A DNA stretch of 37,971 bases, from contig CALIVT010000031.1 in the NCBI GenBank assembly GCA_938048185.1, forward strand, positions 1 through 37,971, in the 5' to 3' direction. The translations under genes and the position numbers were made by a program. How positions within the stretch are numbered: the first letter of the stretch is position 1; every line of letters begins with the position of its first letter. The stretch comes from an uncultured Arenicella sp. Lineage in GTDB: Bacteria > Pseudomonadota > Gammaproteobacteria > Arenicellales > Arenicellaceae. Positions 1 through 37,971 of the stretch are shown here, piece after piece. A model generated the notes under the pieces. It was given only the letters and a program-made list of their open reading frames with translations. It was not told where the DNA came from and ran no database searches.

Positions 1-1
1 A

Positions 2-76
2 TGGTTGGTAACTGCCACCATACTACGCCAAGCAACAAGCCAAGCAAAAACAAGAGCGAAAAAAGAAAACGCTTAA
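2..76 (+). CDS. possible 3' end of a gene entering from the left
   Basis: Frame 2 is open from the left edge to a TAA at 74-76 and gives 24 residues: a short hydrophobic stretch, then a basic, polar tail ending QAKTRAKKENA. That composition is typical of a protein C-terminus. Nothing identifies the family, and a 24-codon open frame can arise by chance. It would be transcribed towards the SDR gene, so the two would be convergent. Confidence 0.3.
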   Translation, partial: WLVTATILRQATSQAKTRAKKENA

Positions 77-525
77 AAATAGATCACCCAGAACTATTAA
101 TTCTACTCACAACAATCGGGTAACAAGACTAACCGATTGCACTGCTCGTGATCAATCGCATCACTCGACTTCATTTCTTGAGATTGTGTTCAATGCGCTT
201 AGCATGCCACGAATAACGTCACTTTGTTAATACTGACCTTTCCCCCAATATTAACACCATGACAAGGAAGCGCTTGGACTTCCACCTAACATATGTCTAC
301 TGATAGGCAACCCCATCTATTTCAATCTTTGTCACTGGTCCGAGTAAAGACACTTTTGCATTTGCTAGAGATATGACCGGCAAACTACAGACCACGACGA
401 GCGCTGTAAAAACGTGGAACCTATTCGATTTTTATTCATAATAGCCATTTGAATCTACGACTTTGGAACTCAGAGTGACTTACTCATACATGAGCGTCAC
501 TTTACTGAGGCATCGATATCGCTCT
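77..525. other. intergenic stretch, no gene seen
   Basis: About 450 bases between the possible gene end at 76 and the stop codon of the SDR at 526. I see no convincing ORF, RNA gene or canonical terminator. The only structure noticed is an imperfect hairpin at 474-501 (arms AGTGAC/GTCACT with an inner CTCAT/ATGAG pair). It lies 25 bases past the SDR stop and has no T-run on either side, so its role is unclear. Confidence 0.5.
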
Positions 526-1320
526 TTAGCTATTGCCTTCCATCAGAAGAGGCATAAGTGGTGAATGCTGTTCTGGGCCCATTGCACTATAACCGCCATC
601 CACCGGAACTTCCGCGCCGGTCATATACGAAGCATCGGCGGATGCAACAAAGGCAGCGACTTTTGCAACTTCTTCGCCATTAGCAACTCTGCTCATCAAG
701 TTATAGTTTGAAGAAACAGCGTCGGCATGAACTCGGTTGTCACCCGTCAGGCCTTCGAACGGGTCGGACCAAATATGCCCGAGCACAAGCAAGTTAACTC
801 GAATATTATCCTGCGCATACTCAACCGCTTGAGTTTTCGATAAATGTCGAAGGGTTGCTTTTGCGACGGGATAAGCCCATCGACCTATGTGAGGAAACGC
901 GCCTGAGACTGAGCCGATGTTAACAATATTACCTTGATTTTTAGCAAGGTGTGGTCGAGCAATTTCACCTAGAATGGCGGCGGAGATTGCACTGGTATTA
1001 ATAGTAGATAGCCAGGTTTCTCGAGTGGTTTGAGAGCCTTCGTCATCGTAGGCACATGCATTGTTAACGAGAATATCCAAAGACCCAAATTCACTTATTG
1101 TTTTTTCAACTAGGTGCTGTAACTGAGCGTCGTCGGTGATGTCTGTTTGCACATACAAAGCACCTTCGCCCAACTCTTTAGCTAAGGCCTCTCCTTTTTT
1201 CGCGGTTCGGGCTGCGATGACCACACTGGCACCTTGACTATGAAGCTCTCGAGTGATGTTTTTACCAATCGACGCAGCGCCGCCGGTAATGATTGCAACT
1301 TTATTTGTTAGATTTGCCAT
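526..1320 (-). CDS. short-chain dehydrogenase/reductase (classical SDR)
   Basis: NAD(P)-dependent oxidoreductase of the classical SDR family, 264 residues. Visible: a TGGAASIG nucleotide-binding motif (residues 12-19; the usual TGxxxGxG has Ser for one Gly), an NNACA structural motif near 86-90, catalytic Ser137, and Tyr150/Lys154 in a YPVAK motif. The C-terminal VDGGY is also typical. The start is supported by an AGAGG Shine-Dalgarno 8 bases upstream. It is the last gene of the minus-strand group beginning with the TonB receptor, 63 bases after the phytoene-desaturase-like gene. Alcohol/ketone interconversion on the substrate handled by the neighbouring flavoproteins is likely. The substrate cannot be read from sequence. 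Confidence 0.88.
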   Translation of the reverse strand: MANLTNKVAIITGGAASIGKNITRELHSQGASVVIAARTAKKGEALAKELGEGALYVQTDITDDAQLQHLVEKTISEFGSLDILVNNACAYDDEGSQTTRETWLSTINTSAISAAILGEIARPHLAKNQGNIVNIGSVSGAFPHIGRWAYPVAKATLRHLSKTQAVEYAQDNIRVNLLVLGHIWSDPFEGLTGDNRVHADAVSSNYNLMSRVANGEEVAKVAAFVASADASYMTGAEVPVDGGYSAMGPEQHSPLMPLLMEGNS

Positions 1321-1383
1321 GGTGAATCCTCTATTTTTATTCTGTGTATTCTTTCGTTTATAAGTTCGTTCGTGAGAGTCTAT

Positions 1384-2982
1384 TTAGCTCAAGTGCTTGG
1401 CGACCATATAACCTGAATTACCGCCGAGGCCAGGGCCCGGGTGGGTTGAAGCGCCAATGTGATAAAGGTCTTTCACGGTCGTATCATGGTTTTTAATGGA
1501 TTTAAGCGGTCGCCAAGCGAAAAACTGTTGCATACCGCAATGACCCGAATATGGGTCGCCACCGACTAAGTTAATATTAAGGTTGGCCAAATCTGCAGGA
1601 GATAAAACCACTCTGGACAAGATGCTGGATTTCAAATTGGGTATATAGTCGTTTAAGCGTTCTATTATACGGTCTGCGTATTGCTCTCGAACCTGTTCAG
1701 TCCATTCGCCGTTCTTAGGTATGTCTATTTGGCCTGCCGCATCGCCTTTGATAACACTTGGTAATTCTTGTAGCTGTAGCCATAAAATGGCCTTACCTTC
1801 GGGGGCCCGCGTTGGATCTAGTGCGGTCGGTTGGCCAACTACCACGGTACAATTATCGGGCAGTTGGCCGCGCTCAGATTGGTTGATCGCTTTTGACACT
1901 GAATCGGCACCGTCTGATAAGTGGATCATAGCGACAGAATCAAGTTCAGGATCAATCCATTGCGGAATTTCATTAAGCGCCAGGTGTATTTGCATATCAC
2001 CTCGACCGAAGGTGTACTCTTGCGCCTCTTTCTTAATCTGATCCGGCACATATTCCGTGCTCAATAGATCTCTATACAGTTGGTCAGGTGTAACATTACA
2101 AATAACACCTTTACGAGCCTTGAACGTTGTCAACTCACTACTGTTGTCGTTCACGTTAACACGCACCCCTCTTGCCCGACCATTTTCGACAATGACTTCT
2201 GAAACATGAGTATTGGTATAAAGCTTACTACCATTCTCTGAAATTAAGCCTTCAAACGCAGTAACCAAATTACCACTGCCGCCTTTAACAATCGGCATGC
2301 CTGCGACTTCTAAACTGAATGCAATCACACGATTCATCGCACCTGAAAAATTAGCGTCAGGGCCTAGCCCTGTGTGCAATATCCAAGGCGCAAACAAAGC
2401 GTGTATACGCTCAGATTGAAAATGATTGGTTAACCAATCTCGACTGGAAGACATGGCATAACCAAAGAACTGCAACAAACCTTGTAACTTTCTCTTGCGC
2501 AGCTCTTTCCAAAACAAGCGCAAAGTAGACCAACGAATTAACTCGCTACCAAGTAACTCAAAGGTAAACTCAGCGTCTTGTTCCATTTCTTGCATGGTTT
2601 GCGCATAGCGGTCTCCGTCACCTTCACTAAGTGAATTGAACAACGCGATATTTTCATCCCGAGCAGTGCTCATAATGCAGCTTTGCTTAGAGGCATTAAT
2701 TGATGCAGTTGGCTTATCAGTATTGACGTAAACCAATCCATGCTTCGCTAAGTCGTCACCCAGTTCAACGTAGCTTGGCGATGTTACAAATAATGGATGC
2801 CAAGCCGAAAGCACATCATGTTTGAAACCGGGTTCGGTAAGCTCTTCGGTTTTAATACAGCCACCTAGATAATCATTACGTTCAAGTACACAAACCAAGT
2901 GACCCTTTTTTGCTAATAACGCGGCACAAGTTAGCGAGTTGATGCCACTGCCAACGATGATGTAGTCGTACACAGTGCTCAT
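1384..2982 (-). CDS. phytoene-desaturase/RETSAT-like FAD oxidoreductase
   Basis: Flavoprotein of 532 residues in the phytoene dehydrogenase-related superfamily (carotenoid desaturases, retinol saturase, PYROXD2-like proteins). The N-terminus has the Rossmann FAD motif VGSGINSL (residues 10-17), followed by LERNDYLGGC, the usual end of the second strand plus the conserved GG. The C-terminus has the second flavin signature ASTHPGPGLGGNSG. These enzymes desaturate, isomerise or saturate hydrophobic substrates. There are no carotenoid genes nearby, so a catabolic redox role on an alicyclic or aromatic substrate is more likely. The start lies 2 bases after the stop of the FMO gene, with AAGGG inside the end of that gene as ribosome site, so the pair is probably translationally coupled. 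Confidence 0.82.
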   Translation of the reverse strand: MSTVYDYIIVGSGINSLTCAALLAKKGHLVCVLERNDYLGGCIKTEELTEPGFKHDVLSAWHPLFVTSPSYVELGDDLAKHGLVYVNTDKPTASINASKQSCIMSTARDENIALFNSLSEGDGDRYAQTMQEMEQDAEFTFELLGSELIRWSTLRLFWKELRKRKLQGLLQFFGYAMSSSRDWLTNHFQSERIHALFAPWILHTGLGPDANFSGAMNRVIAFSLEVAGMPIVKGGSGNLVTAFEGLISENGSKLYTNTHVSEVIVENGRARGVRVNVNDNSSELTTFKARKGVICNVTPDQLYRDLLSTEYVPDQIKKEAQEYTFGRGDMQIHLALNEIPQWIDPELDSVAMIHLSDGADSVSKAINQSERGQLPDNCTVVVGQPTALDPTRAPEGKAILWLQLQELPSVIKGDAAGQIDIPKNGEWTEQVREQYADRIIERLNDYIPNLKSSILSRVVLSPADLANLNINLVGGDPYSGHCGMQQFFAWRPLKSIKNHDTTVKDLYHIGASTHPGPGLGGNSGYMVAKHLS

Positions 2983-2984
2983 AC

Positions 2985-4475
2985 TTAACCCTTAGTATGT
3001 TTTTTTTGTAAAGTTGGCAAAATGTTAGCGTAAACCTTTGGATGAAGTGCCCCTAACCATTGCTTGAATCGGGTAAGACGACCCACATTCATATCCATAT
3101 CTTCTAACAGTTCGTCAATATGGTGAATTGAAAACGGAATAATGTTGGTACCCTTTGAGTGCTTGCCGTCTGTGCGATTTTCCATCCACTCTAAACGCTC
3201 ATCCACGTCTTTGTTTTGCAAAAATGTTGACGGTAATTTAAAACCATCATTGATGTGATCTGCCAGCCAAAGAGAGCCTATTTCGCAGTTCAATTGGCTG
3301 AAAAACGACGAGTTGTATCCATTAAACGCTAAGCGCGGGACATCTACCGGGATCATCGAACGATATAGGCGGAAGTTACCATTCTGATCGGTCACCTTAG
3401 ACATAATATCATCGGGCAGGAACGGGCATACTTGATGCCAACCGGTTCCACACACAATTATATCAGCCGGCACTGTTTCACCATTCGATAAAATAGCTTC
3501 TCGGCCGCGCAATTCTTCAATAACCACTTTTTTCTTGATACCAATTTTACCAGCCTCAATATTCTGGTAAAAATCGTCACTGACCAAACTAACCGTACTG
3601 CGAGCGATAGTTTCAAGCGGTTTATTTGGGTGCAAACCAAGACGCCGCAAACCCAGCTGACGCTCTACGATAAACTCAACGATGCTGAGCATGGATTTTC
3701 GAATTGGATTACCCACCGTATGAAAGAACTTGTCCATCCCACGTAAGTGGATATAACGAAAAAGCGCCTCGCTCATGCGAGATAAAAACAGATGTTTGTA
3801 GTTGAGCTTATTAGCAATCATTTTCGGAATTTTCCAAATTAAATTACGCGCAACAACGGTTGTGCTGTTAGAAATCTCATGAATTGCATTAGCAACATCA
3901 CAAGAAGACTTACCATACCCAATTACCAACACATTCTTATCACGAGCATCTTCACGACGGGTAAATTCACTGGTATGACAAATGCGGCCACCATTTTCGA
4001 TAAAGCTTTCGACGCCCTTATAGGTAGGAATCGAAGGTACTGAGAATATTCCATTCCCGATAATCAGATAATCAAATTGCTTACTCAAACTTTCGTGCGA
4101 ACCATCCGTTTTTGTTTTAATTACGTCAACTGTCCAAGTGTTACTGCCTTCATCGAACGATGTGTTCGTCACTTCGCAGCTAAGATGGACATCTTGACTA
4201 AAGTCATAGTGGTCAACGTACGATTGCATATAACGCTGCACTTGTTCGCCACTAGGCCACTCTGGGTAGGAAGACGGCATGGGGTAATCGGACAACTCAT
4301 AGGTAGTTCGTGTGTTCTGAGTAGTTAATCCAGGGTATCTACGCGACGCCGACCAAACACCACCCACATCGGCTTCTTTTTCATACAAGGTAATGTCATA
4401 GTCCAGCGCTTTGAACACACGCGCCGCGGTTAACCCTGCGAACCCAGCTCCGATAATACATATTTTTTTAATCAT
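2985..4475 (-). CDS. flavin-containing monooxygenase (FMO/BVMO-type)
   Basis: Class B flavin monooxygenase, 496 residues. Seen: FAD motif IIGAGFAG near residues 7-14, the GGVW motif, an FMO-like linker signature around ENGGRICHTSEF, and a second Rossmann motif VIGYGKSSCD for NADPH. The order FAD, signature, NADPH is diagnostic of FMO and Baeyer-Villiger enzymes. Known members oxygenate N, S or ketone carbonyls; choosing between N-oxygenation and Baeyer-Villiger reaction is not possible here. The linker lacks the exact FxGxxxHxxxW of classical BVMOs, which slightly favours FMO-type. It is co-directional with the TonB receptor upstream, but a terminator-like hairpin and an inverted repeat lie between them, so it may also have its own promoter. 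Confidence 0.85.
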   Translation of the reverse strand: MIKKICIIGAGFAGLTAARVFKALDYDITLYEKEADVGGVWSASRRYPGLTTQNTRTTYELSDYPMPSSYPEWPSGEQVQRYMQSYVDHYDFSQDVHLSCEVTNTSFDEGSNTWTVDVIKTKTDGSHESLSKQFDYLIIGNGIFSVPSIPTYKGVESFIENGGRICHTSEFTRREDARDKNVLVIGYGKSSCDVANAIHEISNSTTVVARNLIWKIPKMIANKLNYKHLFLSRMSEALFRYIHLRGMDKFFHTVGNPIRKSMLSIVEFIVERQLGLRRLGLHPNKPLETIARSTVSLVSDDFYQNIEAGKIGIKKKVVIEELRGREAILSNGETVPADIIVCGTGWHQVCPFLPDDIMSKVTDQNGNFRLYRSMIPVDVPRLAFNGYNSSFFSQLNCEIGSLWLADHINDGFKLPSTFLQNKDVDERLEWMENRTDGKHSKGTNIIPFSIHHIDELLEDMDMNVGRLTRFKQWLGALHPKVYANILPTLQKKHTKG

Positions 4476-4545
4476 TTTTCTTCACGGCCATCACACAAAG
4501 GCATCAGAGTAATTTTAATTTTGACTTTATTTCAAACTTAGAAAA

Positions 4546-4618
4546 TAGGTAAAGCTTGGTCTAAATAAATACATATCTGTATCTATTTCTATTGGGGGGA
4601 AGATCCAAGCTTTACCTA
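4546..4618. repeat. 73-base inverted-repeat element
   Basis: Two perfect 14-base arms, TAGGTAAAGCTTGG at 4546-4559 and its complement at 4605-4618, enclose 45 bases. The enclosed sequence contains a smaller hairpin (ATACA/TGTAT) and a run of six G. Read on the minus strand the element is followed by TTTTC. It lies between the TonB receptor and the FMO gene, both minus-strand. It could be a terminator or processing site with a large loop, or a miniature mobile element. No target-site duplication is evident beyond the TA at each end. Confidence 0.6.
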
Positions 4619-4653
4619 AATTCTCGACCTCGGCACCCTGCCAAGTAGGTAAA

Positions 4654-4688
4654 TTAAGAGCAGACATCAAATTGGCATCTGCTCTTAA
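4654..4688 (-). terminator. hairpin just after the TonB receptor gene
   Basis: Perfect 11-bp stem (TTAAGAGCAGA at 4654-4664, complement at 4678-4688) with a 13-base loop, starting nine bases beyond the receptor stop codon. The base of the stem is A/T-rich and minus-strand transcript continues into TTAATTT, so partial termination or mRNA 3'-end stabilisation is likely. It would lower expression of the downstream FMO genes relative to the receptor. Confidence 0.6.
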
Positions 4689-4696
4689 AATACTGG

Positions 4697-7081
4697 CTAA
4701 AACTCGTAAGAGTAACTTGCATACCATTCACGTGAGCGTGCAAATAGCCCTTCGAACGATTGAAACGCATCGCCAGCAACGCCAGTAACCAAATAGTCTT
4801 CATCCGTGAGATTAGTGACTCCAACCGTAAACCTCTGATTTTCGGAAGTTGATATCCAAGCAACACTCGCATTAACGAGTGAATAGCTGTCTTGTGCGAT
4901 TTGAGGTGTATTAAACGTATCGTTGAAGGTTTCTGAACGATAAGACCAATCAATACGAGGCAAGATGACTGAGCCATTTTGCAAGTTAAATTCGCGTGAT
5001 AATGCCGCGTTTAATGTCCACTCAGGCACACGTTCAAATTCATTCGTTACTGGAAACAACGCGTCTGCGTCGACCTGATCGTACTCGGCGTCTATGAAGC
5101 CAACACCAGCATTAATAAACCAACCACCTCCTGGAATTATTTGCGCTTCGAGTTCAAAACCCGATAACGAAGCTTCCCCTGCGTTAGTGGTCACTGGGGC
5201 AACCCCTTCAAATACCTGAACCTGCAAATCGTCGTAATCAGTATTAAAAATAGCGCCATTCAAAACAAAGCGATTATCAGGCGTTGAGTACTTAAAACCT
5301 AATTCAGTAACGGTGACAAACTCAGGATTAAACGTAGGGATAAGATCTATATCTGGTGTTCCAGCCGGTGCGGTAAAACCAGCAACAATTGGGGGGAATA
5401 CACGCTGAGTAAAACCACCTGATTTAAATCCTTCTGAATACGTACCATAAATCAAAGTGTTCTCATTCAACTGATAGGCCAAATTGAAAAATGGTGTTGT
5501 TTCTTCAATTTCAATCGTTCTTTCAAGCAGAGGAAGAATTCGGGCGCCCGGCGCGAGAAATGGCGTATTAAAAGGATTTCTTGGATCAGGACTCGTGCCG
5601 CTGTTTGTGAAAATAATTTGATCCGGCAAAAATGATTTGTCTTCTTCTGTGTAGCGAATGCCTACGGTAGCACTGAACTTTTCTGTGACATCATATGTAG
5701 CTTGTGCGTAAGCTGCTATTGCTTGGTTCTCAAACGAGCCACCACTTCGGAAACTTGCGACAGCGAAATCAAGCAGATTCACATTGACTCCATCCTCATC
5801 AAAATAGTAGAGGCCTGCAATCCAATTAAATTTCTCGCCTGAACCAAGAAGTTGGAACTCCTGAGTAAACTGTTCCTGTTGAAAGTCATCAAAGAACTGA
5901 GAAATAATGACCGGGGAATGATCACCATCACGAGAAAATTGACTATCTAAATCACGTACTGCTGTAATACTTTTAATGGTTAAGCTATCAGATATATCCC
6001 AAGTCACGTTGACATTGGCACTAGACAAGTCACTATTAGAAAAAGCGGGGGCAGAACCCGAATTCCTGTCTCTACCATTTATAAAACGCTCATCATAACA
6101 ACCTGGGACGGCTAAATTTATCGGTTGCCCGGAGAATGCACAGGGAACCGGAGGGCCGCCAGCAGCGAGGTTCGCACCTATATTAGAGATAGTTGCGATC
6201 GGCACCGTACCGGAAAATGGATCACTTGCTGGCGCTGGATTAAAGAGTGCATTGTCCAAGTTAATTCCAAGTAAAGTCAGCGCTGGCCCATTTTCTCGAT
6301 CTCGACTGACATCAATAGCAGCGTCAAGAGAGAGGTTTTCATTGATATCCCAACTTAAGGCAGCGCGCGCAGTCAGCGTATCATCATCACCTAGATCAAC
6401 GCCATCGTCGCGTGTCACATAGCCATCTCGATTAAAGCTAGCAACGCTGATACTTGATCGCGCGCTTTCACTCAATGGAATGTCTAATCGCGCTTTCACA
6501 TCAAATCGACTGTCATCCCCCACCGTCACGGAAGCCTTGCCACCAAATTCATCCGCCGGCTTTCGAGTAGTTAGACTGATCGCACCACCAATTGTGTTTC
6601 GACCAAAGAGTGTGCCTTGTGGACCCCGCAACACTTCCACACGCTCTACGTCAACTAAGTCTAAGATTGCTCCGACAGACCTTGCGATATAAACCCCATC
6701 AACATAAATACCCACTCCAGGCTCGGTGGTAGGCAAAAACTCCTTTTGACCTACGCCACGCAAATATACCGACGCGGCATTACTTGAACCTCCAAAGCTG
6801 GGGTTGTTTTGAAACGTTAAATTAGGGGTGAAGTCAGCGATTTGACTGATATTAGTCGTACCACGATATTCAAGAGCCTCACCCGTGAACGCTGAAATAG
6901 ATATTGGCGCGTCCTGAAGACTTTCTTCACGTTTACGCGCTGTGACCACGATTTCCTCTAAAAAATTTTCTAGTCCTTTGCTTTCTCTTACCTCTTGCTC
7001 TTGAGCAATAGAGACGGCACTCATGGAAGTCAATGCCACCAGCACGGCGGCAGGGATTGCTTTTAAAAAGGGACGCGTCAT
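4697..7081 (-). CDS. TonB-dependent outer-membrane receptor
   Basis: 794-residue TonB-dependent receptor for energised uptake across the outer membrane. Seen: an N-terminal signal peptide ending near SIAQ (about residue 27), a TonB-box-like EEIVVTARKRE stretch at about 42-52, a plug domain with VYLRGVG, VYVDGVYIAR-type and RVEVLRGPQGTLFGRN motifs, then a long beta-barrel ending in Phe (SYEF), the usual outer-membrane assembly signal. Length is normal. A GGAG ribosome site lies 7-8 bases before the ATG. It is divergent from the AraC-type regulator, and the intergenic region holds a tandem operator. The ligand is unknown; linkage to flavin monooxygenases suggests a small hydrophobic or aromatic compound rather than a siderophore. 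Confidence 0.93.
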   Translation of the reverse strand: MTRPFLKAIPAAVLVALTSMSAVSIAQEQEVRESKGLENFLEEIVVTARKREESLQDAPISISAFTGEALEYRGTTNISQIADFTPNLTFQNNPSFGGSSNAASVYLRGVGQKEFLPTTEPGVGIYVDGVYIARSVGAILDLVDVERVEVLRGPQGTLFGRNTIGGAISLTTRKPADEFGGKASVTVGDDSRFDVKARLDIPLSESARSSISVASFNRDGYVTRDDGVDLGDDDTLTARAALSWDINENLSLDAAIDVSRDRENGPALTLLGINLDNALFNPAPASDPFSGTVPIATISNIGANLAAGGPPVPCAFSGQPINLAVPGCYDERFINGRDRNSGSAPAFSNSDLSSANVNVTWDISDSLTIKSITAVRDLDSQFSRDGDHSPVIISQFFDDFQQEQFTQEFQLLGSGEKFNWIAGLYYFDEDGVNVNLLDFAVASFRSGGSFENQAIAAYAQATYDVTEKFSATVGIRYTEEDKSFLPDQIIFTNSGTSPDPRNPFNTPFLAPGARILPLLERTIEIEETTPFFNLAYQLNENTLIYGTYSEGFKSGGFTQRVFPPIVAGFTAPAGTPDIDLIPTFNPEFVTVTELGFKYSTPDNRFVLNGAIFNTDYDDLQVQVFEGVAPVTTNAGEASLSGFELEAQIIPGGGWFINAGVGFIDAEYDQVDADALFPVTNEFERVPEWTLNAALSREFNLQNGSVILPRIDWSYRSETFNDTFNTPQIAQDSYSLVNASVAWISTSENQRFTVGVTNLTDEDYLVTGVAGDAFQSFEGLFARSREWYASYSYEF

Positions 7082-7117
7082 ATCTCACTCCAATTAATTT
7101 CTATTTGTTTGCCGAAC

Positions 7118-7147
7118 AATTTAGAGGACATGTCACGTAATAGGTAT
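7118..7147 (-). promoter_or_regulatory. candidate activator-dependent promoter of the TonB receptor
   Basis: On the minus strand a poor -35 (ATACCT, 7147-7142) overlaps the end of the promoter-proximal operator repeat. It is followed 17-18 bases later by CTAAAT/TAAATT (7124-7118). A weak -35 overlapped by the activator site is the arrangement known for XylS at the Pm promoter. The same geometry is found upstream of the cyclase gene. Confidence 0.5.
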
Positions 7148-7180
7148 GCAGTTCCTGCACCACGTATGCACTTTCTGCAC
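7144..7180. promoter_or_regulatory. tandem XylS/AraC-type operator
   Basis: Two direct repeats, GTATGCAGTTCCTGCAC (7144-7160) and GTATGCACTTTCTGCAC (7164-7180), exactly 20 bases apart. Read on the minus strand each is TGCA-N6-GCATA, close to the published XylS half-site TGCA-N6-GGNTA. The pair lies between the receptor and the regulator gene, which fits autoregulation plus activation of the receptor by the adjacent AraC-family protein. A second tandem copy is at 14318-14355. Confidence 0.7.
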
Positions 7181-7187
7181 ATATTCA

Positions 7188-7216
7188 TTGCAGGACTAAT
7201 AATTAGTCCTTATAAT
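7188..7216 (+). promoter_or_regulatory. sigma-70 promoter of the AraC-type regulator with a palindrome in the spacer
   Basis: TTGCAG (7188-7193), 17 bases, TATAAT (7211-7216), about 28 bases before the regulator ATG. The spacer is almost entirely occupied by a perfect 19-base palindrome, AGGACTAAT-A-ATTAGTCCT (7192-7210). A protein bound there would block RNA polymerase, so it looks like a repressor operator distinct from the TGCA repeats. Confidence 0.65.
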
Positions 7217-7244
7217 TATTTCAAGCTTAAAGCAATTTTTTATT

Positions 7245-8267
7245 ATGAATGTAGCGATAAAAGAACCCCCTAAGTCGTTATTGCAGACTCAACATGAATT
7301 GTTCAGATCAGCGGACTTAGATGAAACGCGATCAAGAGTCGGCGAAGTTTACTGTGATCACAAACTAGAGGTTAATAGTGGTGCACTGGATGCATTCCAC
7401 TATCACATCCCATTTGATGGTATCAGTTTCAACTACATGGGCTACGGCGCAGAATGCCTGATCGAACCAGGATGTTTGGGGGACTTTTATTTATTACAGC
7501 TACCACTAAAGGGCCATGCAACCATCTTTGCAGATGGGCGTGAATTCGAATCACACCCAGGAAAAGCAAGCATATTAAATCCTAATTCATACACCAAAAT
7601 GATATGGTCAAGTGGGTGTGAACAATTACTGGTTCAAATCGATAAGAACAAAGTAGATAGTAGCCTTGCTAGCTGCTTGGGTAGGCAGGTCGGAGATGAG
7701 ATAGCCTTTAATCCTAATGTTACTCAAAACGATGACAAGCAATCTGCTTGGTGGCGCCATGTTATCTCTTTTATCAGGGAATACAACCAAGCACATAGCT
7801 TTTATAACACGCAATGCGTGCTTAATAATGAGTTAGATTCAATCGTCAAAGGCTTATTGTTTACCCTTGATCATAATCACAGTGAAACACTGATCACCAA
7901 AGACAAAGTCGTTTTGCCTAAACATGTTCATAAGGCAACCGAGCATATACGCGAGAATTTCAGTGAAACGCTAAGCATCCATGACCTTGTAACGATTACT
8001 GGTGTCAGTGAGCGGTGTTTATTTGAAGGCTTTAAGCAAAATTTGAAAGTAACGCCCATGCAATTTTTGATGCAAATACGTTTGTCCAATGTGCGTGCCG
8101 AATTGCTCAAAGATTCCTGCGACCACAACGCAAATATCACACAAATAGCCTTAGATAATGGCTTTACCCAGCTCGGACGATTTTCATCTTACTACAAAGA
8201 TATGTTTGGTGAACTACCGTCGGAAACTGTTAAGGCGCGAAAGATGTCTACTCAGCTCGCACGGTGA
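7245..8267 (+). CDS. AraC/XylS-family transcriptional regulator
   Basis: 340-residue regulator. The C-terminal third (about 225-335) is the double helix-turn-helix of AraC proteins: ENFSETLSIHDLVTITGVSERCLFEGFKQNLKVTP forms the first half and ITQIALDNGFTQLGRFSSYYKDMFGELPSET the second. The GF-x-LGRFS-x-Y-x-FGE-PSET ending is characteristic of the XylS/BenR/FeaR branch. The N-terminal ~200 residues form an effector-binding domain of the AraC_binding_2 type. XylS relatives are activators responding to aromatic acids, so the inducer here is probably a pathway intermediate. It is divergent from the TonB receptor, with tandem operators between them. No strong ribosome site precedes the ATG. Confidence 0.9.
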   Translation: MNVAIKEPPKSLLQTQHELFRSADLDETRSRVGEVYCDHKLEVNSGALDAFHYHIPFDGISFNYMGYGAECLIEPGCLGDFYLLQLPLKGHATIFADGREFESHPGKASILNPNSYTKMIWSSGCEQLLVQIDKNKVDSSLASCLGRQVGDEIAFNPNVTQNDDKQSAWWRHVISFIREYNQAHSFYNTQCVLNNELDSIVKGLLFTLDHNHSETLITKDKVVLPKHVHKATEHIRENFSETLSIHDLVTITGVSERCLFEGFKQNLKVTPMQFLMQIRLSNVRAELLKDSCDHNANITQIALDNGFTQLGRFSSYYKDMFGELPSETVKARKMSTQLAR

Positions 8268-8314
8268 AAGTAAGAGCTGATTTAACTTTGATTTAGGAAT
8301 CTTTGATTTATTGA

Positions 8315-9574
8315 CTAGACACGGTTCACATCTGTGTCTTTGTAAAAGTCTCGCCAAATAAACCAAAATATTCGACTCTTGAGCGTATCTAAGCGCTTTA
8401 GCACACCAGCGTTACTGCTGCCAAAGATATTGACTTGAGTAATAGCCTGTCCACTTTCATTATAAAACGCCACTAAGGAATCGTATTGCGCGTCATAGTA
8501 AATTGCGATATCACTGCCGCCGATTTTGACGTTCAGTAAACCACCTTTGCTGACCACAAAATCTTTGGTATACGCCACGTAATCGTCACCGACATTCATG
8601 CCATATACCATTTTCTTTACCGGCAGCCGATCATCAAATTCATCAATCGTTGGAAATGCAGGCTCATCTGATTGCCACTGCAATGATCTCACAGCCAGCA
8701 ACATCATCCCATCACGCACTATTGTGTCCCAAAACCTCACTAAAAAGTTATCGCTCTGTTGTTCAATGTTATTAATATACACTTCACCATCAGGATAGAG
8801 CTCTTTGAATGAGCTAAACGGCATTCTTAGGGTAGGCCATTCTTTCATACGCTGGCTTTGTTGGCCTTGACTCTCTGCGGTACCCCAAAACTGTTGAATA
8901 GGCTCACCACTATTAGTGTCCCACATCACTAAGTTATTTCGCAGTTGTGTCATCACACGCAATTTCAGAGGTTTGCCATTTATCTCTGGGGTATACGCAA
9001 TCCCCATATTAGTTAAACCGCAATAGGTCATGACCACGCGTTCGCCGTTGATTTGACCACCATCTACGATATGTGGTTGCAGCAAATAATAGTCTGCATA
9101 CGCACGTGCACCGCCATCAGTTTCAAGCACCAGCATCTCGATTTCATCAACGGAATCAAACTCAGATTTTTCATACGCCGCATGCTTCATCTGCTCAAGA
9201 TACCTAGGTGCGTCATTAACCGACACAAACGTTGCTTGTCCTTCAAACTGCTGAGGTCGAAACATCAAAATGGTATTAAACATGCCTGAATACCAATTAA
9301 ACATGCAGAATACGACCAAAGTAATGATGCCCCATTTTGGCAATAGGTTCCTGTTTTTAAACCATATAAAGACACTGGTGAACAAGGCGATAAGAGTTGC
9401 AATCGCAATAGGCCAACGGTTAAACCAAATGAACATGGTAAATTCACGACTAGACTGCACTACCCATTGACTAATATCAGCAAGGTCCTTAAAAATAAAA
9501 AAGGCGCCGACCTGAGCGGCTATCATTAAAACCCAAAAAAATATTTTACTTGTCGTAGATGCTGATTGAGTCAT
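8315..9574 (-). CDS. membrane protein with DUF3179-like domain
   Basis: 419 residues. The first ~110 contain three hydrophobic segments (around 9-29, 52-70 and 79-102), giving a membrane anchor. The remainder is soluble and contains a DUF3179-like region: YCGLTNMGIAY, then RNNLVMWDTNSGEPIQQFWGTAESQG, matching the cysteine/asparagine signature and the 'L.N...MYD..S...W.Q..G.A' pattern of that family. Its biochemical role is unknown. It is the last gene of the cyclase-ior operon, 73 bases after the beta subunit, with an AAGGTG ribosome site. It is convergent with the regulator. A cofactor, electron-transfer or transport role for the operon is possible but unproven. Confidence 0.65.
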   Translation of the reverse strand: MTQSASTTSKIFFWVLMIAAQVGAFFIFKDLADISQWVVQSSREFTMFIWFNRWPIAIATLIALFTSVFIWFKNRNLLPKWGIITLVVFCMFNWYSGMFNTILMFRPQQFEGQATFVSVNDAPRYLEQMKHAAYEKSEFDSVDEIEMLVLETDGGARAYADYYLLQPHIVDGGQINGERVVMTYCGLTNMGIAYTPEINGKPLKLRVMTQLRNNLVMWDTNSGEPIQQFWGTAESQGQQSQRMKEWPTLRMPFSSFKELYPDGEVYINNIEQQSDNFLVRFWDTIVRDGMMLLAVRSLQWQSDEPAFPTIDEFDDRLPVKKMVYGMNVGDDYVAYTKDFVVSKGGLLNVKIGGSDIAIYYDAQYDSLVAFYNESGQAITQVNIFGSSNAGVLKRLDTLKSRIFWFIWRDFYKDTDVNRV

Positions 9575-9647
9575 GTTTACACCTTATCTCTCTATACTCG
9601 TTGATTATTGTATTGCCCAAGGCGACGCGTGTTCACTAGTCTTACTA

Positions 9648-11186
9648 CTAAGCTATAACCGCCGTATTTATTTCCTTGCTTAGCTGCGAACCCGACTCTT
9701 CTGCTAGAGCAGCATCACACAGTCGAGTAATCACTTTACTTGGTTCATCGTTCTTCAAAATATTAGGCAGACTGGCAACAATGCTTGAATAGCTAGCCCA
9801 ACCGCGATCATGAGTGTCTCCATACCCCTTAATCAATCTCTGACATTGAGCAATGGATACCGCGCTTTGATAGTCGATTTTTGTGGTATTACTCACAAGC
9901 GTTAACCAATCGTCAATACGAGTATGCTCACGCTTGAAACGCAATGTGCTGCGCCTAATTGCTCGAAACTTTGCGGTGGTGTAGAGCAACAAAAAACCAC
10001 TTAACTTAGAAGTATGAATTTTGCGTTCTTTGCAAAAATAGTTCACCATTTTTCGTAACGGCGTAACACCCAAAATCAGTTTACCAAGCCAACTTGGCAT
10101 AGTATCGGCAACTTCTTCGAGCCTCGGATGCATAAACTCAATTACATGCACCACATCATCACTTCGTGCTTTAACGTGATCTTTATAACGAGTGAAACGT
10201 TTTTTTCTGATCTTCAGGTCAGCCACACGAATGGTGTCTTCGTAGGACATCCACAAAGCCAAATACCGAGCTACTTCACGGGTTAACTCAAATTTATACT
10301 GTCCACCATCGTGAGCTCTATCTGTTTTTACTAGTTTGATAAGTAGCTGAACGTAGTCGCGCGCGTAGGCCAAATCCTGATAGTCAAGTAATCGTTTTAT
10401 GCCCTCTACCGTGAACTCATGGGTCTGATCGGGTAGCTCAGATTTTACCTTTGCTAACAACATTTGTAACTCACGTTGTTTCGCTTTTGGGAATTTGAAC
10501 TTGCTTTCTTGTGAGCTATCTTTGGAGGCAACGCTGGGTTCATTAAGCAGCGCTCGAGCTCGTTCATAGCCGATCTTAAAACCGGCTAGATTCGATTCAA
10601 TCGCTTTGCCACCTTGACGAATAATGTCTTCAAATTGCGACCTCTCGAATGGTAACTGATCACTACCAGCTAGTGAACCAAACAATATGGCACTGATCAT
10701 ACAACCTGTGTCGACCGCAGCTTGATTCATATCAAAACCTATAAAATTTTTAGCGTGTTCGCGAGCACCAGCAATTATCAAGCCTGAATTGACGCGACCG
10801 TCGCCTAGCACTTCTTTCTCAACTTGCGAATAAAGGCGGTGAGTAGAAACAATAAAGGTCGTTTGCTCTGGTGTTACAATGCCGCGCATTACAGCACGAC
10901 CCGCCTCTACCAGTTCACCTGCAACTACAATATCGACATCACCCTCAACTGGCATCAAGGCCATGACCGGTTCTTTAGCGGCTTGCTTGGACAGTTCTTC
11001 AGGAAACAGTTCTATATAATAAATCGTGGAGCCAGTTCGCTGTGCGACTCCAGGTACTGAAGTATATTGAGCGTAATACTGGTTACTTTCTGCCAGTGCC
11101 ACCAACCACGATGATAAGACGCCACCACCTTGCCCACCCATGGCCGCTATTGCTAATTTTATTGGCTGCTTTGTTGTCGTGCTCAT
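9648..11186 (-). CDS. indolepyruvate-type 2-oxoacid oxidoreductase, beta subunit
   Basis: 512 residues. The N-terminal ~200 are the gamma/beta domain of 2-oxoacid:ferredoxin oxidoreductases: AAMGGQGGGVLSSWLV (about 13-28), then SVPGVAQRTGSTIYY, the usual signature. The remaining ~300 residues are the extra C-terminal domain (DUF6537-type) found in long aerobic relatives. The enzyme oxidatively decarboxylates an aryl 2-oxoacid with CoA, forming an acyl-CoA, CO2 and reduced acceptor. It starts 4 bases after the alpha-subunit stop, so the two are cotranslated. True indolepyruvate is one possible substrate; aryl-glyoxylates such as isatinate are another (see findings). Symbol left empty because the substrate is uncertain, though the relation to IorB is clear. 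Confidence 0.85.
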   Translation of the reverse strand: MSTTTKQPIKLAIAAMGGQGGGVLSSWLVALAESNQYYAQYTSVPGVAQRTGSTIYYIELFPEELSKQAAKEPVMALMPVEGDVDIVVAGELVEAGRAVMRGIVTPEQTTFIVSTHRLYSQVEKEVLGDGRVNSGLIIAGAREHAKNFIGFDMNQAAVDTGCMISAILFGSLAGSDQLPFERSQFEDIIRQGGKAIESNLAGFKIGYERARALLNEPSVASKDSSQESKFKFPKAKQRELQMLLAKVKSELPDQTHEFTVEGIKRLLDYQDLAYARDYVQLLIKLVKTDRAHDGGQYKFELTREVARYLALWMSYEDTIRVADLKIRKKRFTRYKDHVKARSDDVVHVIEFMHPRLEEVADTMPSWLGKLILGVTPLRKMVNYFCKERKIHTSKLSGFLLLYTTAKFRAIRRSTLRFKREHTRIDDWLTLVSNTTKIDYQSAVSIAQCQRLIKGYGDTHDRGWASYSSIVASLPNILKNDEPSKVITRLCDAALAEESGSQLSKEINTAVIA

Positions 11187-11190
11187 GGTC

Positions 11191-13338
11191 TTAATCTTCC
11201 ATTACCCATCGTGCATGCTTCTTTTCAATGCCGCTTTGCAAAAAGCGAATAATGGCATGTCCAATTGTGTATCTCATTTTCTCAAACCAACCGGGGTTAC
11301 GGACTAAGTCCGCTCTAAAAAATGATGGACAGAGTACCGCCGCATGAGCAACTTCACCACAAACTCCACAACCAACACAGCTTTCCTCCACCTTGGCGAC
11401 AGGATCTTCTCTTAATGGATCTGGGTTATCGGCAATCGACAAAGATGGGCAACCCGATAATCGAATACAAGAGTGATCACCAGTACAAACATCATCGTCA
11501 ATACCAAATTTTTGCTCAACGACACGCTTACCTTGCTTGATTTTTTCAACGCGTAACGGCTTTTCTCTACGAGTCTTGTTCAGCATACATTCGCCTTCGG
11601 CAACAATCACCTTTGGGCCAACATGATCGGTAGCCATCGCATCACGCAGAGCTTGCAGGCTTTGTTTAATATCGTAGGTTTGCGTTCTTCTTACCCATGT
11701 CACTCCCATGCCTTTGACCGCGTCAACAATTGGAATTTTATATTGTCGGTCATTCGCCACGGCCTTCGAAGATGGAATCCACTGACCACCGGTTGCGGCA
11801 GAATAGCCATTGTCAACCACTACAGTAATACCATCGTGCTGGTTCTCAACTGAATTACCAATGCCGCTGGTTAAGCCGTTATGCCAGAAACCACCGTCAC
11901 CCATTAAACTAATAGGTCGACGCTCATGTTTTAAATTAAATGCCGAGGAACTTGCAGCACCCAGCCCATACCCCACAATCGTATTACCTAAATTAAAAGG
12001 CGCCAGCGTGGCGAACGAATGACAACCGATATCGGCACTGACTTGTAGCGGACCGACTTCACGTTGCAGCAACTTCATTGCAGTAAAAAACGGGCGCTCA
12101 GGACAACCGGTACATAGACCAGGTGGTCTCTCCGGAATGGCCTTTGCGATCGTTTCAACGGGGATACTAATCTCATGCACCGTTTTCTTTGGCGGAGCCA
12201 GTAATTCAGGTTGCGTTTTTTTAACAAATGCTTTTATGCCGTCACGCAGCACCGCACCGGTATATTCACCCGCCTTGATTAACACATCTTTACCATAGAG
12301 CTTAGTATTGATGTCAGCCTTGCGTAATATGCTGTGCAGGTTCTGCTCGATGAAATCCGGTTGACCTTCTTCGATCATCAATACCGCGTCTTTATCACGG
12401 CAAAAATTTTCTAGCTCGTCGTCGACCAATGGATAGGAAACATTCATAACGTACAGAGGTACGTCGGAGTTACCGAAACTATCCGACAAGCCTAAACCCT
12501 GAAGCGCACGTATAACCCCATTGTAATGCCCACCCAACGTAATAATACCGACGCGGTCACTTCTTGCACCCGGCATCAGCTCATTCAGCTTGGCTTCGCG
12601 TATGTACTCTATTGCTGCTGGCCATCGGTCATTGATTTTTTCTTGTTCATGCCGAAATGTATGGGGTGGCAGAATAATCGCGTCACCCGAACCGACTGGT
12701 TTATCCAATGCCTCTTTTCGGCTAAACGCACCTTTTCGATTATCTTTAGCAATAAAGCGTCCGTGCATATGGCAAGCACGTATTCGCATTTGATACATCA
12801 CTGGCGTATTGCTGGCTTCGGATAAACGAAAACCATGCTCGACCATTTCAGTCATGGTATCTAAATTCGGCCGTGGATCTATTAACCACATTTGAGATTT
12901 CATCGCAAAAGCATGGGTTCGCTCTTGCATAATACTGGCACCCTCGCCATAGTCTTCGCCAAGGATAATAAGCGCACCACCTTTGACACCGGCTGAAGCA
13001 ATATTAGACAGCGCATCGGAGGCAACGTTGGTTCCCACCGTAGACTTCCATGTGACAGCACCACGCAATGGATAGTTGATAGACGCTGCAAGCATGGCCG
13101 CCGCAGTCGCTTCACTTGCCGAACTCTCGAAATGCACGTCGAGTTCTTCAAGCACATCGTGGGCATCTGCCAGCACGTCCATCAAATGTGACACAGGCGC
13201 ACCTTGATAGCCACCGACGTAAGATACGCCGGATTGTAGCAGGGCCTTGGTGACCGCAAGAATACCTTCACCGTGAAACTCATCTCCGTCGCTTAGGCGT
13301 AACTTCCCTATTTCTTTGACGAATGAACGCTCGGCCAT
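11191..13338 (-). CDS. indolepyruvate-type 2-oxoacid oxidoreductase, alpha subunit
   Basis: 715-residue thiamin-diphosphate and iron-sulfur subunit (IorA family). Domain order: pyrimidine-binding domain (~20-190), domain III (~260-370), CTGCPERPF at 409-417, thiamin-diphosphate domain with GDGGFWHNG near 480 and the VVDNGYSAATGGQ loop near 507-519, and a C-terminal ferredoxin-like domain with cysteines 618/624/630 and CVGCGVC at 654-660 plus Cys670. Together with the beta subunit it converts an aryl 2-oxoacid and CoA to the aroyl- or arylacetyl-CoA. The start has an AGGAG site 8 bases upstream. It lies 59 bases after the cyclase gene. Reduced ferredoxin is the expected electron product; no ferredoxin gene is in the window. 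Confidence 0.9.
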   Translation of the reverse strand: MAERSFVKEIGKLRLSDGDEFHGEGILAVTKALLQSGVSYVGGYQGAPVSHLMDVLADAHDVLEELDVHFESSASEATAAAMLAASINYPLRGAVTWKSTVGTNVASDALSNIASAGVKGGALIILGEDYGEGASIMQERTHAFAMKSQMWLIDPRPNLDTMTEMVEHGFRLSEASNTPVMYQMRIRACHMHGRFIAKDNRKGAFSRKEALDKPVGSGDAIILPPHTFRHEQEKINDRWPAAIEYIREAKLNELMPGARSDRVGIITLGGHYNGVIRALQGLGLSDSFGNSDVPLYVMNVSYPLVDDELENFCRDKDAVLMIEEGQPDFIEQNLHSILRKADINTKLYGKDVLIKAGEYTGAVLRDGIKAFVKKTQPELLAPPKKTVHEISIPVETIAKAIPERPPGLCTGCPERPFFTAMKLLQREVGPLQVSADIGCHSFATLAPFNLGNTIVGYGLGAASSSAFNLKHERRPISLMGDGGFWHNGLTSGIGNSVENQHDGITVVVDNGYSAATGGQWIPSSKAVANDRQYKIPIVDAVKGMGVTWVRRTQTYDIKQSLQALRDAMATDHVGPKVIVAEGECMLNKTRREKPLRVEKIKQGKRVVEQKFGIDDDVCTGDHSCIRLSGCPSLSIADNPDPLREDPVAKVEESCVGCGVCGEVAHAAVLCPSFFRADLVRNPGWFEKMRYTIGHAIIRFLQSGIEKKHARWVMED

Positions 13339-13397
13339 TTAAATGCTCCTACTTAGAACAATCTGTAAGTTATGCAAGCCCAATGTTGTGTTCAAGC

Positions 13398-14180
13398 CTA
13401 TTCAGGCACAAGTGCCAGTACGCGTAACGGGCTACCTGAACCATTCAAAATTTTCAACGGCGCACTGATAATCACCGCGCCAGTGGCGGGCAACTTATCT
13501 AGGTTTGTCATGCACTGTAAACCGTATTTGCCAGATCCCATAAAAAAGTAATGGTGTGGATACGGTGGGTCAAAACTGAATGCTTGACCTGCGTCGGTCC
13601 CTACGGTTTCGCAACCAAAGCCGATCACATCGCGCTCTTCGATCATCCAACGACACGCGGCGACATCTGGCCCGGGAGAATGCGCACCATCTTTTTGCAT
13701 GTTGGTGTAGTTATCAGGATCAGCAATTTTTCGCCAATCTGACCGTAAAAATACCCACGAACCCGCCGCAATAGTTCCGTGCTGCGCTTCCCAACTCTCT
13801 AAATGTTCTACGGTTAAAATAAAGCCTTTATCTGCGGCAACTTCGGCAGAACAATCAATCACCACAACCGGCGCAATCATGTCTTCAACTATCAAGGTGT
13901 CGGTCGACGCATTTGGAAGGTCTTTACCTGTAACCCAGTGACATGGTGCATCAAAATGCGTGCCAGTGTGCTCGCTGAGAGTAATGTTCTGCCAATACCA
14001 TGCGGGGCCATCACCATCGTACTTAGAAATTACTTCCGCGCTAAATGGAAGCGCCTGATTAAACTCTTCTGGCAATTGAATTGTCGGGTACTCTGGGCGC
14101 AAGGTCTCGGTAAGATCAACCACCTTAATACCGCCTTGTGTAATCCCAGCAATTAAATCGCTCAATACTGATGCTGACAT
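13398..14180 (-). CDS. cyclase-family metal-dependent hydrolase (isatin hydrolase/arylformamidase type)
   Basis: 260 residues with the family metal signature HTGTHFDAPCH at 71-81 (His71, His75, Asp77, His81). The family includes KynB arylformamidase, isatin hydrolase and polyketide cyclase-like proteins, which open cyclic or formyl amides with a divalent metal. KynB proteins are usually near 210 residues; 260 fits isatin hydrolases and other long members better. It is the first gene of an operon with the 2-oxoacid oxidoreductase, which would suit a product that is an aryl-2-oxoacid, such as isatinate. That substrate is inference. A tandem XylS-like operator and candidate promoter lie about 110-175 bases upstream. 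GAGG precedes the ATG. Confidence 0.8.
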   Translation of the reverse strand: MSASVLSDLIAGITQGGIKVVDLTETLRPEYPTIQLPEEFNQALPFSAEVISKYDGDGPAWYWQNITLSEHTGTHFDAPCHWVTGKDLPNASTDTLIVEDMIAPVVVIDCSAEVAADKGFILTVEHLESWEAQHGTIAAGSWVFLRSDWRKIADPDNYTNMQKDGAHSPGPDVAACRWMIEERDVIGFGCETVGTDAGQAFSFDPPYPHHYFFMGSGKYGLQCMTNLDKLPATGAVIISAPLKILNGSGSPLRVLALVPE

Positions 14181-14293
14181 AATTAATCCTCTGTTGGTTT
14201 AGTTAAGTTAGCCTGCACAATCTGGCATCCACTTAACCATTTTCATCAAAAATTCTGCTTCTTTAACTATTTTTTCTCGAATACAGACGACAG

Positions 14294-14322
14294 TATCTAA
14301 CTTAAGCGATAGCCAGCAATAT
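14294..14322 (-). promoter_or_regulatory. candidate activator-dependent promoter of the cyclase-ior operon
   Basis: Minus-strand ATATTG (14322-14317), 17 bases, TAGATA (14299-14294). The -35 begins two bases into the GAATA end of the proximal operator repeat, the same register as at the TonB receptor promoter. This gives a leader of roughly 105 bases before the cyclase ATG. Confidence 0.5.
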
Positions 14323-14355
14323 TCAGTTTCTGCACATAATGTGCGCTCACTGCAT
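14318..14355. promoter_or_regulatory. second tandem XylS/AraC-type operator
   Basis: Read on the minus strand: TGCA-GTGAGC-GCACA (from 14354) and TGCA-GAAACT-GAATA (from 14334), again exactly 20 bases apart. Compared with the copies at 7144-7180 the TGCA ends and central bases are conserved and the distal repeat is more degenerate. The site is upstream of the cyclase start and just past the end of the thiolase gene, so its target must be the cyclase-ior operon. Confidence 0.6.
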
Positions 14356-14389
14356 CTAATTAAACGATAACTCAAACTGATTTGATCTC

Positions 14390-15598
14390 TTAACGGCAGC
14401 GCTCAATAATTATGGACAAGCCCTGCCCAACGCCAACACACATTGTACACAAAGCATAACGGCCCTCAATTTCTTCAAGTTGACGCAAGGCGGTGTAGAC
14501 AATTCGTGCACCAGACATGCCAAGCGGGTGCCCAAGCGCAATAGCACCACCTTTACTATTTACACGCTCATCTTCATCGCTGAGACCTAGCCCCCTCAAT
14601 ACCGCTAGAGCTTGAGCGGCAAATGCCTCATTGAGCTCAATTACATCCATATCAGGCAGGGACAGCCCCGACATATTCAGCACTTTTAGAGTCGCTGGAA
14701 CAGGACCAATTCCCATCACGCTTGGCTCTACTCCCGCACTTGCCATAGCCACAACTCGGCCTCGCGGCAGCAAACCATATTTTGATACACCACGGTCATT
14801 CGCCAACAGCAAGGCGCTCGCTCCGTCATTGACGCCTGATGCATTTCCTGCGGTGACGGTACCATTTTTTTTAAACGGGGTTGGCAGCGTTGCCAGTTTT
14901 TCAACAGTGGTATCTGCGCGGATATGCTCATCCTGCGTTACCTCTATAGGCTCGGCGCGTCGCTGAGGAATTTCGACCGCAACAATCTCATCATCAAAAA
15001 ACTCAGCGGCTTGTGCATCACCGGCTTTTTTTTGGCTGGCAGAAGCAAACACGTCTTGATCTTGACGTGAAATGGTGTATTTCTCTGCGAGGTTCTCAGC
15101 GGTTTCTGGCATTGATTCCGTACCGTGTTGGGCTTGCAATGCTTTGTTAATAAAACGCCACCCAATCGTCGTATCGTATATCTGGGCATTACGACTAAAC
15201 GCGGCCTCGGCTTTTGGCATAACCAGCGGAGAACGCGACATAGATTCCACGCCACCGGCGACAATAATTTCCGATTCATTTAATTTTAATGATCTTGCCG
15301 CATGACCAATTGCTTCCATGCCTGAGCCACACAAACGGTTTACCGTTACGCCAGCGACAGTGACACTTAACCCTGCAAGCAGAGATGCCATGCGCGCCAC
15401 ATTACGATTATCTTCACCCGCTTGATTGGCGCACCCGAGTATCACTTCGTCGACTGTATTCCAGTCTAGATGAGGGTTTCTAGTTTTCAGCGCGCGAATT
15501 GGTATCGCTGCAAGATCATCGGCGCGAACATTCGAAAGAGCACCGCCATAGCGACCTATCGGCGTTCGAATTCCATCACAAATATAAGCATTTTTCAT
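14390..15598 (-). CDS. acetyl-CoA acyltransferase (thiolase, beta-ketoadipyl-CoA thiolase-like)
   Basis: 402-residue biosynthetic/degradative thiolase with the complete active site: nucleophile Cys90 in NRLCGSGM, His357 in ALGHPLGMSG, and acid/base Cys387 in CTMCVGVGQG. The N-terminal IRTPIGRYGG and overall pattern are closest to PcaF/PaaJ enzymes that cleave 3-oxoadipyl-CoA. In this cluster it likely cleaves a 3-oxo-dicarboxylyl- or 3-oxopimelyl-CoA to acetyl-CoA and a shorter acyl-CoA such as glutaryl-CoA, the substrate of the dehydrogenase at the head of the same operon. It is the last gene of the gcdH-thioesterase-thiolase operon, 30 bases after the thioesterase. Confidence 0.9.
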   Translation of the reverse strand: MKNAYICDGIRTPIGRYGGALSNVRADDLAAIPIRALKTRNPHLDWNTVDEVILGCANQAGEDNRNVARMASLLAGLSVTVAGVTVNRLCGSGMEAIGHAARSLKLNESEIIVAGGVESMSRSPLVMPKAEAAFSRNAQIYDTTIGWRFINKALQAQHGTESMPETAENLAEKYTISRQDQDVFASASQKKAGDAQAAEFFDDEIVAVEIPQRRAEPIEVTQDEHIRADTTVEKLATLPTPFKKNGTVTAGNASGVNDGASALLLANDRGVSKYGLLPRGRVVAMASAGVEPSVMGIGPVPATLKVLNMSGLSLPDMDVIELNEAFAAQALAVLRGLGLSDEDERVNSKGGAIALGHPLGMSGARIVYTALRQLEEIEGRYALCTMCVGVGQGLSIIIERCR

Positions 15599-15628
15599 AA
15601 TATGTAAACGCCACCAAATAGGGTTGGA

Positions 15629-16036
15629 TTAGGTTTCCATCATTAGCTTTTTAAGTTCGGCAGGTATCTCATCGGCGTTGAATTCACCTGACAAACCTTT
15701 AACGATATACACCATCGTGAGCTTAGCCTTCAAGCGACTTTCTCCACCACAAACGGCCTCTAAAGCGACGTTAATAGAGCTTTCGCCGAGCTGCAGCAGT
15801 GAAAGAGAGAACGTTAATACATCACCAAGCTGACTCGGACGATTAAAATCAACGTCAATATGCGCTGCAGGAACACCCGCGTTAAATTCATCATGCAAAC
15901 GTCGAAAATCATAACCCAGCTGGCCTTCGCACCATTCTTCTATCACCTGGTTGAACATTTCAAAGTAACGAGGGTAGAACACGATTCCAGCAAAATCGAC
16001 ATGATTAAATCGGACTTTAATATCGGTTTTAAACAT
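15629..16036 (-). CDS. acyl-CoA thioesterase, 4HBT (hotdog) family
   Basis: 135-residue single hotdog-fold thioesterase. The N-terminal VRFNHVDFAGIVFYPRYFEMFNQ matches the 4-hydroxybenzoyl-CoA thioesterase signature, with Asp in HVDFAGIV as the expected catalytic acid. I place the start at the ATG at 16036; an in-frame TTG five codons upstream (16051) is possible, but neither has a strong ribosome site. It lies between gcdH and thiolase in one minus-strand operon. It probably releases CoA from stalled aromatic or dicarboxylic thioesters, as many aryl-CoA pathways carry such a housekeeping hydrolase; the substrate is not determined. Confidence 0.85.
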   Translation of the reverse strand: MFKTDIKVRFNHVDFAGIVFYPRYFEMFNQVIEEWCEGQLGYDFRRLHDEFNAGVPAAHIDVDFNRPSQLGDVLTFSLSLLQLGESSINVALEAVCGGESRLKAKLTMVYIVKGLSGEFNADEIPAELKKLMMET

Positions 16037-16082
16037 ATCAGCTACGCCCAATAGTGCATTTCAAATTCAATTTAGCAAGTAC

Positions 16083-17279
16083 CTATTGAAACGCCTGTAA
16101 GCCAGTTTGAGCTCGCCCTAAAATTAACGCATGTATATCGTGCGTGCCTTCATAGGTATTCACCGCTTCTAAATTCATTGCATGGCGAATAATATGAAAT
16201 TCATCAGCAACACCATTGCCTCCATGCATATCGCGCGCGATTCTGGCAATCTCTAAAGCCTTACCACAATTATTACGTTTCATTAATGAGACAGATTCAG
16301 GTCCAGTTGCGCCTTTATCAATTGCGCGGCCAGTCGCCAACGCACCGTTTAAACCCAATGCAATATCAGTCTGCATATCGGCAAGTTTCTTCTGTACTAG
16401 TTGATTAGCAGCAAGCGGTTTGCCAAATTGCTTTCTATCCATCGTGTATTGACGAGCGGCGTGCCAGCAAAATTCCGCAGCGCCCATCGAGCCCCACGCG
16501 ATACCGTAACGCGCGCGATTGAGGCAACCAAACGGCCCGCCTAGGCCAGAGATATTTGGTAGCAAATTTTCTTCTGGAACAAACACTTCGTCCATTACGA
16601 TTTCACCAGTGATCGAGGCTCTCAATGAGAATTTGCCTTCCACTTTAGGCGCGCTTAAACCTTCCCAACCTTTCTCTAAGATAAACCCACGAATTTTACC
16701 GTCGTCAGTCTTACCCCAGACTACAAATACATCGGCTATAGGCGAGTTAGTGATCCACATTTTAGCGCCGCTTAAGCGATATCCGCCATCGACTGAGCGC
16801 GCTCTGGTAACCATTGAGCCGGGATCTGAACCGTGATCTGGCTCCGTCAAACCAAAGCAGCCAACGGTTTCGCCAGACGCAAGCTTGGGTAGATACTTAC
16901 TACGTTGATCTTCAGAGCCATAAGCATAGATCGGGTACATAACCAGACTCGATTGGACGCTCATCGCAGAACGATAACCTGAATCAACTCGCTCTACTTC
17001 TCGTGCAATCAACCCATAGCTGACATAGTTAAGACCTGAGCCGCCGTATTGCTCAGGCAAAGTAGAGCCTAATAGGCCGAGCTCACCAAATTGATTCATG
17101 ATGGTACGATCAAATACCTCGTGACGATTGGCCTCTACGATCCCTGGCATCAGTTTGTCTTGGCAAAACGCGCGTGCGGTCTCCATGATCATGCCTTCTT
17201 CGTCAGACAGATTACTGTTAAAGCACAAGGGGTCTTCCCAATTAAAAGTCCCTTCTACGGTTGCAATATTGCCACTCAT
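16083..17279 (-). CDS. gcdH: glutaryl-CoA dehydrogenase
   Basis: 398-residue FAD enzyme that oxidises and decarboxylates glutaryl-CoA to crotonyl-CoA. The sequence carries long stretches characteristic of Gcd[23 protein letters not shown] (with the substrate-carboxylate Arg), [32 protein letters not shown] and the C-terminal [20 protein letters not shown], with catalytic Glu377. Length is normal for the family. The ATG at 17279 is preferred over a TTG four codons upstream because GGAG lies seven bases before it. It heads an operon with thioesterase and thiolase and is divergent from an SDR. It implies that the upper pathway delivers glutaryl-CoA, as expected after ring opening and thiolysis of a C7 dicarboxylyl-CoA. 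Confidence 0.93.
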
Positions 17280-17376
17280 GGTGATCTCCAATTTACAAAA
17301 TTAAATGAAAAGCTCGCACTTAGCGACGAACAACCAGATTGCCACGATGTTAAGTGAATAGCGTTAAACGACTCGA

Positions 17377-17405
17377 ATATTCATACACTAAAAACTTTAT
17401 GTCAA
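17377..17405 (-). promoter_or_regulatory. sigma-70 promoter of the gcdH operon
   Basis: Minus-strand TTGACA (17405-17400), 17 bases, GAATAT (17382-17377), giving a leader of about 90 bases. It is back to back with the promoter of the divergent SDR; the two -35 boxes are 26 bases apart. Confidence 0.55.
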
Positions 17406-17427
17406 TAACTTTCTTACTTAAAATATT

Positions 17428-17461
17428 TATATTGACAATATATGGGACTAAACTTTAATAT
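17428..17461 (+). promoter_or_regulatory. promoter of the SDR-MarR operon with overlapping palindromic operator
   Basis: TTGACA (17432-17437), 18 bases, TAATAT (17456-17461). The -35 is embedded in a perfect 15-base palindrome TATATTG-A-CAATATA (17428-17442), size and placement typical of MarR-family operators. The MarR gene is the second gene downstream, so autorepression is a reasonable inference. Confidence 0.6.
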
Positions 17462-17494
17462 TCTGGAGCACATTAATAAACTCTCGCAGCCAAC

Positions 17495-18250
17495 ATGAAT
17501 CCGTCATTAAAAGAAAAACACGCAATCATCACCGGAGGCGGCACTGGCATTGGCGCGGCTATCGCCGATGCGCTGACAAAACTTGGAGTAAGGGTTACAT
17601 TAATGGGTCGCCGCATAGAACCGCTTAATGAGAAGGCAAATGAGTTGCTTGACGCAGCAGCTATCACGGTCGATGTTGCAAATGAAGAGTCAGTTAAAAA
17701 AGCATTTGACCAAGCAGGCGACTACGATATCTTGATCAATAACGCTGGCTTCGCCGAAAGCGCGCCAGCAAACAGAATATCATTAGAGCATTGGGAGAAA
17801 ACCATTGGCGTAAACCTGACGGGTGTATTTTTATGCTCTAAACATGCGGTAGACATGCTCAAAAAGAAAGACTACGGTCGCATAGTCAACATCGCCAGCA
17901 CCGCTGGATTAACGGGCTATGGCTACGTCAGCGCATACTGCGCAGCTAAGCACGGGGCAATCGGTTTTACTAAGTCATTGGCAAAAGAGATGGCCAGAAC
18001 ATCAACCACGGTTAACGCAGTTTGCCCAGGCTATACCGAAACCGCTATTTTGAGCGATACAATCACCAATATCATGAGCAAGACTGGCTGTACTGAACTG
18101 CAAGCGAAAGACCAACTGCTAGCCGATAACCCGCAAAGAAAATTCATCCAGCCGAACGAAGTGGCCAGCATGACCGCCTCGCTTTGTTTAGAGGCAAGTC
18201 AATCAATTACAGGGCAAGCAATTGCCGTCGACGGAGGCGAGACTTGCTAG
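17495..18250 (+). CDS. short-chain dehydrogenase/reductase (FabG-like SDR)
   Basis: 251-residue classical SDR. Seen: TGGGTGIG at 13-20, INNAG at 81-85, catalytic Ser135, Tyr148 and Lys152 (YCAAK), and the C-terminal AVDGGETC. This is closest in style to 3-oxoacyl or 3-hydroxyacyl dehydrogenases. SDRs of this kind accompany 2-aminobenzoyl-CoA monooxygenase/reductase clusters, where a ring ketone or hydroxyacyl-CoA must be reduced or oxidised; that role is inferred. No strong ribosome site is visible before the ATG, and no in-frame upstream start exists before a stop at 17477. First gene of the plus-strand run; 145 bases separate it from marR. Confidence 0.88.
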   Translation: MNPSLKEKHAIITGGGTGIGAAIADALTKLGVRVTLMGRRIEPLNEKANELLDAAAITVDVANEESVKKAFDQAGDYDILINNAGFAESAPANRISLEHWEKTIGVNLTGVFLCSKHAVDMLKKKDYGRIVNIASTAGLTGYGYVSAYCAAKHGAIGFTKSLAKEMARTSTTVNAVCPGYTETAILSDTITNIMSKTGCTELQAKDQLLADNPQRKFIQPNEVASMTASLCLEASQSITGQAIAVDGGETC

Positions 18251-18395
18251 CGCTGAGAAGGCTACAGTTCAGTGATTTAGAACTAAAACACTAGATCCGA
18301 AGCAGACAGCTAAACAGGCTTTCAAATAAACGGTATTCTTAAGAGGCAATAATTACCCAAATTAGAACGCCATTTAGAGGCCAAGGGAAATAATC

Positions 18396-18902
18396 ATGAA
18401 TCAAGTCGCTATACCAAGATCTGCTCGCATCGATTCGAGCAAGCTAACCAAATCGCGTAGCAAACAAGCGCTACGTTTGTGGCTACGTTTGTTTTCTTGT
18501 CAATCCATGATCGAAGACATTATCCGGATTCGTTTACGTGACGATCACGGCATCACCCTGCCGCAGTTCGATGTGCTGGCAGAGCTAGACAACGCCGATA
18601 AGCAATTGACTATGTCAGAGTTATCGCAGCATTTGGTTGTCTCAAACGGCAATATCACGGGTGTGATTGATCGGCTTGAGCGTGAAAAATTTCTCAAGCG
18701 CGTTCGCTCGAGTGAAGATCGACGTGTTCAATATATTCAGCTGACTGACAGTGGAAAAAAACGATTTAACAAAATCGCCGCAGAACATGAAACATGGGTG
18801 GCCGATTTATTTTCAGCGCTTGACCGAGACGAAGTCGATCAAATGATTAACACCTTGAAGAAAACCAAAGAATCGATCCAAGGCAAGCTCAACAAAACGT
18901 AA
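18396..18902 (+). CDS. MarR-family transcriptional regulator
   Basis: 168 residues. Winged helix-turn-helix around 50-125: [11 protein letters not shown], then [31 protein letters not shown] as helix-turn-helix, and [13 protein letters not shown] as the wing with the usual D-R-R. The N-terminal ~25 residues are basic and extra to the core fold. MarR proteins in aromatic-CoA clusters (for example BadR and the regulator in the Azoarcus evansii aminobenzoate cluster) commonly respond to an aryl-CoA. AAGGGA lies before the ATG. It sits between the SDR and crotonase genes, 25 bases before the latter, so it is cotranscribed with the pathway. Confidence 0.9.
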
Positions 18903-18927
18903 ACAGACAAACCTGAACATACAATAC

Positions 18928-19728
18928 ATGAAAGATAGCCCCACGCACTTCAAGCTCGAAATAGAAGATCAAATCGTGACAATCACGATTGATCGGCCTG
19001 AGCGAAAAAACCCCTTAACGTTTGAATCGTATGCGGAGCTTCGTGATTACTTTCGCGACCTGGTATATCGAGATGATGTTAAAGCGGTGGTTTTAACCGG
19101 CGCAGGTGGCAATTTTAGTTCTGGTGGCGATGTGCACGATATTATTGGCCCACTGACAAAGATGGAAATGCCTGAACTACTCAGCTTCACCAGAATGACC
19201 GGCGACCTCATTAAGGCAATGCGTGCCTGCCCTCAACCTATCATAGCGGCAGTAGATGGCGTATGTGTAGGTGCAGGTGCCATCATGGCGATGGCCAGTG
19301 ACATTCGATTCGGTACTCGAAATGCAAAAACCGCGTTTTTGTTTGCGCGCGTTGGTTTGGCTGGCTGTGATATGGGTGCGTGCGCAATACTACCGCGTAT
19401 CATTGGACAAGGTAGAGCTTCAGACTTGCTCTACACAGGGCGCAGTATGAGCGCCGAAGAAGGCGAACGATGGGGTTATTTCAATCGGCTCTCGGAACCC
19501 GAGTCACTATTAAACGATGCTACTGCCTACGCAGCTAGATTGCTTACTGGTCCAACGTTTGCGCATGGCATGACGAAAACAATGCTGCATCAAGAATGGA
19601 ACATGAGTATTGACCAAGCAATAGAATCAGAAGCCCAAGCGCAAGCTATTTGCATGAAAACACAGGACTTCAAACGCGCTTACGATGCTTTTTCAAATAA
19701 ACAAAAACCTAAATTTCGAGGTAATTAG
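18928..19728 (+). CDS. crotonase-family protein (enoyl-CoA hydratase/isomerase fold) without the usual glutamates
   Basis: 266 residues with the crotonase fold: [10 protein letters not shown] near the start, oxyanion-hole segments [10 protein letters not shown] (about 62-71) and [18 protein letters not shown] (about 112-129), and a C-terminal [21 protein letters not shown]. Aligned to hydratases, the two catalytic glutamates are replaced (Ile119 and Phe139), while Asp148 is present in GCDMGA. It is therefore probably not a plain hydratase; ring-opening hydrolases of the crotonase fold such as BadI also deviate at these positions. It is tightly linked to the acyl-CoA dehydrogenase (2-base gap). 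It resembles the enoyl-CoA hydratase family member always seen beside the salicylyl/aminobenzoyl-CoA hydroxylase fusion. Confidence 0.85.
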
Positions 19729-19730
19729 GA

Positions 19731-20906
19731 ATGGCTGATAAGAGCTTTTTAGATTGGCCATTTTTCGAAGCCAAACACAAAACACTGGCGCTTGAGCTAG
19801 AAAAGTGGTGCGATACCAATCTTAGTGACGAACACCCGCATGACATTGACCAGGCCTGCCGTGACCTCGTCAAGCAATTAGCCGATGGCGGCTGGTTAGC
19901 TTATAGCGCCCCTCATACTGACCAGTACGGGGAAGTAAAGCTTGACGTAAGATCGCTCTGTATTATTCGTGAGACCTTGGCGCGTTACTCTGGTCTAGCC
20001 GATTTTGCCTTCGCGATGCAAGGCTTAGGTAGCGGCTCTATTTCATTGTTTGGTCAACCTGAGATAAAGGACCATTATTTGCAGAGAGTGCGAAGCGGTC
20101 AAAATATAGCCGCCTTTGCGCTTTCAGAGCTCGAAGCAGGTTCTGACGTTGCTGGTATGCAAACCTCCGCGGTATTAGATAGCGATGACTACGTTATAAA
20201 CGGCGATAAAACATGGATTTCAAACGGCGGTATTGCCGATCATTATGTCGTATTTGCACGCACTGGCGAAATGCCTGGTGCAAAAGGTTTAACGGCATTC
20301 GTAGTCGATGCCGATACCGCTGGCCTGAGCATTGAAGAACGCATAGAAGTCATCGCACCTCACCCGCTAGCAACACTCAGATTTACCGATGTGCGCGTGC
20401 CTAAACAAAATATGCTGGGCAACCCAGGCGAGGGTTTTAAAGTGGCCATGGCCACACTGGATATATTTAGATCTACCGTTGGTGCTGCCGCAATGGGCTT
20501 CGCCAGACGAGCGCTTGATGAAACCTTACATAGAGCAAATACTCGCGAGCTATTTGGCGCGCCACTATTTGATCTACAAGCCACGCAAACAAAAATCGCC
20601 GACATGGCGCTTGATATTGATGCCAGCGCCCTTTTAATTTACCGAGCCGCCTGGACTAAGGACTGCGTGCAAGAACGGGTTACTCGGGAAGCCGCGATGG
20701 CCAAGTTATACGCTACCGAGGCAGCACAACAAACTATTGATCAGGCGGTTCAACTGTTCGGCGGCATGGGCGTTAAAAAAGGCTGTATTGTTGAAAGCCT
20801 GTATCGAGAAGTACGTGCTTTGCGAATTTATGAAGGTGCATCAGAGGTCCAAAAAACCATTATCGCTAATCAAACCAATCAACTTTTTAGAGCCAACGGC
20901 CTCTGA
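19731..20906 (+). CDS. acyl-CoA dehydrogenase
   Basis: 391-residue acyl-CoA dehydrogenase: N-terminal helical domain, [15 protein letters not shown] and WISNGG for the flavin-binding middle domain, and C-terminal [14 protein letters not shown] plus [11 protein letters not shown] with catalytic Glu368. It introduces an alpha,beta double bond in an acyl-CoA, passing electrons to ETF. It differs clearly from the GcdH at 16083 and probably acts on an alicyclic or ring-opened CoA ester earlier in the pathway. It starts 2 bases after the crotonase stop with AGGTAATTAGGA just before ATG, indicating translational coupling. Confidence 0.9.
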
Positions 20907-20945
20907 ACCTTCAATTTTAATCCTCGCATGCAATAGAAATTAGTT

Positions 20946-21338
20946 ATGAAAAAAATTTTACAACCTGAAGGCTGGCCGCAACCTAAGGGCTACTCTAATG
21001 GCATCATGGCGGAGGGCGCTATGATCTTTACTGGCGGTATTATCGGCTGGGATGAAAATGAAATCATTCACTCCACACATTTAGCCGACCAAGTACGCCA
21101 AGCGTTACTAAACACCGTTGCGGTACTCAATGAAGCCAATGCGAAACCAGAGCATATTGTCAGAATGACCTGGTATATCACCGACAAGAAAGCTTACTTG
21201 GATCAAGGCAAAGAAATTGGTAAGCACTATCGCGAAATTCTCGGGAAGAACTTTCCGGCTATGGCCTTAGTGCAGGTCATCGCTTTGGTGGAAGATAAGG
21301 CAAAAGTTGAGATCGAAACAACTGCGGTTATTTCTTAG
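20946..21338 (+). CDS. RidA/YjgF-family protein
   Basis: 130 residues, standard length for the trimeric Rid family. Seen: the N-terminal PKGYSNGIMAEGAMIFTGGIIGWD and C-terminal KVEIETTAVI. Archetypal RidA enzymes hydrolyse reactive enamines/imines using an Arg in the ARLP segment; here that segment reads VIALVED, with Ala113 at the position, so it belongs to a Rid group lacking the Arg. A Rid-family 'translation inhibitor' gene is part of the Azoarcus aminobenzoate cluster. The product of the monooxygenase/reductase there is an enamine, so this protein may help release the amino group. That is inference. Last gene of the run, 39 bases after the acyl-CoA dehydrogenase. Confidence 0.87.
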   Translation: MKKILQPEGWPQPKGYSNGIMAEGAMIFTGGIIGWDENEIIHSTHLADQVRQALLNTVAVLNEANAKPEHIVRMTWYITDKKAYLDQGKEIGKHYREILGKNFPAMALVQVIALVEDKAKVEIETTAVIS

Positions 21339-21378
21339 GAGCTCTTGTGCATTAAGGCGTCAGAACGCCAAACTAAAC

Positions 21379-21396
21379 GTTTAAAATTTTTTAAAC
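21379..21396. repeat. A/T-rich palindrome after the RidA gene
   Basis: GTTTAAAATTTTTTAAAC, an 18-base inverted repeat with 8-base arms, 41 bases past the RidA stop. It is preceded by a small GC stem (GGCGT-CAGA-ACGCC, 21356-21369). Together they may form a weak terminator of the SDR-RidA run; an operator is the alternative. Confidence 0.4.
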
Positions 21397-21409
21397 TCAT
21401 TCTTTAACA

Positions 21410-21438
21410 TTGAAATATATATATAAGAATTATATAAC
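21410..21438 (+). promoter_or_regulatory. sigma-70 promoter of the RutA-like/TonB operon with palindrome in the spacer
   Basis: TTGAAA (21410-21415), 17 bases, TATAAC (21433-21438). A 17-base inverted repeat, TATATAA-GAA-TTATATA (21420-21436), fills the spacer and runs into the -10, a position suited to a repressor. Its A/T-rich arms resemble the palindrome at 17428-17442, so the same MarR protein could act at both; this is a guess from similarity alone. Confidence 0.55.
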
Positions 21439-21477
21439 CGTAAAAGATATTCAAAAACACAGCGAGAAGGGAGTGTG

Positions 21478-21516
21478 ATGAATTTAAATACGCTGCTCTT
21501 CGATTACCCCTACTAG
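21478..21516 (+). CDS. 12-codon leader ORF before the RutA-like gene
   Basis: ATG at 21478 to TAG at 21516 encodes MNLNTLLFDYPY. It has one of the best ribosome sites in the window (AGAAGGGAG, five bases before the ATG), stronger than that of the gene 15 bases downstream. It lies within the ~90-base leader downstream of the promoter at 21410-21438 and is in the same frame as the flavoprotein gene. Possible roles are a translated leader that controls the downstream start, or simple translational coupling. A chance ORF of this length is possible; the strong Shine-Dalgarno is the main support. Confidence 0.45.
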   Translation: MNLNTLLFDYPY

Positions 21517-21531
21517 CGAGGAAATTACCGT

Positions 21532-22632
21532 ATGTCTAAAGCAGCAGCATTAAATAGCGATAACAAACTCAAGTTAGGCATCTTTTCAGCCAATTGTTCG
21601 GGTGGTTTAGCGGTTACTAAGGTTGAAGAACGCTGGCAAAATTCTTGGCAAAACAATCTTAGTCTCGCAAAGATGTGCGACGACGCGGGTTTTGAATTCT
21701 TATTACCCATCGCGCGCTGGATTGGTTACGGCGGTGAAACAGATTTTCATGGCGGCGTATTAGAAACTGTGACCTGGGCTGGTGGGCTGTTAGCCTGCAC
21801 AAAAAATATTCAAGTGTTTGCCACCGTTCATACTGCTTTTAACCACCCTGTAGTAACCGCAAAGCAATTGGCAACCATCGATCATATCGGCAATGGTCGT
21901 GTTGGCTTAAACGTGGTGGCGGGTTGGAATAAACCAGAATACGATGCGTTCGGTGTGGATCTTCCTCAGTCTCATCCAGAACGGTATGCCAGAGCGCAAG
22001 AATGGTATGAAATCACCAGCAAACTATGGACAGAGAGAGCGGCATTCGATTGGCATGGTGAGTACTTTCAACTGGAAAAAGTATACAGCAATCCCCACCC
22101 GCTACAAAAAAGAATACCGATCATCAACGCTGCTTCATCGGTTGAAGGGCGTGAGTTTGCGGTGACTAATGCCGACTATTTACTAACCCCGGTATTTGAC
22201 TTCGATCAGGCTCGCTCTGTGGTACGCGATATTCAAAGCAAGGCGAGTGCAAAAAATCGAGACGTCGGAGTTATCAGCTTTGCTCAAGTAGTTTGCCGCC
22301 CGACCATGCGAAAAGCGCAAGATTATCTTCGCTACTACTCAAATGAACATGCCGATTGGGATGCGGTTGACTACTTAATGATGTTGCAAGGCATGCACGC
22401 ACAATCATTTTCGGCCGACGCTCTCGCCAATTTTCGTGATCGATTCGCCTCAGGTCATGGCGCGTTTCCATTAGTAGGCACACCCCAGCACGTTGCAGAA
22501 CAACTCAAATTTTTGAGTGACGCAGGTATCACAGGCATCGCTTTGTCTTTTGTTGACTACGTAGCAGAGTTCCCCTATTTCCGCGATGAAGTAATGCCGT
22601 TGCTGGAAAAAATGGGCCTAAGAAATAGCTGA
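21532..22632 (+). CDS. LLM-class flavin-dependent monooxygenase, RutA-like
   Basis: 366-residue luciferase-like TIM-barrel monooxygenase using reduced FMN. The segments FLLPIARWIGYGG, FATVHTAFNHPVVTAKQLATIDHI and GRVGLNVVAGWNKPEYDAFG match the RutA/SsuD group, in particular the RutA-type 'GRVGLN-V-GW-PEYD' motif. RutA opens uracil between N3 and C4 by oxidative amide cleavage; relatives attack C-S, C-Cl and other C-N bonds. Its place in a cluster with nitrogenous-ring genes suggests oxidative opening or oxygenation of a heterocycle, unproven. A separate NADH:FMN reductase is normally needed and is not obvious here. The start has GAGG 11 bases upstream. The TonB receptor follows after 44 bases. 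Confidence 0.87.
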   Translation: MSKAAALNSDNKLKLGIFSANCSGGLAVTKVEERWQNSWQNNLSLAKMCDDAGFEFLLPIARWIGYGGETDFHGGVLETVTWAGGLLACTKNIQVFATVHTAFNHPVVTAKQLATIDHIGNGRVGLNVVAGWNKPEYDAFGVDLPQSHPERYARAQEWYEITSKLWTERAAFDWHGEYFQLEKVYSNPHPLQKRIPIINAASSVEGREFAVTNADYLLTPVFDFDQARSVVRDIQSKASAKNRDVGVISFAQVVCRPTMRKAQDYLRYYSNEHADWDAVDYLMMLQGMHAQSFSADALANFRDRFASGHGAFPLVGTPQHVAEQLKFLSDAGITGIALSFVDYVAEFPYFRDEVMPLLEKMGLRNS

Positions 22633-22676
22633 CCCTTAACTCCCAACAACGCTACACACCACGCAGAGGAAGAAAT

Positions 22677-25142
22677 ATGAGTAAACAGAACCTTTTTTTA
22701 AAGAGCCAAATCGCCACCGTCATATTAGCCAGCGCAATCGCCGCTCCCACGCACGCGCAACTCATTGAAGAAGTTGTGGTCACAGCACAAAAACGCGAGC
22801 AAAGCCTACAAGATGTAGGCATTTCGATTAACGCTTTTTCCGGTGCGTTGATGAAAGAGCTCGACATTCAACAAAGCATCGATATTGCGACCTTTACTCC
22901 CGGCGTTCACATATCCGGTAACCTCGCAGGACAAAATACTCAGTTTTCTATTCGCGGCGTTACTCAAAATGATTTCAATGACATCATAGAAGCGCCTAAT
23001 GCGGCTTACTTAGATGAAGGCTACCTCGCTATTGCACAGGCGCAAACCTTTGCGGTATTTGATATTGATCGAGTGGAAATCCTAAAAGGCCCACAAGGCA
23101 CTCTGTTTGGCCGTAACGCAACCGGTGGCCTGGTCCACTACATATCAACCAAGCCCAGTCTTGAAGAAACTAGTGGATATGTGAATCTGTCCGTTGCTAA
23201 CTACGATACCGATGCAAACGCCACTCAATTTACCCTCGAAACGGCCGTCGGCGGACCATTAAGTGAGACTGTTGCAGGGCGAATTGCGCTTCGTTACAAC
23301 GACCAAGAATCATATTTAAATAATATCTTTCCTTCGCAATCCCCCCCTGCCGGCACTCTGGGTTCGCTACCTCCAGGTCAAGGCGCTGGCGCCGATTTAG
23401 GTGATGATGAGACAATTGCCGCCAGAGGCTCATTGCTATTCAAACCAAATGAAGATTTGCAAATAAGCGTCAGTGCCAATATTGCCAGCAGCGACGTTGC
23501 AACAGGGCCATACCAATCAATTTCAACCATTGCGTTATTTGATGCTGACCCGAATACCGGTGGTGAATTAATAAACGTTATCAATACGCCTGCAAATGAA
23601 ACGCGCAGCAGCATCATTCAAGGCACTAATTTAGATGGCGGTGTGGATATTATTGACGGTGATGGCCCAATCGGCGGTTCGCCATTTACCCCCTTAACTC
23701 GCCCAGTTGCGGGTGGAGACCTATTTGGTTATCTGGACCCCGACGGCGCCGACTTTAATACGAGCAGCGACTTTGCTTTTGACGATCAAGGCTCAACCGA
23801 CACAGTTGGTTTAAATGTAAATGTTCAATGGGATCTGAACGAAAAAATTACGTTCACATCAATCACTGATTTTAAAGATTATGAAAAACTGCTATTCATT
23901 GACGTAGATGCAGCGCCGGTTAATCAGCTTGCAAACTTTGCTGGCGTTGACGCCACCAGTTTTACACAAGAATTTCGTTGGAGTGGCGAAACTCAAAACA
24001 GCCGATGGGTGGCCGGTCTTTTTTACTTGGATATCGACAATACTTCTGACAACGGTTTAAAGGCGCCAGTCAACAGTATTGTTAACACCTTATTTGGTGC
24101 GCCATTTGATATTGGAGTGGTATCAACATTAGAAACACAGTCATATTCAGCATTTGGTCAGTATGAATATGACATCAATGAAAACCTTAGCCTGACCGCA
24201 GGCTTGCGCTTGATTCAGGAGGAAAAAGACTTTCAAACGCAAATTGGCTTTTTGATTTCAAACGATAATTTCACCGTCAACCAAGGTGATTTTCTCCCTA
24301 ATGTGCCATTGCCTGGCGCTCCTTTCAGTGCCGACCTAGATTCATCAGACACTTTATGGACCAGCAAGTTACAGCTCGACTGGCGCGCCAGTGACGATCT
24401 ACTGGTTTACGGCAGTATCAACCGAGGTGTTAAAGCCGGCAGCTTCAACGCGCCACTGCTAGGTGCCTTTCTGGGTTCCGGGGGCGTCGATGCGCTGCCT
24501 TATGATGAGGAGGTGTTATTGTCCTACGAAGCGGGCTTCAAGAAGACCTTCGCCGATGGTGTCAGCACGTTTAACGTATCCGCTTTTTATTATGACTACT
24601 CAGACTACCAAGCATTTCTATTTGTTGGTGTTGGCGGTGTTGTGATTAATGCTGACGCTGAGAACTATGGCGCTGAAGTTGAGTTTAAAACATCGCCTGC
24701 TGAAGGCTTTGATCTGATACTCGGTGCCTCGTGGTTAGATGCGACGGTAAAAGATGTACCATTACGTGCCTTCTCACCTCTACCACCCAGTGACGTTAAG
24801 CCAACCTATGCACCTGAGTTTCAAGCCACCGCTATTGCGCGTTACCAATGGCCTGCTCTGAACGGCAATATGCACATACGCGGTGACGTCAGTTATTCAG
24901 ATGAGTTCTTCTACAATTTGAGAAATTTTGATGCAGACCGGTTTGATAGCTACACCTTAGTAGGCCTTGGGTTAGGCTGGGAAAGCCAAGATGCTAAATG
25001 GAGAGCCGACTTACAAATTCGCAACTTAACTGACGAGCGAGCAGGTGTACAAGGGTTTGATCTCGCCACACTCTGCGGCTGCAATGAAGTGTCTTATCGC
25101 GCGCCGCGTAATATAGGGCTGAGCTTGCGTCGATCGTTTTAG
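22677..25142 (+). CDS. TonB-dependent outer-membrane receptor (second)
   Basis: 821 residues. Signal peptide ending THAQ near residue 28, TonB-box-like EEVVVTAQKRE at about 31-41, a plug with FSIRGVTQNDF, YLDEGYLA and DRVEILKGPQGTLFGRNATGG, and a barrel ending in RRSF with terminal Phe. It has the same 'VVTA.KRE' subfamily style as the receptor at 4697-7081, but the loops differ, so it probably imports a different compound or conjugate. An AGAGGAAG ribosome site precedes the ATG. It is cotranscribed with the RutA-like gene upstream and the exported dehydrogenase genes downstream, suggesting that uptake and periplasmic oxidation act on the same substrate. Confidence 0.93.
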   Translation: MSKQNLFLKSQIATVILASAIAAPTHAQLIEEVVVTAQKREQSLQDVGISINAFSGALMKELDIQQSIDIATFTPGVHISGNLAGQNTQFSIRGVTQNDFNDIIEAPNAAYLDEGYLAIAQAQTFAVFDIDRVEILKGPQGTLFGRNATGGLVHYISTKPSLEETSGYVNLSVANYDTDANATQFTLETAVGGPLSETVAGRIALRYNDQESYLNNIFPSQSPPAGTLGSLPPGQGAGADLGDDETIAARGSLLFKPNEDLQISVSANIASSDVATGPYQSISTIALFDADPNTGGELINVINTPANETRSSIIQGTNLDGGVDIIDGDGPIGGSPFTPLTRPVAGGDLFGYLDPDGADFNTSSDFAFDDQGSTDTVGLNVNVQWDLNEKITFTSITDFKDYEKLLFIDVDAAPVNQLANFAGVDATSFTQEFRWSGETQNSRWVAGLFYLDIDNTSDNGLKAPVNSIVNTLFGAPFDIGVVSTLETQSYSAFGQYEYDINENLSLTAGLRLIQEEKDFQTQIGFLISNDNFTVNQGDFLPNVPLPGAPFSADLDSSDTLWTSKLQLDWRASDDLLVYGSINRGVKAGSFNAPLLGAFLGSGGVDALPYDEEVLLSYEAGFKKTFADGVSTFNVSAFYYDYSDYQAFLFVGVGGVVINADAENYGAEVEFKTSPAEGFDLILGASWLDATVKDVPLRAFSPLPPSDVKPTYAPEFQATAIARYQWPALNGNMHIRGDVSYSDEFFYNLRNFDADRFDSYTLVGLGLGWESQDAKWRADLQIRNLTDERAGVQGFDLATLCGCNEVSYRAPRNIGLSLRRSF

Positions 25143-25198
25143 TAGATCAACTTATATAAGTAGCGATATCTTCTAAAAAAAACAACGGATTCAACGTC

Positions 25199-25759
25199 AT
25201 GAATAATACGATATCAAGGAGGCACTTTCTCAAAGCGTCTGGAATTACGATTAGTGTCATAGTTGCAAACCAAATAGTGCAATTAAGCCCGTCTCAAGCC
25301 TATGCTAAAGAAGCAATAATACGAGTACTAAGCGAAGCTCAAACGACAACCTTAGAGGTATTCGCTGAAGCACTTGTCCCGGGGTCTCGGGTTGCGGGTA
25401 TTTCCCATTTTATCGACTCACAATTAGCTGGCCCTAATGAAGATTCGTTGCTTATGTTGAAATACTTAGGCGTGCCTCAACCGCATGCCGGTTTCTATCA
25501 AGCAATCTTAGACGCATTGGCGGCTTCTGTTAAAACTTATTTTGACAAACCAATATCCGAGTTAAACAGTAAGCAAATGGAAGTCTTGATCGGCCTAATT
25601 AATCAAGACGCATTGGAAGACTGGGCCGGTCCGTCCGCCAGCTTCGCATATTTTGTATTGCGCTCCGATGCGGTTGATGTGGTCTACGGTGTTGATCAAG
25701 GGTTTGCTGACATTGGCGTACCACCTATGCACCACATTAAACCAAAGCAAGTATGGTAG
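25199..25759 (+). CDS. Tat-exported gluconate 2-dehydrogenase subunit 3-like protein
   Basis: 186 residues beginning with a twin-arginine signal, SRRHFLKASG at residues 5-14, a hydrophobic stretch and a cleavage region near AYAKEA (about 36). The mature part, with LSEAQTTTLEVFAEALVPGSRVAGISHFID and LNSKQMEVLIGLIN, matches the small gamma subunit (subunit 3) of gluconate 2-dehydrogenase-type complexes. Such subunits carry their folded flavoprotein partner through Tat. It lies 25 bases before the GMC dehydrogenase gene, the expected partner, and 56 bases after the TonB receptor. No cytochrome c subunit follows, which is unusual for the full three-subunit complex. Confidence 0.85.
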   Translation: MNNTISRRHFLKASGITISVIVANQIVQLSPSQAYAKEAIIRVLSEAQTTTLEVFAEALVPGSRVAGISHFIDSQLAGPNEDSLLMLKYLGVPQPHAGFYQAILDALAASVKTYFDKPISELNSKQMEVLIGLINQDALEDWAGPSASFAYFVLRSDAVDVVYGVDQGFADIGVPPMHHIKPKQVW

Positions 25760-25784
25760 TCCTGTCGATCAAGAGAACACCGTT

Positions 25785-27377
25785 ATGAATAAAGATATCG
25801 ATATTTTAATTGTCGGCTCTGGAGCCGCGGCTAGTGTTATTGCGGCTAAAGCCGCACTCGATGGAAAGAATGTCGTCATGTTAGAGGCCGGGCCTGAACG
25901 CTCACTTAATGATTTAGTAAGCTCACAAATTTGGGCTCGAAAATTAAAGTGGAGTGGCGCTCACGTTGAAGAAGAAGGCAACCTAAAGATTGGCAACAAT
26001 TTTAACGCGGGCAGCGGCACCGGTGGTACGAGCATGCATCACTATGGTGTGTGGCCAAGATTACATGACGTTGACTTCACTATGAAAACCGATCATCGAC
26101 GTGGTCTAGATTGGCCGATTAATTACGCTGACTTGGCCCCGTTCTACGACCTTATTCAAGACGAGATTGGCCTTAGTGGAGACCACGTCCTAGAAAAATG
26201 GCGTCCCAAAGGTAAAGACTACCCAATGCCGCCAGTACCAACCTTCGCACAAGGCAAGGTGATCAGCAAAGGCTTTGACAAGTTTGGTTTAGACACCGCA
26301 CCAATTCCGTTAGCGATCAACACTCGCCCACGTAAAAACCGAAGAGCCTGTATTTACGATGGCTGGTGTGACGCAGGGTGCCCAATCGGAGCGCTGGGTA
26401 ATGCCTTAGCGTACTATTTACCACGGGCGCTGAATGCCAGCACTCATTCCGATAACGGTATAAACGCACGCATTATCCACAATGCAACGGTGGGTAGAGT
26501 TCTAACCAATAAAAAGGGTGACAAAGCCACTGGTGTTGATTATTTTGATCAGTCTGGTAATAAGACAACGTTGACTGCTAAAATAGTAGTGCTGGCGGCG
26601 TTTGCGGTACAAAATCCACGGATACTACTAAACTCTGCCTCCACTTCGCACCCCAATGGGCTGGCAAACGGTAGTGATTTGGTGGGACGATATTTAATGA
26701 CCCACCCATCAAATACGATTAACGGTATTTTTAAAGACCCAACCACGCCACACCTTGGCGCCACCGGTGGACAACTTATTTGCCAAGATGGCTACGACAA
26801 AAAATCAAAGTCTGACGGTGCCTTCGGTAGCTATCAATGGTTAATCGCGAATGCGGTAAAGCCCAATGATCTACTCGGCATGGCCAATAGTCGGCCCGAT
26901 ATTTATGGTGAGAAGCTCAAACCATTCATGCAAACGGCGGCCAAACACTACGGCACTATGGTCTGCGTTGGCGAGGACATACCTAAGGCAGAAAATCGCG
27001 TTATGTTAAGTCAAGCAAAAGACCAATATGGCTTGCCACTCGCAAAAACTATCCATAATGTCAGCGTTGAGACTGACCGCTTGATTAACCAAGCCGTGCA
27101 GCAAGGCTTAGATATTTTTAAAGCCGCTGGTGCAACCGACGCTTGGGCAGGCCCTCGGTTTGGCATGCATATTTTGGGCGGTACGGTGATGGGCGACAAG
27201 CCTGAAACCTCGGTGACAAACCAATATGGCCAAACGCACGAAATAGAAAATTTATTGATTGCTGGGCCAGGTTTATTTCCAAGCAGCGGTGCAGTAAACC
27301 CGACATTTACCATTCATGCTCTGGCACTAAAAAGCGTCGAGTATTTACTTTCACACTGGAACTCTATAGCAAAATAA
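25785..27377 (+). CDS. GMC-family FAD dehydrogenase (large subunit)
   Basis: 530-residue glucose-methanol-choline oxidoreductase. FAD motif IVGSGAAAS (about 9-17), VVMLEAGPE, a cysteine cluster CIYDGWCDAGCPIGALGNA typical of membrane-linked sugar/alcohol dehydrogenases, and a C-terminal HILGGTVMGD plus GAVNPTFTIHALAL. I use ATG 25785; the open frame extends upstream only through the end of the preceding gene. It oxidises an alcohol group of an unknown substrate; together with the Tat-targeted subunit 3 protein it should work in the periplasm. It is the last gene of the run. A hydroxylated aromatic or a sugar-linked conjugate brought in by the TonB receptor are both possible substrates. Confidence 0.9.
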   Translation: MNKDIDILIVGSGAAASVIAAKAALDGKNVVMLEAGPERSLNDLVSSQIWARKLKWSGAHVEEEGNLKIGNNFNAGSGTGGTSMHHYGVWPRLHDVDFTMKTDHRRGLDWPINYADLAPFYDLIQDEIGLSGDHVLEKWRPKGKDYPMPPVPTFAQGKVISKGFDKFGLDTAPIPLAINTRPRKNRRACIYDGWCDAGCPIGALGNALAYYLPRALNASTHSDNGINARIIHNATVGRVLTNKKGDKATGVDYFDQSGNKTTLTAKIVVLAAFAVQNPRILLNSASTSHPNGLANGSDLVGRYLMTHPSNTINGIFKDPTTPHLGATGGQLICQDGYDKKSKSDGAFGSYQWLIANAVKPNDLLGMANSRPDIYGEKLKPFMQTAAKHYGTMVCVGEDIPKAENRVMLSQAKDQYGLPLAKTIHNVSVETDRLINQAVQQGLDIFKAAGATDAWAGPRFGMHILGGTVMGDKPETSVTNQYGQTHEIENLLIAGPGLFPSSGAVNPTFTIHALALKSVEYLLSHWNSIAK

Positions 27378-27393
27378 GAAATACACAAAAAAA

Positions 27394-27423
27394 GAAGCGA
27401 GTATCAACTACGTGAATACTCGC
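27394..27423 (-). terminator. rho-independent terminator of the monooxygenase/reductase gene
   Basis: Perfect 8-bp stem GCGAGTAT/ATACTCGC (27397-27404 and 27416-27423) with an 11-base loop. On the minus strand the stem is followed by TTCTTTTTTTG, a good U-tract. It lies 42 bases beyond the minus-strand stop codon at 27465, in the convergent gap with the GMC gene, and may also stop plus-strand transcription weakly. Confidence 0.8.
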
Positions 27424-27464
27424 CTAAAAATCCGCACACTAGGAGGCGCGTGCAAAAAACTAGT

Positions 27465-29840
27465 CTAACTCAATTCTTTACGTCCTAACGCCAAAGCTAA
27501 GGCATCACTGGGTGATGGCGGCTTAGCATTTATGCGCAATTCACGCATCTCATCATTTTGGCGCTGAGCCAGTAACCCTGCCTGAAACTTGCCTGAGGTG
27601 TATTGCTCTGGCCAATGCTGGTCGCTGTGACCGTATCGAGCCGCATCCTGTAACACCATGTTCGGGTTGGTAAGCAGCGGCCTAGCAAATGCAACGAAAT
27701 CGGTCCGTCCAGCCGCAACAAGCGTATTTGCTTGATCCATTGTGGAAATATTACCAGCGACAATGGTTGGTACACTAACCTCATTACGAACTTGGTCAGC
27801 AAACGGTGCTTGGAACATTCTGCCGTAAAGCGGCTTCTCTGCTTTAGTGACCTGACCTGTAGAGACGTTGATTACGTCAGCGCCATTGGCTTTTACAAGT
27901 CTCGCGACTTCAAGCATATCGGCTTCGCTGAGGCCATCTTCAGTCCAATCTGAGGCCGAAATACGCACCGAAATTGGCTTATCGCTGGGCCATACTTCAC
28001 GAGCAGCGTTCAAACATTCAAGCGGAAACTTCATACGTGCCTGAATGTCGCCGCCGTATTCATCTTCTCGAACATTCGTCACAGGGCTAATAAAGCTCGA
28101 TAGTAAATAACCGTGTGCCATGTGCACTTCGATCATATCAAAGCCGGCTACATTAGCATTTCGTACCGCAGTCTTATAGTCTTCAAGCACTTGATCCATA
28201 TCAGCGCGCGTTGCCTCTCTAGGAACCACCGAGTGGTCAAGATACGGAATCGGGCTTGCCGAGATGATGTCCCAGGCGCCGTCTTCAAGCGGTTGATCCA
28301 TTCCGTGTTTAGGTAATCGGGTAGCGCCCTTTCGGCCAGCATGACCCAGCTGCGCACAAATTTTTCCTTGCCCATGTTGATGGGCAAAATCAACAACACG
28401 CTTCCAGCCCTTCGTTTGTTTATCGGTATACAAACCGGCACAGCCCGGTGTGATTCGCGCCAGCTCCGAAATGCAGATCATCTCAGTCAGAATTAAACCG
28501 ACGCCCCCGATTGCACGCCCCCCGTAGTGAACCAAATGCCAATCATCAATGTCACCGTCGGTCGCGCAATATTGGCACATCGGGCTTAAAGTCACTCGAT
28601 TAGGTACCACCATGTCGCCAATTTTAAAGGGTTGTAAAGCAGGTGGCGCAGGTCGGTCTTCCGTTTTAGCAATCTCTAAGCCGGTGACTTTCGCGTTGTA
28701 TTTCGCAAACCACTCGGCAATGCCATCTATATAACTTTGATCGCGTAGCGCCAAATTGTCATAGGTGATTTTCTTCGACCGCGTAATCATGCTGAACTCA
28801 ACTTGTTCAGGGTCAAACTGATCTAAATATCGGTCTGCATGCTCATACCACTTCAAACTCACATCCGCGGTATGCTGTAAAATCTCTGTCACTTCTCGAC
28901 GGGCCGCATCGTAGGCAGGCAGAGTTGCTTCGACGGTTTTATGCTTTTTAAACGCCTCAAACAGCGCGATGCCATCTTCCATTGCCATTTTAGTGCCCGA
29001 GCCAATGGAAAAGTGAGCGGTATGAGCACAATCACCGATGACGATCACATTGTCATGATGCCATTTAGCATTTTTAACCACTGGGAAAGTTCGCCAAACA
29101 GACCGATTTGTTAATAGAGGATGCCCATCCAAATCAGTCTCAAATATCCTTTCCATACAGGCTTTAGAGTCTTCTTCTGACATCGTATCAAGCCCTGCTT
29201 TTCTCCACGTTTCATCGGTCGTTTCAACTAACCACGTAGCTTTGCCTTCTTCAAACTGATAAGCATGCACCCAAAACCACCCATGTTCGGTTTCTCTAAA
29301 AATAAAGGTAAATGCATCCAATGGCTTAGAAGTACCTAACCAGCAAAATCGATTCGGGCGCATATCGATAGTCGTACCCAGTTCTTTCTTGTACTTTTCT
29401 CTTAGTAAACTCGTAATACCGTCTGCCGCCACTACTAAATCAGCGTCGAGCAGTTCATTAACATCCGTGACGTCGGTTTCAAAGTGAAGATTTACACCGA
29501 GCTCATCACAGCGATCATGAAAAATATTCAATAACTTAATGCGCGACATACCGGCAAAACCGTGCCCACCAGAGAGAATATTCTTATCACCATCATCCGT
29601 TTCAATGATGGTGCGAATCTGATCCCAATAGGCAAACGAGTCAACAATTTTCTGAAACGATGGCGCATCGTATTCAAGAAAACCACTCATTGTATCGTCT
29701 GAGAACACTACTCCAAAGCCCCAAGTGGCATGACGTGGACCACGCTCATACAAATGGATATCGTGTGAAGGATCGTGCTTTTTCATTAGTAAGGCAAAGT
29801 ACAACCCGCCTGGTCCGCCACCCAAAATGTTTATTCTCAC
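27465..29840 (-). CDS. fused flavin monooxygenase/old yellow enzyme (2-aminobenzoyl-CoA monooxygenase/reductase or salicylyl-CoA 5-hydroxylase type)
   Basis: 791-residue fusion. N-terminal part (1 to ~390) is a group A FAD hydroxylase: LGGGPGGLY at 6-14, the ADGITS motif, and VIGDCAHTAHFSIGSGTKMAMEDG. C-terminal part (~405-770) is an old-yellow-enzyme FMN domain: LSPMCQYCATDG, GHAGRKGA, HMAHGYLLSSFISP and REDEYGG. This architecture and size match the aminobenzoyl-CoA monooxygenase/reductase of Azoarcus evansii, which hydroxylates the ring of 2-aminobenzoyl-CoA and then reduces it to a non-aromatic ketone. Some relatives are named salicylyl-CoA 5-hydroxylase. The start is the GTG at 29840 (GGAG nine bases upstream); an open frame continues to 29945 but lacks a ribosome site there and overlaps the promoter. 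It stands alone, divergent from the OYE operon. Confidence 0.9.
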   Translation of the reverse strand: MRINILGGGPGGLYFALLMKKHDPSHDIHLYERGPRHATWGFGVVFSDDTMSGFLEYDAPSFQKIVDSFAYWDQIRTIIETDDGDKNILSGGHGFAGMSRIKLLNIFHDRCDELGVNLHFETDVTDVNELLDADLVVAADGITSLLREKYKKELGTTIDMRPNRFCWLGTSKPLDAFTFIFRETEHGWFWVHAYQFEEGKATWLVETTDETWRKAGLDTMSEEDSKACMERIFETDLDGHPLLTNRSVWRTFPVVKNAKWHHDNVIVIGDCAHTAHFSIGSGTKMAMEDGIALFEAFKKHKTVEATLPAYDAARREVTEILQHTADVSLKWYEHADRYLDQFDPEQVEFSMITRSKKITYDNLALRDQSYIDGIAEWFAKYNAKVTGLEIAKTEDRPAPPALQPFKIGDMVVPNRVTLSPMCQYCATDGDIDDWHLVHYGGRAIGGVGLILTEMICISELARITPGCAGLYTDKQTKGWKRVVDFAHQHGQGKICAQLGHAGRKGATRLPKHGMDQPLEDGAWDIISASPIPYLDHSVVPREATRADMDQVLEDYKTAVRNANVAGFDMIEVHMAHGYLLSSFISPVTNVREDEYGGDIQARMKFPLECLNAAREVWPSDKPISVRISASDWTEDGLSEADMLEVARLVKANGADVINVSTGQVTKAEKPLYGRMFQAPFADQVRNEVSVPTIVAGNISTMDQANTLVAAGRTDFVAFARPLLTNPNMVLQDAARYGHSDQHWPEQYTSGKFQAGLLAQRQNDEMRELRINAKPPSPSDALALALGRKELS

Positions 29841-29867
29841 GTTCTGTTTCTCCGTTGATAGGCTCGA

Positions 29868-29920
29868 ATACAAATTATATTTTATGCTTGAACCTTTTAA
29901 ATGTAAACAATATTTTGTAT
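29868..29920 (-). promoter_or_regulatory. promoter of the monooxygenase/reductase gene inside an imperfect inverted repeat
   Basis: Minus-strand TTTACA (29907-29902), 17 bases, TAAAAT (29884-29879), about 35 bases before the GTG start. The promoter elements lie within two 19-base arms (29868-29886 and 29902-29920) that are inverted copies matching at about 14 of 19 positions, starting ATACAAA. A dimeric repressor bridging both arms is one explanation. Confidence 0.5.
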
Positions 29921-30005
29921 GATCATCTTGAGGAGCATCACCCAAGGCTTAGCACTGAAAGCGCCTACTAATATTACTCACCAGTTAAATCACTAAGAGT
30001 TTGAT

Positions 30006-31493
30006 ATGTGGAAACCAGAACAACGAATTCGCTACCAACCCATTGATGGGCATTGGCCGGACGAGGAACAAGCCAAACGTTCTGCTGTTTTTAAAGCGGT
30101 CGATCTAGGGCCGATTACCCTCGATCAAAAGACGTGGATTCCAGCGATGGTGCCATGGCGAAGTAACGAAGAGGGAGAAGTCACTGAAGACGTGATTCAA
30201 TGGTATGAGCGATTTGCTCAAGGTCAGCCGGGCGCGATAGTAATCGAAGCAACCGGTATTCGAGATATACCAAGTGGGCCGTTACTTAGAATCAGCCATG
30301 ATCGCTACATCAACGGGCTGAACGAGTTAGTTAAGCGCGTTAAAGCTGCGAGCGACAATAAAACCAAGGTATTGATTCAAATCATCGACTTTTTAACGAT
30401 CAAACGTCGCCCTAATCGAGATGTCTTTCTCTCTCGTTTCTTAACGATTACGCCAGACCATATTACTAGGCTTAATGCTCAGGGGCTCGGTGAGGGCGAA
30501 ATTAGGCAGCAATTAATCGAACTCTCAGACGATCATCTTCGAGACGTTCTAAATGAAAGAGAATACAATCAGTTAAGCCACGGCTATCGTGAATATGTGA
30601 CTGATTTGAATCTTCCTCATATTGCTGAACTTCCTTCTGTATTACCTGATTTATTTGCCAATGCCGCGTCACGCGCTGACAAGGCTGGCTTTGATGGCAT
30701 TGAACTGCACTATGCACATGCCTATACCATGGCCTCGTTTTTGTCAGCGAAAAACAATCGAACCGACGGTTATGGCGGCAGCCGCGAACAGCGAATAAAA
30801 TTACCTCTGGAAGTGTTTAATCGTGTTCGTGAAGCCGTTAGCCCATCTATTGCTGTGGGCTGTCGTTTCTTAAGTGACGAATGCATAGATTCGGGTAGCG
30901 ATCTAAACGACGCCTGTTATTACGCCGTTGAATTTGCTAAAGCCGGGATGGACTTTTTATCACTTTCTCGTGGTGGAAAATTTGACGATGCAAAGCAACC
31001 CAAAGTTGGCTCCGCCGCTTACCCATATACTGGGCGCAGCGGGTACGAGTGTATGCCGGGGCATATCTCGGATGATTTTGGGCCGTTTGGCCGTAACATT
31101 GAACCAGCCAGTGCAATTAGAAACGCAGTTAAAGCTGCGGGGTATACAACGCCAATCGTATGCGCGGGAGGTATTCATAATTTTGATCAAGCAGAGACGC
31201 TCTTAATCGAGGATAAAGCTGACATAGTCGGCATGGCACGCCAAGCAATGGCTGACCCAGATTGGTTTCGTAAAGTGAAAAGCGGTAATGGCCAACAGGT
31301 TAAACTTTGTGAATACACCAATTATTGCGAAGGCCTAGATCAAAAGCATAAACAAGTCACTTGCCAACTCTGGGATAGAGAGGCACTGGATGAAGCTGAT
31401 GTTAGAAAAAGCCACGATGGTAAACGCCGTTTGGTCGCGCCAGCATGGACTCAAAAAACAGTAAAGAAAGTAGCGTTAAAACATGATAACTGA
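30006..31493 (+). CDS. NADH:flavin oxidoreductase, old yellow enzyme-like
   Basis: 495 residues of the OYE TIM-barrel family. Seen: WIPAMVPWRS near residue 42, GFDGIELHYAHAYTMASFLS with NRTDGYGGSREQR, and the C-terminal phosphate-binding part PIVCAGGIHNFDQAETLL and ADIVGMARQAMADPDWF. A long helical insertion (about 130-215) separates the first strands. After the barrel there is a cysteine set C-x5-C-x11-C that resembles, but does not complete, the iron-sulfur motif of 2,4-dienoyl-CoA reductases; the FAD/NAD domains of those enzymes are absent. It may reduce an unsaturated ring ketone or dienoyl-CoA. It is the first gene of a five-gene operon and overlaps the next gene by 11 bases. Confidence 0.83.
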   Translation: MWKPEQRIRYQPIDGHWPDEEQAKRSAVFKAVDLGPITLDQKTWIPAMVPWRSNEEGEVTEDVIQWYERFAQGQPGAIVIEATGIRDIPSGPLLRISHDRYINGLNELVKRVKAASDNKTKVLIQIIDFLTIKRRPNRDVFLSRFLTITPDHITRLNAQGLGEGEIRQQLIELSDDHLRDVLNEREYNQLSHGYREYVTDLNLPHIAELPSVLPDLFANAASRADKAGFDGIELHYAHAYTMASFLSAKNNRTDGYGGSREQRIKLPLEVFNRVREAVSPSIAVGCRFLSDECIDSGSDLNDACYYAVEFAKAGMDFLSLSRGGKFDDAKQPKVGSAAYPYTGRSGYECMPGHISDDFGPFGRNIEPASAIRNAVKAAGYTTPIVCAGGIHNFDQAETLLIEDKADIVGMARQAMADPDWFRKVKSGNGQQVKLCEYTNYCEGLDQKHKQVTCQLWDREALDEADVRKSHDGKRRLVAPAWTQKTVKKVALKHDN

Positions 31494-32256
31494 GACTTTA
31501 ATAGTACGTGACATTTCAAACAGCACCGTACAAATCCAACTGCATCGCCCAGAAGCCTACAATGCCCTCAACACTGAGATGCTGTGTGCAATTGGCAAAC
31601 ACCTTGAAGAGGCCGATAAACGTGAAAATATTCAATGCGTCATCTTAGTCGGCGATGAAAGAGCTTTTGCTGCGGGTGCGGATGTTAGCGAAATAAAAAA
31701 AATCAACACTGGCAACTATCCTGAAGATGAGCGACGCGAAGCTTGGCAACAAATTCGAAACTTTCGCAAACCCATTATCGCCGCGATAAACGGCTTTGCT
31801 TTTGGCGGCGGGTGCGAATTGGCCATGCACGCTGATATCCTAATCGCGAGCAAAACCGCCCAATTCGCCCAACCAGAAGTCAAACTAGGGCTCATGCCTG
31901 GCGCAGGCGGAAGTCAGTACCTTCCCTCTAGAGTGGGTAAAGCCGCTGCCATGCTGATGAACTTAACTGGTATGAAGATTGATGCACAAAAAGCCTTGGA
32001 CATCGGGCTCATTAGCGAATTGGTAGATTCAGATAACGCTCTGCCTCGCGCGCTGGAACTTTCAGAACGCATGTCCTCAATGTCTCAATCGGCGCTGATT
32101 GCAAATAAAAGCAGCATTCTAAGGTCGTACGAGCTCGGCCAAAGCGAAGCGCTTATGAAGGAACGAGCACTCTTTCTTGAACAAGCTTGCTCGGCCGATG
32201 CCATAGAAGGCATTAACGCGTTTCTTGAAAAGCGCAAACCTCAATTCAATTCCTAG
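31483..32256 (+). CDS. enoyl-CoA hydratase (PaaF-like)
   Basis: 257-residue crotonase with an intact active site: oxyanion-hole AAGADVSEI and GFAFGGGCELAMHADI, catalytic Glu112 and Glu132 twenty residues apart, and LGLMPGAGGSQ. Similar to PaaF-type hydratases that hydrate dehydroadipyl-CoA-like substrates. It overlaps the OYE gene by 11 bases and is followed after 27 bases by the 3-hydroxyacyl-CoA dehydrogenase, giving the usual hydratase-dehydrogenase pair of beta-oxidation. Its complete Glu pair contrasts with the crotonase at 18928, so the two should do different steps. Confidence 0.9.
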   Translation: MITETLIVRDISNSTVQIQLHRPEAYNALNTEMLCAIGKHLEEADKRENIQCVILVGDERAFAAGADVSEIKKINTGNYPEDERREAWQQIRNFRKPIIAAINGFAFGGGCELAMHADILIASKTAQFAQPEVKLGLMPGAGGSQYLPSRVGKAAAMLMNLTGMKIDAQKALDIGLISELVDSDNALPRALELSERMSSMSQSALIANKSSILRSYELGQSEALMKERALFLEQACSADAIEGINAFLEKRKPQFNS

Positions 32257-32283
32257 TCATTCACTTTTATTACTATTCATACC

Positions 32284-33804
32284 ATGTCGAGTTCAATAAC
32301 AATTGGCAGTAATGCGAAGATCGCCATTATCGGCGCGGGCGTTATGGGGGCAGGCATTGCACAGGTAGCTGCCAGCAAACGCTATCAGGTCAAGCTTTGC
32401 GACCAATCTCAAGAAATTCTAGATAGAGCGTATGCGAACCTATCGGCAAGCCTTCAAAAACGCGTTGATAAAGGCAAAATGACCAATCATGAGATGACCG
32501 ACTTGCTCTCTAATATTGAGTTGGTAAGCGAAATAAGCGAACTTTCAGATTGCTCACTAGCGATTGAAGTCATCATTGAAGACTTAGAAATCAAACAATC
32601 ATTATTTAAACAACTCGAATCAATACTTGCCAGCGACGCCATTATCGCAACTAACACCTCGTCGTTTTCTATCTCGGCGCTGGCAAAAGATCTCGACTCC
32701 CCAGAACGTTTTGTTGGAATGCATTTCTTCAATCCGGCTCCTATTCTTAAGTTAGTGGAAGTCGTTGCAGGCCTAAAAACCCACCCAAAGGTTGTGAACT
32801 CAATCTTCGATCTGGCTGCAAAATGGGGTAAAGCACCCGTCAAAGTTAAATCATCTCCTGGGTTTATTGTTAACCGGGTGGCAAGGCCATATTACGCCGA
32901 AGCCCTAAAATCGTTACAAGAAGGGGTGGCCGGTGTCGCAACGCTTGACGCTGTTATGCGTGAGTCAATGGGTTTTAAGTTGGGCCCATTTCAACTCATA
33001 GACCTTATCGGTTTAGACATTAACCAAGCGGCAACTCAATCAATCTATAACGCCTTCTACCAAGACCCACGTTTTAGACCGTCAGTGATGCTAAACGAAA
33101 TGGTAGACGCCGGCCTTTTGGGATGTAAATCGGGGCAGGGCTTTTACGACTACCACAACGATAGCGAGAACTCTGAGCCTAGTTGTACAAAACCAGCTGA
33201 CTACTCGCCTATCTTGGAGGTTGCGGTCTATGGCGATCTAGGATTCGCATCTTCGTTGGTTGAGATGGCGCAAGAAATGGATATTAAAGTGTCTTATCAT
33301 GACAGTGAGCGTGCCTTTATTCAGATAGGCGATACACAGCTACAAATGGGCAATGGTTTAACCGCCACTGACATTGCATCCCGCTCTGGGCATAACAACA
33401 CCGTATTATTCGATTGCGCAAATGACTACCGCACAAGCCCACTCATTGCGATTGCCGTGGCGGCCCAAGCCAATCAAAGCGCGGTCGATTCAGTGATTAA
33501 CTTCTTAAGCCAACTCAACAAAAAGATCGTTGTGTTAAAAGACGTACCCGGTCTATTGGTTCTAAGAACAATGTGCATGCTAGCGAACGAGGCCGCAGAC
33601 ACGGCTAACCATGGCATCGCAACCGCCACGGCCATTGATACCGCGATGAAACTCGGCGTTGCATATCCCGTTGGCCCAATCGAATGGGCAAATTCATTTG
33701 GCTTTGCGAATACCGTCAACGCACTCGAAAACATCCAAAGCTCATACTGCGAAGAACGTTATCGCTGCTCACCGTGGTTAAAAACACGCGCGCAGCTTAG
33801 TTAA
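32284..33804 (+). CDS. 3-hydroxyacyl-CoA dehydrogenase (PaaH-like)
   Basis: 506 residues. N-terminal NAD domain with IIGAGVMGAGIAQVA (about 15-29), the EVIIEDLEIK stretch, FVGMHFFNPAPILKLVEVV with the catalytic His, then SPGFIVNRVARPYYAEAL and the duplicated C-terminal helical domain (second copy around 425-480: VLRTMCMLANEAAD, YPVGPIEWAN). This long two-C-domain layout is that of PaaH/PaaC, the 3-hydroxyadipyl-CoA dehydrogenase of phenylacetate degradation. In this operon it oxidises the hydrated ring-opened acyl-CoA before thiolysis. No strong ribosome site was found; the ATG at 32284 follows the hydratase closely. Confidence 0.9.
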   Translation: MSSSITIGSNAKIAIIGAGVMGAGIAQVAASKRYQVKLCDQSQEILDRAYANLSASLQKRVDKGKMTNHEMTDLLSNIELVSEISELSDCSLAIEVIIEDLEIKQSLFKQLESILASDAIIATNTSSFSISALAKDLDSPERFVGMHFFNPAPILKLVEVVAGLKTHPKVVNSIFDLAAKWGKAPVKVKSSPGFIVNRVARPYYAEALKSLQEGVAGVATLDAVMRESMGFKLGPFQLIDLIGLDINQAATQSIYNAFYQDPRFRPSVMLNEMVDAGLLGCKSGQGFYDYHNDSENSEPSCTKPADYSPILEVAVYGDLGFASSLVEMAQEMDIKVSYHDSERAFIQIGDTQLQMGNGLTATDIASRSGHNNTVLFDCANDYRTSPLIAIAVAAQANQSAVDSVINFLSQLNKKIVVLKDVPGLLVLRTMCMLANEAADTANHGIATATAIDTAMKLGVAYPVGPIEWANSFGFANTVNALENIQSSYCEERYRCSPWLKTRAQLS

Positions 33805-33893
33805 ACTGCCTTGAAAACTATAAGAAAGGCGCGGCTACGTGCACGCTTGAGGTAAGATACAAGTCGATTGAAACTGCACTATTATCATCGACC

Positions 33894-34352
33894 ATGAAAT
33901 ACTGGGAACAACTTCCAGACACCTTAGAGTTTACAAGCAAGCCTGTAGAGCTCTCAAAAGCGGATATTCTGGAGTTCGCTACTGAGTTCGATCCGCAACC
34001 ATACCACCTTGATGACGCGGCGGCTGATGCGTCAATCTTTGGTGGGCTCTGCGCAAGTGGTTGGCAAATTAGCGCCATTGCTTTAAGGCAGTTATCAGAC
34101 AGCTTAGCCAACCGTCAAATACCTCTGTTAGGCATTAAACAAACTTCCTCTTTAGTGTGGAAGAAACCGGTGTTCGCCGGAGACACGCTCACCTGCAAAA
34201 TTGCCCTGAATGACCTCCAACCATCGCAAGGCCAACTCAATTGGGGCACAATTGATTGCGTGATTGAAATGAGTAACCAGCATCAAAAAATTGTGCTTAA
34301 TATGAACAGCACGCTGGCTATTGCTCAAACACCAAAAGGACATGCCCAATGA
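33894..34352 (+). CDS. MaoC-family (R)-specific dehydratase, first of a pair
   Basis: 152-residue hotdog protein with the MaoC signature: FATEFDPQPYHLDDAAAD (about 23-40; Asp and His are the catalytic pair in hydratase 2 enzymes), followed by FGGLCASGWQISAIA. It hydrates or dehydrates an enoyl-CoA with R stereochemistry. The next gene is another MaoC protein overlapping by four bases (ATGA), suggesting a heterodimer. It is separated from the dehydrogenase by 89 bases; no clear promoter was found there. Confidence 0.87.
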   Translation: MKYWEQLPDTLEFTSKPVELSKADILEFATEFDPQPYHLDDAAADASIFGGLCASGWQISAIALRQLSDSLANRQIPLLGIKQTSSLVWKKPVFAGDTLTCKIALNDLQPSQGQLNWGTIDCVIEMSNQHQKIVLNMNSTLAIAQTPKGHAQ

Positions 34353-34837
34353 GCGCTCAAAACTATATTCGTAACCGCTGGTACGAAGATATACCTCTTG
34401 GCGAGTTTCATGTGTTTGGTTCACACACGTTCAGCGAAAAAGAATGTATCGACTTTGCGCAAAAGTACGCTCCCGAATATTTCCATACCTCGCCTGAAAT
34501 GGCGTTTGACTCACCCTATCGCGGGTTAGTCGTCTCCGAATGGCATCTGGTATCTATTTGGATGAAGCTCATGGTTTCCTATATGGAACGCTTTTCAACA
34601 GGCGTTCGAGACGGCCGAAGAAATGGCGCTGGCGTTAAGGTCATGAACATGGTTTGGCATTACCCAGTAAGGCCTGGACACACACTTACCTACACCTATG
34701 AAATTGTGGAAAAAATCGACAGTAGAGTTCGCGATAAATGGAGTATTCTGCGTAGTCGTAACGAAGCGTTCAATCAAAATAACGAATTAGTTTTTAGCTT
34801 TGAGGTAGATATTCTTGCTGAACGAAAGCCTTCTTAG
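34349..34837 (+). CDS. MaoC-like protein, second of a pair
   Basis: 162 residues, hotdog fold. AQKYAPEYFHTSPEMAFDSPYRGLVVSEWHLVSIWM is recognisably the MaoC motif region, but the usual D-x-N/Q-P-x-H reads APEYFH, so the aspartate is missing while the His is present. This is common in the non-catalytic partner of heterodimeric MaoC dehydratases. The start overlaps the previous stop (ATGA). Last gene of the operon. Confidence 0.82.
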   Translation: MSAQNYIRNRWYEDIPLGEFHVFGSHTFSEKECIDFAQKYAPEYFHTSPEMAFDSPYRGLVVSEWHLVSIWMKLMVSYMERFSTGVRDGRRNGAGVKVMNMVWHYPVRPGHTLTYTYEIVEKIDSRVRDKWSILRSRNEAFNQNNELVFSFEVDILAERKPS

Positions 34838-35101
34838 GTTACAGGCACAATGCTCAAAGAGAGTGAATACGAAGAGCATTATATGTTAATTTTTCACCAC
34901 ACATACCTCTATAAAAATACAATGAAGTCTGGCAGCTACTATTGCTTCAATCGACTTTACCTTTTAATAAGGCAGAATCGTACTCAAAAGCGGACACTCA
35001 AACCCGCTCATGGTTTCTGTCTTAATCAGCCGTCTATTGTCACCCTTTGATTGGTCAATCGCTTTCAATATCATTTTCGAGACTCAGTTTTAGCTTATTA
35101 A
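34838..35101. other. gene-poor stretch after the MaoC operon
   Basis: No gene recognised. A 7-bp inverted repeat AATGCTC/GAGCATT (34849-34855 and 34874-34880), followed by ATATGTTAATTTTTC, may be the operon terminator, although its 18-base loop is long. A 66-codon open frame starting at 34850 overlaps this hairpin and shows no family resemblance. Confidence 0.4.
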
Positions 35102-35413
35102 CCACTCCTTGCACTGCCATATTGCATTTTTCAGCACATCCTCAAATACGGCTTCACCCATTATGCTAACAGTTTGCTAGCGATCACTCTTGGTCGTACA
35201 GAAATTAGTGAATTGGCCAGCAGTGACATTAAGCAACTGAGCGTGGACCTGGCTGCGCAAACTATTGTTTGTGATGAGCGAATAATTCGTTTTGAAATAT
35301 CCGTTGGCGATAAGCACTCGCTGGTTCAAGGTATCGACACGATCGCCGCGACGCTCAAGCACAAATCGATGATTAAGAATTTTAGGCAGCGAGATAAAAG
35401 CCTTAGGCCTTAG
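35102..35413 (+). pseudogene. leuD: leuD remnant (C-terminal part of 3-isopropylmalate dehydratase small subunit)
   Basis: An open frame from 35102 to TAG at 35413 reads, from about 35129, FQHILKY then LLAITLGRTEISEL, SVDLAAQTIV, IRFEIS and GIDTIAATLKH. This aligns with the C-terminal third of LeuD (FADIFY, LLPVKLSDAEVDEL, VDLEAQEV, YRFTID, GLDSIGLTLQH in E. coli). The N-terminal two thirds, including the SREHAPW signature, are missing, and upstream frames are closed by stops. No start with ribosome site is present; only a TTG at 35174. It therefore looks like a decayed 5'-truncated copy. The substituted residues (for example SVGDKHSLVQ for the usual PFRKHCLLN) support relaxed selection. Confidence 0.65.
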
Positions 35414-35458
35414 GTCTACTCGCCCATATAATTCACTTACATCAACACGTCATGAATC

Positions 35459-35491
35459 AAAAAAGGCTACCTCTTAAACAGAGGTAGCCTT
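35459..35491 (-). terminator. rho-independent terminator of the spondin/CHRD gene
   Basis: Perfect 12-bp stem AAGGCTACCTCT/AGAGGTAGCCTT (35463-35474, 35480-35491) with a 5-base loop, followed on the minus strand by TTTTTTGATTC. It lies about 50 bases past the minus-strand stop at 35544. A second small inverted repeat (CAGTAAAC/GTTTACTG, 35522-35549) overlaps the stop codon. Confidence 0.85.
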
Positions 35492-35543
35492 CGTTTCTGC
35501 GTGGCTTATTGTCTATAGAAACAGTAAACCGTTAATGCAGAGT

Positions 35544-36788
35544 TTACTGCTGAGCTAATTGGCCTCGTACTTCACCAGCTGGGTTTTGTGTGCTGTGAAT
35601 GTTCACATACACACGACCTTCTTGAATGGCTTCAACCAAAGTGCTCAAACTTTGACCAGCGAAAGGACCAACCAGATCGCTTGCCGAAAGGCCTGCGTTA
35701 ATGCGGCGTCTTTGGCCTGTGTTTTCAAGCGTACCAGTAGTCAGCAAGTTTGCGATAACCGGTCCGTTTTCACCTTCAGCACCCAAGTGTAGGTGAGCTG
35801 CAGTCACGTCAACGCCTTCAGGCAAACGAATGATGGTTGCTTGTACGTCAAACGCAGTACCACCTTCACGAAGTTGAGCGTCGGCGGTGCCAACAGTTCG
35901 AGTTCGGATTGAAGGTACTTCATTGCGGCCACGCAATACAGTACGGAAGTCTAGGTCATCTACGATCGCCGGAGCGGCTTCCGTTGAGAATGAAAACTTA
36001 AGAAATGGGTAGCCTGTAACCGAGAAATCACCGGCTGAAAAGCGAGGGTCTTCAAGGATAGTGATTGCTGGATCTGCCGCGTTTGGTGCGATGAATGTGG
36101 TCGCTGGCAAATCCGAGCCGATGGTGCCGATAACGCCATTTTCGTCAACACCAGTGTTTGGTGCTGCTTGTCCAAAGAACGCAGTGTTAGCCGGTAGTTC
36201 GTCGTTTACTTCTGTGCCTGCATCCAGTGCTTCTAAACCAGTTACAAAGAAGTCAGCTGCGATAAATTCACCACTTTCGCTGAACACAGGGTGACGAACA
36301 GGGCTACCGTTTGATAGGCAGAAGTCATTGCTTGGAATGACCATTGTTGCATAGCTAAAGAAACGCGTAGAAGGGTCTAGTGGATCAACTTCGAACGTAA
36401 ACTCAACAGTCTCGCCGGGTGCGATTGGGCCATTAGGGCCGGGAACTGTTGTGTCTAAACCGAATGGTTGAAGGGTTGCGAAATCAGCGGCAATTTGTGC
36501 TGTAGTGCCGTCTTCACAAATCGCTTCCATGGCGCTTTGGCCAAGTGCGTTAACTGAGCCATTGATTGGCCGAGAGCCAGCAGGTGTATTACCGTTGTAA
36601 GTATCAAATTCTACACCGTCGTGCAAACCGATCCAAACTGGCGTTTGGAAAGTTGCAGAGTCGGGTGCCACGTTTTCAATCTGTACGGTTACACGAGTCG
36701 TTTGAGCCATAGCGTTACCAGCTAATAAGCAGCCAGCCGTTAACGCGAGAATATTTCTTGTTAACATTTTTTTTGAGGGTAGTTGCAT
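35544..36788 (-). CDS. secreted protein with spondin and CHRD domains
   Basis: 414 residues from the ATG at 36788, chosen because AGGAG lies seven bases upstream; an open frame 15 codons longer has no ribosome site. Signal peptide to about NAMAQ (residue ~29). Then a spondin_N-type domain (~30-260): TVQIENVAPDSATFQTPVWIGLHDG, followed by VEFTFEVD and FFSYATMVIPSNDFCLSN. The last ~130 residues are a CHRD domain: RTVLRGRNEVP, GVDVTAAHLHLGAEGENGP and VYVNIHSTQNPAGEVRGQL. Bacterial CHRD proteins are exported or cell-surface proteins of unclear function. It is divergent from the coiled-coil repeat protein at the right edge and is unrelated to the catabolic island. Confidence 0.88.
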   Translation of the reverse strand: MQLPSKKMLTRNILALTAGCLLAGNAMAQTTRVTVQIENVAPDSATFQTPVWIGLHDGVEFDTYNGNTPAGSRPINGSVNALGQSAMEAICEDGTTAQIAADFATLQPFGLDTTVPGPNGPIAPGETVEFTFEVDPLDPSTRFFSYATMVIPSNDFCLSNGSPVRHPVFSESGEFIAADFFVTGLEALDAGTEVNDELPANTAFFGQAAPNTGVDENGVIGTIGSDLPATTFIAPNAADPAITILEDPRFSAGDFSVTGYPFLKFSFSTEAAPAIVDDLDFRTVLRGRNEVPSIRTRTVGTADAQLREGGTAFDVQATIIRLPEGVDVTAAHLHLGAEGENGPVIANLLTTGTLENTGQRRRINAGLSASDLVGPFAGQSLSTLVEAIQEGRVYVNIHSTQNPAGEVRGQLAQQ

Positions 36789-36847
36789 TTTAAAACTCCT
36801 GGAGGAATAAATTTTATTTTGAGATTTGCTCAACCCGGCGATAAATA

Positions 36848-36876
36848 GTTATCAGAAGATTCAGCGTTGTCATCAA
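36848..36876 (-). promoter_or_regulatory. possible promoter of the spondin/CHRD gene
   Basis: Minus-strand TTGATG (36876-36871), 17 bases, GATAAC (36853-36848), giving a leader of roughly 55 bases. Moderate match to sigma-70. Confidence 0.35.
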
Positions 36877-37228
36877 TACAGGCGACATTTAAGTCGGTCT
36901 GCGCGTAGATAAGAGGACCACCGTTAAGTGGCAATGAGCTGAAAATTAAAACGCCCCACTCTTGCTAAGCTGCGGCGAGCAAAATGTTGAAGGGTATGCC
37001 CGTGAGTGCCCAAAAAGAAGAGCGACAATTGCAGCTTTCAAACCCTGTGTAGCTGGCGAGTGTTCAAAAGTTCATTTTTTTTGAAAAAAAATTCGCAGGC
37101 GCATATTTCAATGCAGATTGCCTCTTTTCATTGGTTAAAAAACAAGCTACAAAAATAACCGTCGATTTTTTGAACCATTCTGAGAGTTTCAAGCACATAG
37201 CAAATGTGCAGTCTGATGGTGTCTGTTC
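36877..37228. other. divergent intergenic region, no gene seen
   Basis: Between the divergent CHRD and coiled-coil genes. It contains a 19-base A/T palindrome of eight T, G, eight A bounded by A and T (37074-37092), likely bent DNA, and an inverted repeat GCACAT-AGCAA-ATGTGC (37193-37209) about 20 bases before the candidate -35 of the right-hand gene. No ORF or RNA gene is evident. Confidence 0.45.
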
Positions 37229-37257
37229 TTTACCCAGGTGCCAGATCGCATTAAATA
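37229..37257 (+). promoter_or_regulatory. possible promoter of the coiled-coil repeat gene
   Basis: TTTACC (37229-37234), 17 bases, TAAATA (37252-37257), about 23 bases before the first candidate start at 37280. Plausible sigma-70 match. Confidence 0.4.
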
Positions 37258-37279
37258 AATCAGAAGTTATATCTTTCAG

Positions 37280-37971
37280 ATGGTAAAAAAAATGAAACTT
37301 AACCTTATTATCAAAATCGCATTTATCTCTGGGCTAGCGCTAAGCTCGATCTCATCGGCATTCGCTCAGCAAGCCGTCGTGAGAGCTAACGCTGCCGGGG
37401 TTGCACAAAACGCGGCTGACATCATAGAAAACGCCGACGCGATCGACGCAAATACTGCAGACATTGTTCAAAACGCAGGAGATATCCTAGACAACGCCAT
37501 AGACATTGATAACAACACATCGGACATTGCCGACAACCGTGATGATATCGACGCCAATACTTCTGACATTATTGATAACGCATCTGACATCACCGATAAC
37601 CGCACGGACATCGACGACAACAGCGCCGAGATTGTGCAGAACGCTTCTGATATTACCGACAATACCGTCGCCATCGATGACAATACATCGGACATTGCCG
37701 ACAACCGCGACGATATCGACGCCAACACTTCTGACATTATTGATAACGCATCTGACATCACGGACAACCGCACGGACATCGATGACAACAGCGCCGACAT
37801 TGTGCAAAACGCTTCTGATATTGCAGATAGCAGTAGTGCAATTGACGACAATGCGTTAGACATTGCCGACAACCGTGACGATATCGACGCCAATACTGCT
37901 GACATTATTGATAACGCATCCGACATCACGGACAACCGCACGGACATCGATGACAACAGCGCCGACATTGT
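37280..37971 (+). CDS. secreted heptad-repeat (Ile-a/Asn-d) coiled-coil protein, 5' part only
   Basis: Open to the right edge: 230 codons from ATG 37280, or 226 from ATG 37292; both give a signal peptide ending SAFA-QQ. The mature part is an unbroken run of about 27 seven-residue units of the form D-I-x-D-N-x-x (for example DIIDNAS, DITDNRT, DIDDNSA). In heptad register Ile is at a and Asn at d, the 'N@d' layer known from stalks of trimeric autotransporter adhesins. Eight units form a super-repeat of 56 residues (168 bases), with copies starting at 37523, 37691 and 37859. One unit (DSSSAID) lacks the Asn. The C-terminus, which would show a YadA-type anchor, is outside the window. Long open frames on the opposite strand here are artefacts of the repeat. 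Confidence 0.75.
   Translation, partial: MVKKMKLNLIIKIAFISGLALSSISSAFAQQAVVRANAAGVAQNAADIIENADAIDANTADIVQNAGDILDNAIDIDNNTSDIADNRDDIDANTSDIIDNASDITDNRTDIDDNSAEIVQNASDITDNTVAIDDNTSDIADNRDDIDANTSDIIDNASDITDNRTDIDDNSADIVQNASDIADSSSAIDDNALDIADNRDDIDANTADIIDNASDITDNRTDIDDNSADI
37523..37971 (+). repeat. 168-base tandem super-repeat within the coiled-coil gene
   Basis: Near-identical blocks begin with GACATTGCCGACAACCG at 37523, 37691 and 37859, exactly 168 bases apart; the third is cut by the window end. Most differences are synonymous (for example CGT/CGC, GAT/GAC) apart from the seventh and eighth heptads of each block. This indicates in-frame duplication under purifying selection. Confidence 0.85.

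Follow-up and report, generated by a model that had tools for sequence, protein, structure and literature searches.

Aerobic indole-3-acetate degradation (iad) loci have been described in Variovorax, Achromobacter, and Bradyrhizobium, and iorA and iorB (iadA/iadB) have been published as their exclusive markers. In the published schemes iad-type pathways are drawn as ending in anthranilic acid, not in a CoA ester, and iadA and iadB figure there as markers, apparently without an assigned step. In the abm pathway (Arthrobacter pAL1; Azoarcus evansii) activity has been reported for the Arthrobacter anthranilate-CoA ligase (PMC3534580). For indole degradation by Cupriavidus sp. SHE, a review describes isatin, isatic acid, and anthranilate and calls the 2-aminobenzoyl-CoA cluster vital, but, unlike what we propose below, it has free anthranilate activated by the ligase and treats the isatin hydrolase gene as a matter for later testing (PMC6221969). 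Phenylglyoxylate:NAD oxidoreductase, PadEFGHI, is described as carrying out the same type of reaction, arylglyoxylate to aroyl-CoA, but as a five-gene enzyme of anaerobic phenylacetate/phenylalanine metabolism acting on an unsubstituted ring (PMC5109826). EdcC of estrogen-degrading Novosphingobium is a catabolic enzyme of the IOR family proposed to decarboxylate its substrate and attach CoA, this substrate being a steroid ring-cleavage product and not an arylglyoxylate (PMC7793797).

The window, that is, the whole stretch of 37,971 nucleotides from an uncultured Arenicella sp. analyzed here, shares iorA and iorB with the iad loci. It differs from them in that it has no IadF ligase and in that an abm lower pathway sits in the same cluster. 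The IadDE Rieske oxygenase was not recovered either: IadD was sought genome-wide via PF00848, and the sole PF00848 protein is 28-29% identical over about 200 residues versus 60-70% among the four compared IadD ORFs, two of which are over-long. With pAL1 the window has ACMR and RidA in common, and with the gammaproteobacterial abm clusters L129 and L132 it shares ACMR, enoyl-CoA hydratase, acyl-CoA dehydrogenase, SDR, MarR, and RidA, but locus and genome are without an anthranilate-CoA ligase and have isatin hydrolase and IorAB in an operon instead. The earlier note knew of no described operon of this kind. This has to be narrowed: IorAB and an isatin-hydrolase-like gene are known from iad loci, and two Variovorax loci, L093 and L095, have an isatin-hydrolase homologue some 6-7 kb downstream of IorB. 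What stands is that the published iad descriptions apparently do not give the isatinate step to IorAB; the pairing is a known marker of auxin-degrading operons, and we are aware of no earlier assignment of the reaction from isatinate to 2-aminobenzoyl-CoA to this pair.

Organization of the locus and its relatives

The cyclase-family hydrolase was said to be operonic with both IorAB subunits, and this holds: the ORFs are intact, the hydrolase carries the motif EHTGTHFDAPCHW, and the three genes fit an operon because the gaps are 59 bp from the hydrolase to IorA and 4 bp from IorA to IorB (Table 1). The thiolase gene lies upstream of the isatin hydrolase in the same-strand run. In a genome of the same genus, G005, the order is likewise IorB-IorA-isatin hydrolase-thiolase-thioesterase-acyl-CoA dehydrogenase, IorB being split in two by the borders of the fetched stretches; divergent abm genes and ACMR are also there, with identities of 72-93% to the window genes. 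The DUF3179 gene, although it falls within the span given in the earlier note (8315-14180), is unlikely to belong to the conserved core and was rejected as a component of the system: it had no match in 80 IorA loci and none in a set of 18 loci.

Table 1. Features of the window, with position, strand, and basis of assignment
Feature	Position	Strand	Remarks
Peripheral module: SDR, CrtI-like FAD oxidoreductase, FMO-like monooxygenase, TonB receptor, AraC regulator	526-8267	.	comparison with L031, L059
DUF3179 membrane protein	8315-9574	-	intact ORF
IorB, beta subunit (POR and DUF6537 domains)	9648-11186	-	512 aa; NF006179 and Pfam
IorA, thiamine-diphosphate 2-oxoacid oxidoreductase alpha subunit, C-terminal Fe-S domain	11191-13338	-	715 aa; TIGR03336
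Isatin hydrolase (Mn-dependent cyclase family by sequence)	13398-14180	-	260 aa; PF04199; PDB matches
3-Oxoadipyl-CoA-type thiolase	14390-15598	-	TIGR02430, 658.6 bits (cut-off 597)
Hotdog thioesterase	15629-16051	-	YbgC-like, below cut-offs; kept in G005
Acyl-CoA dehydrogenase 1	16083-17291	-	models below cut-offs; 93% in G005
Inverted repeat TGTCAATA-N22-TATTGACA	17400-17437	.	divergent promoter region; possible MarR operator
SDR dehydrogenase	17495-18250	+	first gene of divergent abm operon
MarR-family regulator	18396-18902	+	MarR-type models below cut-offs; 93% in G005
Enoyl-CoA hydratase, abm cluster	18928-19728	+	NF006107, 489.9 bits (cut-off 330)
Acyl-CoA dehydrogenase 2, abm cluster	19731-20906	+	profile matches and ACMR-cluster comparison
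RidA-family enamine/imine deaminase	20946-21338	+	PF01042, 74.7 bits
Peripheral module: LLM monooxygenase, TonB receptor, gluconate-dehydrogenase-subunit-3-like protein, GMC oxidoreductase	21532-27377	+	comparison with L142, L044
Fused 2-aminobenzoyl-CoA (or salicylyl-CoA) monooxygenase/reductase, ACMR	27465-29945	-	NF006101
Old-yellow-enzyme-like reductase, PaaF-like hydratase, 3-hydroxyacyl-CoA dehydrogenase (lower pathway)	30006-33804	+	kept in G005

Linkage was followed in the 80 IorA loci, with neighbor genes identified by comparison to named reference proteins; 50 of the loci are well covered, having 8 kb or more on either side of IorA. Of these 50, 37 have isatin hydrolase near IorA and 23 have ACMR, and in 44 one or more of the following is present: isatin hydrolase, iad genes (scored through IadE or IadF matches), and abm genes. 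Since the arrangement is kept in G005 and the isatin hydrolase-IorA link recurs at this frequency in other taxa, it is not due to chance. IorAB with isatin hydrolase and the ACMR cluster was found across Proteobacteria and Actinomycetota, and the connection of IorAB to ACMR drawn in the earlier note is thus seen in many lineages; in L210 and L216 IorAB is near ACMR without isatin hydrolase and without a nearby ligase. Isatin hydrolase (E ≤ 1e-40) occurs in just 5 of 369 genomes of the class, four of which also carry ACMR. Thirteen of 15 order-level relatives have an IorA of 53-60% identity but lack both isatin hydrolase and ACMR in the stretch that was fetched, a few of these stretches being short. 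Of the 12 class genomes that carry ACMR but no isatin hydrolase, 7 were found to have IorA. Close IorAB relatives are thus not confined to loci with isatin hydrolase, and this counts against the route proposed below.

Isatin hydrolase

The cyclase-family protein is a putative isatin hydrolase, predicted to convert isatin to isatinate. It is the sole PF04199 (Cyclase) match in the genome (131.7 bits), its best PDB matches are isatin hydrolases (5nna, E = 2.6e-101), and 149 of 257 aligned residues (58%) are identical to Labrenzia isatin hydrolase A (LaIHA), whose named active-site residues are kept in 11 of 11 cases; on these two grounds the identity that had been suggested for it is upheld. The metal motif HxG[T/A]HxDxPxH and the catalytic Asp-His-His of LaIHA are present, the metal and catalytic residues being His71, His75, Asp77, His81, Asp196, and His210 in window numbering. 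The isatin-hydrolase motif GLQC/GLAS is found as GLQC, and Gln219, which replaces a Glu of kynurenine formamidase (KynB), is kept together with the pocket residues Trp59, Trp61, Trp80, and Tyr204. Kynurenine formamidase has the fold family and the metal motif in common with the hydrolase, and TIGR03035 matches it weakly, which would make the cluster a tryptophan/kynurenine route. This match, however, scores 29.2 bits where the cut-off is 223.05, the Gln stands at the position of the KynB metal-site Glu, and neither tryptophan dioxygenase nor kynureninase had a match in the 98% complete genome. KynB is therefore ruled out at the sequence level and we give the kynurenine route next to no probability.

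IorAB and a proposed route through 2-aminobenzoyl-CoA

IorB scores 622 bits with NF006179, above the cut-off of 348, and is an IorB-family beta subunit. IorA matches TIGR03336 over nearly its full length with 280.1 bits (cut-off 650.9); by this score it is a homologue and not an equivalog of the indolepyruvate oxidoreductase alpha subunit, and because the score is far below the IOR_alpha cut-off its substrate is not readable from family membership. The thiamine-diphosphate motif GDGG...N and the Fe-S cysteines CxxCxxC...CP, which place IorA in the 2-oxoacid oxidoreductase (OFOR) type, are conserved in 96 or 97 of the 97 relatives compared, all of which show the first Fe-S motif as C-x5-C-x5-CP. 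Modeling the structure of IorA from 24 sequences (mean pLDDT 69.4, pTM 0.56) does not decide the substrate: in a structure search generic thiamine-diphosphate folds came out on top and the 2-oxoglutarate oxidoreductases 8ys5 and 6n2n at ranks 39 and 49.

We consider it likely that the cluster takes an indole-type compound by way of isatin and isatinate to 2-aminobenzoyl-CoA, formed by IorAB, and on into ACMR breakdown, in place of a ligase here. The hydrolase would, as its sequence suggests, open isatin to isatinate (2-aminobenzoylformate), and IorAB, judged from its context, would convert isatinate and CoA by oxidative decarboxylation to 2-aminobenzoyl-CoA and CO2, with ferredoxin or some other acceptor taking up the electrons. 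Hydroxylation and reduction of the ring by ACMR would follow, RidA would take off the enamine nitrogen, and a beta-oxidation-like breakdown would be completed by the acyl-CoA dehydrogenases, hydratases, 3-hydroxyacyl-CoA dehydrogenase, and thiolase. Such a route would replace the ATP-dependent anthranilate-CoA ligase in this genome and elsewhere would often be a second entry beside the ligase. It is also reasonably probable that isatinate is the dedicated substrate of IorAB, which would then be a 2-aminobenzoyl-CoA-forming isatinate oxidoreductase, an activity apparently not yet assigned to any enzyme; in aerobic bacteria it would directly link isatin-type indole/auxin catabolism to the CoA-bound anthranilate pathway and would give iadA/iadB their function. 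If IorAB does form 2-aminobenzoyl-CoA from isatinate, no ATP has to be spent on a ligase, the product stays CoA-bound, and the pathway leads to ring degradation instead of free anthranilate; this bears on the engineering and annotation of auxin and indole degraders.

In Variovorax strains overexpressing iadC-K2, compounds of the formulas C8H7NO3 (that of isatinate) and C7H7NO are reported to accumulate, and the deletion background is given as genes 77-53, iadA being gene 72 and iadC gene 70 (PMC12633357). Since the deletion covers iadA, iadAB should be missing in these strains, and the build-up of the two compounds agrees with IorAB acting on isatinate. The iadC-K2 segment alone is also reported to have restored anthranilic acid (PMC12633357), so an anthranilate route without IorAB exists in Variovorax. 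The C7H7NO and anthranilate seen there would fit a course in which isatinate loses its carboxyl group to give 2-aminobenzaldehyde, spontaneously or through another enzyme, and the aldehyde is oxidized to anthranilate, which a non-orthologous AMP-ligase activates, while IorAB serves indolepyruvate, phenylpyruvate, or similar; the 13 AMP-ligases of the genome and the relatives of IorAB in other contexts also speak for it. We think this unlikely in view of the frequent isatin hydrolase-IorA linkage, the lack of an anthranilate-CoA ligase ortholog in window and genome, and the lack of an aldehyde dehydrogenase among the window proteins scanned (a subset of ORFs). A later role for IorAB, on a ring-cleavage 2-oxoacid, would resemble that of EdcC in estrogen degradation, for which decarboxylation of a meta-cleavage product and attachment of CoA have been proposed (PMC7793797). 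However, the scanned window proteins include no recognizable ring-cleaving dioxygenase, and IorAB adjoins isatin hydrolase here and in G005. The ACMR route, moreover, is dearomatising and already CoA-bound, which also counts against this role, and we hold it to be very unlikely.

ACMR, which a domain scan resolves into an FAD monooxygenase fused to an OYE domain, matches NF006101 over 763 residues with 1026.7 bits, slightly below the cut-off of 1078; its true start is probably near 29840 because most relatives align from about residue 26-36. Enoyl-CoA hydratase, acyl-CoA dehydrogenase 2, and RidA adjoin ACMR in sampled clusters, and a RidA-family deaminase fits an amino-substituted ring product. 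The NCBIfam name of the ACMR family is salicylyl-CoA 5-hydroxylase, and in L210 IorAB-ACMR is coupled to gentisate-type genes; both would favor an ACMR homologue that uses salicylyl-CoA, made by IorAB from 2-hydroxyphenylglyoxylate. Yet the RidA deaminase and the isatin hydrolase in the window point to an amino substrate and no gentisate-type genes were found among the window proteins scanned, which leaves salicylyl-CoA most improbable.

Ligase genes, peripheral modules, and the promoter repeat

That the window holds no aryl-CoA ligase was borne out, as no PF00501 protein is found there, and the genome search proposed in the earlier note was run. Thirteen AMP-ligases lie elsewhere in the 98% complete genome; no ortholog of anthranilate-CoA ligase was found among them, none groups in the clade of the verified Arthrobacter enzyme, and the best match to it is 34%. 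A ligase of this kind outside the window, which the earlier note had named as a refuting outcome, thus did not turn up. Some other AMP-ligase could nevertheless have taken over anthranilate here. Among the 16 class genomes with ACMR, 13 have ligase matches of 47-55%, that of G224 being partial, and the ligase is absent in three, namely, our own, G005, and G343. These are three of the four class ACMR genomes with isatin hydrolase (p = 0.007); in G303, ACMR, isatin hydrolase, IorAB, and ligase are all present. The proposed ligase-free route therefore applies to this genome and a few others but is not general.

A table of 80 full ACMR loci was made after 15 of 95 were dropped with 6 kb or less on one ACMR side. 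A ligase is near ACMR in 53 of 61 loci without, versus 6 of 19 with, isatin hydrolase/IorA nearby, and by genus in 33 of 40 versus 5 of 12 (p = 0.0095), where a mixed genus was scored as having the ligase and one genus may fall in both groups. Absence of a nearby ligase is nevertheless weakened as stand-alone proof of a bypass because, of 12 genomes tested in which isatin hydrolase/IorA is linked and the ligase is not nearby, 9 carry the ligase elsewhere. When only loci with no ligase close by are compared, linked and unlinked ones no longer differ in genome-wide lack of it (5 of 13 linked versus 2 of 8 unlinked, p = 0.66); in two of the eight unlinked loci (G691 and G613) the ligase is on the contig of ACMR, about 9 and 11 kb off, just beyond the fetched stretch.

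The LLM-GMC module, a possible upstream route to isatin, also adjoins isatin hydrolase in L142, and L044 has it there too but lacks LLM; in the three stretches from G005 neither LLM nor GMC was matched. The other peripheral module is a possible second upstream route, and relatives of its TonB, AraC, CrtI-like, and SDR genes, with no FMO, stand beside isatin hydrolase-IorAB in L031 and L059. The OYE is kept near isatin hydrolase/ACMR in L020, L033, L034, and L049. A MarR operator shared with the ACMR promoter was sought across the window and not found, the inverted repeat having its sole exact match in the divergent promoter region and one further copy with three mismatches. In G005 the repeat has identical arms and spacing, and as a possible MarR operator conserved in a shared divergent promoter it counts in favor of the reading from isatin to 2-aminobenzoyl-CoA.

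The hydrolase and oxidoreductase genes

The earlier note had placed a cyclase-family hydrolase in an operon with IorA and IorB, the alpha and beta subunits of a 2-oxoacid oxidoreductase, and this is borne out by three intact, tightly packed genes on the minus strand. Upstream of the hydrolase on the same strand are genes for a PcaF-type thiolase, a thioesterase and an acyl-CoA dehydrogenase; a divergent set encodes an SDR, MarR, enoyl-CoA hydratase, acyl-CoA dehydrogenase and RidA, and beyond it lie the fused 2-aminobenzoyl-CoA monooxygenase/reductase (ACMR), an OYE-like reductase, a hydratase and a 3-hydroxyacyl-CoA dehydrogenase. The core order is the same in G005, a genome of the same genus, with identities of 72-93%. 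In three fetched G005 stretches the LLM, GMC, FMO, CrtI-like, AraC and DUF3179 genes of the window had no match and the TonB receptor had a distant one (36%).

Features in the window and in two fetched loci
Feature	Location	Strand	Remark
Isatin hydrolase (cyclase family)	window 13398-14180	-	intact gene
IorA	window 11191-13338	-	intact gene
IorB	window 9648-11186	-	intact gene
CrtI-like FAD oxidoreductase	window 1384-2982		near IorA in other loci too
TonB/gluconate-dehydrogenase-subunit-3-like/GMC module	window 21532-27377		beside isatin hydrolase, as in loci L142 and L044; LLM monooxygenase in window and L142
C-terminal CHRD domain protein	window 35544-36833		link to cluster not visible
Tandem repeat array	window 37504-37971		reaches window end; period 168 bases, sub-units 84 bases
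Reductive-dehalogenase-like Fe-S protein	L108:18109-19470 (G005)		PF13486, 28.0 bits vs 24.3; adjoins IorB at the position of DUF3179 in the window; a hint of halogenated indole or isatin substrates
IorA-IorB-thioesterase-ACMR cluster	L210:4578-16974 (G698)		followed by cupin (gentisate-dioxygenase-like by eye), FAA hydrolase, nitrilase, racemase-like and MarR-like genes

The top solved-structure matches of the window hydrolase are isatin hydrolases. Against Labrenzia isatin hydrolase A, 149 of 257 aligned residues (58%) are identical; PMC6117287 gives 59% identity between two verified enzymes, LaIHA and RsIHA. All 11 metal, catalysis and pocket residues described there are kept, including the Gln of GLQC, and at the sequence level its identification as an isatin hydrolase is secure. 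KynB was excluded both by score and by the lack of any tryptophan dioxygenase or kynureninase match in the window's own genome.

All 97 IorA sequences have Asp after C-x-G and carry C-x5-C-x5-CP as the first Fe-S motif, unlike the usual four-cysteine spacing; the altered motif is perhaps an adaptation to oxygen.

Genomic neighbours of IorA

IorA is patchily distributed, being present in 19 of 119 searched genomes with the own genome counted, and only in G005 among the 17 same-genus genomes listed. Its neighbourhood was surveyed in the best 80 loci among the matches listed, from named genomes, 50 of which have at least 8 kb on either side. Among these 50, isatin hydrolase was found in 37, ACMR in 23, an IadE-type subunit (IadDE being the Rieske oxygenase of indole-3-acetate degradation, iad, loci) in 22 and a CrtI-like gene in 11, twice in some loci, while six had none of the four. 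Isatin hydrolase lies less than 1.5 kb from IorA in 19 of 47 pairs from the best 80 loci, and the linked genes come from genomes named as alpha-, beta- or gammaproteobacteria and from Actinomycetota. When stretches were extended at 11 loci of the ACMR survey (below) that had shown isatin hydrolase alone, IorA adjoined it in eight (L203-L207, L211, L190 and L212) but not in L188, L219 and L166.

IorAB also occurs in other company. In 13 of 15 order-level relatives neither isatin hydrolase nor ACMR was near IorA within the fetched stretch, which counts against IorAB being specific to this pathway. At L210 and L216 IorAB is near ACMR and isatin hydrolase is absent; the L210 cluster is possibly a gentisate-type branch of the same logic, and its genome, G698, had no anthranilate-CoA ligase match at E 1e-90.

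The anthranilate-CoA ligase

The genome search for this ligase proposed in the earlier note was run, and the best match in the own genome was 34%. None of its 13 AMP-binding proteins, several of them on long branches, fell in the clade of the Arthrobacter anthranilate-CoA ligase, for which activity is reported in the available text of PMC3534580, in a tree that also held the ligases of sampled ACMR clusters. Among the 369 genomes sampled from the class, ACMR occurs in 16 and isatin hydrolase in five. Of the 16 ACMR genomes, 13 have the ligase, with matches of 47-55% identity of which one is partial; it is lacking in the own genome, G005 and G343. These three are three of the four ACMR genomes with isatin hydrolase (p = 0.007; two belong to a single genus, and the completeness of G343 is 84%).

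The phylum sample has ACMR in 83 of 397 genomes. Of 95 ACMR loci from both samples, window included, the 80 with more than 6 kb on either side were kept. A ligase is nearby in 53/61 loci without isatin hydrolase or IorA nearby vs 6/19 with them (by genus, 33/40 vs 5/12). Genome-wide, with a nearby ligase scored as present, it is missing for 5/19 linked vs 2/61 unlinked loci (p = 0.007; 0.022 without G005), but the two groups do not differ once the comparison is limited to loci with no ligase nearby (5/13 vs 2/8). An AMP-ligase occurs in 3 of 21 ACMR or abm-type (2-aminobenzoyl-CoA pathway) loci without IadE in the IorA survey. A Tsukamurella plasmid carries the ligase entry and the isatin hydrolase/IorAB entry side by side; on an Alloyangia plasmid, the neighbourhood of an annotated styrene/indole monooxygenase (Pfam Smoa_sbd) includes ACMR, a cyclase gene and IorAB, and an AMP-binding gene follows farther along. 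On the genome-wide tally, some genomes, the own one included, show only the isatin hydrolase/IorAB entry, and in that sense the ligase-free bypass of the earlier note is real; many others keep both entries.

Published data and the source of isatin

In the available part of PMC9613470, iorA and iorB (iadA and iadB) are exclusive markers of iad loci, and the route that they encode takes auxin via isatin and isatinic acid as far as anthranilic acid. A 2025 preprint (PMC12633357) gives steps to IadCDE, F, G, H, I and J, and none to IadA/B in the text examined. It reports that C8H7NO3 and C7H7NO pile up strongly only in strains overexpressing iadC-K2, whose deletion background should, by the gene numbers of PMC9613470, lack iadAB. 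In our reading, which is not that of the preprint's authors, this build-up fits IorAB as the isatinate consumer. On the other hand, iadC-K2 restored anthranilic acid in the same preprint, an indication of a route that does not need IorAB. The consulted text of PMC10374108, PMC11630574 and PMC12409115 does not assign the isatinate step to IorAB either, and full-text searches of open PMC papers brought up none that makes this assignment among the entries and passages viewed. Phenylglyoxylate oxidoreductase (PMC5109826) and EdcC (PMC7793797), as far as the portions seen describe them, are precedents for the chemistry. Conversion of isatinate and CoA to 2-aminobenzoyl-CoA and CO2 by IorAB is probably correct, as the most economical reading of the linkage, the ligase absence and the published metabolite data.

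The own genome's one Rieske alpha-subunit match was rejected as IadD on comparison. Two candidate modules for upstream isatin supply, one with LLM and GMC genes and the other with FMO and CrtI-like genes, flank the core cluster in the window, and the CrtI-like oxidoreductase may be an isatin-forming enzyme where IadDE is absent.
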